Positions 1-45,827 of a stretch of 45,827 nt of DNA are shown here, piece after piece. The position numbers and the translations under genes were made by a program. Each line of letters begins with the position of its first letter. Position 1 is the stretch's first letter. The notes beneath the pieces were generated by a model that saw only the letters and a list, made by a program, of their open reading frames with translations, made no database searches and was not told the DNA's origin. The stretch comes from Aliidiomarina sanyensis. GTDB taxonomy: Bacteria; Pseudomonadota; Gammaproteobacteria; Enterobacterales; Alteromonadaceae. The stretch covers positions 1 to 45,827 of the forward strand of contig NZ_PIPM01000016.1 of assembly GCF_003987175.1 (NCBI RefSeq), written 5' to 3'.

Positions 1-124
1 TGCGGTTCAGCTAGTGATTCCCCTTACCGGGCTCACAGAGGACTCTCACCTCCAAGTCATCCTGTCAGTACCACCTGTACAGGAATAGCACCCGTCAGGG
101 CGCAACGCGCCGTGCCCGGCGCAC
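1..124 (-). mobile_element. Group II intron (class C-like), 5' end, partial
   Basis: Read on the minus strand from 124 leftwards, the sequence begins GTGCGCC and continues with the domain I features I know from bacterial group II introns: a 'gacaggatgacttggaggtg' block (about 62-43) and then 'agagtcctctgtgagccc'. The intron runs out of the window on the left, so its reverse transcriptase is not visible. The 5' exon is the dusA terminator with its T-run, which is the classic insertion place of class C introns (directly after a Rho-independent terminator). A 3' end of a similar element lies at the other window end. Recognition is from memory of conserved intron sequence; a covariance-model search would settle it. 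Confidence 0.75.
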
Positions 125-127
125 AAC

Positions 128-170
128 AAAAAAGACCACCCAATAGGAGTAAACTCCCCAGGTGGTCTTT
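128..170 (-). terminator. Rho-independent terminator of dusA
   Basis: Perfect 10-bp stem AAAGACCACC (131-140) / GGTGGTCTTT (161-170) with a nested GGAGT/ACTCC stem inside. On the minus strand it is followed by a T-run, so it ends dusA transcription. On the plus strand a T-run also follows, so it may act both ways. The group II intron sits immediately beyond it. Confidence 0.9.
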
Positions 171-204
171 TTCACTATTTTTTAGGGTGTGTTAGTCTTT
201 TTGA

Positions 205-1245
205 CTAAGAGGTTGCAAGTCGCGCTGCCGCGCGCGCGGTCTCACGCTCTACAATTGCATACGCATCCCACAAAGGTTGAACAGACTCAGCGCGTGGACC
301 ATTTTCCGAAAGGTGGCGACGCCATTGCCGCGCACCCGGACTCGCTTGAAATAACCCAAGCATATGCCGCGCAACATGCCAAAATCGGCCACCTTCTGAT
401 AAATATTGTTCAATGTAAGTTGCCATCGCAACCAGGACATCACGCTTGTCTCGTGAATTCACATCACCTGAAAGCAGTGCGTCCACCTCAGCGAGCATCC
501 ATGGATTTTGATAGGCCGCTCGGCCAATCATTACACCGTCCACAAAATTCAAATGGTTGCGCGCTTCCGCCAAAGATTGCACCCCACCATTCACATGAAT
601 TTCGAGGTCTGGGTAGTCTTGCTTCGCCTGATAGACCCGATCGTAATCAAGCGGAGGAATCTCACGGTTTTCTTTCGGACTTAAACCATTGAGCCATGCC
701 TTTCGAGCATGCAAAATAATCCGTGGGCAATTCACCTCCAGCAAGGGTTCAATAAACGCTTGGAGAAAGGCGTAGCTGTCATGTTCATCAATTCCGAGCC
801 GGGTCTTTACGGTAATCGGAATCTCAGGTGCAGCATCCTGCATCGCTTTAACACACTCGGCCACAAGGTGTGGCTCGGCCATCAAGCAGGCACCAAACCG
901 ACCATTCTGGACGCGATCAGACGGGCAGCCGACGTTTAAGTTAACCTCATCATAACCACGTGCTTGTGCCAGCGCTGCACAATGGGCGAGTTCTTTCGGG
1001 TCGCTGCCGCCTAACTGCAAAGCGACAGGGTGCTCCGCTTCATTGTACGCAAGGTAATCTGCACGTCCGTGAATAATCGCACCTGTCGTGACCATTTCGG
1101 TGTACAGCAACGCTTGCTGCGAAATTTGGCGATGGAAAAATCGACAATGGCGATCGGTCCAATCTAACATCGGGGCTACGGAAAACACCGGAGCCCCGCT
1201 TTTCTTTGTGTCCTGCGCTGCAGCTGAGTTTGTGTTTGTTTTCAT
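205..1245 (-). CDS. dusA: tRNA-dihydrouridine(20/20a) synthase DusA with prophage-supplied N-terminus
   Basis: FMN-dependent enzyme that reduces uridines 20/20a in the tRNA D-loop. 346 aa, normal for DusA. Visible motifs are [18 protein letters not shown] near residues 22-39, [20 protein letters not shown] with the catalytic cysteine, and HVNGGV and [11 protein letters not shown] of the TIM-barrel phosphate-binding end. The start at 1245 and about the first 25 codons lie in prophage DNA: the gene has been split by integration at its 5' end and now begins with a phage-given leader (MKTNTN...) instead of the original short start, which survives at 35074. Expression therefore depends on a phage-borne promoter and ribosome site (GGGG stretch at about 1249-1253). 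Followed by a strong terminator. Identification is firm; the altered start is read directly from the two junctions. Confidence 0.97.
1157..1179. other. attL inside dusA
   Basis: Pairs with 35043-35065: 18 of 23 positions match, with an uninterrupted 8-bp core TCTAACAT (1163-1170) and the flanking match GTCC. On the minus strand this encodes VAPMLDWT of DusA. Integrases that use dusA are known to recombine in this stretch. The crossover is inferred to lie in the core, making DNA to the right of it phage-derived. Confidence 0.8.
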
Positions 1246-1297
1246 AAAACCCCAAATTACTGAGAATTGCTTTTAATTGCCGTTTGTTGTCTTATTG

Positions 1298-1317
1298 GGT
1301 CACCCATAGGGCACCCA
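1298..1317 (+). other. Putative integrase arm-type sites, left pair
   Basis: Two direct copies GGTCACCCA (1298-1306) and GGGCACCCA (1309-1317), 11 bp apart, just upstream of the int start at 1337. The same pair with the same 11-bp phase occurs at the other prophage end (34987-35006). Paired direct repeats near both att cores are typical of tyrosine-integrase arm sites. Their position before int could also let the integrase repress itself. Function is inference. Confidence 0.6.
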
Positions 1318-1336
1318 AAAAAATAGGACAGCAATT

Positions 1337-2407
1337 ATGGCATCGTATTTCATTGAGCCGCGCAAGCGTGCAAATGGCGGCATCAGCTACCGCTGCAGCG
1401 TTCGCGTAAAAAAAGACCGCCGGATTATACACCAAGAATCCAAGACTTTCAGGAACGACAAGATGGCCAACGCATGGGGAACCAAGCGGGTGGCTTACAT
1501 TAATGAATTCGGCATACCTGGCGAATCCAGCGCGCGGGTAATTACCATAGGTGAACTAATCGACCTTTACATTGCAGAGCCCAGAATATGGGATGGTACC
1601 GGCAGAACTAAGCGCTACGTTATTCAGCTGCTCAGGGATTGTGACATATCAATGGTGAGAACGGACGCCTTAAGCGCGCAGCACTTAATAACCCACTGCA
1701 AGAACAGGGGCGAGGCCGGGGCCAAGCCGACAACTGTGTATCACGACATTTCATATCTACGGGCAGTGATGAAGTTAGGCGGGCCAGTATTTGGCGTTAA
1801 GTGCAACGTCGACGTTATAGCAGAGGCAATGCCGGTACTGGTTAAAATGCGCTTAGTTGGCAGAAGCCAGCGAAGAACCAGGCGGCCGACGCAGCTTGAG
1901 CTAGATAAGTTGCGGGAAGGTCTGGCCAAAAGGCAAAGCCATAGAGCTGCGCATATACCCTTTGTTGATATTCTCGACTTCTCAATTCTAACCTGCATGC
2001 GCATTGGTGAAGTTTGCGCGCTGCGCTGGGATGACCTGGACAAGGAAAGGCGGCTAATTACGGTCAGGAACAGGAAGGACCCGCGCAAGAAAGAAGGTAA
2101 TCACATGTTCGTTCCGCTGCTGGGTGGTTCTATGGCTATCATCGAAAAGCAGCCGGTAAAAGGTGATCTGATTTTTCCCGTTTGCCCGCGCTCAGTCAGT
2201 GCCGGATTTCAGCGCGTAAGAAATGAGTTGGGCATAAAAGATTTACGGTACCACGACCTTAGACGCGAGGGAGCAACCAGGTTGTTTGAAATGGGGTATC
2301 ACATTGAAGAGGTTATCCAGGTGACCGGCCACAGGAACTTCAACATGCTGTGGAATGTGTACCAGCAAATTAATCCTGGTTCATTGAGAGATTTAGCAAA
2401 GGAATAA
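1337..2407 (+). CDS. int: Tyrosine recombinase / phage integrase
   Basis: 356 aa site-specific recombinase that would insert and excise the prophage. Catalytic residues can be placed: R222 (CMRIGEVCALRW), H306 and R309 (YHDLRRE), H332 (VTGHRN) and the nucleophile Y342 (WNVYQQ). An N-terminal arm-binding/SAM-like part occupies roughly residues 1-180. It lies next to the attachment site and reads away from dusA, as usual for dusA-specific integrases. Start ATG at 1337 follows a purine-rich AAAATAGGACAG. The putative arm sites at 1298-1317 overlap its upstream region. No dedicated Cox/Xis gene was recognised; the RHH or PrtN-like proteins may fill that role. Confidence 0.95.
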   Translation: MASYFIEPRKRANGGISYRCSVRVKKDRRIIHQESKTFRNDKMANAWGTKRVAYINEFGIPGESSARVITIGELIDLYIAEPRIWDGTGRTKRYVIQLLRDCDISMVRTDALSAQHLITHCKNRGEAGAKPTTVYHDISYLRAVMKLGGPVFGVKCNVDVIAEAMPVLVKMRLVGRSQRRTRRPTQLELDKLREGLAKRQSHRAAHIPFVDILDFSILTCMRIGEVCALRWDDLDKERRLITVRNRKDPRKKEGNHMFVPLLGGSMAIIEKQPVKGDLIFPVCPRSVSAGFQRVRNELGIKDLRYHDLRREGATRLFEMGYHIEEVIQVTGHRNFNMLWNVYQQINPGSLRDLAKE

Positions 2408-2470
2408 AATATAGATTTACACACGTACGCACACGCGCGTTAAAGTGGTAAAAATAAAGTCAGGGGGGGG

Positions 2471-2767
2471 CTTCGGAAAAAGGTAACATTGGTAACCTCT
2501 AGCAAAAAGAGCGTGTAAGTTACTGTTATATATGAATTATATACTTACCTAAAAAGGTAACATTTAAGGTAACTGAAAGGTAATAGGTTACCTTTTTAAA
2601 TGGTAATATCTGCTATTTTATAAAGGCTTTATTTTCAAACACTTAAGTAAAGGTTACCTTTTTGGTTACCATAAATTACCTTTAAAAGGTAACCTTGCAA
2701 AACCTTATAAATCATACACTTAACCCCTCAAAAACAGGCAGGTTACCAATGTTACCTTTTTCCGAAG
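2471..2767. repeat. 28-bp perfect inverted repeats enclosing GGTAAC iterons; candidate origin or control region
   Basis: Outer repeats 2471-2498 and 2740-2767 are perfect inverted copies (28 bp, beginning CTTCGGAAAAAGGTAAC), with G-run and C-run flanks beyond. Between and within them the hexamer GGTAAC occurs ten times on one strand or the other (2482, 2491, 2556, 2568, 2587, 2653, 2665, 2688, 2742, 2751), plus near matches, in very AT-rich DNA. No credible gene lies in 2408-2821. Clustered iterons in AT-rich DNA suggest a replication origin for the phage primase-helicase or an array for a phage regulator. Which one is not visible from sequence. Confidence 0.7.
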
Positions 2768-2821
2768 ACCCCCCTCAGTAGTAAAAGTCTCGCCGGTAAA
2801 AACAACCCCTTTGTTTGCTCA

Positions 2822-3133
2822 TTGATTACCGTTAAAAAGCGTTACAAATCAAGGCCTAGCGCCCTGCTCGAAGCCCCCAGCCTGAAAGGCGCTGTCGCCT
2901 TTTTTCTAAAAAGTGAATTTACAGACACAAAGCGGGCAGGTGTGGGGTGGGTTAAACCGCGCGCGGTCGCTCCCCACTGGGTTTTTCAGCGCCAAAAAAT
3001 GAGCAAAAAAAAGACCCAGCGGGTTGCTGGGCCAAAGTCCATTGGAGAGGCGTGGATGTGGTCAGGTATCGCTTCCAACGGCAAGGGAGTAAGGCTTAAA
3101 GCGGACAATTTCTTCACCAGCCCACTCATTTAA
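2822..3133 (+). CDS. Possible small phage protein, doubtful
   Basis: 103-codon reading frame with a TTG start, downstream of the iteron region and running antisense into the 3' end of the portal gene. The phrases SLKGAVAFF and AGPKSIGEAWMW resemble recurring translated stretches in prophages of other gammaproteobacteria, as I recall. However, both coincide with hairpins (2885-2902 and 3013-3033), so RNA structure rather than protein may be what is conserved. No good ribosome site is visible. Listed as a candidate only. Confidence 0.3.
   Translation: MITVKKRYKSRPSALLEAPSLKGAVAFFLKSEFTDTKRAGVGWVKPRAVAPHWVFQRQKMSKKKTQRVAGPKSIGEAWMWSGIASNGKGVRLKADNFFTSPLI
2885..2905 (+). terminator. Rho-independent terminator
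   Basis: Stem AAAGGCG (2885-2891), loop CTGT, stem CGCCTTT (2896-2902), continuing in a T-run. It would stop rightward transcription from int and the iteron region before it runs antisense into the portal gene. Confidence 0.75.
3005..3033 (-). terminator. Terminator of the portal/terminase operon
   Basis: On the minus strand, GGCCCAGC, loop AACCC, GCTGGGTC (one wobble pair), then eight T. It lies 29 bases beyond the portal stop codon and ends the leftward late operon. Confidence 0.85.
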
Positions 3134-4048
3134 GGTCAGTAGCGTAGCCCGCAGCGACTCCATTTCGTTGGCATCGAACACCTGCGCGGCCTTGCTGGCG
3201 TCACCAAAGCCGCCAGTATTATTAGGCACAATACCCATGAGCTGCGGCGGCACACGGTGAGCGGCAAGCTGATCATCCCGCGACACGTTTTTAATGCTTA
3301 AAAACTCGTCTTTCGCGGCCACTTCAGCCACCGGTATCAGCTTTATGCCATCTTTGCTGCCGCCCGGGTTGTAAAGCAGTAGGTTCCGGAAGTTACCAGG
3401 GCCTTTACTGTCCTTCATGGCCTTTCGCAAAGCTTCAATATCACCCTCATTGTTCATTGCATCGGTCATGTGCAGAATAAAACCGGCATGAGAGCCGTTT
3501 TCGTAGTATTTGCGCCGGAATAATGTGGCCGATTCGTTCAGCAGGCTCGAATTCATGCTGGCCGTGTAGTCGGGTATGCCATAAATCTCTTGGTCAATGT
3601 CCGATTCCATACCCTGAAAAACAACACCCTCTTTGAATTCCTCGTCTTTGCCAGGGTTGCCAATCCACCAGAACACCCCATCTTCAAGCCCCCGGCGCGT
3701 GTACTTAGCCGGTGAGCGCTTGAATTTCAGTGAGCCGCCCAGGCGGTTCTTTTGTCGCTCGACGTAAAAATTGGCGAACACAAGCAGGTCCATAACCACC
3801 GCGGTGAAGTCTTCTGTGCTGAATTTTTTGTGAGGAATAAAGCAGCTGCGCAGTATGTTGCGCTTCACCTGTATAGCACTGGCGTGATGCACGGCGGCAC
3901 GGTATATACGGCTGAGCCCATGCAATGATAGCGGCGGCTCGTAGTAGCGCCCGTTGTTCATTGATTCCAGATAGTCAAAAATTTCACGCTGGTTCAGAAC
4001 TGGCGTGGGCTCACCGAATGTGAACGCCTCGAATTGGCTTTTACTCAT
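3062..4048 (-). CDS. Q: Portal protein (P2 gpQ family)
   Basis: 328 aa capsid portal of the PBSX/P2 Q family. It forms the dodecameric ring at the vertex through which DNA is packaged and the tail attached. Family signs are the N-terminal FTFGEPTPVLN segment, GRYYEPPLSLHGL, HASAIQVKRNIL, and the C-terminal HRVPPQLMGIVPNNTGGFGD block. Length is normal. The start ATG at 4048 overlaps the end of the terminase gene by 4 bases, so the two are translationally coupled, as in the P2 P-Q operon. A leftward terminator follows. Confidence 0.95.
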   Translation of the reverse strand: MSKSQFEAFTFGEPTPVLNQREIFDYLESMNNGRYYEPPLSLHGLSRIYRAAVHHASAIQVKRNILRSCFIPHKKFSTEDFTAVVMDLLVFANFYVERQKNRLGGSLKFKRSPAKYTRRGLEDGVFWWIGNPGKDEEFKEGVVFQGMESDIDQEIYGIPDYTASMNSSLLNESATLFRRKYYENGSHAGFILHMTDAMNNEGDIEALRKAMKDSKGPGNFRNLLLYNPGGSKDGIKLIPVAEVAAKDEFLSIKNVSRDDQLAAHRVPPQLMGIVPNNTGGFGDASKAAQVFDANEMESLRATLLTLNEWAGEEIVRFKPYSLAVGSDT

Positions 4049-5808
4049 CCATTTAGCTCCATAAATGATTCATTCGAACCGCTGCGACCTTCAAGCGGCT
4101 CATGGTGTAATGCGTGCATAACCGCCCATGCAACATCAGCGTGGCTGACGTCCTCAGAACGGCTGGCTTCATAGGTAGGTGCGCGCCCGCCGGCGGTGGT
4201 GGTTTTTCGGATACTCATAAACGCTTGGGCAATATCTTGATGGCCAGCGTCAAATTCCAGCCGCCCCTTGCTGATCACGTCATAGGCCTTCATTACTAGC
4301 CGACTCTTCACTATTGGTGAGTAAGTGAAGGTGGTGACCATGGGGAAGAACTTCTTGACCAGCTGGTATACACCCTCACCAATGCCGGTAATATCAATAC
4401 CGATGTAGCCGACGTTATACCGCTTGGTCATGTCCTCTATTACCTTGGCCTGCGCCTCGAAGTCCTTACCCCTGAGCTGGTGGCGCTCAATTACTCGGAA
4501 CTTGCCACCTGGTACCGCAGGCGGCACCACTGCAGCAAGCCCAGCACTATCACCAAGCCCGCCTTTTGATGGATCGTAACCAATCCACACTTCTCTATGC
4601 CCCATTGGTCGCAAAGCGAATGGCTTGTAGTCTTCCCAGACCTCCCAGCTGTCGACCATAGATTTTTGCAGCATTGGCATAGGAAACACGCTGGCTGTAT
4701 CGTCAATGAATTCGCACATAAGCAGGTTGCGGTATTCATCAGCTGAGTATTCAAGGCGAAGCTGATCCAAGTCGAATAGGTCGCAACCACCGCGAACCGC
4801 CTCTTCAACCGTGATAATTTGACGCCACTGGCCATCCGCGCATAACTTGCCTTGCGACAGCGCTGAGGTAGTTAAATCAAGCTGAACCTTATCCGCTTTT
4901 GCGCGCCCTCGGTTGTATAGCTGACCAGACCAGAACGGGTAAGCGTCATGCGTTAGGCTGCTGGGCGTTGAAAAGTAGGTTTGTCGCCATTTTTTGTGTA
5001 TGGCCATGCCGCTGGCAACCTTGCGGAACTCTTGAAACTTATGGATCCAGAAGTATTCGTCCAGGTACAGGTTGCCATGGTAGCTCTGCGCAGTTCGGGC
5101 GTTGGTACCCAAGAAGTACATGTGTGCGCCATTGGGTAAAATAATAGGGTCACCGGTAAGCTCAACCCCAGCAGCATCTTTGGCGAACTGAATGATGTAC
5201 TGCTTGAAAACGTGCGCCTGGGCCTTACTGGCTGAAAGGAATATCTGGTTTCGCCCCGTTTCAACCGCGTCAATAAATGCCTCACGGGCAAAAAAGAAGG
5301 TCGCACCAATCTGGCGGCTTTTAAGTATGTTGCGAATTCTGTGCTGCAGCCCTGCCTGGTGCCAGTTTTTCTGATAGTCAAAAAGGTTATCGTGGTAGGC
5401 CTCAACAAGCTTTATTTGCTGATCATCGTCAATCACGTTTCTTTCAGGTTTACGCTTGGGGCCTTTATTGCGATTCGCCACTTTCGGGTTCAGGTCAGCC
5501 TCGCTCCCGGTCTGCTCATAGCGGGTAATTCTGGCCATGCGCTCCATTTGCCGCCCCAGAAGGTCGATCTCTTTAAAGTCCTTACCTTCCTTTTCCGGCT
5601 TATTGATTAACTGAATCATGCGGGTTTCCATAACCGCATGAACACGGTCGATAGGGCGACTTTCATCCCACTTGCCCGCTTTTTTCCAGGTTGAAACTGT
5701 GGTTTCAGGCACGTCGAGTATTTCGCCAATGCGGCGCAGGCGAAAGCCCTGCCAATACAGAGCACGCGCATACATTCTGGGTTCTAAGTCTGGGTTCATC
5801 ATATTCAT
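4045..5808 (-). CDS. P: Terminase large (ATPase) subunit, P2 gpP family
   Basis: 587 aa packaging motor. The N-terminal helix-turn-helix (about residues 10-50, GFRLRRIGEILDVPETTVSTW) is followed by an ATPase whose Walker A-like motif SRQIGAT lies near residue 165, and by a C-terminal nuclease-type domain (VGYIGIDITGIGEG and neighbouring acidic residues). It partners the M small subunit to cut and package cos DNA. It is divergent from the O gene, with one Ogr-type dyad (5853-5875) between them that may drive both directions. Confidence 0.96.
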   Translation of the reverse strand: MNMMNPDLEPRMYARALYWQGFRLRRIGEILDVPETTVSTWKKAGKWDESRPIDRVHAVMETRMIQLINKPEKEGKDFKEIDLLGRQMERMARITRYEQTGSEADLNPKVANRNKGPKRKPERNVIDDDQQIKLVEAYHDNLFDYQKNWHQAGLQHRIRNILKSRQIGATFFFAREAFIDAVETGRNQIFLSASKAQAHVFKQYIIQFAKDAAGVELTGDPIILPNGAHMYFLGTNARTAQSYHGNLYLDEYFWIHKFQEFRKVASGMAIHKKWRQTYFSTPSSLTHDAYPFWSGQLYNRGRAKADKVQLDLTTSALSQGKLCADGQWRQIITVEEAVRGGCDLFDLDQLRLEYSADEYRNLLMCEFIDDTASVFPMPMLQKSMVDSWEVWEDYKPFALRPMGHREVWIGYDPSKGGLGDSAGLAAVVPPAVPGGKFRVIERHQLRGKDFEAQAKVIEDMTKRYNVGYIGIDITGIGEGVYQLVKKFFPMVTTFTYSPIVKSRLVMKAYDVISKGRLEFDAGHQDIAQAFMSIRKTTTAGGRAPTYEASRSEDVSHADVAWAVMHALHHEPLEGRSGSNESFMELNG

Positions 5809-5844
5809 GCGGCCAGTGTACTAGCGCCCCTGCCGCCCGCAGCG

Positions 5845-5879
5845 CCCTTTACGTTGTCAGCATACTCCCTACAACCGCA
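5845..5879. promoter_or_regulatory. Late promoter repeat A (Ogr-type site), between P and O
   Basis: A 35-bp sequence found in full three times in the window (also 15771-15805 and 22263-22297), each time before a late operon. Its core is the dyad GTTGT (5853-5857), 13 bases, ACAAC (5871-5875), close to the TGT-N12-ACA sites bound by Ogr/Delta proteins in P2 and P4. The phage has an Ogr homologue at 30221. Lying between divergent P and O, it may serve both. Binding is inferred. Confidence 0.85.
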
Positions 5880-5965
5880 ACGCATTGACCGTGCGCGCTA
5901 CGCTGCTGACCATAGCCATACCAGAAACTGCGTTATTGCACCGAAACCACTGATAGGACCTGACC

Positions 5966-6802
5966 ATGGCAAAAAGCAAATTCTTCCGTGTCGCGACCGA
6001 GGGCGCAACCACGGACGGCCGCACAATCCAGCGCAGCTGGCTTGAGCAGATGGCCGCCAATTACGACCCGAACAAATACGGCGCCCGGGTGTGGCTTGAG
6101 CACATACGTGGCCTGTTTCCTGATAGTGACTTCCGCGCTTACGGTGATGTAACCGCGTTAAAAACCGAAGAGAACAGCGAAGGCAAGCTGGTTCTTTACG
6201 CTCAAATTGAACCCACTAATGACCTGATTGAGCTAAACAAGAAAAAGCAAAAAATCTATTCATCAATGGAAATCGACCTTGATTTTGCTGACACCGGCGA
6301 GTGCTATTTCACTGGCCTTGCCGTTACTGACTCGCCAGCCAGCTTAGGCACTGAAATGCTGCAGTTCTCTGCCAAGCAACAAGTAAGCCCGCTGGCCTCG
6401 CGCAAAACCCGACCTGAAAACCTGTTTTCAGAAGCGGTTGAACTGGAACTTGAACTTGAAGAAGAGCCAGAAACACCAGAAGAAAAGCCCAGTTTGTTTA
6501 GCCGCGTAACCGCCCTTTTGAAAAAAGCAGGTGAGAAGAGCAGCGCTGACTTTTCAGACGTGAATAAAGCAGTTGAGGCTATCGCCACTGAAGCTGGCGA
6601 GCTGAAGAACGAGTTCAACGCTGCGCTAAAGACGTCGAACGAGCGCTGCGAAAAGCTCGAAGACCAAGTCAGTGAACTAACTGAACAACTGGAAGCGCAG
6701 AAGAGCGCGTTTGCAGAGCTTAAAAGCCAACTGGAAAACACCCCAGACGGCCCTACTCGCACCCCGGCCAGCGGTGCACCACTTGAATCCGATTGTTTAT
6801 AA
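5966..6802 (+). CDS. O: Capsid scaffold and prohead protease (P2 gpO)
   Basis: 278 aa. The N-terminal serine protease (about residues 1-150) has candidate catalytic residues D17, H46 and S99/S100, matching the Asp-His-Ser order of P2 gpO. A glutamate-rich linker (about 160-180) and a long predicted coiled coil (about 205-265) form the scaffold part. It shapes the prohead and cuts itself and the capsid protein. ATG at 5966 is preceded by TAGGACCTGACC. First gene of the rightward capsid operon, 12 bases ahead of N. Confidence 0.94.
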   Translation: MAKSKFFRVATEGATTDGRTIQRSWLEQMAANYDPNKYGARVWLEHIRGLFPDSDFRAYGDVTALKTEENSEGKLVLYAQIEPTNDLIELNKKKQKIYSSMEIDLDFADTGECYFTGLAVTDSPASLGTEMLQFSAKQQVSPLASRKTRPENLFSEAVELELELEEEPETPEEKPSLFSRVTALLKKAGEKSSADFSDVNKAVEAIATEAGELKNEFNAALKTSNERCEKLEDQVSELTEQLEAQKSAFAELKSQLENTPDGPTRTPASGAPLESDCL

Positions 6803-6814
6803 GGACAGGCACCA

Positions 6815-7852
6815 ATGAGAAACGAAACCCGCAAAGTATTTAACAAGTACGCTGGCCGAATGGCAGAGCTAAACCACGTAGAAGACGTCAGCACGAAGTT
6901 CAGCGTTGACCCTACCGTTCAACAAAAACTCGAAACCAAGCAACAGGAAAGCTCGCAGTTCCTTGGCATGATTAACATGATCGGCGTTGTTGAGCAGAAA
7001 GGCGAAAAAGTGGGCCTTGGCATTAGCAGCACCATTGCTGGGCGCACTGACACAACCAGCAATGACCGTCAGCCCACTGACCCTACAGACCTTGCCAAGC
7101 ACTCTTATGAGTGTAAGCAAACCAACTTTGATACAGCCATTCGCTACAGCAAAATTGACGCCTGGGCTAAGTTCCCAGACTTCCAGAACCGCATGCGCGA
7201 TGCCATTTTGAGCCGCCAAGCGCTTGACCGTATCATGATCGGCTTTAACGGCACTTCTGCAGCGGCGCAAACCAACCGCACAGAAAACCCAATGCTTCAG
7301 GACGTGAACATTGGCTGGCTAGCTCATATCCGCACTGACGCACCAGAGCAGGTATTCAGCGAAGCTGCTGAAGCCAGCGGCAAAATCACTGTTGGCCCAT
7401 GGGAAGGCTCTGACTACCAGAACCTTGATGCTTTGGTGTTCAATGCAACGAATGAAATGCTGCCAGAGTGGTACCAGGACGATCCTGAACTGGTAGTTAT
7501 TATTGGCCGCGCCCTGCTGTCTGATAAGTACCTGCCTATGGTGAACAAGCACGCCGATACGCCTACCGAGTCTTTGGCTCTGGACGTTATCAAGATGCAA
7601 AAAACCATTGGCGGCCTGCCGGCTGTGCGCGTTCCTTACTTCCCGCCAAACGCCATTTTGATTACGCGACTGGATAACCTGTCTATTTACTGGCAGGAAG
7701 GCGCCCGCCGCCGCCACTTGATGGACAACCCGAAACGTGATCAGGTCGAAAACTACGAAAGCAGCAATGACGCTTACGTGGTTGAAGATTATGAAGGCGT
7801 TGTGCTGATTGAGAACATTGAAATCAGCGACGCAGCACCTTCTGGCTCATAA
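6815..7852 (+). CDS. N: Major capsid protein (P2 gpN)
   Basis: 345 aa HK97-fold coat protein, normal length. Family signs include the N-terminal MRNETRKVFNKYAGRMAEL, DVSTKFSVDPTVQQKLE and the central block with FPDFQNRMRDAILSRQALDR and MIGFNGTSAA. The N-terminal ~30 residues are expected to be removed by the O protease. ATG follows AAGGACAGGCACC. Codon use is clean and biased, as expected for the most abundant virion protein. Confidence 0.96.
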   Translation: MRNETRKVFNKYAGRMAELNHVEDVSTKFSVDPTVQQKLETKQQESSQFLGMINMIGVVEQKGEKVGLGISSTIAGRTDTTSNDRQPTDPTDLAKHSYECKQTNFDTAIRYSKIDAWAKFPDFQNRMRDAILSRQALDRIMIGFNGTSAAAQTNRTENPMLQDVNIGWLAHIRTDAPEQVFSEAAEASGKITVGPWEGSDYQNLDALVFNATNEMLPEWYQDDPELVVIIGRALLSDKYLPMVNKHADTPTESLALDVIKMQKTIGGLPAVRVPYFPPNAILITRLDNLSIYWQEGARRRHLMDNPKRDQVENYESSNDAYVVEDYEGVVLIENIEISDAAPSGS

Positions 7853-7865
7853 CCGGAGATAGCAC

Positions 7866-8531
7866 ATGAAAAACCTAGCGCGAGCGAACCGCCAGCGCAA
7901 ATTAGCCGCCCTTGAGGGGGCGGTTAATCCGGCGGACCAGAACAAGGCAATGAACAACTATGAGCTGATGCTTAAGCTACTGCACGAGCATAAGCGCCGG
8001 CTTAAAACCGTTCAAAGCTCAGAACGTAAAGCTGAGGTGAAAGCCCAGTTTATCCCTGAATACCGTGACTACCTCGCTGGTGTTATTCACGCCGGTACCG
8101 GGCAGCAAAATGACGTGCTAACCACCGTTATGCTGTGGTGCATTGACGCGGGTGAGTACAACCAAGGCCTCGACCTGGCGGAATACGTGCTCACGCATGA
8201 AATTGATATGCCAGACCAGTATGAACGCACTGCGCCAACACTGGTAACCGAGGAAGTAGCCAACCAGGCACTGAAGTTCATCGACAGTGAAACACCGGTG
8301 GCCATCGAGCACTTGGAGCGAGTAAGCAACATGGTTGCTGAGCTTGATATTTATGATCAGGTTCGCGCCAAGCTTATGAAGGCCATGGGCATTACTTACG
8401 GCAAAGGCGGCGACAACGAACGCGCCATTGCACACCTGAAGAAAGCGCTTGAGCTTGATGAAAAATCAGGCGTTAAAAAGCTTATTCAGGAATTTGAGAA
8501 AGCCCAGAAGAACAGCGCGGCAGGTGAATAA
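7866..8531 (+). CDS. M: Terminase small (endonuclease) subunit, P2 gpM
   Basis: 221 aa. It recognises and nicks cos DNA together with P. The arginine/lysine-rich N-terminus (NLARANRQRKLAALEG) and the C-terminal helical repeat (GNDERAIAHLKKALELDE-like) are typical of the family. Start ATG at 7866 follows CCGGAGATAGCAC. It lies 13 bases after N and before L, as in P2. Confidence 0.92.
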   Translation: MKNLARANRQRKLAALEGAVNPADQNKAMNNYELMLKLLHEHKRRLKTVQSSERKAEVKAQFIPEYRDYLAGVIHAGTGQQNDVLTTVMLWCIDAGEYNQGLDLAEYVLTHEIDMPDQYERTAPTLVTEEVANQALKFIDSETPVAIEHLERVSNMVAELDIYDQVRAKLMKAMGITYGKGGDNERAIAHLKKALELDEKSGVKKLIQEFEKAQKNSAAGE

Positions 8532-8562
8532 CCCCCGCTAAACGAGCGTAACCCACGCACCC

Positions 8563-8620
8563 TGGGAGGCTCGGAACCGATTGTTTTGCTCGCTGCGCAT
8601 GACGTTCCGACCACCTCCCA
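8563..8620 (+). other. Long imperfect hairpin between M and L
   Basis: TGGGAGG-C-TCGGAAC (8563-8577) pairs with GTTCCGA-CCA-CCTCCCA (8604-8620), leaving a 26-base loop. There is no T-run, so it is not a standard terminator. It may stabilise or process the capsid mRNA, separating abundant O-N-M message from L onwards. Confidence 0.55.
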
Positions 8621-8638
8621 ACCCATAGGAGTCATGAC

Positions 8639-9109
8639 GTGTCTTTTTTTGCAAATCAGAGCGAAATACAAAACCCCGCAGACGCGACCATTCAGAGCTC
8701 CCATTTTTGGCCAGCCATTCATTTAGAGAAGCTGAGAGAAGTTATGCGGCTGGACGGCAACGTAACAGCCCCTCGCCTTGAACACGCCGCAATCAATGCC
8801 GTAGCTGCAGTAAACCAAGAGCTTCGAGCATGGCGCCAAGAGCGTGAAGCAGAAGGCTATGACACATTGGCTGATGTTCCCGCTGAGCAGATCAATGACG
8901 AGAGCACTTATTTGCAGTGGTACGCCCGCGCCGTGTACTGCTTTTCACGCGCGAACCTGATAGAGCGAATGCGTGACTACGACACCACCAAAGCAGGCGC
9001 AGACAGTACAGACCCACTGGAACAAACTGTTATTGCGCTACGCCGTGACGCACGCTTTGCCATTCGCGACATTCTGGGCGTAACACATTCAACCGTGGCG
9101 TTACTGTAA
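8639..9109 (+). CDS. L: Head completion/stabilisation protein (P2 gpL)
   Basis: 156 aa. It stabilises the filled head and prepares it for tail joining. Family signs are the FWPAIHLEKLREVMRLDGNVT and RLEHAAINAVAAVNQEL-type helices and the end motif RFAIRDILG. The start is GTG at 8639, set by TAGGAGTCATGAC just upstream; no in-frame ATG fits. The stop overlaps the X start (TAATG). Confidence 0.93.
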   Translation: MSFFANQSEIQNPADATIQSSHFWPAIHLEKLREVMRLDGNVTAPRLEHAAINAVAAVNQELRAWRQEREAEGYDTLADVPAEQINDESTYLQWYARAVYCFSRANLIERMRDYDTTKAGADSTDPLEQTVIALRRDARFAIRDILGVTHSTVALL

Positions 9110-9312
9110 TGCTGGTTCGCGCAATTCAGGGCGACACGCTCGACGCGATATGCCAGCGCCACTATGGGCGCACAGGCCGGGTTACTGAAGAGGCATTAAG
9201 CGCCAACCCGGGCCTTGCCGACTTGGGGCCAGTTATCCCACAAGGAACGCTGGTAAAACTGCCAGAACACGCACCACCACAAGAAAAGAAGCTTGTACAA
9301 CTATGGGATTAG
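9109..9312 (+). CDS. X: Tail protein X, LysM-like
   Basis: 67 aa. A single LysM-like module (GDTLDAICQRHYGR ... ANPGLADLGPVIPQGTLVKLP) as in P2 gpX, a minor tail protein needed for tail assembly. The start ATG shares a base with the L stop codon (TAATG), so translation is coupled. It is followed by the lysis cassette. Confidence 0.93.
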   Translation: MLVRAIQGDTLDAICQRHYGRTGRVTEEALSANPGLADLGPVIPQGTLVKLPEHAPPQEKKLVQLWD

Positions 9313-9316
9313 AAGG

Positions 9317-9688
9317 ATGAATGAACCAATAGGCACCACTGCCGCAACCATGACCGCCGCCGGCACTGCTCTGGCCGCCCCGCTGCTGGGTGTCGACCCA
9401 GGCATTGCCATTGGCGCTGTTTGCGGCGCTGGTATTTTTGTAATGAACGAAGGCACTGAAAGCCACTGGAAACGCCTGTTTTTGTTTTTGGTTTCCGTGG
9501 CCCTTGGCTGCTTGGGTGCTACTTCCTTTGCGGCCATTATGAGCTGGTTTATTCCTGCCAGCGTACAAGTAAGCGCAGGCGTAGGCGCTGTAATTGCCAG
9601 CGCCGTTTCTGTCCGCATTGTCCAGCAACTTATTCGCCTGACTGAAACTACTGACTTTGCACAATTGTTCAGAGGCAAGAAGGGATGA
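9317..9688 (+). CDS. Putative holin (P2 Y position)
   Basis: 123 aa from ATG 9317 (a TTG at 9293 would add eight residues). Three hydrophobic stretches can be drawn (about residues 15-35, 50-72 and 78-100), with a charged C-terminus ending RGKKG. Its place between X and the endolysin is that of the P2 holin. Holins form inner-membrane lesions that release the endolysin. A second membrane protein follows at once, so one of the two may be the holin and the other an antiholin. The exact family is not certain. Confidence 0.75.
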   Translation: MNEPIGTTAATMTAAGTALAAPLLGVDPGIAIGAVCGAGIFVMNEGTESHWKRLFLFLVSVALGCLGATSFAAIMSWFIPASVQVSAGVGAVIASAVSVRIVQQLIRLTETTDFAQLFRGKKG

Positions 9689-10047
9689 TCACACTAACCG
9701 TTATATACGTGGCCTTATTGGCCACCATTGCGTTCCGTATTTTGTTGTTCACCCGCCATGGCACGCACAAGCCCATTATCGGCTGGCTGGCCTACAGCAT
9801 TATGGTGGCATCGTTCATACAAATTATTGCGGTGCTGAGCGGCATCACCAGCGCGCCCACTATTAGCGAAGTGGTTCTGGCCACCGCGCTGGCCATAGCC
9901 CTGCTGGCTCACCATGGCAACATCGCCCACTTAATCAAGGCCGACCAGAACGGCCCCAAGCCACTGCGCTGGCTTGCGTACGCACCGAAGACAAAGCCCG
10001 CCGCGAAGCGTAAGCGACAAGCCCACAATAACAAGGTGAACTCATGA
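9685..10047 (+). CDS. Putative 3-TM holin / antiholin
   Basis: 120 aa, with three hydrophobic segments (about 3-20, 31-52 and 63-79) and a strongly basic tail (KTKPAAKRKRQAHNNK). Resembles the putative 3TM holin family found beside endolysins in P2-like phages. The start overlaps the previous gene by 4 bases (ATGA) and its end overlaps the endolysin start, giving a tightly coupled lysis cassette. Which membrane protein forms the hole cannot be told from sequence. Confidence 0.75.
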   Translation: MITLTVIYVALLATIAFRILLFTRHGTHKPIIGWLAYSIMVASFIQIIAVLSGITSAPTISEVVLATALAIALLAHHGNIAHLIKADQNGPKPLRWLAYAPKTKPAAKRKRQAHNNKVNS

Positions 10048-10895
10048 GAAACGGAGACGTAGGCGCGAATGTGCGCACCCTGCAGCAAGACCTGAACGCC
10101 GCAGGCGCAAAGCCCAAGCTGGTAGTAGATGGCTGGTTTGGTGATAAAACTGAAGCGGCCGTTATTGCATTCCAGGAAAAGCACGGCATTACCGCCATTG
10201 GCGTTGCTGGCCCGCGAACGCTAGCCGCCCTAGCTGGCGTGATTGACCCGAAGCGGTTGGGCAAAAAAGACCTGCAGCAAGCCGCTGAAAAGTTGGGTGT
10301 GAAACTTGCTGTTATTGCTGCAATCGCGCAGGTGGAAAGCTCAGGCAGTGGCTTTTTCAGCAATGGCAAGGCCGCCATTTTGTATGAACGGCATATTTTT
10401 TACCGCCAAGTGGCCAGCGAAGACCGCGCCAAAGCTGATCAGCTAGCCCGCCAGTACCCCAACCTGTGCAATACCGGCATGGGCGGCTACACCGGCGGCA
10501 TTGGCGAATACCAGCGCCGTGGCAAAGCTGAGCAACTGCATAAAGAGGCAGCATTGAAAGCCTGCAGTTACGGCTTATTTCAGATCATGGGTTTCCATGC
10601 TGAAACATTGGGCTATGAATCGGTTCAGCACTTTGTAGACGCCATGAACCAGAGCGAAGGGCAACAGCTTGACGCCTTGGTTCGCTTCATTCAGGCCAAC
10701 CCCAATTTGAAAAAAGCATTGGACGAAGGCGACTGGCGAGCGTTCGCACGTGGTTACAACGGCCCCAGCTTCCACGTGAACATGTATGACGTGAAGCTTG
10801 AACGCGCTTATGAGCACTTTGCGCAAGTGTACAAAGAGCCAGAGCCCGCCCCTGCGAAGGCAAAACGCACCCGCAGAGGCAGCGCCAAGCAATGA
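10044..10895 (+). CDS. Endolysin: N-acetylmuramidase with peptidoglycan-binding domain
   Basis: 283 aa. The N-terminal PG_binding_1 module (residues about 1-65: VRTLQQDL ... DGWFGDKTEAAVIAFQ) is followed by an N-acetylmuramidase domain (about 75-265), with candidate catalytic E98 in AQVESSGSGFF and the signature YGLFQIMGFHAETLGY. It cuts the glycan backbone of the host wall at lysis. No signal peptide, so release depends on the holins just upstream. A basic tail (AKAKRTRRGSAKQ) may aid wall binding. ATGA overlaps on both sides. Confidence 0.95.
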   Translation: MRNGDVGANVRTLQQDLNAAGAKPKLVVDGWFGDKTEAAVIAFQEKHGITAIGVAGPRTLAALAGVIDPKRLGKKDLQQAAEKLGVKLAVIAAIAQVESSGSGFFSNGKAAILYERHIFYRQVASEDRAKADQLARQYPNLCNTGMGGYTGGIGEYQRRGKAEQLHKEAALKACSYGLFQIMGFHAETLGYESVQHFVDAMNQSEGQQLDALVRFIQANPNLKKALDEGDWRAFARGYNGPSFHVNMYDVKLERAYEHFAQVYKEPEPAPAKAKRTRRGSAKQ

Positions 10896-11338
10896 AGCTG
10901 AAACTGGGCGCCATGGCGTTGGTGGTGATTGCTGGTCTTTACGCCTGGCTGCAGTACACCAACGCTCAGCTGATACAAGAACGCCTTGACCAGGCGAACG
11001 CTGCGCAGCTCGCAACCGAAACAACGCTTAAGCGCCTGCAGGAAAACTACAGCGCGAACGCACAGGCACTCAACAGCCTGCAACACGAACTGCAAAGCGC
11101 CCAGCAAAACCTGCTGCAACGCAGCGCCGAATGGGAAGCATTGAAACGTGAACATGACGACCTTAAAGAATGGGCTGAAACTATGTTGCCTGCTGCCGCT
11201 CGCGAGCTGCACCAGCGCCCCGCAATCACCGGCGCCCGTGGTTATCGAGATTGGTTGTCCAATGGTGACGCCGTGCAGCCTGCCACCCAGCAGCCCGAAA
11301 ACCAACCAAGACCTGAGCCAAGACATCCGCAACATTGA
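10892..11338 (+). CDS. lysB: Inner-membrane spanin (LysB/Rz-like)
   Basis: 148 aa. One N-terminal membrane anchor (about residues 4-20), a long glutamine-rich coiled coil (about 25-100), and a proline/glutamine-rich C-terminus. This is the i-spanin layout. It bridges the periplasm to its lipoprotein partner, which is encoded inside it in another frame (11148-11438), and together they fuse inner and outer membranes in the last step of lysis. Coupled to the endolysin by an ATGA overlap. Confidence 0.9.
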   Translation: MKLKLGAMALVVIAGLYAWLQYTNAQLIQERLDQANAAQLATETTLKRLQENYSANAQALNSLQHELQSAQQNLLQRSAEWEALKREHDDLKEWAETMLPAAARELHQRPAITGARGYRDWLSNGDAVQPATQQPENQPRPEPRHPQH

Positions 11339-11438
11339 AGCTGCGTGGCACGCCTGCGCAGCCAAGGTGGACGTTATTGTTCAGTGTCAGGAGCGAGCAA
11401 ATGAAACGCAAAATGAGAAAACAAGCCAAGGCAATTAG
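11148..11438 (+). CDS. lysC: Outer-membrane spanin lipoprotein (LysC/Rz1-like), embedded in lysB
   Basis: 96 aa from GTG 11148, or 94 from ATG 11154. Signal peptide with lipobox LPLASC (Cys21 from the GTG start), then a proline-rich stretch (PQSPAP ... SLPPSSP) and conserved cysteines, as in P2 LysC/Rz1. It starts within lysB in the +1 frame and runs 100 bases past it. Nested i-/o-spanin genes are a known feature, so this is real and not a shadow frame. Confidence 0.88.
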   Translation: MNMTTLKNGLKLCCLLPLASCTSAPQSPAPVVIEIGCPMVTPCSLPPSSPKTNQDLSQDIRNIEAAWHACAAKVDVIVQCQERANETQNEKTSQGN

Positions 11439-11661
11439 TGAGCGCGTAAGCATGATAGTGCCGCACGATGGCTGCATTCTGCAAGTACCCGCTGACGTGG
11501 GGCCCGAGGAAGCCCAGCAGCTGAGCGCAGAACTTCACCGCATCTGGCCAAACCGCAACTTTTTACTGGTCGCCGGCAACATTCGCCAGCTCAGCGAAGA
11601 GGAAATGAACAAGCAAGGCTGGTACCGCCAACCGCACGCGGGGGCCGAACACAGTGAATAA
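11401..11661 (+). CDS. Small phage protein of unknown function
   Basis: 86 aa from ATG 11401, set by CAGGAGCGAGCAA; the open frame extends further upstream but over lysC. Basic N-terminus (KRKMRKQAK), then a mixed alpha/beta segment. It overlaps lysC at the front and gpR at the back, in the slot where P2-like phages carry small unassigned genes before R. No family was recognised. Confidence 0.75.
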   Translation: MKRKMRKQAKAISERVSMIVPHDGCILQVPADVGPEEAQQLSAELHRIWPNRNFLLVAGNIRQLSEEEMNKQGWYRQPHAGAEHSE

Positions 11662-12136
11662 GCCCAACCAGATACGCGACCTGTTAATTAATGCTCTGCC
11701 ATTCTTGGGCCGCAACCCTGACCGCCTGCAGGTTTACATTGACCAGGGCAACTTAGCTGCCACCACAGTGAAAGAAAACCTCAGCTTCGAGTACCAGTAT
11801 AAGTGCATTGTGCTGGTGACCGATTATGCCGACCATTCCGACACTATTATGGTGCCGCTGCTGGCATGGCTTTACCGCAACCAGCATGAGCTATTGGCCA
11901 ACCCTGACAAGCGCAAAACTGGCATTCAGTTTCGCGCGGAGCTTTTGAACAACAACACCGCCGACATTGAAATAACGCTGGACCTGACCGAGCGGGTAAA
12001 GGTAAGCCAGACCGATGAAGGCATGAAGGTGGAGCACCTGCCAGAACCTGACATAAACCCCTATGCCGAATTTGAGTGGGAGCTATTTATTCAGGGGCAA
12101 CAGGTAGAAGTTGGCGACACAGGCGGCGAACCATGA
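11654..12136 (+). CDS. R: Tail completion protein (P2 gpR)
   Basis: 160 aa, GTG start overlapping the preceding gene by 8 bases. Matches the gpR family by length and by features such as NQIRDLLINALPFLGRNPDRL, the central VTDYADHSDTIMVPLLAWL and an acidic C-terminal end. It caps the tail so that it can join the head. Paired with S through an ATGA overlap. Confidence 0.92.
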   Translation: MNKPNQIRDLLINALPFLGRNPDRLQVYIDQGNLAATTVKENLSFEYQYKCIVLVTDYADHSDTIMVPLLAWLYRNQHELLANPDKRKTGIQFRAELLNNNTADIEITLDLTERVKVSQTDEGMKVEHLPEPDINPYAEFEWELFIQGQQVEVGDTGGEP

Positions 12137-12588
12137 GTGATGACCTACACCTGATAAACGACCGCGTTGACGCCCTGCTGAACAACCTCAGCGCTGGCGA
12201 GCGCAAGCGTTTAACCCGCGACATTGCGCGCACTATGCGTGGCAGCCAAGCCCGGCGCATCAGGGAGAACCGCAACCCAGACGGTACGCCCCACGCCCCA
12301 CGCAAACCACAAGAGCAACCCACGGGGCGCAGACGCCGAGGCAGCTTGCGTATGTTCAGGCGCATTCACCGCACCCAGTTTATGCGGCCCAGCTCAAACC
12401 CGAACGAGGCGGGCGTAGGCTTTCGCGGTTTAGTAAGCCGCATAGCGCGGGAGCACCATTACGGCCTGCGCGCCCGGGTGAATAAAAATACTCGAGTACA
12501 GATGGAAGAACGCCAGTTACTTGGCTTTACAAAGCAAGACTTGCAGACCGTAGAAGACTTGATGATTCAGCACTTAGCCAAGCGCTAA
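12133..12588 (+). CDS. S: Tail completion / virion morphogenesis protein (P2 gpS)
   Basis: 151 aa from ATG 12133, which overlaps the R stop (ATGA). Features of the phage virion morphogenesis family are the ERKRLTRDIARTMRGSQARRI helix, the very basic middle with RRRRGSLRMFRRI, and REHHYGLR ... ERQLLGFT towards the end. Last gene of the capsid/lysis operon; a leftward moron follows convergently. Confidence 0.92.
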   Translation: MSDDLHLINDRVDALLNNLSAGERKRLTRDIARTMRGSQARRIRENRNPDGTPHAPRKPQEQPTGRRRRGSLRMFRRIHRTQFMRPSSNPNEAGVGFRGLVSRIAREHHYGLRARVNKNTRVQMEERQLLGFTKQDLQTVEDLMIQHLAKR

Positions 12589-12626
12589 GTGCCGCTCTTT
12601 AAAATTACAGAAGAACTAATATGGGA

Positions 12627-13172
12627 CTATTTGTGTTCCTGAATGAACTGCTCTGCAGATACCAGCGCCTCATTATACAGACGAACTCTTTCTTCATATT
12701 CATCAGTGTTTCTGAACGCAACAGGATTAAGCATCATGCTAACCAGCGTTCCTGGCTGAGAAGAAAAACCTTCAAACACAAGCTGAATATCACTTGGTTG
12801 ACGCCAGTCATCCATAAGCTTTTGGCTTTGCTGGCGAAAGCTTTGCGCAAAGGCTCCCCACTGACCAGCTGCATAATCATCATCAGGACTTGCTTGCCAC
12901 CAAGCCTCTTTTGCGGTCTCAATCTGCGCACGAAGGCGCTTAACCTCTTCAATCCAACCTTCATAGTACGCCGCTTTTTCTGCGAGAAGCTGCGCCCGCT
13001 CATCCTCGACTACATCTTCCGACTGATCGCCCTGGCCGACAGCTGGCACCGGCTCACTAACTTCAACAGCAACTTGCTCATAGCTTTCTTTTGGCTGCTC
13101 ATCTTCAACGAACGCACCAATAACAGCCAGCCCGAACAGGACACCCAGAGTTATATAAATTCCTTTTTTCAT
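12627..13172 (-). CDS. Moron: signal-anchored periplasmic protein of unknown function
   Basis: 181 aa from ATG 13172 (GAGGTG five bases upstream; a GTG at 13178 is possible). The N-terminal hydrophobic segment (KKGIYITLGVLFGLAVIGAFV) is followed by an acidic linker and a helical domain rich in Glu, Gln and Trp. It reads against the late operon with its own candidate promoter (13203-13231), so it is probably made in the lysogen. Anchored phage proteins of this kind often block superinfection or alter the envelope. That role is a guess from context; no family was recognised. Confidence 0.75.
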   Translation of the reverse strand: MKKGIYITLGVLFGLAVIGAFVEDEQPKESYEQVAVEVSEPVPAVGQGDQSEDVVEDERAQLLAEKAAYYEGWIEEVKRLRAQIETAKEAWWQASPDDDYAAGQWGAFAQSFRQQSQKLMDDWRQPSDIQLVFEGFSSQPGTLVSMMLNPVAFRNTDEYEERVRLYNEALVSAEQFIQEHK

Positions 13173-13202
13173 GATCACCTCACGCAGTTAATTGAGCAGG
13201 TA

Positions 13203-13231
13203 TTTTTAGCACTTTTATAGGTTCTTTACAA
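13203..13231 (-). promoter_or_regulatory. Candidate sigma-70 promoter of the moron
   Basis: On the minus strand TTGTAA, a 17-base spacer and TAAAAA, in an AT-rich stretch about 30-60 bases before the moron start. Found by eye; sequence only. Confidence 0.5.
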
Positions 13232-13385
13232 ACACTTGCCAGCCGTCATAGGTGTGCGTAGTCTTTTGCCCGCGCGCAATAACTAACACCAGCCGGTTGG
13301 ACTAACTACGGAGTATTACTATGGAATGCAATAAAATCGGCTTGGGTGGCTTTACCGCCCGAATAAAATGTGCAAGACTATTCGC

Positions 13386-13432
13386 AGCTGGATTAGACAC
13401 CCAGCTAACGAGTTGGCGGATTAGACACCCGC
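13386..13432 (+). other. Twin hairpins with identical loops in a leader region
   Basis: AGCTGG (13386-13391) / CCAGCT (13401-13406) and GCGG (13416-13419) / CCGC (13429-13432) both present the same nine-base loop ATTAGACAC. The stems differ while the loop is kept, which points to a selected RNA motif. The surrounding stretch 13232-13626 holds no convincing gene, although a frame is open from 13321. It leads into the small-gene block at 13627. Possible roles are a protein-binding RNA (the loop edge carries GGA), an antisense target or a leader. Confidence 0.5.
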
Positions 13433-13626
13433 AAGCTTTGAACCACAAGGGACACGAAAGACTTCATGCGTTAAACCCAGCACCCCGCTGGGCCATTCAA
13501 CACGAACCGTTGACTGGGGGCATGGGTCGGGAGCCAAAGAAAACGCCCCCATCTGTGCATTCCCTTGTGGTGCACTGTCTTGCGGCTACCCGATCCGCCA
13601 TTTCCAAACACAAGGAGATGGCAACA

Positions 13627-13800
13627 ATGGTTTATACCTTTATCGTGGCTCATAGCAGCCAAAAACTGGCTCAGCTTAAAAAGCTGCGCACCGTTTCAAC
13701 CTTCGCCCACACTGAAGAGCAAGCCCGCAAAAACTTCCCTGGCATGCCACTGGTATTGCAGGCCCGCACACACGCTCGCCGTGAAGGGGGTGTTGCATGA
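13627..13800 (+). CDS. Small phage protein, perhaps Icd/Ash-like
   Basis: 57 aa from ATG 13627, chosen because AAGGAG stands nine bases upstream. The frame is open back to 13321, but that part overlies a structured leader. The layout TFIVAHSS ... RTVSTFAHTEEQARKNFPG ... LQART is reminiscent of short 'host cell division inhibitor Icd-like' prophage proteins. The likeness is weak and from memory. First of seven overlapping small genes. Confidence 0.6.
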   Translation: MVYTFIVAHSSQKLAQLKKLRTVSTFAHTEEQARKNFPGMPLVLQARTHARREGGVA

Positions 13801-14087
13801 GCCAGTCCAAAATACACCCACGCACTGGCATCGCGTTTTTCACCCGCCACGACCTGATGACCATTGAAAACCTGCGGCTGAGAGGCAAGGTGGAAAGCCA
13901 GCGTGCACAAATGAACGAGCTGCGCCGGCAGCTCACGGAAAGCGAAGAACGCAACGCACACAGCAACGCCATGTTGCGCCGCGCCACACGCCTGCTTGAT
14001 GAAGTTGTGTACTCAAAGCAGCAAAGCAGCGAGCTGATTGAAGAGGTTGAGCAGCTACGCCAAATCAGCGCGGGAGGTGACCTATGA
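13797..14087 (+). CDS. Small coiled-coil phage protein, unknown
   Basis: 96 aa, starting by ATGA overlap with the previous gene. Nearly all helical; residues about 25-90 look like a coiled coil (MNELRRQLTESEERN, SELIEEVEQLRQ). No membrane segment or catalytic motif. Part of the tightly packed block 13627-15715 between late operons. Function unknown. Confidence 0.75.
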   Translation: MSQSKIHPRTGIAFFTRHDLMTIENLRLRGKVESQRAQMNELRRQLTESEERNAHSNAMLRRATRLLDEVVYSKQQSSELIEEVEQLRQISAGGDL

Positions 14088-14374
14088 ACCACGCCACCCA
14101 AGCCGTGTTTGAAAGCACCTTAGCAGTAGAGCGAACGGGCGGGCTTTCGTTTGAAAGCGCCGCGCTGGGCGTGGTTAGCACCGAGCAGGCCGCGCGTAAG
14201 CTTGAAGAGTTTTGGCGTAACTGCAGCAATGAAATGGCCAGTGACCCATGCTTTGAGCCATGCCACGGCATGGTGAGCTGGATGCACGCCGCATTGCACC
14301 ACTGGTTAAACAGCGTCGACTTCATTGCGGTAGTTGAAAAGCTGAGCGAAGCGCGGGAGGTAGCCCATGCCTAA
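14084..14374 (+). CDS. Small phage protein, unknown
   Basis: 96 aa, ATGA overlap with the previous gene. Helical, with a cysteine/histidine-containing centre (EFWRNCSNEMASDPCFEPCHG) that could hold a metal. No family was recognised. Overlaps the next gene by 8 bases, so it is translated as part of the same unit. Confidence 0.72.
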   Translation: MNHATQAVFESTLAVERTGGLSFESAALGVVSTEQAARKLEEFWRNCSNEMASDPCFEPCHGMVSWMHAALHHWLNSVDFIAVVEKLSEAREVAHA

Positions 14375-14705
14375 GCGCTTAACATCCATTAATAACCTTG
14401 CTGGCAATATCAACGTGCACAGCCTGGGCCAGCGCGTTCGTATCGACATTGGCCCTCTCAACATTGAGGTACCACAGCGCAGCATTCGCCTAACCCGCGA
14501 CCTTGCGCCCGGCTGCCCAGGTGTTGAGTTCGGCATGCTGGAAGTTATGGCGGATTCACATTGCCGTAACTGTGGGGGTCCTGTTCGGATTGCGCTGGGG
14601 TTAAACCCGAAGCAATTGAAGCGCCTACGCAACGAACTGCCCCATAGTGAGTATGCGGACAACCGCTTTCTGTCACCAGTTGAGCGGGGTGCGTTATGTG
14701 TATAG
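14367..14705 (+). CDS. Small phage protein with CxxC pair, unknown
   Basis: 112 aa; start ATG 14367 after GGGAGGTAGCCC. A beta-rich first half (INVHSLGQRVRIDIGPLNIEV) is followed by a lone SHCRNCGG pair near residue 66 and a basic helix. One CxxC suggests metal binding only if it dimerises or uses C-terminal Cys. Function unknown; overlaps the next gene. Confidence 0.72.
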   Translation: MPKRLTSINNLAGNINVHSLGQRVRIDIGPLNIEVPQRSIRLTRDLAPGCPGVEFGMLEVMADSHCRNCGGPVRIALGLNPKQLKRLRNELPHSEYADNRFLSPVERGALCV

Positions 14706-14998
14706 CAGAACACCCAAAAGGCTGGGCGGTTCACCTGGAACAGGGCGCCGCAATCATGGTGCTAAAAGGGTTCAACGTGATCACCATTCACGCGCACCCG
14801 CTGACGGTTGAGACCACCCGGGAACAGTGCCTGATTAAGGCGCACCCAGAGGCAGCGCCAGAGTCGTACCGGCTCTTTGTTACGACGCCGAACGAGAAGC
14901 ACGTTTATATTCACGTTTTAATTAACCGCGAAGCCGCCCTTTGGCTGGCTGAGAACTGCGGCATTAAAAACAACCTGGTTAACGAGGTGAAGCCATGA
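14696..14998 (+). CDS. Small phage protein, unknown
   Basis: 100 aa, overlapping the previous gene by 10 bases and the next by 4 (ATGA). Predicted mixed alpha/beta fold; no motif recognised. Its tight coupling on both sides argues that it is a real gene. Confidence 0.72.
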   Translation: MCIAEHPKGWAVHLEQGAAIMVLKGFNVITIHAHPLTVETTREQCLIKAHPEAAPESYRLFVTTPNEKHVYIHVLINREAALWLAENCGIKNNLVNEVKP

Positions 14999-15501
14999 GC
15001 CAGCCAGCATTAGCACTACACGATAGCAAGCCCGCGAACTGCTGGGCATTAACCCTGACCGATGGTGAAGTCACGCAAACCCTGATTGTGCGCGCACCCA
15101 ACGAAGGCCGCGCCCGTGAATGGGCCATGGAGCGAACCAAGCTACCCCGTGAGCACTGTATTATTAACAGCTGCAGGCCGGTTGAGCACTGGGTTCACCG
15201 CCGTGATGCTATGGTTACTATGGTAGACCCGCGCCTGAACCACCTACGCGCAATTGCGGAGCCGCACGGTTTGCAGGTTTACCAGTTTTTGGGTGAAGCC
15301 ATGCCCCGCGCCGTTGTGATTGCCAGCCCTGAAGACCACAAAGCACTTCAGGACGGCATTCAGTGGACTGCAGAACGCTGCCAGCGGCTTGAGCGCGCAT
15401 TGAACGATTGTGTTTCTGTCATGACTAATGGCGACACAGAATCACTTGACCACGCCACCGCTTTGCGTGTGGCCACCATTCTTCTGAAAGGAGATAAGTA
15501 A
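14995..15501 (+). CDS. Phage protein, unknown
   Basis: 168 aa, the largest of the small-gene block. The N-terminal beta-rich segment (CWALTLTDGEVTQTLIVRAPNEGRA) resembles a small strand-helix fold, and the C-terminal third is helical. ATGA overlap with the previous gene; GGAGATAAGTA near its end is the ribosome site of the next gene. Function unknown. Confidence 0.75.
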   Translation: MSQPALALHDSKPANCWALTLTDGEVTQTLIVRAPNEGRAREWAMERTKLPREHCIINSCRPVEHWVHRRDAMVTMVDPRLNHLRAIAEPHGLQVYQFLGEAMPRAVVIASPEDHKALQDGIQWTAERCQRLERALNDCVSVMTNGDTESLDHATALRVATILLKGDK

Positions 15502-15502
15502 T

Positions 15503-15715
15503 ATGGCCACTCCAATTTTGCTAGACGAGTACCGAGACCTACCCACCAAGCAACAAGCAAGCTTGATGATTGATGAATCAGTCACCGCAATGGAATGCCT
15601 GACAGAGCTTTTGGAGGCCGCCGGCAGCGAGAAGGTGGAAGCGGATAAGGTGGCTAAGTTAATGAAGCTACACGTCAATAACATTCAAGCCTGGTCTATC
15701 GAAGCCAGCGAATAA
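15503..15715 (+). CDS. Small phage protein, unknown
   Basis: 70 aa, acidic and helical, start ATG 15503 after AAAGGAGATAAGTAAT. Last gene of the block; the terminator at 15731-15758 follows. No family recognised. Confidence 0.72.
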   Translation: MATPILLDEYRDLPTKQQASLMIDESVTAMECLTELLEAAGSEKVEADKVAKLMKLHVNNIQAWSIEASE

Positions 15716-15730
15716 AAACCACCACACCAA

Positions 15731-15758
15731 AGCCCAGCCACAGCGCTGGGCTTTTTTT
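15731..15758 (+). terminator. Rho-independent terminator of the small-gene block
   Basis: AGCCCAGC (15731-15738) and GCTGGGCT (15745-15752) form an 8-bp stem followed by seven T. It insulates the small-gene block from the V operon, whose late promoter starts 13 bases later. Confidence 0.9.
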
Positions 15759-15770
15759 ATCCAGAACAAA

Positions 15771-15843
15771 CCCTTTACGTTGTCAGCATACTCCCTACAA
15801 CCGCACCAGATAGCCCGCCCCGCTGCAACGCTGCAAACTTGGC
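15771..15843 (+). promoter_or_regulatory. Late promoter repeat B (Ogr-type site) before V
   Basis: The 35-bp repeat core (15771-15805) carries the dyad GTTGT (15779-15783), 13 bases, ACAAC (15797-15801). The copy here and the one before FI stay almost identical for about 73 bases, through to the presumed start region GCTGCAAACTTGG. V begins at 15847. Confidence 0.85.
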
Positions 15844-15846
15844 GGC

Positions 15847-16503
15847 ATGAGAGAGAAGATTGCAGAGCTAAACCGCCGCATAGACAACATGATTCGCATT
15901 GGCGTTGTTGAAGAAGCCAAAGCGGGCAAGGTTCGCGTGCGCACCGGCAAAATACTAACCGACTGGCGGCCATACCTGGTTCAGCGCGCAGGCGCGTCGA
16001 AGCGCAGCTGGCGTATTAGCGTTGGTGAGCAGGTCGTGCTGCTGTCACTGTGTGGCGACTTGGCCAACTGCTATGTACTGCCTGCAATTAACTCTAACGA
16101 GAACCCAGAGCAAGATGACCACGAAAACCGGGACCACATTACCTACCCTGACGGCGCGGTGATTGAGTACGACCCAGAAACCAGCTTTCTGAAAGTGACT
16201 GGCGTGAAGAACGCAGAAGTTCAAGCCAGTGAACGGGTTAAGGTCGACTGCCCTGAAACGGAAACCACCGGCAACTTAACGGTAGGCGGCAACGCGATTG
16301 TGAAAGGTACGACTGAACTGCAGGGCGCAGCCACCATGAAAGACACCGCCACCGTTACTGGCGCGCTAGCTGCCAACGGAGGCGCAGCGATTAAAAGTGG
16401 CGCAAGCGTTGATGGCGGCCTTAAGATTGATGGCGATGACTATTCAGAGCACCAACACGCAGGTGTTACTTCGGGCTCTAGCACTACTGGACCGGTGGCG
16501 TAA
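15847..16503 (+). CDS. V: Baseplate spike protein (P2 gpV)
   Basis: 218 aa. N-terminal OB-like domain (IGVVEEAKAGKVRVRTG), middle linker, and a C-terminal triple-strand beta-helix of short repeats (LTVGGNAIVKG, ELQGAATMKDTATVTG) ending in HQHAG, the histidine cluster that binds the tip metal in P2 V. It is the membrane-piercing needle of the tail. First gene of the baseplate operon. Confidence 0.94.
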   Translation: MREKIAELNRRIDNMIRIGVVEEAKAGKVRVRTGKILTDWRPYLVQRAGASKRSWRISVGEQVVLLSLCGDLANCYVLPAINSNENPEQDDHENRDHITYPDGAVIEYDPETSFLKVTGVKNAEVQASERVKVDCPETETTGNLTVGGNAIVKGTTELQGAATMKDTATVTGALAANGGAAIKSGASVDGGLKIDGDDYSEHQHAGVTSGSSTTGPVA

Positions 16504-16850
16504 TGGCATGGCATGGAATGAACCGGAGCACCGGCAAAGCGATTGATGAAACGGATCACATTCGACAGTCAGTGCGCGACATATTAACCACGCCAATTGG
16601 TAGCCGCGTCATGCGCAGAGACTACGGCAGCTTGCTTTTTGAATTGATAGACCAGCCAGTTAACCGGGCGAATCGGTTGCGACTGATGGCGGCCACGGTA
16701 AGCGCACTGACCCAGTGGGAGCCGCGCATAAATGTTACCAGGTTGGACCCATACCACGACCAGAGCGGCCGCGTAATTATTTCAATGGAGGCTGAGCGCG
16801 TGGACACCGGCGAAATGATAACGATTGCAGGCATACAGGTGAACGAATGA
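16503..16850 (+). CDS. W: Baseplate wedge protein (P2 gpW, gp25-like)
   Basis: 115 aa, lysozyme-like gp25 fold without catalysis. Family signs are HIRQSVRDILTTPIGSRVMRRDYGS and FELIDQPVN. It connects sheath and baseplate. It shares a base with the V stop (TAATG) and overlaps J by 4 bases. Confidence 0.95.
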   Translation: MAWHGMNRSTGKAIDETDHIRQSVRDILTTPIGSRVMRRDYGSLLFELIDQPVNRANRLRLMAATVSALTQWEPRINVTRLDPYHDQSGRVIISMEAERVDTGEMITIAGIQVNE

Positions 16851-17779
16851 CAACATACCGCTTGATTGACCTTTCAAAGGTGCCAGTGCCTGACATTATT
16901 GAAGTGCCAGACTTCGAAGAGAAGTACCAGGCGCTTAAGTCCATGCTGATTAACCTTGATCCTGATTATGCGCAATCACTTAGCTTGGAATCTGACCCTG
17001 CAGCGCGACTACTGCAGGTGTTTGCATACCGTGAAATGTACCTGACGGCCCGCATTAACGACGCTACGCGCGCCAATATACTGGCGAGCGCCACTGGCCG
17101 CGACCTTGATGCGCTGGCAAGCCGCTATAACATCGAGCGCTTAACCATTCAGCCTGCGAACCCTGACGCCAACCCGCCAGAACCTGCCGCAATGGAAGAC
17201 GATGAAGCGCTAAGACGCCGTGTACAAATGGCCTTTGACGGCTTAAACACCGCGGGCAGCATCGACGGTTATATTTTCCACGCACTGGGCGCTAACGGCT
17301 TGGTGCGTGACGCCCTGGCTGCCAGCCCACAGCCGACGGAAATAGAACTGACTATTTTAAGCAACGAGGGCAACGGCCATTCCAGTGCCGAGCTTATCGA
17401 ATCTGTGCGCGCCCACTTTGGCATTAGCGCTGATGGCACCCAGCAGCTAGGCACCTCAAAGATTCGACCACAAGGCGACCGCGTTACAGTGCAAAGCGCA
17501 TCCATTATTAGCTACCAGGTGGAAGCCACGATATACCTGCAGCAAGGGCCTGACGCCAGCGTAATTAGACAGCAAGCAATCGCTGCAGCGCAGAAGTACG
17601 CAGATGAGCAACATCGCTTAGGCGCCGACATAACGCGCAGTGGATTGCACAGAGCGCTTCACCAGCCCGGCGTTGATAATGTTGAGCTACACCAGCCTGA
17701 TGGAAATATCAGCGTAAGCCCAACACAGGCAGCCTACTGTACGTCAATCGACGTCAATAGCGAGGTAAGCAATGGCTAA
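16847..17779 (+). CDS. J: Baseplate assembly protein (P2 gpJ)
   Basis: 310 aa, normal for gpJ. Signs are VPDIIEVPDFEEKYQALK at the N-terminus, SLESDPAARLLQVFAYREM and the long C-terminal domain. It forms the baseplate wedge with W and I. ATGA overlap with W and an 8-base overlap with I keep the stoichiometry coupled. Confidence 0.95.
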   Translation: MTTYRLIDLSKVPVPDIIEVPDFEEKYQALKSMLINLDPDYAQSLSLESDPAARLLQVFAYREMYLTARINDATRANILASATGRDLDALASRYNIERLTIQPANPDANPPEPAAMEDDEALRRRVQMAFDGLNTAGSIDGYIFHALGANGLVRDALAASPQPTEIELTILSNEGNGHSSAELIESVRAHFGISADGTQQLGTSKIRPQGDRVTVQSASIISYQVEATIYLQQGPDASVIRQQAIAAAQKYADEQHRLGADITRSGLHRALHQPGVDNVELHQPDGNISVSPTQAAYCTSIDVNSEVSNG

Positions 17780-18515
17780 GTCATTATTACCCCCCAACGC
17801 CAGCGCACTGGAAAAAGACCTTGAACGCATTATTGAAAGCAGCACCTCGCTGCCCGTACATATACGCGACCTATGGAACCCGGACACCTGCCCCGCGGAA
17901 CTTCTTCCTTGGCTTGCATGGGCCTACTCAGTGGACAGCTGGAGCGACCACTGGGGCGAGCACACCAAGCGCCGCGTAGTTAAGAACGCATACGAGGTGC
18001 ACAGATTCAAAGCCACACCCTTTGCGGTGCAGCATGCGCTAGATGGGCTTGGCATTAGCACTAATGTTACCGAGTGGTGGGAGCAAAACGGCAGCGGCAC
18101 ACCAGGAACAATGACCGTTATTGCTTTACTGAACGAAAACCTGACCGGAGAAGATGACGGCCTTATCACGGCTGAAATGCTAAAGCTTGTCACGGAAACC
18201 GTTAACACAGCGAAGCGCGGCAGCATCCACTTTAATGTTCAGCTGGGTATTGCGTTAGATGAAGAGTTTGCGCTAGCGGCTGGCTGCAGCCCTTCTTATG
18301 GCGTTTTTGACACAGGCTTTAATGAACAAGGCGTGGTACCAGACGAGGCAGAAGCTGACCTTGGCACATACAACGCTACCCACCGCATTGACTGCCGTGA
18401 GCATGACGCGATTTTTAATGGCGTACTGCCTGAAGAATTTGAGATTGAAGGGCGGCTGGCCGGTGGCTCACACCAGCTGGTTATATCTGATTATTCACTA
18501 ATGGGAGTGGCCTAA
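17772..18515 (+). CDS. I: Tail protein I (P2 gpI)
   Basis: 247 aa. Recognised by the LWNPDTCPAELLPWLAWAYSVD motif and the following HRFKATPFAVQHAL segment, conserved in phage tail protein I. The C-terminal ~80 residues are longer than in P2 I and carry a phage-specific extension. Attaches the fibres to the baseplate; the fibre genes follow directly. Confidence 0.93.
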   Translation: MAKSLLPPNASALEKDLERIIESSTSLPVHIRDLWNPDTCPAELLPWLAWAYSVDSWSDHWGEHTKRRVVKNAYEVHRFKATPFAVQHALDGLGISTNVTEWWEQNGSGTPGTMTVIALLNENLTGEDDGLITAEMLKLVTETVNTAKRGSIHFNVQLGIALDEEFALAAGCSPSYGVFDTGFNEQGVVPDEAEADLGTYNATHRIDCREHDAIFNGVLPEEFEIEGRLAGGSHQLVISDYSLMGVA

Positions 18516-19054
18516 TGGCACTGAAACTTCAGTTCACCCAGCAGGGCCTTGCCGCGTGCCTGGACGCACAAAGCAAAGGCCTGAAAGCTGAGATTACACA
18601 CATGGCGTTTGGTGACGCAGCTTACAACCCAAGCCAGAACCAGACGCAGCTTAACAATGAGCGTGAGCGCATCGAGATTAATGACTGGCAAGACGGCGGC
18701 CAGAACATGCGCATGGCTGGCGTATTCGATGGCGAGCTGGAATACGCCATTCGAGAGATTGGAATTTTCCTTTCTGACGGCACATTGCTTGGTGTGTACT
18801 CACAGTCTGGCAAAACGCTGGGCTACCGCACGCCCGCTGTTAAGGTCATTCAGTGGTTCACGCTTAACTTAAGCGCACTACCAACCAACAGCGTTACCGT
18901 TGTGGTGGGCGCAGAAAACCTGAACTTGGTACTGGATGCTGAGTTTATCGCTGCAGCGGCATCGTTCCTGAACACTGGCGCTGCAATCATCAAAAACGCT
19001 CACTGGAATATGCAGTTAAGTGAGCGCATTCGCACTATGGAGGGCTCGCTGTGA
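18515..19054 (+). CDS. Tail fibre protein, N-terminal attachment type (DUF3751-like)
   Basis: 179 aa. It matches the baseplate-proximal domain seen at the N-terminus of P2 H (KLQFTQQGLAACLDAQSKG ... ITHMAFGD, IREIGIFLSDGTLLGVYSQ). Here it stands alone, so the single H fibre of P2 is split: this protein likely anchors and the next carries the receptor-binding domain. GTGA overlap with the next gene. Confidence 0.9.
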   Translation: MALKLQFTQQGLAACLDAQSKGLKAEITHMAFGDAAYNPSQNQTQLNNERERIEINDWQDGGQNMRMAGVFDGELEYAIREIGIFLSDGTLLGVYSQSGKTLGYRTPAVKVIQWFTLNLSALPTNSVTVVVGAENLNLVLDAEFIAAAASFLNTGAAIIKNAHWNMQLSERIRTMEGSL

Positions 19055-20262
19055 GCACTATCGCTGAACAAATTGAAAACCTAAAGTCCGCATCGGTCGA
19101 ACAAACCCAAGCATCCCAGCAGCTAGCTCAGGAAGTAGCCGGCAAAATGGGCGACATTGACCAGAAAGTTAACCAGTCCATTCAGCAGGTCGAGCAGACC
19201 TACGATGAAAAGGCGAGCGGCTTAACTATTATCGCTACAGATGGCTACAAAAAAGCCGTTGAAAGCGCGAGTGGCGGCAAGAACACAGTTGTTTATGATG
19301 CGCAGGGCAACCCTAACGTCATGGTGGTTGTGCCTCGCTTCAACGTAGAAGACCTTGGGCTTACTGAATTGGACCTTGGCAGCGGCACTCACCCAGCTTT
19401 TCAAACCAACGGTGCGCCCCGCTCTGAAATTCTGGTTGGCAAGTTCTTGGCGTCCAACGCTTCTGGCGGCACTGCAGTGGTTGGCGGCGTTCAGCCTCGC
19501 GTGAGCGTGAACTTTGATACAGCCAAAAACTTCTGTACGCAGAAGGGTGATAACTGGCACTTAATGAGCATCCACGAGTGGGCAGCTATCGCGCTTTGGT
19601 CGCTAGCTAACGGCACGGTGCCGCGCGGCAACACCAACCACGGCCGAAGCCATGTGAACTACTGGGAAACAGCACCGCGCGCTGACGGCGGCATTCCTGG
19701 TGACAGTGATGGCACAGGACGCACTGACACAGGTAAAGGACCAGCTGCCTGGGGTCATGACCATACCGACTTTGGCATTCAAGACCTGGTTGGAAACGTG
19801 TGGGAATGGATCGATCAGATGAAGCTGCAGGACGGCCGAATCATTACAACGCTGGACAATAACCCATCAGTTGCAGAGGCTAACTGGACGCCTCACCAGG
19901 CGTATTATGACTCAACATCCGAGACTGGCGGCAACCCTATTTTGAACTCCACAGTAACCAACCGCATGGGTGATCTCGGGGATGATGCGAACTCTGGAAA
20001 CAGCAACTTTATTGACTTCCGGAGCATGTCACAAGACCCAAGTTACACGCCTATTCAGTTGCTGCGCCGCTTGCTGCTGGAAACGGCGACAGACCAGACA
20101 GTTGGTGGTCGACTATACACGCGGAACTATGGCGAGCGTCTCCCGCTACGTGGCGGCGATTGGGGCAGCGGCTCGAGTGCCGGGCTGGGGGCTTTGCGCC
20201 TCGGCATCTCCCGTTCTCTTTCGCACAGCAGCATCGGGTTTCGCCCCGCTTTCTTTGTGTAA
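19051..20262 (+). CDS. DGR-diversified tail adhesin with C-type-lectin/FGE-type fold
   Basis: 403 aa, GTG start overlapping the preceding stop. Residues about 1-60 form a coiled coil (trimerisation). From about 150 onwards is a formylglycine-generating-enzyme-like C-type-lectin fold, with NVWEWID at 249-255 and the ending LRGGDWGSGSS ... IGFRPAFFV. Residues about 363-400 are the variable repeat VR. This fold displays variable residues on a rigid surface in other DGR phages. As the target of the RT-TR system it is the likely receptor-binding tip. Last gene before the DGR accessory genes. Confidence 0.93.
   Translation: MSTIAEQIENLKSASVEQTQASQQLAQEVAGKMGDIDQKVNQSIQQVEQTYDEKASGLTIIATDGYKKAVESASGGKNTVVYDAQGNPNVMVVVPRFNVEDLGLTELDLGSGTHPAFQTNGAPRSEILVGKFLASNASGGTAVVGGVQPRVSVNFDTAKNFCTQKGDNWHLMSIHEWAAIALWSLANGTVPRGNTNHGRSHVNYWETAPRADGGIPGDSDGTGRTDTGKGPAAWGHDHTDFGIQDLVGNVWEWIDQMKLQDGRIITTLDNNPSVAEANWTPHQAYYDSTSETGGNPILNSTVTNRMGDLGDDANSGNSNFIDFRSMSQDPSYTPIQLLRRLLLETATDQTVGGRLYTRNYGERLPLRGGDWGSGSSAGLGALRLGISRSLSHSSIGFRPAFFV
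20136..20250 (+). repeat. DGR variable repeat (VR)
   Basis: 115 bp aligned to TR 20692-20806 without gaps. 14 mismatches, all at positions where TR has A (14 of 23 TR adenines changed, none of the other 92 bases). Ten AAY (Asn) codons in TR are all changed: D, G, S, S, R, G, I, L, H, S. The 3' GC-rich end (GGTTTCGCCCCGCT) is unmutated, as for an initiation-of-homing site. The gene stop lies 12 bases past VR. Confidence 0.97.
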
Positions 20263-20282
20263 CTGAGCATTGTGTTTTGTCT

Positions 20283-20305
20283 GCCGCGCGGTAGCGCGGC
20301 CTTTT
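20283..20305 (+). other. DGR downstream hairpin/cruciform with GGTA loop (also terminator-like)
   Basis: GCCGCGC (20283-20289), loop GGTA, GCGCGGC (20294-20300), then C and five T. DGRs are known to have a 7-10 bp GC stem with a GRNA tetraloop shortly after VR that boosts homing. GGTA fits GRNA and the position, 33 bases past VR, fits. The T-run means it could also end fibre transcription. Confidence 0.75.
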
Positions 20306-20324
20306 TAAAAAGGTGTAGTAAAGG

Positions 20325-20690
20325 ATGTCGCAGTCATTAAGCATTGAAGAGAAATGCCTTGAAATGATTAAGTACGGATACGTAGTTCTTAAGCAGTTCC
20401 CGCGTTATGAGAAGCATGGACTGGCCGCAGAGATTCGCGCAACGATGTGGCGAACTCACCGCCTAATTGTGACCGCCCTTAAGCGGTACCATAAAAAGAC
20501 CACGCTGACCGACCTTGACGTTGAGCTAACGCTTCTGAAGCGACAAGCGCGCCTTTCAAAAGAGCTTGGCCACATTGACAACCGGCGCTACCAAATCTGG
20601 ATCACGATGATGGTAGAAATCGGCAAGATGCTGGGCGGCTGGATAAAGCACGTAAACTCAAGCAAGCCAGTTAAGGCTGCAGCATTATGA
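20325..20690 (+). CDS. avd: DGR accessory variability determinant Avd
   Basis: 121 aa, nearly all helical and basic, matching the four-helix-bundle Avd proteins that bind the RT and the TR RNA and are needed for mutagenic cDNA synthesis. Signs are FPRYEKHGLAAEIRATMWR, LTLLKRQARLSKELG and RRYQIWITMMVEIGKMLGGW. Between VR and TR, the usual place. ATG 20325 after AGGTGTAGTAAAGG. Its stop overlaps an ATG (ATGA) opening the TR/RT frame. Confidence 0.92.
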   Translation: MSQSLSIEEKCLEMIKYGYVVLKQFPRYEKHGLAAEIRATMWRTHRLIVTALKRYHKKTTLTDLDVELTLLKRQARLSKELGHIDNRRYQIWITMMVEIGKMLGGWIKHVNSSKPVKAAAL

Positions 20691-20691
20691 T

Positions 20692-20806
20692 GCGTCTCCC
20701 GCTACGTGGCGGCAATTGGAACAACGGCTCGAATGCCGGGCTGGGGGCTTTGAACCTCAACAACTCCCGTTCTAATTCGAACAGCAACATCGGGTTTCGC
20801 CCCGCT
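20692..20806 (+). repeat. DGR template repeat (TR)
   Basis: 115 bp, starting 2 bases after the avd stop. Donor of VR sequence through an RNA intermediate. Adenines sit mainly in AAY codons at surface positions, giving in principle about 10^11 to 10^12 protein variants. It is an open frame continuous with the RT gene. Confidence 0.97.
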
Positions 20807-20836
20807 CTTGATGACACGGCCAGAAACACCTGCCTC

Positions 20837-21961
20837 ATGGGGCAGTGTCAGTGCCATTTTCAAAAGGATGCGGCAGCCTCAGCAAATGCTGAAAAACAGA
20901 TTAAGCCGCTGGATGCGTCCAGTGGCTGCCTTTACGAGCAGTTAATTCAGTTTGATGCCTTACTTACAGCAGCGTACCAATGCAGAAAAGGGAAGGCTCA
21001 CAAGGCGTCTTCTCTGAAGTTCTTCAATAACCTTGAAGAAAACATCATAGACCTGCAGAACGAGCTGACGTGGGGCATGTATCACGCATCACCTTACCAC
21101 CAGTTCTATGTATTCGAGCCGAAGCGGCGCCTTATATCCGCGCCAAACTTCCGCGACCGAGTGGTTCACCGGGCAATTTACAACCTGATAGAGCCGCTAT
21201 TTGATAAACGCTTTGAATACGACTCTTACGCCTGCAGAAACAACAAGGGCACCCATAAGGGCGCAGAACGAGCGCAATTATTCATTCGCCAGGTTGAGCG
21301 CGGCCACGGGAAAGCCTATGCACTAAAGGCAGATATAAGCCGGTACTTCTCAAGCATTCGCCATGACGTTCTAAAGCAGCTGGTTAGCAGCAAGCTTAAG
21401 TGTCAGCGCATGGTTTCGCTGCTTGAATACGTTATTGACACCAGCCCAACAGAAACGCCCGGCGTTGGCATTCCGCTTGGGAACTTAACCAGCCAGCTAT
21501 TTGCGAACGTGTATCTGCATGAGCTAGACCGCTACGCAAAGCACACCCTGCGCGCAAAGCGATACGTTCGTTACATGGATGATTTTGTTTTCATTCACCA
21601 CGACAAGCAGCAGCTGCATGCGTGGCGTGTAGAAGTGGAGCGATTCCTTAATAGTGAGCTTGGCCTCTGCACCAACCAAAAAACGCAAGTGTTCCCCATT
21701 GGAGTGGGTAAAGGGCGAGCGCTGGACTTCCTTGGGTACCGGATTTACTCAACACACCGCCTACTAAGAAAGTGCAGTGTGAAGCGAATGAAGACGAACA
21801 TGAAGAAGTACCGCAAGAAGTACGCTGCAGGAAAAATGGACATTAAGACTATCCAACAAAAGGTTCAATCATGGCTTGGCCACGCCAGTCACGCGAACAC
21901 CTTTAATTTGCGCACCGCGCTATTCACAAAACCGTTCAGGAGAACTAAACATGAGCTTTAG
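20837..21961 (+). CDS. brt: DGR reverse transcriptase
   Basis: 374 aa from ATG 20837. The frame is open from ATG 20687 (424 aa), which would translate the TR; the conserved domain starts only later (YEQLIQFDALLTAAYQCRKGKA), so the shorter form is preferred. RT motifs: FRDRVVHRAIYN, KADISRYFSSI (first Asp), IPLGNLTSQLFANVYLHELD (the SQ motif typical of DGR enzymes), RYMDDFVF (catalytic YMDD at 246-249) and LGYRIYS. It copies TR RNA into adenine-mutated cDNA. No maturase or intron is present, so it is not a group II intron RT. Confidence 0.96.
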   Translation: MGQCQCHFQKDAAASANAEKQIKPLDASSGCLYEQLIQFDALLTAAYQCRKGKAHKASSLKFFNNLEENIIDLQNELTWGMYHASPYHQFYVFEPKRRLISAPNFRDRVVHRAIYNLIEPLFDKRFEYDSYACRNNKGTHKGAERAQLFIRQVERGHGKAYALKADISRYFSSIRHDVLKQLVSSKLKCQRMVSLLEYVIDTSPTETPGVGIPLGNLTSQLFANVYLHELDRYAKHTLRAKRYVRYMDDFVFIHHDKQQLHAWRVEVERFLNSELGLCTNQKTQVFPIGVGKGRALDFLGYRIYSTHRLLRKCSVKRMKTNMKKYRKKYAAGKMDIKTIQQKVQSWLGHASHANTFNLRTALFTKPFRRTKHEL

Positions 21962-22226
21962 CTATATCTACAAAGGTGTGACGCACACCGACCACAGCGT
22001 TGATTACATGCAAAACCTTGGCATGAACCAGGAGCAAATTGAATCGGTGCAAAGCCAGTACAATTTTGAGCGCGAACAGGTTCTTTGTAAGCGTCAAAAA
22101 GCGTACCGCGAAGAGTCTGACCCGCTATACATGGAGTGGCAATTTGACCAAACCAGCGAGGCAGAACAGGCGTGGCGCTCGAAGGTCGAAGAAATTAAAG
22201 CGCGATTCCCTCTATTTGAAGACTAA
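21951..22226 (+). CDS. Small phage protein, possible fibre assembly factor
   Basis: 91 aa from ATG 21951 after AGGAGAACTAAAC, overlapping the RT end by 11 bases. The C-terminal half (KRQKAYREESDPLYMEWQF, EAEQAWRSKVEEIKARFP) resembles short proteins common near tail-fibre loci in phages. In P2 this slot is held by fibre assembly gene G, so a chaperone role is plausible but not shown. Confidence 0.75.
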   Translation: MSFSYIYKGVTHTDHSVDYMQNLGMNQEQIESVQSQYNFEREQVLCKRQKAYREESDPLYMEWQFDQTSEAEQAWRSKVEEIKARFPLFED

Positions 22227-22235
22227 ACCAACCCA

Positions 22236-22258
22236 ACAGGGGCGCTCGCCGCCCCTGT
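22236..22258 (+). terminator. Hairpin at end of fibre/DGR operon
   Basis: ACAGGGGCG (22236-22244), loop CTCGC, CGCCCCTGT (22250-22258): a perfect 9-bp GC-rich stem with no T-run. It lies between the small protein stop and late promoter repeat C. It may slow or protect the 3' end rather than act as a full terminator. Confidence 0.5.
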
Positions 22259-22262
22259 CACG

Positions 22263-22335
22263 CCCTTTACGTTGTCAGCATACTCCCTACAACCGCACCA
22301 GATAGCCCGCCCCGCAACAACGCTGCAAACTTGGC
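22263..22335 (+). promoter_or_regulatory. Late promoter repeat C (Ogr-type site) before FI
   Basis: 35-bp core (22263-22297) with the dyad GTTGT (22271-22275), 13 bases, ACAAC (22289-22293), identical to copies A and B; the match to B extends to about 22335. Drives the tail operon, whose first gene FI starts at 22381. Confidence 0.85.
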
Positions 22336-22380
22336 CTTGCATGTAACGAACTGTTCCACCAACCGGACCGGAGAAACCCT

Positions 22381-23550
22381 ATGGAATACCATCACGGCGT
22401 GCGAGTTGTCGAAGTAAACGAAGGCACCCGCACCATTCGCAGCGTAGCGACGTCTATCATTGGCTTTGTGGCCACTGCTAGCGATGCAGACGCAGAGAAG
22501 TTCCCACTGAACACGCCGGTGCTTTTAACAAACCCGCAAGCCGCGATTGGCAAAGCCGGTACCGAAGGCACGTTAAGCAAAACCCTGCGCGCAATCACTT
22601 CGCAAACCAACCCCATGGTGGTGGTTGTTCGCGTTGAAGAAGGCGCTGACGAATCAGAAACCACCTCAAATGTTATCGGTACCGTTGACGAAACAGGCAA
22701 GTACACCGGCCTGCAAGCGTTACTGGTAGCAGAAACAAAGCTTGGCGTTAAACCTCGCATCATCGGCGCGCCTGGGCTTGATGCCTTGGCTGTGGCGAGT
22801 GAGTTAGCGGCGATTGCAGCAAAGCTACGCGCGTTCGGCTACGTGTACGCAAACGACTGCCAAACCAAAGAAGAAGTTGTGACCTACCGCGAAAACTTCT
22901 CAGCGCGTGAACTCATGGTTATCTGGCCAGACTTCACCGCATGGGATGTTAACGCCAACGAAAGCAACGCCCTCTGGGCTTCGGCTGTAGCCCTTGGCTT
23001 GCGGGCTAAAATCGACCGCGAAACTGGCTGGCATAAAACCCTTTCGAACGTAGGTGTTAACGGCGTTGACGGCATTACGAAAGACATTTTCTTTGACCTG
23101 CAGGACCCTGCAACTGATGCCGGCTACCTCAATAGCAACGATGTAACCACGCTGATTCGCTCAAATGGCTTTCGCTTCTGGGGCTCTCGCACTACATCAG
23201 ATGACCCACTCTTTGCGTTTGAGAACTACACCCGCACCGCTCAAGTGCTTGCAGACACGATTGCAGAAGCGCACATGTGGGCGGTTGATAAGCCAATTAC
23301 CCCAACGCTGGTTAAAGACATCGTTGAAGGTATCAACGCCAAGTTCCGCGAGCTGCGTTCGCTGGGTTATATCGTGAACGGTGAAGCCTGGTACAACGAA
23401 GAGCTGAACGACCAGGACACGCTGAAGGCAGGCAAGCTGTACATCGACTACGACTACACGCCTGTGCCGCCGCTTGAAGACCTGGTATTCCAGCAGCGGA
23501 TTACAGACCGCTACTTAATCGACTTTGCTGCAGCTGTTGCCGCGGCTTAA
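22381..23550 (+). CDS. FI: Tail sheath protein (P2 gpFI)
   Basis: 389 aa contractile sheath. Signs are the N-terminal HHGVRVVEVNEGTRTI, FPLNTPVLLTNPQ, and the C-terminal domain with NGFRFWGSRT. Length is as in P2 FI. ATG 22381 after CCGGAGAAACCCT. First and most abundant gene of the tail operon. Confidence 0.96.
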   Translation: MEYHHGVRVVEVNEGTRTIRSVATSIIGFVATASDADAEKFPLNTPVLLTNPQAAIGKAGTEGTLSKTLRAITSQTNPMVVVVRVEEGADESETTSNVIGTVDETGKYTGLQALLVAETKLGVKPRIIGAPGLDALAVASELAAIAAKLRAFGYVYANDCQTKEEVVTYRENFSARELMVIWPDFTAWDVNANESNALWASAVALGLRAKIDRETGWHKTLSNVGVNGVDGITKDIFFDLQDPATDAGYLNSNDVTTLIRSNGFRFWGSRTTSDDPLFAFENYTRTAQVLADTIAEAHMWAVDKPITPTLVKDIVEGINAKFRELRSLGYIVNGEAWYNEELNDQDTLKAGKLYIDYDYTPVPPLEDLVFQQRITDRYLIDFAAAVAAA

Positions 23551-23628
23551 TAGTTAAACGCGCAGCGGTGCGTAGCCGCTGCCCTACTCACTGGCTGCAA
23601 GCAGGCGCTGCAGCGTAAGGGGAAGAAC

Positions 23629-24144
23629 ATGGCATTACCAAGAAAGCTTAAATACATGAACCTGTTTTTCAACGGGGACAACTGGGTTGGCCAAGCGGAG
23701 CAATTCACGCCCGCAAGCCTGAGCCGAAAAATGGAAGCGTATCGCGGTGGCGGCATGCCTGGTACCGCAAAAACGGACATGGGCTTTGACGATGACGCTT
23801 TAGACACCAGCTGCATTTTGGGTGGTTACGAAGCTGACATTCTGCGCAACAGCGCGAGCGCTACGCATGACGCCGTAATGCTGCGCTTTGCTGGTTCATT
23901 CCAGCAGGACGATACGGGCGAAGTTACTGCTGTGGAGATTGTGCAGCGTGGCCGCATTCAGGAAATCGACCGTGGCGACTACAAGACCGGTGAAGAAAGC
24001 AATACCACGGTTAACTTTGTGAACACCTACTACAAAGAAGTGGTGAACGGTGAAACCGTAGTTGAAATCGACACGGTGGCCATGGTGCACATTGTGAATG
24101 GCGTTGACATGCTCGAAGAGCACCGCCGCGCTATTGGCCTGTAA
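23629..24144 (+). CDS. FII: Major tail tube protein (P2 gpFII)
   Basis: 171 aa. Signs are LPRKLKYMNLFFNGDNWVGQ, the GGGMPGTAKTDMGFD segment and the acidic VEIDTVAMVHIVNGVDMLEEHR end, all of the tube family. Forms the inner tube. ATG 23629 after AAGGGGAAGAAC. Confidence 0.95.
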   Translation: MALPRKLKYMNLFFNGDNWVGQAEQFTPASLSRKMEAYRGGGMPGTAKTDMGFDDDALDTSCILGGYEADILRNSASATHDAVMLRFAGSFQQDDTGEVTAVEIVQRGRIQEIDRGDYKTGEESNTTVNFVNTYYKEVVNGETVVEIDTVAMVHIVNGVDMLEEHRRAIGL

Positions 24145-24170
24145 CTAACCAACCCAACTAAACCAACCAA

Positions 24171-24193
24171 AGCCCCGGGCACGGGGCTTTTTT
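24171..24193 (+). terminator. Terminator after FII
   Basis: AGCCCCG (24171-24177), loop GGCA, CGGGGCT (24182-24188) and a T-run. Between FII and E, it would reduce transcription of E/E' and the tape measure relative to the abundant sheath and tube genes. Confidence 0.85.
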
Positions 24194-24208
24194 AAGCGGA
24201 GAGCAAGC

Positions 24209-24544
24209 ATGTCTGACAAGGCAAAAGAACCAACACAACAGCCCCAGCAGCAGTTTGAGAAAGTGACCTTAGATACCCCGGTAAAGCGTGGTGAAGAGGT
24301 CATTAAGGTGATCACGATTCGTAAGCCGCGTTCAGGTGAGCTGCGTGGCGTTGCGCTCACCGATGTTCTGCAAATGGACGTGAACGCATTAAACAAAGTG
24401 CTGCCTCGAATCACGCAGCCGTCACTTAGTGAAATGGAAGTGATGAACCTAGACCCGGCCGACCTGGTGCAAATCGGGAGTGCGCTATCTGTTTTTTTGC
24501 TCAGCCGGAAGATGCGGGGCGAGATGGAGAGCCCAGAAAGCTAG
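24209..24544 (+). CDS. E: Tail assembly chaperone (P2 gpE), unshifted form
   Basis: 111 aa. ATG 24209 after GCGGAGAGCAAGC. Helical, acidic C-terminal end. The T7-G run at 24492-24499 is the slip site for the longer E+E' form. Family by position (FII-E-T), length and the slip site. Confidence 0.9.
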   Translation: MSDKAKEPTQQPQQQFEKVTLDTPVKRGEEVIKVITIRKPRSGELRGVALTDVLQMDVNALNKVLPRITQPSLSEMEVMNLDPADLVQIGSALSVFLLSRKMRGEMESPES

Positions 24545-24690
24545 TTAACTCAGTTGATGACGCAATGGCAGACATTGCGTGCGTGTTCCACTGGGCGCCG
24601 GAAGATATGGCGCCCATGGAGCTAGAAGAACTAGCCGGATGGCGGGAAAAAGCCATTGACCGCCTGAAGGCCCTGAACCGCCGAGAGTAA
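24209..24690 (+). CDS. E+E': E+E' fusion by -1 ribosomal frameshift
   Basis: A T_TTT_TTG slip site (24493-24499) falls in codons 95-97 of E. A -1 shift there continues 63 codons to the TAA at 24690, giving about 160 aa with the helical end VFHWAPEDMAPMELEELAGW. P2 makes E+E' with the same T7G. The extension has no start of its own and stops 2 bases before the tape-measure start, so frameshifting is the natural reading. Coordinates include both frames. Confidence 0.88.
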
Positions 24691-24692
24691 TA

Positions 24693-27600
24693 ATGTCAGG
24701 ACAACTACGCCTTCAGGTGCTGCTTTCTGCAGTAGACAAGATAACCAAGCCGCTACGCTCGACTGGTGAGGCTGCCAGCAGAGCTTCTCAAAATATAAGA
24801 GCTACGCAAGGTCGCATTCGCGAACTAAACGACCAGGCCAAGCGCGTTGATGGCTTCCGCCAAACGCAAAACTCCCTGCAAACCACAAACCGAGAGTTGA
24901 ACAGTGCCCAGCAGCGCGCTCAGCAGCTTTCACGTGAATTCAGAAACGCACAAAACCCGACAAAAGCGATGGCGCGCGAAATGAAGAGCGCCCAGGCAGA
25001 CGTTCGCCGTCTGCGTGACCAGAAAGACTCGCTGACGAGAACTGCGCGCGAGCAACGCAACGCGCTGCAGCAAAGCGGTGTAAACACCCGCAACCTTGCG
25101 CAAGAGAGCCGCAACCTTCGCCAGCAAACTGACCAGGCAACACAGGCGCTTTCCAGACAAAAGCGCGAGCTACAGCAGGTAAACGAGCAGACCCGCAGGC
25201 TTTCTCAAGCGCGGCAGGCTTATGACCAGACCATGCAGTTCCGGGGGCAGCTTGCGGGCGTTGGTGCTCGCTCTGCAGCTGGCGGCTCTGCGGCGCTATA
25301 TGCCGGCAGTAGAGCCATGGCCCCAGGCGCTGATTTTGACGCGACCATGAGCCGAGTGCAGGCTTTGACGCGTTTAGAAAAAGATTCTGCTGAGCTGGCC
25401 GCTATCAGGGCGCAGGCAAGGGAGTTAGGGGCCACCACCAGCTTTTCAGCAACAGAGGTCGGTGAAGGTCAGGGCTTTCTGGCCATGGCTGGTTTCGATC
25501 CTAAAGCGATACAAGATGCTATGCCCGCAATGCTCGCGCTATCCAGGGCGGGTGACCTTGCGCTAGGGCAAACGGCGGATATTTCATCCAATATACTTTC
25601 AGCCTTCGGTATGGCGCCTGCTGAGATGAATCGGCTTGCCGACGTTCTTACTGCGACAGCAACGCGAGCGAACGTAGATCTGAATATGCTTGGTGAAACG
25701 ATGAAATACATGGCTCCTAATGCGCGGGAGCTGGGTATCAGCGTGGAGGAATCGGCGGCCATGGCTGGCTTGCTAGGGAATATTGGTATTCAGGGTAGCC
25801 AGGCGGGTACTACGCTCAGGGAAATATTCAATCGACTGGTAAGCCAAACAGGGCCCGCAGCGGCTGCAATGGATTCGCTAGGGCTCAGCACAAAAGATGC
25901 TGAAGGCAACATGCGGGCTATGCCGGCTATTCTGCAGGACGTCATGGACGCCACCAAAGAAATGGGAAATGCAGAGCGGGCGGAGGTATTGGCGCAGATA
26001 TTCGGATCCCGAGCCGGCGCGGGTATATCCGAGTTGGTTAAGCAGCAAGGGGAAGGTGCGATTGAAGAGTTCGTTCGCATACTCGAAAATTCTGCTGGTG
26101 AAGCCATGCGAGTTTCCAATGTAATGGCTGACAACGCCAAGGGCGACATGCAATCCCTAAGCTCTGCATGGCAAGATGTTGGCATTCAACTATTCGAAAC
26201 CAATGACACGGGAATCCGAGAGCTGATCCAGAATATAACCGAAGTGGTTCGCTCCGTTGGCTCATGGATGAAGGAAAACCCTGAGCTGGTTCGAACTATT
26301 ACCATGGTTGCCGGTGCCACTGCCGCATTGGCCGCTGTAGGCGGCACGCTGGCCTTAACGATTGCTGGCCTGCTTGGTCCCTTCGCTATGATGCGATATG
26401 CCACCACCGTGCTGGGTATAAAGCTATTGCCCATGCTGGGGGCTGTGTTTAAAGGGTTGACTGCAATTACCCTGAAGTTTGGCGCCGCGCTGATGGCCAC
26501 CCCGATTGGCTGGGTAATAGCGGGCATTGCTGGAATTGTCGCGGCCGTGATTCTGGTGCGCAAATACTGGGAACCGCTGACAGCGTTCTTTAAAGGCGTT
26601 GGCCGCGGAATAGTTGACGGACTTTCACCAGTGTTCGATGCAATACGCGCAATGGCGAGCAGCTTTAAAGGCGTGTTCGCGCCAATCATGCCAGCGTTAA
26701 GCCCTGTCATTGATGTGTTTAAAGGGCTTGGCTCAGTTATTAAGTCAGTGGCCGGCTGGTTCTCGGGGCTGTTAACGCCTGTGGAGTCCGGATCTGATTC
26801 TTTGCAAAAAGCAGGCTCTGCAGGTGAAGCGTTTGGCCGCGTTCTGGCGGCTATCATTAAGCCAGCTATTTACCTGGTAACCGCACCGTTCAGAATGTTG
26901 GGCGGGTTGGTTAAAGGCGCCATGTCTATTATGGACCGCTTTGGAGTGACGCTGAGCGACCTTTTCAAATGGTCGCCACTTGGCTTGATGGTTCGCGCCT
27001 TTGGTGGTGCGGTCGACTGGTTAAAAGGCGTAGACTGGCGGGGCGCAGCAAGTCGCAGTTGGGATGTGATGAAAACCATTTACCGATGGTCACCGCTGGG
27101 CTTGATGACCCGAGGATTCTCGGCGGCTTCCGAATGGCTTGGTCAGATTGATTGGGCGGGTAGAGCTTCGCAAGCATGGGATTTAATGAAAACCGTATTC
27201 AAATGGTCGCCACTGGGCTTGGTTGTTCAAGGGTTTACTGCGGTGCTTGATTGGATCCGAGAGGTTGACTGGCACGCGGCTGCAGTTGAAACGTGGGAGC
27301 TGATGAAAACCATATTCAAGTGGTCACCCCTTGGCTTGATTATGCAAGGCTGGCAGTCGACCTTTCAGTTCTTTGGTAGCTTGCCAGAGCGGTTTAATGG
27401 CTTTGGCGCTGAGATACTGAACGGCCTTATGGGCGGTATAACGGGCAAGCTGGCTGAGGTGCGCGACCGCGTTACCGGAGCCGCTGAATCCGTTGCAGGC
27501 TGGTTTAAAGAAAAGCTTGGCATTAACTCACCAAGCAAGGTGTTTCAGCAGTATGGTGATGACACCATGAATGGCTTGGCCATCGGTCTTGGTGACAATG

Positions 27601-28109
27601 CTGCGCCCATCAAGGAGATGGACCGAAGCATTGACAAGCTAAAAGCTGCAGCGGCTGGAACTATCATGCTTGGGGCTGTTGCCATGCCAGCGGCGGCGGA
27701 GCAGCAGCAAATAAACCAAGTGGTTGAGCCTGCGCGCATGGTGCAAATGCCGAACGGCACCATGATCATAACTCAGGAGCTGCAAGCCGCTTCACTGCCT
27801 GAGATTGAGGACGCCACACGCACCATTCGTGAGCGGGTTGAGTCAGCCGGAATGCCTGACAACTCTGACGTGATACGCAGAATAAACACGGACGAGCAGG
27901 CCTTTGTTCGGCAGCGCGCGCAGGTTTCCAAGCCGTCGCCTCAGCTGACCCAACAGTTCAGCACAGAGATTGCACCAGGGGCTATTGTTATTCAGGCTGC
28001 ACCTGGGCAAAGCCCGCAAGATATTGCGCGTGAAGTTGCGCGGCAAATTGAAGAGAGAGACCGCCGCGCAGCTGCGCGCGAGCGTTCGCGTTTAGCTGAC
28101 TTGGAGTAA
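24693..28109 (+). CDS. T: Tape measure protein (P2 gpT)
   Basis: 1138 aa. N-terminal coiled coil (about 15-185), a TP901-type core (about 190-500, ARELGATTSFSATEVGEGQGFLAM-like), hydrophobic segments (about 530-640), then three full and one partial 39-residue tandem repeats from residue 758 (each beginning FKWSPLGL or YRWSPLGL: 758, 797, 836, 875), and a basic/acidic C-terminal end. It sets tail length. ATG 24693 after GAGAGTAATA. Confidence 0.95.
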   Translation: MSGQLRLQVLLSAVDKITKPLRSTGEAASRASQNIRATQGRIRELNDQAKRVDGFRQTQNSLQTTNRELNSAQQRAQQLSREFRNAQNPTKAMAREMKSAQADVRRLRDQKDSLTRTAREQRNALQQSGVNTRNLAQESRNLRQQTDQATQALSRQKRELQQVNEQTRRLSQARQAYDQTMQFRGQLAGVGARSAAGGSAALYAGSRAMAPGADFDATMSRVQALTRLEKDSAELAAIRAQARELGATTSFSATEVGEGQGFLAMAGFDPKAIQDAMPAMLALSRAGDLALGQTADISSNILSAFGMAPAEMNRLADVLTATATRANVDLNMLGETMKYMAPNARELGISVEESAAMAGLLGNIGIQGSQAGTTLREIFNRLVSQTGPAAAAMDSLGLSTKDAEGNMRAMPAILQDVMDATKEMGNAERAEVLAQIFGSRAGAGISELVKQQGEGAIEEFVRILENSAGEAMRVSNVMADNAKGDMQSLSSAWQDVGIQLFETNDTGIRELIQNITEVVRSVGSWMKENPELVRTITMVAGATAALAAVGGTLALTIAGLLGPFAMMRYATTVLGIKLLPMLGAVFKGLTAITLKFGAALMATPIGWVIAGIAGIVAAVILVRKYWEPLTAFFKGVGRGIVDGLSPVFDAIRAMASSFKGVFAPIMPALSPVIDVFKGLGSVIKSVAGWFSGLLTPVESGSDSLQKAGSAGEAFGRVLAAIIKPAIYLVTAPFRMLGGLVKGAMSIMDRFGVTLSDLFKWSPLGLMVRAFGGAVDWLKGVDWRGAASRSWDVMKTIYRWSPLGLMTRGFSAASEWLGQIDWAGRASQAWDLMKTVFKWSPLGLVVQGFTAVLDWIREVDWHAAAVETWELMKTIFKWSPLGLIMQGWQSTFQFFGSLPERFNGFGAEILNGLMGGITGKLAEVRDRVTGAAESVAGWFKEKLGINSPSKVFQQYGDDTMNGLAIGLGDNAAPIKEMDRSIDKLKAAAAGTIMLGAVAMPAAAEQQQINQVVEPARMVQMPNGTMIITQELQAASLPEIEDATRTIRERVESAGMPDNSDVIRRINTDEQAFVRQRAQVSKPSPQLTQQFSTEIAPGAIVIQAAPGQSPQDIAREVARQIEERDRRAAARERSRLADLE

Positions 28110-28115
28110 TTGCGC

Positions 28116-28568
28116 ATGATGATGACGCTAGGGTTCTTTGTGTTTGAGCGAAGAACCGCACCTTACCAAACCCTTGAGCATGACAAAGCTTGGCGACACC
28201 CGGACAACCCCCGGGTGGGCGCCCGGCCATCCAGTCAGTTTACAGGGGTAGATAACGAATTTATAACGCTCAGCGGAGAACTGCGGCCAGAGGTTACTGG
28301 TGGCAGAGCCAGCCTGAACGAGGTCACCCGAATGGCTGACAGTGGTAAGTCTTACCCGCTGATAGATGGCGAAGGCTACACGTACGGCCATTTTGCAATT
28401 CTGGATATCAAGGAAACCAAGACCGAGTTTTTCAATGACGGCGCTCCCCGCAAGATTGAATTCAGCATGAAGCTAAAGCGTACTGATGATAAGTCACGCA
28501 ACCGCATTGGCAGTGCTGACCTTGGCAACCTGAGCTTGGGTGCAAGTATCTTAGGCGGGCTGCGCTGA
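28116..28568 (+). CDS. U: Tail protein gpU
   Basis: 150 aa from ATG 28116 (TTGGAG about 10 bases upstream; ATGs at 28119 and 28122 are alternatives). Family signs are LGFFVFERRTAPYQTLEHDKAW and PLIDGEGYTYGHFAILDIKET. Needed at the tail end. Overlaps D by one base (TGATG). Confidence 0.93.
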   Translation: MMMTLGFFVFERRTAPYQTLEHDKAWRHPDNPRVGARPSSQFTGVDNEFITLSGELRPEVTGGRASLNEVTRMADSGKSYPLIDGEGYTYGHFAILDIKETKTEFFNDGAPRKIEFSMKLKRTDDKSRNRIGSADLGNLSLGASILGGLR

Positions 28569-29608
28569 TGCTACCCAAAAACAACGAGCGAAAGCAGCCG
28601 GCTTACAAGGTGGTGGTGAATGGCAATGACATTACCACCGAAATTAAAGACCGCCTGATTAATCTGAGCGTGGTCGACAACAAGGGCTTTGAGACCGATA
28701 CCGTGGACATTGCTCTTGATGACAGTGACGGCCAGCTTGACATGCCCCCGCGGGGCGCAAAAATGCAAGTCTGGATTGGCTGGGCGGGTGAAGGGCTGAC
28801 TGATAAGGGAGTTTTCACCATTGACGAGGTTCGACACACTGGGCCCGCTGACGTGCTGAGCATATCGGGTAAATCTGCAGACATGCGCGCAGGCCTGCAG
28901 CGGTTGCACGAAGAGAGTTATGACGACCTGAGCATAAAGGATATTGTTGAAATTATTGCCGGGCGCCATAACCTGCAAAGCGCTGTTGATGAACAATGGC
29001 AAAGTGAAGTGATTGAGCATATCGACCAGCAAAGTGAGTCAGATGCCGGCTTTCTTTCCCGCCTGGCTACCGAGTTTGACGCCATTGCTACGGTTAAAAA
29101 TGAACGGTTGCTTTTCATTAAGTCTGGCGAGAGCAAGACAGCCAGCGGCATGCGCCTCAATGCGATCACAATTAAACGCCAGCAGGGCGACATGCACAGC
29201 TTCTCTGTTGCTGACCGCGAGGCTTACACTGGGGTGGTTGCTCAATGGCAAGATAACGACCGAGCGGAAATAGACAGCGCTGAAGTTTCCGGAAGCGACA
29301 ATCAGTACATGGCCGGCGACAGCGAGAACGTAAAGGTGCTCAGGCATATTTACGCGAACGAGCGCAACGCAAAGCGTGCTGCACGGGCAGCATGGGATAA
29401 AATTCAACGCGGGGCGGCCAGTTTTACTGTGACTTTGGTGGAAGGTAATGCTGATTTGTACCCTGAAACGCCAGTGAAGGTAGAGGGTTACAAGCGCCAG
29501 ATAGACGCTGCAGACTGGATATTGGTGCGAGTAACCCACTCGATTTCTGATGCTGGCTTCACGACAGCGTTAGAGATGGAAGTAAAAAACAGCGCGGTTC
29601 CTGACTAG
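28568..29608 (+). CDS. D: Baseplate hub / late control protein D
   Basis: 346 aa, member of the gpD/VgrG-like hub family. Signs are PAYKVVVNGNDITTEIKDRL, WIGWAGEGL and the GKSADMRAGL segment. Forms the trimeric hub under the spike V. Its end overlaps the leftward repressor by 4 bases. Confidence 0.95.
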   Translation: MLPKNNERKQPAYKVVVNGNDITTEIKDRLINLSVVDNKGFETDTVDIALDDSDGQLDMPPRGAKMQVWIGWAGEGLTDKGVFTIDEVRHTGPADVLSISGKSADMRAGLQRLHEESYDDLSIKDIVEIIAGRHNLQSAVDEQWQSEVIEHIDQQSESDAGFLSRLATEFDAIATVKNERLLFIKSGESKTASGMRLNAITIKRQQGDMHSFSVADREAYTGVVAQWQDNDRAEIDSAEVSGSDNQYMAGDSENVKVLRHIYANERNAKRAARAAWDKIQRGAASFTVTLVEGNADLYPETPVKVEGYKRQIDAADWILVRVTHSISDAGFTTALEMEVKNSAVPD

Positions 29609-29928
29609 GTTGCAAGCGCGTCGACCAGGGCCGTGATTGCGGCCCTTTCTTTTTCGCTGAGTTGTTCAATTTTTCTCATAAGCCCCTGAAGCGCTTCGCT
29701 TCCGCTTTCGCTGCTGCGCCTTCCGTGAATAACATAAAGCAAGTCAAGCCCCCTTTCCTGCGCGGTTATCAGGTATTTCAAGTCTGGTAGCTTCTTTGCA
29801 GTTTCGTAGTTGTGGTAAGCGCCCAGACTGTAATCGCCCAGTTCCGCCATTTTGGTTTGAGACAGCCCCAAGCGAGTTCTTTCTTCCGCCAAGCGTTTTG
29901 ATATTGCCTTATAATTTTCATCGTTCAT
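29605..29928 (-). CDS. Phage repressor (small HTH, C-type)
   Basis: 107 aa from ATG 29928 (GTG at 29937 possible). The N-terminal helix-turn-helix (LGLSQTKMAELGDYSLGAYHNYE, about residues 18-40) and a C-terminal helical part fit a small dimeric immunity repressor. Divergent from the RHH gene at 30004, forming a two-way switch. No protease domain, so SOS-independent induction like P2 is likely. Confidence 0.85.
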   Translation of the reverse strand: MNDENYKAISKRLAEERTRLGLSQTKMAELGDYSLGAYHNYETAKKLPDLKYLITAQERGLDLLYVIHGRRSSESGSEALQGLMRKIEQLSEKERAAITALVDALAT

Positions 29929-29939
29929 ATAAATCACCG

Positions 29940-29968
29940 TTGACTTTTTGCATGAATATAGAAAGAAT
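29940..29968 (+). promoter_or_regulatory. Candidate rightward early promoter
   Basis: TTGACT (29940-29945), 17-base spacer, AAGAAT (29963-29968), ahead of the RHH/ogr/primase genes. In the same stretch the minus strand offers TTGTGC, 18 bases, TATTCT for the repressor, so the two promoters overlap. Assigned by eye. Confidence 0.45.
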
Positions 29969-30003
29969 AGCTGTACTTATTTAACTTGCACAATGATACA
30001 GCC

Positions 30004-30189
30004 ATGAATACTGCAAAAAAACAAGCACGTACATATTCCCCCCGGGGTGTCGCCTCGAAGCCTGTCTGGGTTCGCCTTATGCCTGAAGAGCTTGCAGAGG
30101 TTGAGCGCCGCGCGGATGAAAACTTCCGTTCGGTAAGCGCCCAGGTGCGCATGATGGTAGTTGAGTCCATTAGAGAAAAGAATAAATAA
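30004..30189 (+). CDS. Ribbon-helix-helix protein (Arc/Mnt-like)
   Basis: 61 aa from ATG 30004. Basic N-terminus, PVWVRLMPEEL strand, then two helices (LAEVERRADENF and SAQVRMMVVESIR) with the SVSAQVR signature of Arc-like DNA-binding proteins. Divergent from the repressor and first of the early genes, so it may act as the Cro/Cox-like antagonist or directionality factor. Role inferred from place. Confidence 0.8.
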   Translation: MNTAKKQARTYSPRGVASKPVWVRLMPEELAEVERRADENFRSVSAQVRMMVVESIREKNK

Positions 30190-30220
30190 CTGCCGGCAAT
30201 GGCAAGAAGGAGTTAGCGAC

Positions 30221-30493
30221 ATGCAAAGTAACAAGCCCGCCCTGAACGGGAAAGTAAGATACACCACTCGGCGCTACAAGTGCCCTCACTGCGGTTCATG
30301 CGCCAAGGTTCGTTCATCCAAAGAGGAAAGTAAGCTTGTCACCAAGCGATACCTGCAGTGCCAGAACATCGAATGTGGCCACACCTACGCCACCATGGAA
30401 GAGATTGTTCACACCATTACCCCTTCAGCAATGCCTGACCCGTCTGTGAACCTTGAGGTTCGTGGCATAACAACAAAAACAGCAAACGGCTAA
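30221..30493 (+). CDS. ogr: Late transcription activator, Ogr/Delta family
   Basis: 90 aa. C21, C24, C47 and C52 give CX2C-X22-CX4C, the exact Ogr zinc motif (KCPHCGSCAKVRSS ... LQCQNIECGHTY). It contacts RNA polymerase alpha at late promoters. ATG 30221 after AAGGAGTTAGCGAC. The three GTTGT-N13-ACAAC repeats are its presumed sites. Confidence 0.94.
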   Translation: MQSNKPALNGKVRYTTRRYKCPHCGSCAKVRSSKEESKLVTKRYLQCQNIECGHTYATMEEIVHTITPSAMPDPSVNLEVRGITTKTANG

Positions 30494-30525
30494 GCCCGCG
30501 TGCGTGGGTTAACGGGAGCAGCCTA

Positions 30526-33207
30526 ATGAATTTAGAACTGAAGCGCGAGGTTTTACCTCGCCTTTTAAATGACTACGACTTTAAAGAGGGCGCTACGGGC
30601 TTTCTTCAGCAGGGGCGTTGCCCCAGTTGTGGTAAAAAAGAACTGTATGCAAACTCTGAGGCGCCTTGGGTGCTGCGTTGCGGCCGCCTGAATAAGTGCG
30701 GCTCTGAAATTCATATCAAGGACATTTATTCCGATCTGTTCAATAGCTGGTCAGAGCGATTCCAGCCAACACCACAAGACCCTATTGCCACTGCCAAGGC
30801 ATACATGCGTGATGCGCGCGGTTTTCGCCTAGAGTTAATCAGCGGTTGGTTTAAACAAGGCTCTTACTGGTGCCCTAAGCGCGATATTGGCACCGCCACG
30901 GTGCTATTCGACCTGCCGAACGGCGCAACATGGGAGCGCTTTATTGATAAGCCCCAGCGCTTCGGCAAGATGAAGGCGAACTTTAAAGGCAGTTACCAAG
31001 GTTATTGGTGGGAGCCGCCTACGTTCGACATCAATACAGATGAAATCTGGTTAGTTGAAGGCATCTTTGACGCTATTGCGCTCGCGCATATTGGCATTCA
31101 GGCTGTTAGCTTAATGACCTGCAACAACTACCCTGACGTTGCGCTTGACCTACTGCAGAAGCGACTGGTTGAGAAAGGCGTTAAGAAGCGGCCAAAGCTG
31201 ATATTTGCGCTCGATGATGGCAGGGCCGGCGAGACATTCACCCGCAAGTTCGTAGCAAAGTACAGAAAAGAAGGTTGGGAGTGTGGCGCCGCTCAGCCGC
31301 CAGCTGGGCGCGTTAAACTGGACTGGAATGAGTTGCTGCAGCGCGACCGCTTAAAGCCTGACGACTTCAAAGAGTACAAGTACCTGGGTGATTTGCTGAT
31401 CGCGAAAAGTGCGAACGAAAAAGCAAAACTCATGTACCGCAAGACCGGCAAAAAAGAGTTCCCATTCAACAAGGACAACCGCCTTTACTGGTTCAAGATG
31501 GACTTGGACCGCTACAACAAAGCACTTGAACAGCTTATTGGTAGCCCTGACAACGAGGGCCGCAGCGAAGAAGAGCTAAAAGACGAAGCGCTAAAAGAAT
31601 CCGGTACCGTGGTGGAAATCGCGGCCTGCTACCCCCAGGCGCTGTACTACCAGGCCAACGAACTAACTGATGAAAGCTGGTACTACTTCCGCGTTGCCTT
31701 CCCGCATGACGGTGAGAACGTGAAGAACACCTTTACCGGTGGCCAGCTTTCCAGTGCCAGCGAATTTAAGAAGCGTTTAATGGGTGTTGCCCCAGGCGCT
31801 GTTTGGACCGGCACAGCTGGTCAGTTAGACCGCCTAATGAAGGAGCAGCTTTACGACATTAAGCGCGTGCAAACCGTCGACTTTATTGGCTACAGCAAGA
31901 CGCACCGTGCTTATGTGCTGGGTGATGTTGCCGTGAAGGATGGTCAGCTTTCCGTTCTGAACGAAGAGGACTACTTTGACCTGGGCAAGCTCAGCGTTAA
32001 AAGCCTGAACAAGTCAGTGGACCTGCACCTTGAAACCGACTTTAAAAAACTGAACAAGTCATGGACCAATACCCTGTGGAATGCCTTTGACGCGAAGGGC
32101 TTTGCGGCGCTGGCGTTCTGGTTCGGTTCGCTTTACGCAGAGCAGATACGTGAAGAACACAAAAGCTTTCCGTTTCTGGAGGTGGTTGGTGAGCCTGGTA
32201 CCGGTAAGTCAACGCTGATTGAGTTCATGTGGAAACTCTGCGGCCGCCGTGACTACGAAGGCTTTGACCCTTCTAAATCTACGCTGGCAGCCCGGGCGCG
32301 TAACTTTAGCCAGGTGTCGAACATGCCGGTCGTTCTGATTGAAGGTGATCGCGGTGACGGTAAGGACGCGAAGCAAAAAGGCTTTGACTGGGATGAACTA
32401 AAAACCGCGTTTAACGGGCGCTCAGTGCGTGCGCGTGGCCTCAAGAACTCGGGCAACGAAACCTATGAGCCACCCTTTCGTGGTGCCATTGTTATTGCCC
32501 AGAACGCTGAGGTTCAGGCAAGCGAAGCGGTGCTTTCGCGTATCGTTCACATTATGACTGACCGCAAAGGGCAGACTGCAGCAACGCGCGAAGCTGCGCA
32601 AATACTTGAATCCATGCCGATGGAAGAAGTTAGTGGCTTTATGCTCAAGTGCGCCATGAATGAAAAGGCCGTGCTCGAGCACTTCAACGAAAAATATAAG
32701 CAGTACCGTAAACAGCTGGAATCACACCCAGAACTTAAAACCCAGCGCATCATGGGGACACACGCACAGATTATGGCGCTGGTGGACTGTTTGGCCATTG
32801 TGGCTGATGTTACCCAGCACCAGCTGGATAAGACCCGTGAAGAGCTTGTGCGCATGGCTGTGCAGCGTCAGAAAGCTGTAAGCGCAGACCACCCTGTTGT
32901 TCAGGAATTCTGGGATGTTGTGGATTACCTCGAGGACATGTTTGAAGAACCCCAGGTTAACCACAGCGCCAACGAAGACGAGATCGCAATAAACCTTAAC
33001 CACCTTTCAGAAGTTGCCTTTGAGCACCGCCAGCAGCTGCCGCCAATGACAGAGCTGAAGAAGCTACTTAAGGCCAGCCGTAAACGTAAGTTTATCGGCC
33101 AGAAGGTGGTGAACAGCTCAATCAATCGCCGCTTTAACACCTTGCCGGGTGTGGCGCGCAAAAAGCCCACCAGTGTTAAATGCTGGGTATTTCACAGGGA
33201 GTCATGA
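30526..33207 (+). CDS. Toprim primase-helicase replication protein
   Basis: 893 aa. Zinc-binding N-terminus (C32, C35, C52, C58: CPSCGKKEL ... RCGRLNKC), toprim domain (IWLVEGIFDAIALAH near 174-188 and ALDDG near 230), then a P-loop helicase (GEPGTGKST at 555-563, Walker B-like VVLIEGD) and a helical C-terminus. It primes and unwinds phage DNA, replacing the P2 A rolling-circle initiator. The iteron region 2471-2767 may be its origin. Stop overlaps the next start (ATGA). Confidence 0.9.
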   Translation: MNLELKREVLPRLLNDYDFKEGATGFLQQGRCPSCGKKELYANSEAPWVLRCGRLNKCGSEIHIKDIYSDLFNSWSERFQPTPQDPIATAKAYMRDARGFRLELISGWFKQGSYWCPKRDIGTATVLFDLPNGATWERFIDKPQRFGKMKANFKGSYQGYWWEPPTFDINTDEIWLVEGIFDAIALAHIGIQAVSLMTCNNYPDVALDLLQKRLVEKGVKKRPKLIFALDDGRAGETFTRKFVAKYRKEGWECGAAQPPAGRVKLDWNELLQRDRLKPDDFKEYKYLGDLLIAKSANEKAKLMYRKTGKKEFPFNKDNRLYWFKMDLDRYNKALEQLIGSPDNEGRSEEELKDEALKESGTVVEIAACYPQALYYQANELTDESWYYFRVAFPHDGENVKNTFTGGQLSSASEFKKRLMGVAPGAVWTGTAGQLDRLMKEQLYDIKRVQTVDFIGYSKTHRAYVLGDVAVKDGQLSVLNEEDYFDLGKLSVKSLNKSVDLHLETDFKKLNKSWTNTLWNAFDAKGFAALAFWFGSLYAEQIREEHKSFPFLEVVGEPGTGKSTLIEFMWKLCGRRDYEGFDPSKSTLAARARNFSQVSNMPVVLIEGDRGDGKDAKQKGFDWDELKTAFNGRSVRARGLKNSGNETYEPPFRGAIVIAQNAEVQASEAVLSRIVHIMTDRKGQTAATREAAQILESMPMEEVSGFMLKCAMNEKAVLEHFNEKYKQYRKQLESHPELKTQRIMGTHAQIMALVDCLAIVADVTQHQLDKTREELVRMAVQRQKAVSADHPVVQEFWDVVDYLEDMFEEPQVNHSANEDEIAINLNHLSEVAFEHRQQLPPMTELKKLLKASRKRKFIGQKVVNSSINRRFNTLPGVARKKPTSVKCWVFHRES

Positions 33208-33482
33208 TCATGAATACCGTTTGGTTGTTAATGGCCAGATTCGAAAAGCCAAGCGTGCCTTTGGATCAGGTTTGTGAAGAGTTCTTTGGCATGAAGGAGA
33301 AGCAGGCGCGCATGTTGGCTTCAGCTCAATTGCTACCGGTGCCGGCATTCAAGCTGCGCGACTCAGAAAAGGCACGTTGGTTTATTGACGTACGCGACTT
33401 GGCTGAGCATATCGACAAGCAGCGGCAGGCGGCCAAGGATAATTTTTTAAAAGTGAATTCACCAGGGAGGCTGCATGGCTGA
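33204..33482 (+). CDS. PrtN-like pyocin activator family protein
   Basis: 92 aa from ATG 33204, ATGA overlap with the primase (33210 possible). Family layout WLLMARFEKPSVPLDQVCEEFF ... GMKEKQARMLASAQ ... FIDVRDLAEHIDKQR resembles PrtN and related phage regulators. In phages such proteins act as small DNA-binding switches or excision helpers. Exact role unknown here. Confidence 0.8.
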   Translation: MIMNTVWLLMARFEKPSVPLDQVCEEFFGMKEKQARMLASAQLLPVPAFKLRDSEKARWFIDVRDLAEHIDKQRQAAKDNFLKVNSPGRLHG

Positions 33483-33684
33483 TCCAGTAGATAGAGCTGC
33501 AGAACTGAATGAGTACATGCAGGAAAAGCAATTAGAGGCCGCGCGAGTGAAAGGCCCAGAGGTTCACGCAACAGGCTACTGCCTGAACTGCGGGGAAGAC
33601 ATGCCCAACAACCAGCGCTGGTGTGATGCCGATTGCCGGGATGATTGGGAGAAAGTTAATAATAGAAGACGTGGGGTACGTTAG
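33475..33684 (+). CDS. Small zinc-finger protein, TraR/DksA-like
   Basis: 69 aa. The helical N-terminus (DRAAELNEYMQEKQLEAA) resembles TraR, and the cysteines CLNC (36, 39) and C50/C54 form a zinc site. TraR-like proteins bind RNA polymerase's secondary channel; many phages carry such genes. ATG 33475 after GGGAGGCTGC. Confidence 0.72.
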   Translation: MADPVDRAAELNEYMQEKQLEAARVKGPEVHATGYCLNCGEDMPNNQRWCDADCRDDWEKVNNRRRGVR

Positions 33685-34017
33685 ATGAAAAATTTAGACA
33701 AGGACTATGCGCGCAAAAAACTGGAAATATTATTGCGTGACTTGGGGAGTTATAACGCCGATGAGTTCTGGCGAGAAATGTCACGTATTGCTAGTGGCGC
33801 AACGGGCGCGGTTCACGCTGAGGGTTTAAAGTCGGATATTGATTCTCTGGCTGGCTATATTCGTTTGTTTCTGGGTGTAGCTAAGCCTTTATGTGAGAAC
33901 GCTGAGGAGCAAGGTGGGTATTATGAGGTTTTTTCTGATTCGATGGATGAATTGACGAATTTGTGCTTTAACCCGCCCCGGGCTTTCATTGAGTTTTCTC
34001 AGGTAAAAGGGGGTTAA
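33685..34017 (+). CDS. Phage protein, unknown
   Basis: 110 aa, starting directly after the previous stop. Helical, cysteine-poor; more A/T-rich in base use than its neighbours. No family recognised. It forms a pair with the next gene, also unknown and AT-rich. Confidence 0.7.
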   Translation: MKNLDKDYARKKLEILLRDLGSYNADEFWREMSRIASGATGAVHAEGLKSDIDSLAGYIRLFLGVAKPLCENAEEQGGYYEVFSDSMDELTNLCFNPPRAFIEFSQVKGG

Positions 34018-34018
34018 T

Positions 34019-34444
34019 ATGTCTATTAAACTTTATGAATTTGAAACTTTCAGTGGAATTGTGACCCGGCTGGCAATAGATACTGAATGGAAAGATGAGC
34101 ATTTCAGTTCATTATCTGAATTCTGCAAAGAACTAAACGAATACTTCGCTTATTCAGAATCTTACCTGAGGGATGCAAAAGGCTGCCATATAGAGGCGGC
34201 ACTCAGGCGAATAGCGGAACTCGTTCCGCCTATGAAGTTAGGTGAAGGCCTTAATAATTATGGGGTATCAGTAGAGTTTTATCGTTACTTTGGCGAGGAG
34301 GCTTACCCAAATCTAGATGGTAGTAAAGGTATTTACTTTATCTCTACTAGCGCTTGCCCTGAAGACTTTGAAGTTGAGCTGAATGAGGTTAAAGAGCTGA
34401 GCAAAGATGAATTAAAATCGAATTTACCAACAGGTAATTTTTAA
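34019..34444 (+). CDS. Phage protein, unknown
   Basis: 141 aa after AGGGGGTTAAT. Acidic, mixed alpha/beta ([39 protein letters not shown]). AT-rich compared with the SSB and primase genes around it, which suggests later acquisition. No family recognised. Confidence 0.7.
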
Positions 34445-34454
34445 GGGGTTTAAT

Positions 34455-34976
34455 GTGGCGAGTAGAGGTATCAACAAAGTTATTTTAATTGGCAACCTAG
34501 GCGCTGACCCGGAGGTTCGCTTCACGCAGAACAGTACCGCTATCGCTAACCTGAGCGTTGCCACCAGTGAAAGCTGGAAAGACAAGCAAAGCGGTGAACA
34601 GCGCGAGCAAACCGAGTGGCACAGGGTTGTTCTTTATCGCCGCCTGGCGGAGATAGCCGGCGAGTTCCTGCGTAAGGGCTCAAAGGTTTATATTGAAGGT
34701 CGCCTGCAAACGCGCAAATGGCAAGGTCAGGACGGCAAAGACAACTACACAACAGAGGTTATTGCAAATGAAATGCAAATGCTCGATTCCGCCGGAGCGA
34801 ATCAAGGAGCTGGAGGATTCAGCGGCCATGGTGCGCAAAGCAATGATAGCGGGAATGCCAACGGCCAGACAGGCGGCCAGCAACCTGCGGGCGGCTATGT
34901 TGGAAATCAGCAAGGTTTCCAAGGTGGTACTAATGCGCAATGGCCAAATCCTCGCGGAGGTGGGAGTCACCCATAA
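34455..34976 (+). CDS. ssb: Single-stranded DNA-binding protein, lacking the acidic tip
   Basis: 173 aa, GTG start 34455 after AAGGGGTTTAAT. OB fold at about 1-110 ([62 protein letters not shown]), then a Gly/Gln-rich linker. The usual DDDIPF-type C-terminal tip that recruits partner proteins is absent; the protein ends NPRGGGSHP. Another frame overlaps its linker. Works with the phage primase. Confidence 0.93.
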
Positions 34977-35028
34977 AAATATGACCGGTCACCCACTGGT
35001 CACCCAAGACCGCGACAAAGCCTTATAA
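34768..35028 (+). CDS. Possible overlapping small protein inside ssb
   Basis: 86 aa in another frame, ATG 34768 preceded by AGAGG at a good distance. Helical first half ([33 protein letters not shown]), then [14 protein letters not shown], a strand pattern I recall from small phage proteins. It runs 52 bases past the ssb stop. Could be a shadow frame of the repetitive linker, so it is a candidate only. Confidence 0.4.
34987..35006 (+). other. Putative integrase arm-type sites, right pair
   Basis: GGTCACCCA at 34987-34995 and again at 34998-35006, 11 bp apart, the same unit, orientation and phase as the left pair (1298-1317). Confidence 0.6.
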
Positions 35029-35029
35029 A

Positions 35030-35074
35030 TTATAGTTTGTCTGTCCGGTCTAACATGGGCGCGACACTGATCAT
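35030..35074 (-). pseudogene. Severed original start of dusA (14 codons)
   Basis: Minus strand ATG at 35074-35072 followed by ISVAPMLDRTDKL and TAA, with GAGAGGAG seven bases upstream. SVAPMLD and TD match DusA. This is the host's original dusA ribosome site and first codons, cut off when the prophage entered; codons after the core are phage-derived. It would still be translated into a 14-residue peptide. Confidence 0.85.
35043..35065. other. attR, before zur
   Basis: Right attachment site, matching 1157-1179 at 18 of 23 positions with the same 8-bp core (35049-35056). Host DNA resumes to its right. Confidence 0.8.
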
Positions 35075-35140
35075 GCAAAACTCCTCTCTTCGGGCCGCGC
35101 ATTTTACGTCAAATGAGCCGGAAAAAACAGCAAGCGACAT

Positions 35141-35187
35141 CTGCCCTTGCCAAGCGGTCGAGTTTCCATGCTAAGATGCAAGGGCAG
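35141..35187 (+). promoter_or_regulatory. zur upstream inverted repeat
   Basis: CTGCCCTTGC (35141-35150) and GCAAGGGCAG (35178-35187) are perfect 10-bp inverted copies around a stretch holding TTGCCA and TAAGAT, which would be a promoter with an over-long 19-base spacer. An operator or leader stem is possible. It does not resemble the usual Zur box as I recall it. Confidence 0.45.
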
Positions 35188-35210
35188 CTTGATGTTTTGA
35201 GTAAGGAATT

Positions 35211-35687
35211 ATGAGTAGACAAGCAACTGAGCAACTCATTCAGCGTGCTGAGGCTATGTGCGAAAGACGCGGCGTACGACTGACCCCCACACGTAAAGAG
35301 GTATTTGCCCTGTTATCACAGCATGACGGTGCAATCGGTGCGTACGACCTCCTTGAACAACTCAAGCAGGAAATGCCAAACGCGAAGCCACCCACAATTT
35401 ATCGCGCCCTTGAGTTCTTGCAAGCGCAAGGGTTCGTGCACAAAGTTTCATCATCGAACAGCTATGTACTCTGTTCCCATTTTGAGAAACAACACCCTGT
35501 GCAAATGCTCATTTGCTCACATTGTGGCAATGTGCAAGAAATTCACTCGAAGGGTGTGCATGAAGAGTTTCTTCAGCAGGCCCAGAAGAAAGGGTTCACC
35601 GTGCAGCAGCAAACTGTCGAGGCCATCGGCATTTGCGAAGCCTGCGCTGCTGACAGCGTGAATGAGGATGAAAGCGGATTACAATAA
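35211..35687 (+). CDS. zur: Zinc uptake regulator Zur (Fur family)
   Basis: 158 aa. N-terminal winged helix (RRGVRLTPTRKEVFALLSQHDG), then the zinc/dimer part with HPVQMLICSHCG and CEACA. It represses zinc uptake when zinc is plentiful. In E. coli and relatives zur sits beside dusA, which supports that the prophage split a dusA-zur pair. ATG 35211 after AAGGAATT. A hairpin terminator follows. Confidence 0.93.
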   Translation: MSRQATEQLIQRAEAMCERRGVRLTPTRKEVFALLSQHDGAIGAYDLLEQLKQEMPNAKPPTIYRALEFLQAQGFVHKVSSSNSYVLCSHFEKQHPVQMLICSHCGNVQEIHSKGVHEEFLQQAQKKGFTVQQQTVEAIGICEACAADSVNEDESGLQ

Positions 35688-35700
35688 TCCGAAGCGACAA

Positions 35701-35733
35701 ATCAACAAAGGCGCCTAAGGCGCCTTTGTTGAT
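35701..35733. terminator. Bidirectional terminator between zur and alr
   Basis: A perfect 15-bp stem (35701-35715 with 35719-35733) and a TAA loop; GC-rich near the loop (GGCGCC) with A and T flanks. It serves the convergent zur and alr genes. Confidence 0.9.
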
Positions 35734-35773
35734 TTGAGAATCGTCCGTTGCTCTGAGGTAAAGTCACCGACCG

Positions 35774-36931
35774 TCAGGATACCTCGCCCAACCCACTCAC
35801 ATCATGTCCATCAATATAGTGCAGGTTCACGCGGCGAGCGACGTTACAAAGTAACTCATAGGGGATCGTTCCCACGGTTTCAGCCACTCGTTCTACAGCA
35901 AGGTCGGGGCCCCACAGCTGTGCTGTATCACCAAGTTGCGCGCTCATGTGGGGGCCGAGCTCCACCGTGATCATATCCATGGCTACCCGACCCACCAAAG
36001 GATATTCCTTACCATTAATCCAGACTGGCGTTCCTTGGGGCGCATGCCGCGGGTATCCATCACCATAGCCAATTGCCACAATCCCAATCCACGTGTCATG
36101 GGGTGCAGTCCAAGCCGCACCATATCCGACCGACTCACCTTGATTGATTTTTCGAATTGAAATCAAGCTCGCTTGCAAATTCATGACCGGTTGCAAGGCA
36201 AGCTCTCGTCCTACCCCTCCGGGAAAAGGACTGATTCCGTATAGCGAAAGACCTGGGCGGACCCAATCATAATCCGGCGCGAGGGAAGCAAAGAGTGCGG
36301 CACTATTTGCCATCGAAGTCACTGACTCTGGGAGCACTTTCACTGCTTGCGCATAGCGTGCCAACTGTACCTGATTTTGAGGATGTGCCGGCTCATCAGC
36401 ACAAGCAAAGTGACTCATAATCACCGGCTCGCCAACAACGTTTCTCGAGCCCTTTAATTGGGTATAGACTCGTTCCACATCCTCAAGATTGAGACCAAGG
36501 CGATGCATTCCCGTGTCAACTTTTATCCAAACCCGCATCGCTTGCGGCAGATTATCTGCTTGGAGTAATTGGTTGACCTGATGTTTGGTGTGCAAAACTG
36601 GCTGAATGTTACTTGCCGCCAACACCGGAATTTGTTTAGCCTCAAAAAAACCTTCGAGTAATACAATCGGTTGAGTCACTCCGGCATTACGCAATTGCAA
36701 GGCCTCGTCCACCCGAGCAACACCGATCGCATCGATATCCTGAAGCTCTTGTGCAATCCGTGAGAGTCCATGCCCATAGGCGTTCGCTTTTAAGATCGCA
36801 AGGACACGTTTCTTTCCGGCTTGGGTTCGAATTGTCTTTAAATTGTGGTGAAGCGCGCCGAGATCAATATCAGCCCACGCGGGGCGCATCACAATCAACT
36901 CGTGACGTTTTGAAGTAAGACTAGTCGTCAT
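35774..36931 (-). CDS. alr: Alanine racemase
   Basis: 385 aa from ATG 36931, which overlaps the dnaB end; ATG 36889 (MRPAWADIDLGAL) is where family members often begin and is equally likely. PLP-binding lysine in VLAILKANAYGHG and the C-terminal catalytic tyrosine near SVGYGAAW, with RPGLSLYG and VAMDMITVEL. Makes D-alanine for peptidoglycan. Downstream of dnaB, as in many gammaproteobacteria. Confidence 0.95.
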   Translation of the reverse strand: MTTSLTSKRHELIVMRPAWADIDLGALHHNLKTIRTQAGKKRVLAILKANAYGHGLSRIAQELQDIDAIGVARVDEALQLRNAGVTQPIVLLEGFFEAKQIPVLAASNIQPVLHTKHQVNQLLQADNLPQAMRVWIKVDTGMHRLGLNLEDVERVYTQLKGSRNVVGEPVIMSHFACADEPAHPQNQVQLARYAQAVKVLPESVTSMANSAALFASLAPDYDWVRPGLSLYGISPFPGGVGRELALQPVMNLQASLISIRKINQGESVGYGAAWTAPHDTWIGIVAIGYGDGYPRHAPQGTPVWINGKEYPLVGRVAMDMITVELGPHMSAQLGDTAQLWGPDLAVERVAETVGTIPYELLCNVARRVNLHYIDGHDVSGLGEVS

Positions 36932-38345
36932 CAATCGCCGCGCCTGAATAATTATCAAATCGTGAATACTGGCCGTGGAACATCAGCTTAATCCGGCCAA
37001 TGGGGCCGTTCCTTTGTTTTCCGATAATAATCTCTGCCAATCCTTTATCATCGCTTTCCGGGTGATAGACCTCATCCCGGTAAATAAACATGATGACATC
37101 CGCATCTTGTTCAATCGAACCCGATTCACGTAAATCTGAGTTTACTGGACGCTTGTCCGAACGTTGCTCAAGGGAGCGATTCAGCTGAGACAGCGCAACC
37201 ACCGGGCATTTAAGCTCTTTCGCAAGCGCCTTTAATGAGCGCGAAATCTCTGCAATTTCGAGCGTTCGGTTTTCCGACATCCCAGGCACGGTCATTAATT
37301 GAAGATAATCGACCATCACCATGCTCACCCCACCATGCTCCTTGGCGATTCGGCGTGCACGGGAGCGGACCTCCGTGGGTGTGAGACCCGAGCTATCATC
37401 AATATAGAGTTTGCCCTTCTCCTTGAGCACTGTCATCGCTGAGCCAATTCGCGCCCAATCATCATCATCCAAATCACCCGTACGGACCGACGTCTGGTTC
37501 ACGCGACTCAACGAAGCGAGCATCCGCATAATAATTTGTTCAGAAGGCATCTCGAGGCTGAACACTACGACTGGCTTTTCTTCATTGAGAGCTGCTCGCT
37601 CCACTAGGTTCATCGCGAAGGTCGTTTTCCCCATGGACGGGCGAGCAGCGACAATAATGAGGTCAGAAGGCTGCAATCCCGCCGTCTTCTTGTCGAGATC
37701 CGTAAATCCTGTCGATACACCGGTAACCCCGTTCAGCGTCGCGTTGTTCGCAAGATATTCGATACGATCTAAGGTCCGATCCAAGATACCCGAGAGGCTT
37801 TGTGGTCCCTCAGAGCTCGAACTGCGCTTTTCGGCAATCGCAAAGACTTTGGACTCCGCAAAATCAAGGAGTTCTTTGCTCGGACGACCTTGCGTATCGT
37901 ATCCTGCCTCCGCTATTTCGTTCGCGACACCGATCATTTCACGAAGTAACGCGCGTTCACGCACAATATCTGCATATGCATTGATGTTAGCTGAGCTTGG
38001 CGTGTTCTTTTGAATCTCCAGCAAGTAGGCGGTTCCACCGACACGCTCAAGTTCATTGGTCAGCTCAAGCCGCTCGGTCAACGTAACGAGGTCAATCGGC
38101 TTGTTTTGCTCACTTAAGCGATGCATTGCAGCGAAAATCATACGATGAGAGAGCAGATAAAAATCATCCGTAATTACTCGCTCAGCAACATTATCCCAAG
38201 CCTGATTATCGAGCATCAGACCACCGAGGACCGATTGCTCCGCTTCAATTGAATGCGGGGGAGTTTTCAGCGCATCAAGCTTCGCGTCGTTTGTTTTTGG
38301 CGTTCTCGACGATGAATTCTTTGTAGCCACAGAGTTCGCTTCCAA
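36921..38345 (-). CDS. dnaB: Replicative DNA helicase DnaB
   Basis: 474 aa. The N-terminal domain (PPHSIEAEQSVLGGLMLDN) binds primase. The RecA-like C-terminal domain has Walker A ARPSMGKTTFAMN near 230-243, Walker B MVMVDYLQLM, and SQLNRSLEQR with the arginine finger region. Unwinds DNA at the fork. No intein. Separate transcription unit after the rplI terminator. Confidence 0.98.
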   Translation of the reverse strand: MEANSVATKNSSSRTPKTNDAKLDALKTPPHSIEAEQSVLGGLMLDNQAWDNVAERVITDDFYLLSHRMIFAAMHRLSEQNKPIDLVTLTERLELTNELERVGGTAYLLEIQKNTPSSANINAYADIVRERALLREMIGVANEIAEAGYDTQGRPSKELLDFAESKVFAIAEKRSSSSEGPQSLSGILDRTLDRIEYLANNATLNGVTGVSTGFTDLDKKTAGLQPSDLIIVAARPSMGKTTFAMNLVERAALNEEKPVVVFSLEMPSEQIIMRMLASLSRVNQTSVRTGDLDDDDWARIGSAMTVLKEKGKLYIDDSSGLTPTEVRSRARRIAKEHGGVSMVMVDYLQLMTVPGMSENRTLEIAEISRSLKALAKELKCPVVALSQLNRSLEQRSDKRPVNSDLRESGSIEQDADVIMFIYRDEVYHPESDDKGLAEIIIGKQRNGPIGRIKLMFHGQYSRFDNYSGAAIDDD

Positions 38346-38410
38346 ATTGCTTTAAAGGGATGAAATTGGGTGGGCCGTGCCTTACGACCGACGTTTGATA
38401 ATACACAGGC

Positions 38411-38444
38411 CACAAAAAAAAAGCAGCACCGAGGTGCTGCTTTT
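38411..38444 (-). terminator. Terminator of the rpsF-rplI operon
   Basis: AAGCAGCAC, loop CGAG, GTGCTGCTT; on the minus strand a run of about ten T follows. Ends the ribosomal operon before dnaB. Confidence 0.9.
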
Positions 38445-38465
38445 ATTGGAAAGGATATGTAATCC

Positions 38466-38918
38466 TTACTCGCTTGCTTCCACTTTCAAAGTGACAGCAG
38501 CCAGTACGTCTGCATGAAGTTGCAGTTCGATTTCGTATTCGCCAACTTCACGGATGGTTCCGTGAGGCATTAGAATCTCGCTCTTCTTCACTTCAACGCC
38601 AGCCGCAGTGATTGCATCCGCAATATCACGCGTACCGATTGAACCGAACAACTTACCTTCGTCGCCCGCTTTAGAAGCGATTACGATTGTGTCCAGTGCG
38701 TTGACTTTCTCAGCGCGATCTTCTGCTGCTTTCAAATCAGCGGCCAATTTAGCTTCCAATTCAGCACGACGCTGCTCAAACATTTCCACGTTTGCTTTGG
38801 TAGCTGGAACGGCTTTACCTTGTGGGAACAGGAAGTTACGGGCATAGCCAGACTTCACAGTGACCTGGTCGCCCAGGCTTCCAAGGTTTGCAACTTTATC
38901 AAGAAGGATAATATTCAT
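38466..38918 (-). CDS. rplI: 50S ribosomal protein L9
   Basis: 150 aa, normal. Starts [21 protein letters not shown] with [17 protein letters not shown], the L9 N-terminal rRNA-binding domain, then the long helix and C-terminal domain. ATG after AGGAGACTGTAACG. Last gene of the operon rpsF-priB-rpsR-rplI. Confidence 0.98.
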
Positions 38919-38932
38919 CGTTACAGTCTCCT

Positions 38933-39172
<240 letters not shown>

Positions 39173-39499
39173 TTAAACCTGTATTAATTTCTGAGCATGA
39201 AGGATAAGTCGGGGGACTCCTTTGGCATTCTCATGTCGCTGGAGAAAGCCGCTGACTTCAATTTCATGTCCCAGAGTTAGTTTCGTAGACCAAAGTTCTG
39301 CTTCTTCACCACTCACCACCGCTTGGATTCTTACATAACACTGTCGCGTTAAACCCGCTTCCATCTGCAACGAACGGTGTTCAATTGCGAGGAGTAAGTG
39401 GGGAATCCCTGCTGGGCTTCGCGTGAGTCTAGGTGCTTTTACAAGGCTTCCTCGAATCACGAGTTGGTTAATGGCAGTACCTTGAGCTGTAGCCGACAT
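39173..39499 (-). CDS. priB: Primosomal replication protein N (PriB)
   Basis: 108 aa from ATG 39499, which overlaps the rpsF stop (TGATG). OB fold: NQLVIRGSLVKAPRLTRSPAGIPH, LAIEHRS and RQCYVRIQAVVSG. Helps PriA restart stalled forks. Its place between rpsF and rpsR is typical of gamma- and betaproteobacteria. Confidence 0.95.
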   Translation of the reverse strand: MSATAQGTAINQLVIRGSLVKAPRLTRSPAGIPHLLLAIEHRSLQMEAGLTRQCYVRIQAVVSGEEAELWSTKLTLGHEIEVSGFLQRHENAKGVPRLILHAQKLIQV

Positions 39500-39867
39500 C
39501 ACTCAGCAGATGCAGTCTCAGCTTTCGCTTCACGGCGGTCTTCTTTTTCCTTTGGCTTAGCAAAAGGTGAAGGCTCGCTGATGGCTTCGTCTTTACGCAT
39601 AACCAGGCTGCGCAGTACCGCATCGTTGTAACGGAAGTTGGTTTCCAGCTCGTCAACAACTTCTGAAGTCGCAGCGATGTTCATCAGAACATAGTGCGCT
39701 TTGTGCAGTTTGTTGATTGGGTAAGCCAGTTGCCGACGGCCCCAGTCTTCTAAACGGTGAACTTCACCGCCAGCAGATTTCACAGTCTCAGTGTACCGCT
39801 CGATCATGCCAGGGACTTGTTCGCTTTGGTCTGGATGGACCATAAACACGATTTCATAATGACGCAT
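39499..39867 (-). CDS. rpsF: 30S ribosomal protein S6
   Basis: 122 aa. [34 protein letters not shown] and HYVLMNIAA mark S6. The acidic tail KAETASAE is normal for the family. ATG after AAGGAGCAATT. First gene of the ribosomal operon. Confidence 0.98.
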
Positions 39868-39966
39868 AATTGCTCCTTATGGATGAAAGCCTAAGTGCAG
39901 CTCAGCCCGGCTGACGTGAAGGCAAGGAACTTGAAACTTTATAGTTGGGCTGATTCAAGCCGGCGC

Positions 39967-39995
39967 ATTGTACGCAAGATGAGCAATGAGCGCAA
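39967..39995 (-). promoter_or_regulatory. Candidate promoter of the rpsF operon
   Basis: On the minus strand TTGCGC, a 17-base spacer and TACAAT, about 100 bases before rpsF. The 100-base leader could hold S6/S18 feedback control, but I did not find a clear motif. Confidence 0.55.
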
Positions 39996-40022
39996 GTAAA
40001 ATGGTGGGGTTCGCGGCCCGCA

Positions 40023-40478
40023 TCACCGAGCGGGTGCGTCCGCGATTTCTTGATTGATAAGACGAAATAATTGCTCTGATAAGAGAAGGCTCGCGCCTGT
40101 TGGTCCTTGCACTACTTTACGATAACCCAGCAGCGTTCCCTCAGGTTGACGCCCCTGCGGTCCCACATGAACACTCGCATTCGCGCGAAGTCCTTCAGAC
40201 GCAAACTGAACCTCCACTTGAACCACATAGGCTGCGGCAGCTTCCTGACTCACCATTCGATAACTATGGTGGGTCTCCATCCGATACCGTAAGTCATCCA
40301 TAAACGGCTGTAGCTGCGGATCCTGCGAATCCGATTGCACTGACAAATAAACCGGAGGACGATGGGTTTGCATGGTTTGATCTGAGGTTCCAATCCATGC
40401 AAACACAAGCAAAAAAGCAACCACACCCACCGATAAAAAAATTGGTACAAGTTGCTGTAATGGCTTTCTTTCCACCAT
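40023..40478 (-). CDS. Membrane-anchored protein, unknown
   Basis: 151 aa. Hydrophobic segment near residues 10-29 (LVPIFLSVGVVAFLLVFAWIG), then a periplasmic domain with no known motif. Start overlaps the rlmB stop (TAATG). Its place between rlmB and rpsF suggests co-expression with rlmB. Function unknown. Confidence 0.8.
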   Translation of the reverse strand: MVERKPLQQLVPIFLSVGVVAFLLVFAWIGTSDQTMQTHRPPVYLSVQSDSQDPQLQPFMDDLRYRMETHHSYRMVSQEAAAAYVVQVEVQFASEGLRANASVHVGPQGRQPEGTLLGYRKVVQGPTGASLLLSEQLFRLINQEIADAPAR

Positions 40479-41230
40479 TAGGCTCCTTGCCCAAGTCGTT
40501 GCCGGACAACCTCAAATAAACACACGCCCGCGGCAACCGAAACATTCAAGCTGCTTACTGTGCCAGCAAGTGGGATCGCGACTAAGTCATCGCACAATTC
40601 TCGTGTTAGGCGACGCATCCCGGTGCCTTCAGCGCCCATTACCAGTGCAACTGGCCCCACAAATTTGTTCTCATACAGCGTTTGAGTGGCCTCTCCTGCT
40701 GTCCCTGTGACCCATACTCCTTCATCTTTCAACAGGCGAATTGCCCGCGCAAGATTTGTTGCAACCACGAGAGGTACCACTTCCGCTGCACCACTGGCCA
40801 CTTTTCGCACGGTGCTATTTAACCCTGCAGATTTATCTTTAGGCACGACCACAGCGGTCACCCCACTGGCATCCGCAGTTCGTAAACAGGCGCCTAAATT
40901 ATGCGGATCGGTGACTTGGTCTAGCACCAAAAACAGTGCTTTTTGCCCAGCTTGTTGGCACAATTCAGGTAAGTCGTTTTCTTGATACTGGCGAGCGGGG
41001 GTCACAAAAAGCAGAACCCCCTGATGATTCCCTTCAGAGACTCGGTCATCGAGCGTTTTTCGATGACAAAATTGCGGTCTGACTCCCATTGCACGTGCAG
41101 CTTTAATAATCTCTTGAACCGCCGGATCGTCTCGGTCTTTTTGCACAAATAATTCAATTGCTCGCTCGGGATGGTGTGCCAGAACAGCAGCAACCGAGTG
41201 GATACCGAACACTACATCATTTTTACTCAT
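40478..41230 (-). CDS. rlmB: 23S rRNA (guanosine-2'-O-)-methyltransferase RlmB
   Basis: 250 aa, SpoU/TrmH family. N-terminal RNA-binding part (FGIHSVAAVLAHHPERAIEL), then the knotted domain with VLDQVTDPHNLGACLRTA, ALVMGAEGTGMRRLTRELCD and IPLAGTVSSLNVSVAAGV. Methylates G2251 of 23S rRNA. Overlaps rnr by one base, as in the usual rnr-rlmB pair. Confidence 0.97.
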   Translation of the reverse strand: MSKNDVVFGIHSVAAVLAHHPERAIELFVQKDRDDPAVQEIIKAARAMGVRPQFCHRKTLDDRVSEGNHQGVLLFVTPARQYQENDLPELCQQAGQKALFLVLDQVTDPHNLGACLRTADASGVTAVVVPKDKSAGLNSTVRKVASGAAEVVPLVVATNLARAIRLLKDEGVWVTGTAGEATQTLYENKFVGPVALVMGAEGTGMRRLTRELCDDLVAIPLAGTVSSLNVSVAAGVCLFEVVRQRLGQGA

Positions 41231-43641
41231 TACGACCGCCGCTTTTTCTGTTTGGCCGGGCCTTTACCCGATTTTTTTCCCGAATGTTTTTTTGCGTTCT
41301 TGTTCCCTTTACCATCACTTCGTTTCCCGCGGGACGGACCTGAACCTTTGCCGCTCGGTTTTCCACCGCGCGAGGTTCCTTTTCCTCGCTCACTGCCTTT
41401 CCCGCGGCTTCGTTTCAAGTCAACACGTTTGCGCGGCGGTAAAGCAGCAGACGAATGCTCTACAGCGAGCAATTCAAAATCGATCTTCCGCTCGGCCAAG
41501 CTCACACTCGCCACTTTCACGGTCGCTTTGTCGCCAATCCGGTAGACTTTCCCAGAGCTCTCTCCCACCAGTAAATGGCGGTCCGCATCATAATGATAAT
41601 ATTCTTGGGTCATGTTGGAGATATGCACCAAGCCATCAATCATGAGATCGTTCAAGCGGATAAACAGACCAAAGTTGGTCACCGACGAAATAACCCCTTC
41701 GAACTCGTCCCCGACATGGTCCTGCATGAACTCACACTTCAAGAATTCGTCGACTTGCCGTGTCGCATCATCTGCCCGACGCTCCGTATGGGAGCAATGG
41801 GGCCCAAGTTCACCTAGCGCACTTTCATCGTAGACGTGCTTGCCCTCCAGACCTGGCATACCCGGTAACGTCTCGCTGAGAATTCGCTTAATTTCCCGAT
41901 GCAAGATCAGATCAGGATATCGACGAATCGGTGATGTGAAATGAGCGTAGGCTGCCAGACTAAGACCAAAGTGCCCTCGATTCTCTGCGCTGTATACCGC
42001 TTGTTGGAGTGAACGCAGTAGCATGGTCTGAATCAACTCACGATCTGGGCGATCAGCGACCTGCTCCAATACCTTGGCAAAGTCCTCAGGCGTGGGATCA
42101 CCTTGAATGGGCATTGTGAGACCTAATTCACCCAAAACCATTCGAAACGCCATCAAGCGATCTTCATCCGGTAAGTCGTGGACGCGAAACAACGCGCCCC
42201 CGTTGTGCTTTTCAACAAACTGGGCGGCTGCCACGTTTGCCATGATCATACATTCTTCAATCAGCATATGTGCCTGATTGCGATACACGGGAACGATCCG
42301 CTCAATTTTGCGTTGGGCGTTAAAAATAAAGCGTGTTTCCACCGTATCGAAATCAATCGCACCGCGCCGATCCCGAGCTTGCCGCAATACCTTATACAAT
42401 TGTTGTAGGCTTTCTAGATGAGGAACCACTGCATCATATTCTTTGCGTAGCGCAGGATCACCCTCAAGAATGGCGGCGACTTTTGTGTAGGTGAGTCGCG
42501 CGTGTGAGTTCATCACCGCTGGGTAAAAACTATATTCCATGAGTTTACCACGCGCACCAATCACCATCTCCGCAACCATACACAAACGATCAACCTGTGG
42601 ATTGAGGGAACACAATCCATTCGATAGCTTCTCTGGTAGCATCGGAATGACTTGTTGCGGGAAGTACACTGAGTTTCCGCGTCCGTGGGCTTCTCTATCT
42701 AGCGCTGTTCCCGGACGTACGTAGTGACTAACATCCGCGATAGCAACCCACAGCCGGAATCCCTTTCCGTCCGGTTGACAATACACAGCATCATCAAAGT
42801 CACGCGCATCTTCACCATCGATCGTCACCAAAGGGAGTTTGCGCAAGTCAACTCGCCCGTGCTTGTCGGACTCGAGTACTTCATCAGGAATCTTATCGGC
42901 TTCGCGTTTTAAATTATCGGGCCATTCGTGCGGTATACCATGTTCTCGAATCGCAACTTCTATCTCCATCCCTGGGGCAAGGTGATCACCAAGAATCTCT
43001 TTAATACGAGCAAGTGGAGAGGAGCGCCGGCTCGGACGTGCGAGGACTTCAGCGACCACCATTTGCCCGTGGCGTGCGCCGTTTACGTGCTCGGGCGGTA
43101 TAATCAGATCTTGGCCTTGACGGGTATCATCGGGTACCACAAGTGACAAACCCTGCTCAAAGAAATAGCGACCAACAATCTCGCGTTTCTCGTCACTTAG
43201 GCTACGAACCACTCGAGCTTCTCGGCGCCCCTTGGCGTCGGCACTGCCCGCTTTCACCAACACGCGATCCCCATGCATCACCAGTTGCATTTGGTGATAC
43301 GGGAGGTAAAGATCCTGCCCACCTTCGTCCAGTTGCACAAATCCAAATCCATCACGGTGGCCAATTACCACCCCTTTTTTCAAATCCATGCGGTCTGGTA
43401 GGCCGTACGCGTCGTTGCGCGTATATACCAGTTGCCCGTCTCGCTCCATCGCCCGCAAGCGGCGCTTCACACCAATTTGTTGCCGTTCATCGTTCAACTT
43501 AAAGTGAGAAATGATATCTTGGTACGGGACGGGTTTTATTGCTTTTGTGATGACTTCCAGCATGGCTTCGCGTGAAGGAATCTCTACGTCATATTGCGGT
43601 GTCTGGGAAGTCGAATCTTGACTCATATATTTTCTATCCAT
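41230..43641 (-). CDS. rnr: Ribonuclease R
   Basis: 803 aa from ATG 43641 (ATG 43626, MSQDSTSQTP, is also possible). N-terminal winged helix and cold-shock domains, RNB catalytic core with VTIDGEDARDFDDAVYC, S1 domain near 640-725, and a long Lys/Arg/Gly-rich tail (GKGSGPSRGKRSDGKG). 3'-5' exonuclease for structured RNA; the basic tail is usual for RNase R. Confidence 0.97.
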   Translation of the reverse strand: MDRKYMSQDSTSQTPQYDVEIPSREAMLEVITKAIKPVPYQDIISHFKLNDERQQIGVKRRLRAMERDGQLVYTRNDAYGLPDRMDLKKGVVIGHRDGFGFVQLDEGGQDLYLPYHQMQLVMHGDRVLVKAGSADAKGRREARVVRSLSDEKREIVGRYFFEQGLSLVVPDDTRQGQDLIIPPEHVNGARHGQMVVAEVLARPSRRSSPLARIKEILGDHLAPGMEIEVAIREHGIPHEWPDNLKREADKIPDEVLESDKHGRVDLRKLPLVTIDGEDARDFDDAVYCQPDGKGFRLWVAIADVSHYVRPGTALDREAHGRGNSVYFPQQVIPMLPEKLSNGLCSLNPQVDRLCMVAEMVIGARGKLMEYSFYPAVMNSHARLTYTKVAAILEGDPALRKEYDAVVPHLESLQQLYKVLRQARDRRGAIDFDTVETRFIFNAQRKIERIVPVYRNQAHMLIEECMIMANVAAAQFVEKHNGGALFRVHDLPDEDRLMAFRMVLGELGLTMPIQGDPTPEDFAKVLEQVADRPDRELIQTMLLRSLQQAVYSAENRGHFGLSLAAYAHFTSPIRRYPDLILHREIKRILSETLPGMPGLEGKHVYDESALGELGPHCSHTERRADDATRQVDEFLKCEFMQDHVGDEFEGVISSVTNFGLFIRLNDLMIDGLVHISNMTQEYYHYDADRHLLVGESSGKVYRIGDKATVKVASVSLAERKIDFELLAVEHSSAALPPRKRVDLKRSRGKGSERGKGTSRGGKPSGKGSGPSRGKRSDGKGNKNAKKHSGKKSGKGPAKQKKRRS

Positions 43642-43802
43642 TTTTGTTGCTGAATTCCGCGGTACGGAACTCGAATTCTGATAAGTATATCATTTGCACA
43701 TCTTCTATGCGTAATTACCAATCTCTCAAAGTTTAAAAAACCTGCTAATCTTCAATACGTTTCCCTTAAAACATTCATTACTCAGCCAACACGAGGTTTG
43801 TT

Positions 43803-45674
43803 ATGCAACGAATACTCTCGGTTATACTCGCTATCCTCTTTCTTGCCGCCTGTGGCGAGGCGCCTCCGCCGGAGACTGCATCACCTGAAGTCACAACACA
43901 AACCGAAGCCGCGCTGACCGAAAGTGAGCGTTTGAATCGGTGGTTTGACGAGCGGTTCGAAGAGAATCTTCAAAATAGTCCTCTCCAGCTCACCATGATG
44001 GGACGTAAAGAACGCTACGATGAAATTGATGAAGTCTCTCTCGAAGCCCAAGAAGAACAGCTTGCGTGGTTTGAGCGCACCGCTGTCGAGTTGCAAGCCA
44101 ATTTTGACTACACCCAGCTCGATGCGGAAGCACAGACCTCCTATGACCTCTGGCTGTATAATGTCGAGCGGATGCAACAACAATATGAATATCGTGACTT
44201 CGGCTATTTAATTCATCAAATGTCGAGCATGCCGGTCAGCGTCGCACAATTTATGATTTCTTTTCACCGCGTTGACGATGAAGATGATCTCAAAGCTTAC
44301 ATTTCTCGTCTCAATCACCTCGGCGATCGACTGAATACCATCACGGAGCAAGCTCAGCAGCGCGCAGAAAAAGGGATTCGTCCCCCTGATTTTGCGTACA
44401 AAGGCGCGATTGAACAACTGGCAAACCTAATTAAAGGCGCCCCCTTTGCGGATAATGGAGGTGAGCGCTCACCTCTGTATGCCGATGTCTATCAAAAAGC
44501 CATGGCCCTGTACGAAAATGGAGTTCTCAGCCAAGAGCAAGTTGAGGCACACTTGCAGGACGCTCGGGACGCATTAACCAACTCAGTCGGTCCAGGTTAC
44601 ATGGAAATGATTACGTGGTTGGAAACAGACCTTGAAAATGCCGCTTCAAATCCAACCGGTGTTAGCAAGTTCGAGGGCGGAAGTGACTACTACGCACACA
44701 TGCTCTGGATCCACACCACAACTGAGTTAACCGCCGAAGAAATTCACCGCATTGGCTTGAATGAAGTTGCGCGAATTCAAGACGAAATGCGAGAAATTAT
44801 GACGCGTGTTGGTTTTGAAGGCACGCTTGAAGAATTCTTTGAGTTCGTCTTAGAGGACGACCAATTCTACTATCCAAACACCGACGAGGGTCGCCAAGCC
44901 TACCTAGATGATTCGAAAGCCTATCTTGATGCCATCAATGAGCGGTTACCTGAATTCTTTGGTATTTTGCCTCAGGCCGATTTGGTCGTTCGTCGCGTGG
45001 AGTCCTTCCGTGAGCAAGATGGTGCGCCCCAGCATTACTTCCCTGGAACACCCGACGGCTCTCGGCCAGGGATTTACTATGCACATCTTTCCGATATGCG
45101 CGCGATGCCCAAAATTGACATGGAAGCCGTGGCGTATCATGAAGGAAATCCGGGGCATCACATGCAGATCTCGATTGCTCAAGAGCTGACCGGTGTTCCT
45201 CGTTTCCGCACACAAGACCGTCACACGGTGTATGTCGAGGGTTGGGCGCTCTATGCTGAGTTACTCGCCAAAGAAATGGGTGGTTATGAAGATGACTATT
45301 CCGATTTTGGTCGTCTTATCGCAGAAATTTGGCGTGCGGCACGTCTGGTCGTTGATACCGGAATGCATGCGCTCGGTTGGACACAACAAGATGCGGTTGA
45401 ATATTTCCGTGCGAATACGCCCATCACCGAGGGCTCGATTCAAGCTGAAGTCCAACGCTACCTCGTTTGGCCTGGCCAAGCGACCGCTTACAAGATCGGT
45501 ATGATGCGAATTCAAGATCTCCGAGCAGAAGCTGAATCAGAACTCGGCGAGTTGTTCGATATTCGCGCTTTCCATGATACGGTGCTCGGCGGAGGCTCGC
45601 TGCCTCTCCCCTTACTCGAGGCACGGGTCCGCAATTGGATTGAGACCGTTCAAACCGGCGTAAACCCGGAATAA
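43803..45674 (+). CDS. DUF885 family lipoprotein
   Basis: 623 aa. Lipoprotein signal peptide with lipobox LAAC (Cys17), then a helical DUF885 domain with the HEGNPGHH motif near residue 446, a metal-binding type site seen in this family and suggestive of a peptidase. Periplasmic or outer membrane. ATG 43803 after CGAGGTTTGTT. Divergent from rnr. Substrate unknown. Confidence 0.92.
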   Translation: MQRILSVILAILFLAACGEAPPPETASPEVTTQTEAALTESERLNRWFDERFEENLQNSPLQLTMMGRKERYDEIDEVSLEAQEEQLAWFERTAVELQANFDYTQLDAEAQTSYDLWLYNVERMQQQYEYRDFGYLIHQMSSMPVSVAQFMISFHRVDDEDDLKAYISRLNHLGDRLNTITEQAQQRAEKGIRPPDFAYKGAIEQLANLIKGAPFADNGGERSPLYADVYQKAMALYENGVLSQEQVEAHLQDARDALTNSVGPGYMEMITWLETDLENAASNPTGVSKFEGGSDYYAHMLWIHTTTELTAEEIHRIGLNEVARIQDEMREIMTRVGFEGTLEEFFEFVLEDDQFYYPNTDEGRQAYLDDSKAYLDAINERLPEFFGILPQADLVVRRVESFREQDGAPQHYFPGTPDGSRPGIYYAHLSDMRAMPKIDMEAVAYHEGNPGHHMQISIAQELTGVPRFRTQDRHTVYVEGWALYAELLAKEMGGYEDDYSDFGRLIAEIWRAARLVVDTGMHALGWTQQDAVEYFRANTPITEGSIQAEVQRYLVWPGQATAYKIGMMRIQDLRAEAESELGELFDIRAFHDTVLGGGSLPLPLLEARVRNWIETVQTGVNPE

Positions 45675-45675
45675 C

Positions 45676-45697
45676 CAACGATTCTCAATCATCGTTG
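45676..45697. terminator. Hairpin after the DUF885 gene
   Basis: CAACGAT (45676-45682) and ATCGTTG (45691-45697) with an 8-base loop, followed by TTAAT only. Probable weak terminator, abutting the intron 3' end. Confidence 0.55.
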
Positions 45698-45700
45698 TTA

Positions 45701-45827
45701 ATCGAGTAGGAGGAGGCCTCCTGGCCTCCGTCCTCTCACACCACCGGGCATACGGTTCCGTACCACGGCGGTTCATAGGTTACATTTGAGCTGATGGTAA
45801 CTGTCCATCAGCGATACCAGACCCAGT
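45701..45827 (-). mobile_element. Group II intron, 3' end (domains V-VI), partial
   Basis: On the minus strand the intron enters from the right and ends ...CCTACTCGAT at 45701. A domain V-like hairpin (about 45740-45775: ACCGCCG ... CGGTGGT) and a domain VI-like GC stem (GGAGGCC/GGCCTCC) precede that end. A short frame ending LKCNL at the right edge may be the tail of the maturase. It lies on the same strand as the 5' piece at 1-124 but cannot be that copy, so the genome has at least two. The fragment length (127) suggests an assembly break in a repeat. Confidence 0.72.

Follow-up and report, generated by a model that had tools for sequence, protein, structure and literature searches.

Gene content of the locus

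The window, i.e., the whole stretch of 45,827 nucleotides from Aliidiomarina sanyensis that was analysed (contig NZ_PIPM01000016.1), contains a prophage that is probably bounded by two copies of the shared 8-bp core TCTAACAT (1163-1170 and 35049-35056), with an integrase encoded at 1337-2407. The assignment of dus as the insertion site is based on the close proximity of dus and fur in two congeneric genomes. Judging by gene content, namely the integrase and P2-type head, baseplate and contractile-tail genes (with matches to portal, terminase, capsid, head-tail, baseplate, sheath, tape-measure and gpD-like proteins), the prophage is P2-like (Peduoviridae-like), as the earlier note had proposed. 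A megablast search with positions 14000-30200 against phage records returned no match.

Features of the prophage and of its diversity-generating retroelement (DGR) cassette
Feature	Position	Strand	Evidence and remarks
Prophage, probable extent	1163..35056		inserted in 5' end of dus (dusA-like) gene; shared core and integrase
Tail-collar fibre N-terminal protein	18515..19054	+	PF12571 9.2e-10; phrog_3737 tail fibre 1.4e-75
DGR target, antireceptor, 403 aa	19051..20262	+	phrog_2889 5.5e-148; PF03781 4.7e-07; 5vf4 profile 4.3e-79; Foldseek TaqVP 4.3e-18
VR (variable repeat)	20136..20250	+	target codons 363-400; repeat search and VR/TR alignment
Post-VR hairpin/cruciform, 7-bp GC stem, loop GGTA	20283..20300	+	32 nt after VR
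avd, 121 aa	20325..20690	+	PF22296 bAvd 4.6e-27 (95 bits, cut-off 40); NF033474 DivGenRetAVD 102.2 bits (cut-off 80); phrog_3206
DGR reverse transcriptase (RT) ORF, 424 aa	20687..21961	+	RVT_1 3.4e-20; phrog_1423 1.5e-165; PDB 8ub7 (reverse transcriptase) 9.5e-59
TR (template repeat)	20692..20806	+	also RT ORF codons 2-40; repeat search, VR/TR alignment, frame check
TR-RT spacer	20807..20929	+	nucleotide motifs common to DGRs without fused ORF; codon-position pattern
Small protein, position of ACA1 gp45 / VHML orf38	21951..22226	+	phrog_5714 1e-28

The cassette lies in the tail fibre region. The product of the first fibre gene is likely to be the attachment part, similar to P2 gpH and distinct from the receptor-binding part, and the small protein at the other end travels with the cassette and is also found 3' of the target gene in relatives that lack a DGR. 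The target protein consists of a long predicted N-terminal helix, an FGE-sulfatase/C-type-lectin-like domain and the VR at the C-terminus. Both the profile search and Foldseek point to homology with TaqVP, the target protein of a DGR in a Thermus aquaticus prophage (5vf4; described in part of PMC6328139), which likewise carries its VR at the C-terminus, and this homology identifies the target as a protein of the C-type lectin fold, the VR portion of the structural model being of low confidence. TaqVP comes from a distant host; the profile match aligns target residues 61-402 to residues 8-384 of the 5vf4 chain and leaves the greater part of the helix predicted at the N-terminus (residues 2-74) unmatched. 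Because the confidence of the predicted structure was low (mean pLDDT 62.5), especially over the VR (25-34 in the VR blocks), the model was not used for surface mapping, and the structural match to TaqVP was kept at the global level only; the surface exposure of the variable residues therefore leans on TaqVP.

The GGTA loop of the hairpin downstream of the VR fits the GRNA pattern of the GC-rich hairpins of DGRs. The same hairpin also scored as a terminator-like stem.

The RT translation contains YMDD and also LGNLTSQ, which we take to be a DGR-specific RT motif. Besides the matches listed in the table, the RT shows 38.9% identity to Brt of the Bordetella phage BPP-1 over 78% of the query, so that a DGR-type RT adjoins the repeats. 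Matches to defence RTs in PADLOC, which we attribute to the RT domain being shared, were weaker (1.2e-48 for the best, compared with 1.5e-165 for phrog_1423), and the NCBIfam matches to group II intron and DRT families fell below their cut-offs.

Repeats and natural alleles

The VR and the TR form a gapless 115-nt repeat with 88% identity; between 18500 and 22600, no other direct repeat family of 20 nt or more was reported. A TR search of the complete assembly (2.59 Mb, 47 contigs; E <= 10) produced 8 matches, of which only the TR and VR themselves are significant (the third has an E-value of 0.26), i.e., no third copy was found in this genome. The repeats differ at 14 of the 115 positions, and the count given in the earlier note proved exact: all 14 mismatches fall on the 23 TR adenines and none on the 92 other bases, and all ten AAY codons of the TR are altered in the VR. 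The changes comprise nine A->G, three A->C and two A->T, and the hypergeometric probability of such confinement to adenines is 2.3e-12, a post hoc value uncorrected for the search. The last 19 nt are identical between TR and VR and the homology stops there, so that a difference of the BPP-1 kind between IMH and IMH* is not visible in the TR/VR alignment. The RT, Avd, the TR/VR pair, the lectin-type target and the hairpin of a phage DGR are thus all present, a visible difference between IMH and IMH* being the exception.

Adenine-limited VR differences are also seen when the window allele is compared with two other natural alleles; the earlier note had recommended a comparison of this kind, and the outcome is the one it predicted. 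Locus L011 encodes an RT 95% identical to that of the window, and its VR differs from the window VR at 17 positions, 15 of which are adenines in both TRs; the other two are exactly the sites where the L011 TR differs, and there the L011 VR matches its own TR. Locus L061, with a target protein 94.5% identical to that of the window, has 18 VR differences, 17 at TR adenines and one at a non-A site; outside the VR, 45 of 1085 positions differ in the portion of the gene that precedes it, compared with 0 of 71 downstream of it. The phages ACA1 and ACA2 and the prophage proACA1-A share one TR and have three VRs, the pairwise differences of which fall on TR adenines in 48 of 52 cases (18/20, 19/20 and 11/12), with the remaining 4 located elsewhere. 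Across 41 distinct TR/VR pairs, TR adenines account for 513 of 531 mismatches, a ratio that is biased upward because the pair finder penalises non-A mismatches. A hairpin with a GATA, GGTA or GAAA loop and differing stems follows the VR in 35 of these pairs and was not found in the other 6.

Given that all 14 mismatches and nearly all VR differences from the relatives fall on TR adenines, and that the L011 VR shares the change in its own TR, it is very likely that this lineage has undergone adenine-mutagenic homing, and the earlier claim to that effect is well supported as far as past activity is concerned. Homing could since have stopped, leaving a decayed element with a VR diversified in the past. 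Decay is seen in this family, in the frame broken after the TR in VHML, the frameshifted RT of proACA1-A and the loss of the cassette by deletion in several relatives (of the 21 loci without a TR/VR pair, 20 were compared, L058 being left out). For the window, we consider such decay unlikely, given that it has kept intact ORFs, the YMDD, the TR and the hairpin, and that its VR departs from its own TR at adenines only. Cassette-less loci often show more non-A differences, although these were counted against the TR of another phage and are confounded by distance, and two such loci (L072 and L073) show none.

Template repeat and RT reading frame

The earlier note placed the VR, avd, the TR and a YMDD-containing RT in this order. 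The order is kept, the frames of the target, avd and RT genes are open, and the YMDD is present, but the TR lies inside the RT ORF and is not a free spacer between avd and the RT gene. The ORF starts at an ATGA that overlaps the avd stop codon, runs through the TR in the frame in which the VR is read, and reaches the RT core at about residue 82, so that the TR is apparently the N-terminus of the RT. This arrangement, in which the TR overlaps the 5' end of the RT ORF, corresponds to structural group 3 of DiGReF as defined in part of PMC3521204; a translated TR at the RT N-terminus is already in print for the ACA phages (in a section of PMC10612066), and nothing on this layout was found in the portion of PMC8144416 covered.

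The open frame is conserved. Among the 66 loci scanned (L010, which lacks a TR/VR pair, was left out), 45 have a TR/VR pair, a count that includes the window and near-copies. The RT frame runs through the TR in 30 of these, is truncated by the contig end in 3 more and is lacking in 12. In-frame stops are absent from the fused loci (the start-codon set described below minus L049 and one duplicate), in part by construction because this set was picked for an open frame. In the fused clade, the spacer downstream of the TR forms a linker of about 41 codons with an open frame, and it is also a candidate DGR RNA segment. For this spacer in 14 sequences, RNAalifold predicted a fold of -8.0 kcal/mol that consists of short helices with 15 pairs in total. 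At least one two-sided change is present in 11 of these pairs, but several pairs are disrupted or gapped in as many as 5 sequences, and the result speaks strongly neither for nor against a conserved fold. An Rfam match to TarB (21.3 bits against a gathering score of 80) was put down to chance.

Start codons were compared in 27 of the 30 fused loci, omitting L062, which is on the same contig as L011, and two loci nearly identical to L047 (L055 and L056). If the RT began at an ATG 3' of the TR, the open frame across the TR would be incidental. The window does have an ATG at RT residue 51 (position 20837), and 13 of the 27 loci have an ATG, GTG or TTG between the TR end and the RT core. However, in the other 14 no such codon is present, 26 of the 27 ORFs begin with ATGA, none of the 26 other loci, including L011 (95% identity), has an ATG at this site, and no Shine-Dalgarno-like stretch was seen by eye before the window ATG. 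We therefore regard a downstream start as improbable and favour translation from the ATGA across the TR. Speculatively, and with little confidence, we suggest that carrying the TR as the first 40 RT codons, in the frame of the VR, could provide a fail-safe: any template that acquired a frameshift or stop codon would lose its enzyme as well, and damaged templates would then rarely reach the receptor gene. Translation across the TR might also determine how much of the transcript is available as template.

Interpretation and relation to known systems

We conclude, with a probability of roughly 0.97, that the element is a DGR of the BPP-1 type in which the TR doubles as the apparent RT N-terminus. 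That the TR and VR are instead an ordinary duplication of a gene end that drifted apart, as a 115-nt repeat with 88% identity might by itself suggest, is vanishingly improbable in view of the absence of mismatches at the 92 non-A positions, the adjoining avd and DGR-type RT genes and the variation of natural VR alleles at the same adenines. In the DGR reading, an RT-Avd complex that errs at adenines would copy a transcript comprising the TR and the 3' spacer into cDNA, which would then replace the VR at the 3' end of the antireceptor gene; the GGTA hairpin 32 nt downstream of the VR would mark the target. The AAY codons of the TR would direct changes to the lectin-like binding face, so that progeny phages may differ in binding. 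In this clade, the RT would be read across the TR from the ATGA at the avd stop codon, so that the template and the enzyme N-terminus would be the same DNA. In this conserved layout, the same nucleotides form the mutagenesis template and, as indicated by the open frame, coding sequence of the enzyme.

The cassette is not new in kind: it is shared by the Vibrio phages VHML and VP58.5 (Vhmlvirus) and by ACA1 and ACA2 of Pseudoalteromonas (Peduoviridae), the P2-like case having been reported in PMC10612066, part of which is drawn on here. That part of the 2023 paper presents the ACA phages as the only ones with a DGR among the P2-like phages characterised up to that point; the window adds another P2-like prophage to the DGR family with the ACA phages. 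KS5, a P2-like Burkholderia phage with an RT, was rejected as an earlier case given that its authors argue, in a passage of PMC3091744, for a non-Brt-like mode of working. The 41 distinct pairs, together with loci in which the cassette is broken or lost, form a natural series bearing on why phages keep or drop hypervariable receptors.

ACA1 and ACA2 resemble the prophage in the window in being P2-like, in the order antireceptor-avd-TR-RT-gp45 and in integration at dusA (described in sections of PMC10612066), and their RT is 66% identical to that of the window over 91% of the query. However, in ACA1 the cassette is followed by HP1-like tail genes, and in the window by the sheath gene. The RTs of VP58.5 and VHML are 68.6% and 47.8% identical, respectively, to the window RT over the matched parts, and their antireceptors belong to the same family. 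The annotated order in VHML (gpJ, gpI, fibre, target, RT, orf38, sheath, tube) agrees with the window, and the VHML hairpin is already listed in part of PMC3240598. Unlike the window, which carries a P2-like prophage in a chromosomal gene, VHML has a broken RT frame, and the rest of its genome is described as lambda/N15-like in PMC10612066 (in the part considered). BPP-1 shares the order VR-avd-TR-RT, adenine-limited differences (17/17) and a GRNA hairpin after the VR, but its RT is only 38.9% identical and its TR lies between annotated genes, outside the RT ORF. RT matches at E <= 1e-10 were found in 40 of 195 related genomes; apart from the genome of the window itself, only one (G163, RT 68% identical) is close, the others among the matches listed being 25-37% identical.

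Probable adenine-restricted homing at the antireceptor gene

The gene order in the window is fibre N-terminal protein, 403-aa target (the antireceptor, ending in the variable repeat, VR), hairpin, avd and reverse transcriptase (RT), with the template repeat (TR) completing the diversity-generating retroelement (DGR) cassette. An earlier note had placed the two repeats, restricted their differences to TR adenines and described all AAY codons as altered, and each of these claims was borne out: VR and TR align without gaps over 115 nt, the 14 mismatches occupy 14 of the 23 TR adenines and 0 of the 92 other positions, and 10 of 10 TR AAY codons are changed in VR. For 14 random mismatches in this pair, the probability that all fall on A is 2.3e-12 without correction for the search. 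No further VR was seen in the window's own genome (2.59 Mb).

Coordinates of the DGR locus, prophage features and cassette-loss sites
Feature	Locus	Position	Remark
Tail-collar fibre N-terminal protein	window	18515-19054	upstream of target
Target gene	window	19051-20262	
VR	window	20136-20250	
Post-VR hairpin	window	32 nt 3' of VR	GCCGCGC-GGTA-GCGCGGC
TR	window	20692-20806	
RT ORF	window	20687-21961	
Small-protein gene	window	21951-22226	
New 5' end of dus	window	1163-1245	
Repeated element	window	22261-22335; 15771-15843; 5843-5879	
Separate TR-frame ORF	L050 (phiWae15)	3223-3498	
Cassette-loss site	L072	6200-6340	
Cassette-loss site	L066	1200-1460	
Cassette-loss site	L065	6294-6561	
Cassette-loss site	L070, L073	after 6230	

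Over residues 61-402 the target is a homologue of TaqVP, a Thermus prophage DGR variable protein of solved structure (profile match E 4.3e-79; Foldseek 4.3e-18). The RT matches the reverse transcriptase of PDB 8ub7 (9.5e-59), which we take to be the BPP-1 complex, and is 38.9% identical to BPP-1 Brt; it is rare at E <= 1e-60, with matches in 3 of 394 genomes sampled from the order and in 4 of 369 from the class, each count including the window's own genome. The gene after RT encodes a small protein that weakly matches a PHROG for tail fibre assembly (2.7e-4); because this gene also follows the target in relatives where the DGR is absent, its product seems to be linked to the antireceptor.

The comparison of VR among strains, proposed in the same note, was carried out on three natural alleles of this phage (window, L011 and L061). 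Over 11257 aligned nt, L011 and the window share 93.7% identity, and their VRs differ at 17 positions, 15 of which are A in both TRs; the remaining 2 are exactly the 2 positions where the TRs differ, and there the L011 VR matches its own TR, the pattern expected from TR-to-VR transfer. For L061, a contig without a TR for which the window TR served as reference, 17 of 18 VR differences are at TR A, with 45/1085 differences upstream in the target gene and 0/71 downstream of VR. The published trio ACA1, ACA2 and proACA1-A has a single TR sequence, and its pairwise VR differences number 20, 20 and 12; TR adenines account for 18, 19 and 11 of these. Together, these alleles support the past adenine-mutagenic homing that had been claimed, and the window DGR is a real, intact-looking element that has very probably acted.

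A scan of 66 related loci gave TR/VR pairs in 45 (41 distinct), with 513 of 531 mismatches over the distinct pairs at TR A, given a finder that favours A mismatches. In 35 of the 41, VR is followed by a hairpin whose loop has 4 nt (GATA 18, GGTA 15, GAAA 2) and whose stem varies in sequence; none was found in the other 6. These loops agree with the GRNA rule for post-VR hairpins in PMC3240598, where VHML is already listed.

The template within the reverse transcriptase gene

The RT ORF starts at ATGATG across the avd stop and continues through TR and a 41-codon spacer to the RT core. This fused frame is present in 30 of the 45 TR/VR loci; 3 are cut by contig ends, and 12 are without it, among them VHML, where the frame is broken, and DGRs at greater distance, for example BPP-1. 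The TR frame equals the VR reading frame of the target in 27/27 loci examined (one shared origin, so one event), and 26 of 27 fused loci have an ATGA start. No ATG, GTG or TTG separates the end of TR from the core in 14 of 27 fused loci (13, including the window, have at least one), so in those 14 the RT could hardly begin 3' of TR. Over the first 85 codons, the 25 distinct sequences contain 0 in-frame stops and, in all 25, at least one stop in each other frame, a pattern partly due to the selection of loci.

Third codon positions of the spacer are the most variable, yet below those of the core (entropy 0.88 vs 1.33); the values are 0.53 vs 0.61 for first and 0.53 vs 0.38 for second positions, and pN/pS, pooled over 21 pairs from 7 loci, is 0.46 for the spacer against 0.25 for the core. 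The spacer shares short nucleotide motifs with DGRs that have no fused ORF. This variation and the shared motifs fit, without proving, a dual role as RNA and coding sequence. On a tree of 34 RTs, the fused state needs three changes, a number that a single gain plus two losses would satisfy; support for the 24-row group holding the fused loci (89/75) is not strong.

Translation of TR as an RT extension is already stated for the ACA phages in PMC10612066, and DiGReF (PMC3521204) defines a group by TR overlapping the RT ORF; the feature is thus known, and the addition here is its extent. Aeromonas phage phiWae15 has the TR frame annotated as an ORF of its own that stops just before the RT start; in its relative phiARM81mr (L049), it is fused to RT.

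Loss of the cassette in related phages

Twenty loci without TR/VR were examined for cassette remains. In 10 (L070, L072, L073, L080, L083, L084, L086, L087, L089 and L097), the target is followed directly by the small-protein (gp45-like) gene, with no match to avd or RT; L083 and L084, which have the same target C-terminus, may represent a single phage. Only cassette fragments remain in L065 and L066, and 8 loci stop within or shortly after the target and have no bearing on loss. Across L065, L066, L070, L072 and L073, the antireceptor is kept, avd-TR-RT is wholly or largely gone and the breakpoints differ; all lie outside VR and TR, which argues against assembly collapse of the repeat. L072 retains the GGTA hairpin as a scar, followed by a junction to sequence resembling the last RT-gene bases, and L066 retains a 3' RT piece.

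Non-A mismatches to the nearest available TR of another phage range from 0/8 (L072) and 0/12 (L073) up to 34/48 (L087), compared with 0-2 against their own TR in 23 DGR-bearing loci, a comparison confounded by distance. We infer that a DGR-diversified receptor can outlive its DGR. Both the template-in-enzyme layout, which is conserved, and the recurrent loss of the cassette merit specialist attention; neither overturns existing knowledge.

The prophage and its integration site

Portal, terminase, capsid, head-tail adaptor, endolysin-named, baseplate, sheath, tape-measure, gpD-like and primase families were found in the window, and together they uphold the earlier label of a P2-like prophage. 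Sequence comparison places its insertion within the 5' end of a dus gene. Two genomes from the same genus have their aligned dus and fur segments separated by about 175 and 227 nt, against about 34 kb in the window, and the 8-bp core TCTAACAT is present at each prophage end. According to PMC10612066, dusA is the integration site of the ACA phages too. The host dus gene receives a new 5' end from the prophage, giving it first residues other than those encoded at the far prophage end.

A near-identical element (73 nt at 97%; 37 nt at 100%) with GTTGT...ACAAC arms precedes three gene blocks (sheath, gpV-like and the scaffold/capsid side). This element may be a late promoter of P2 Ogr type that the three blocks share.
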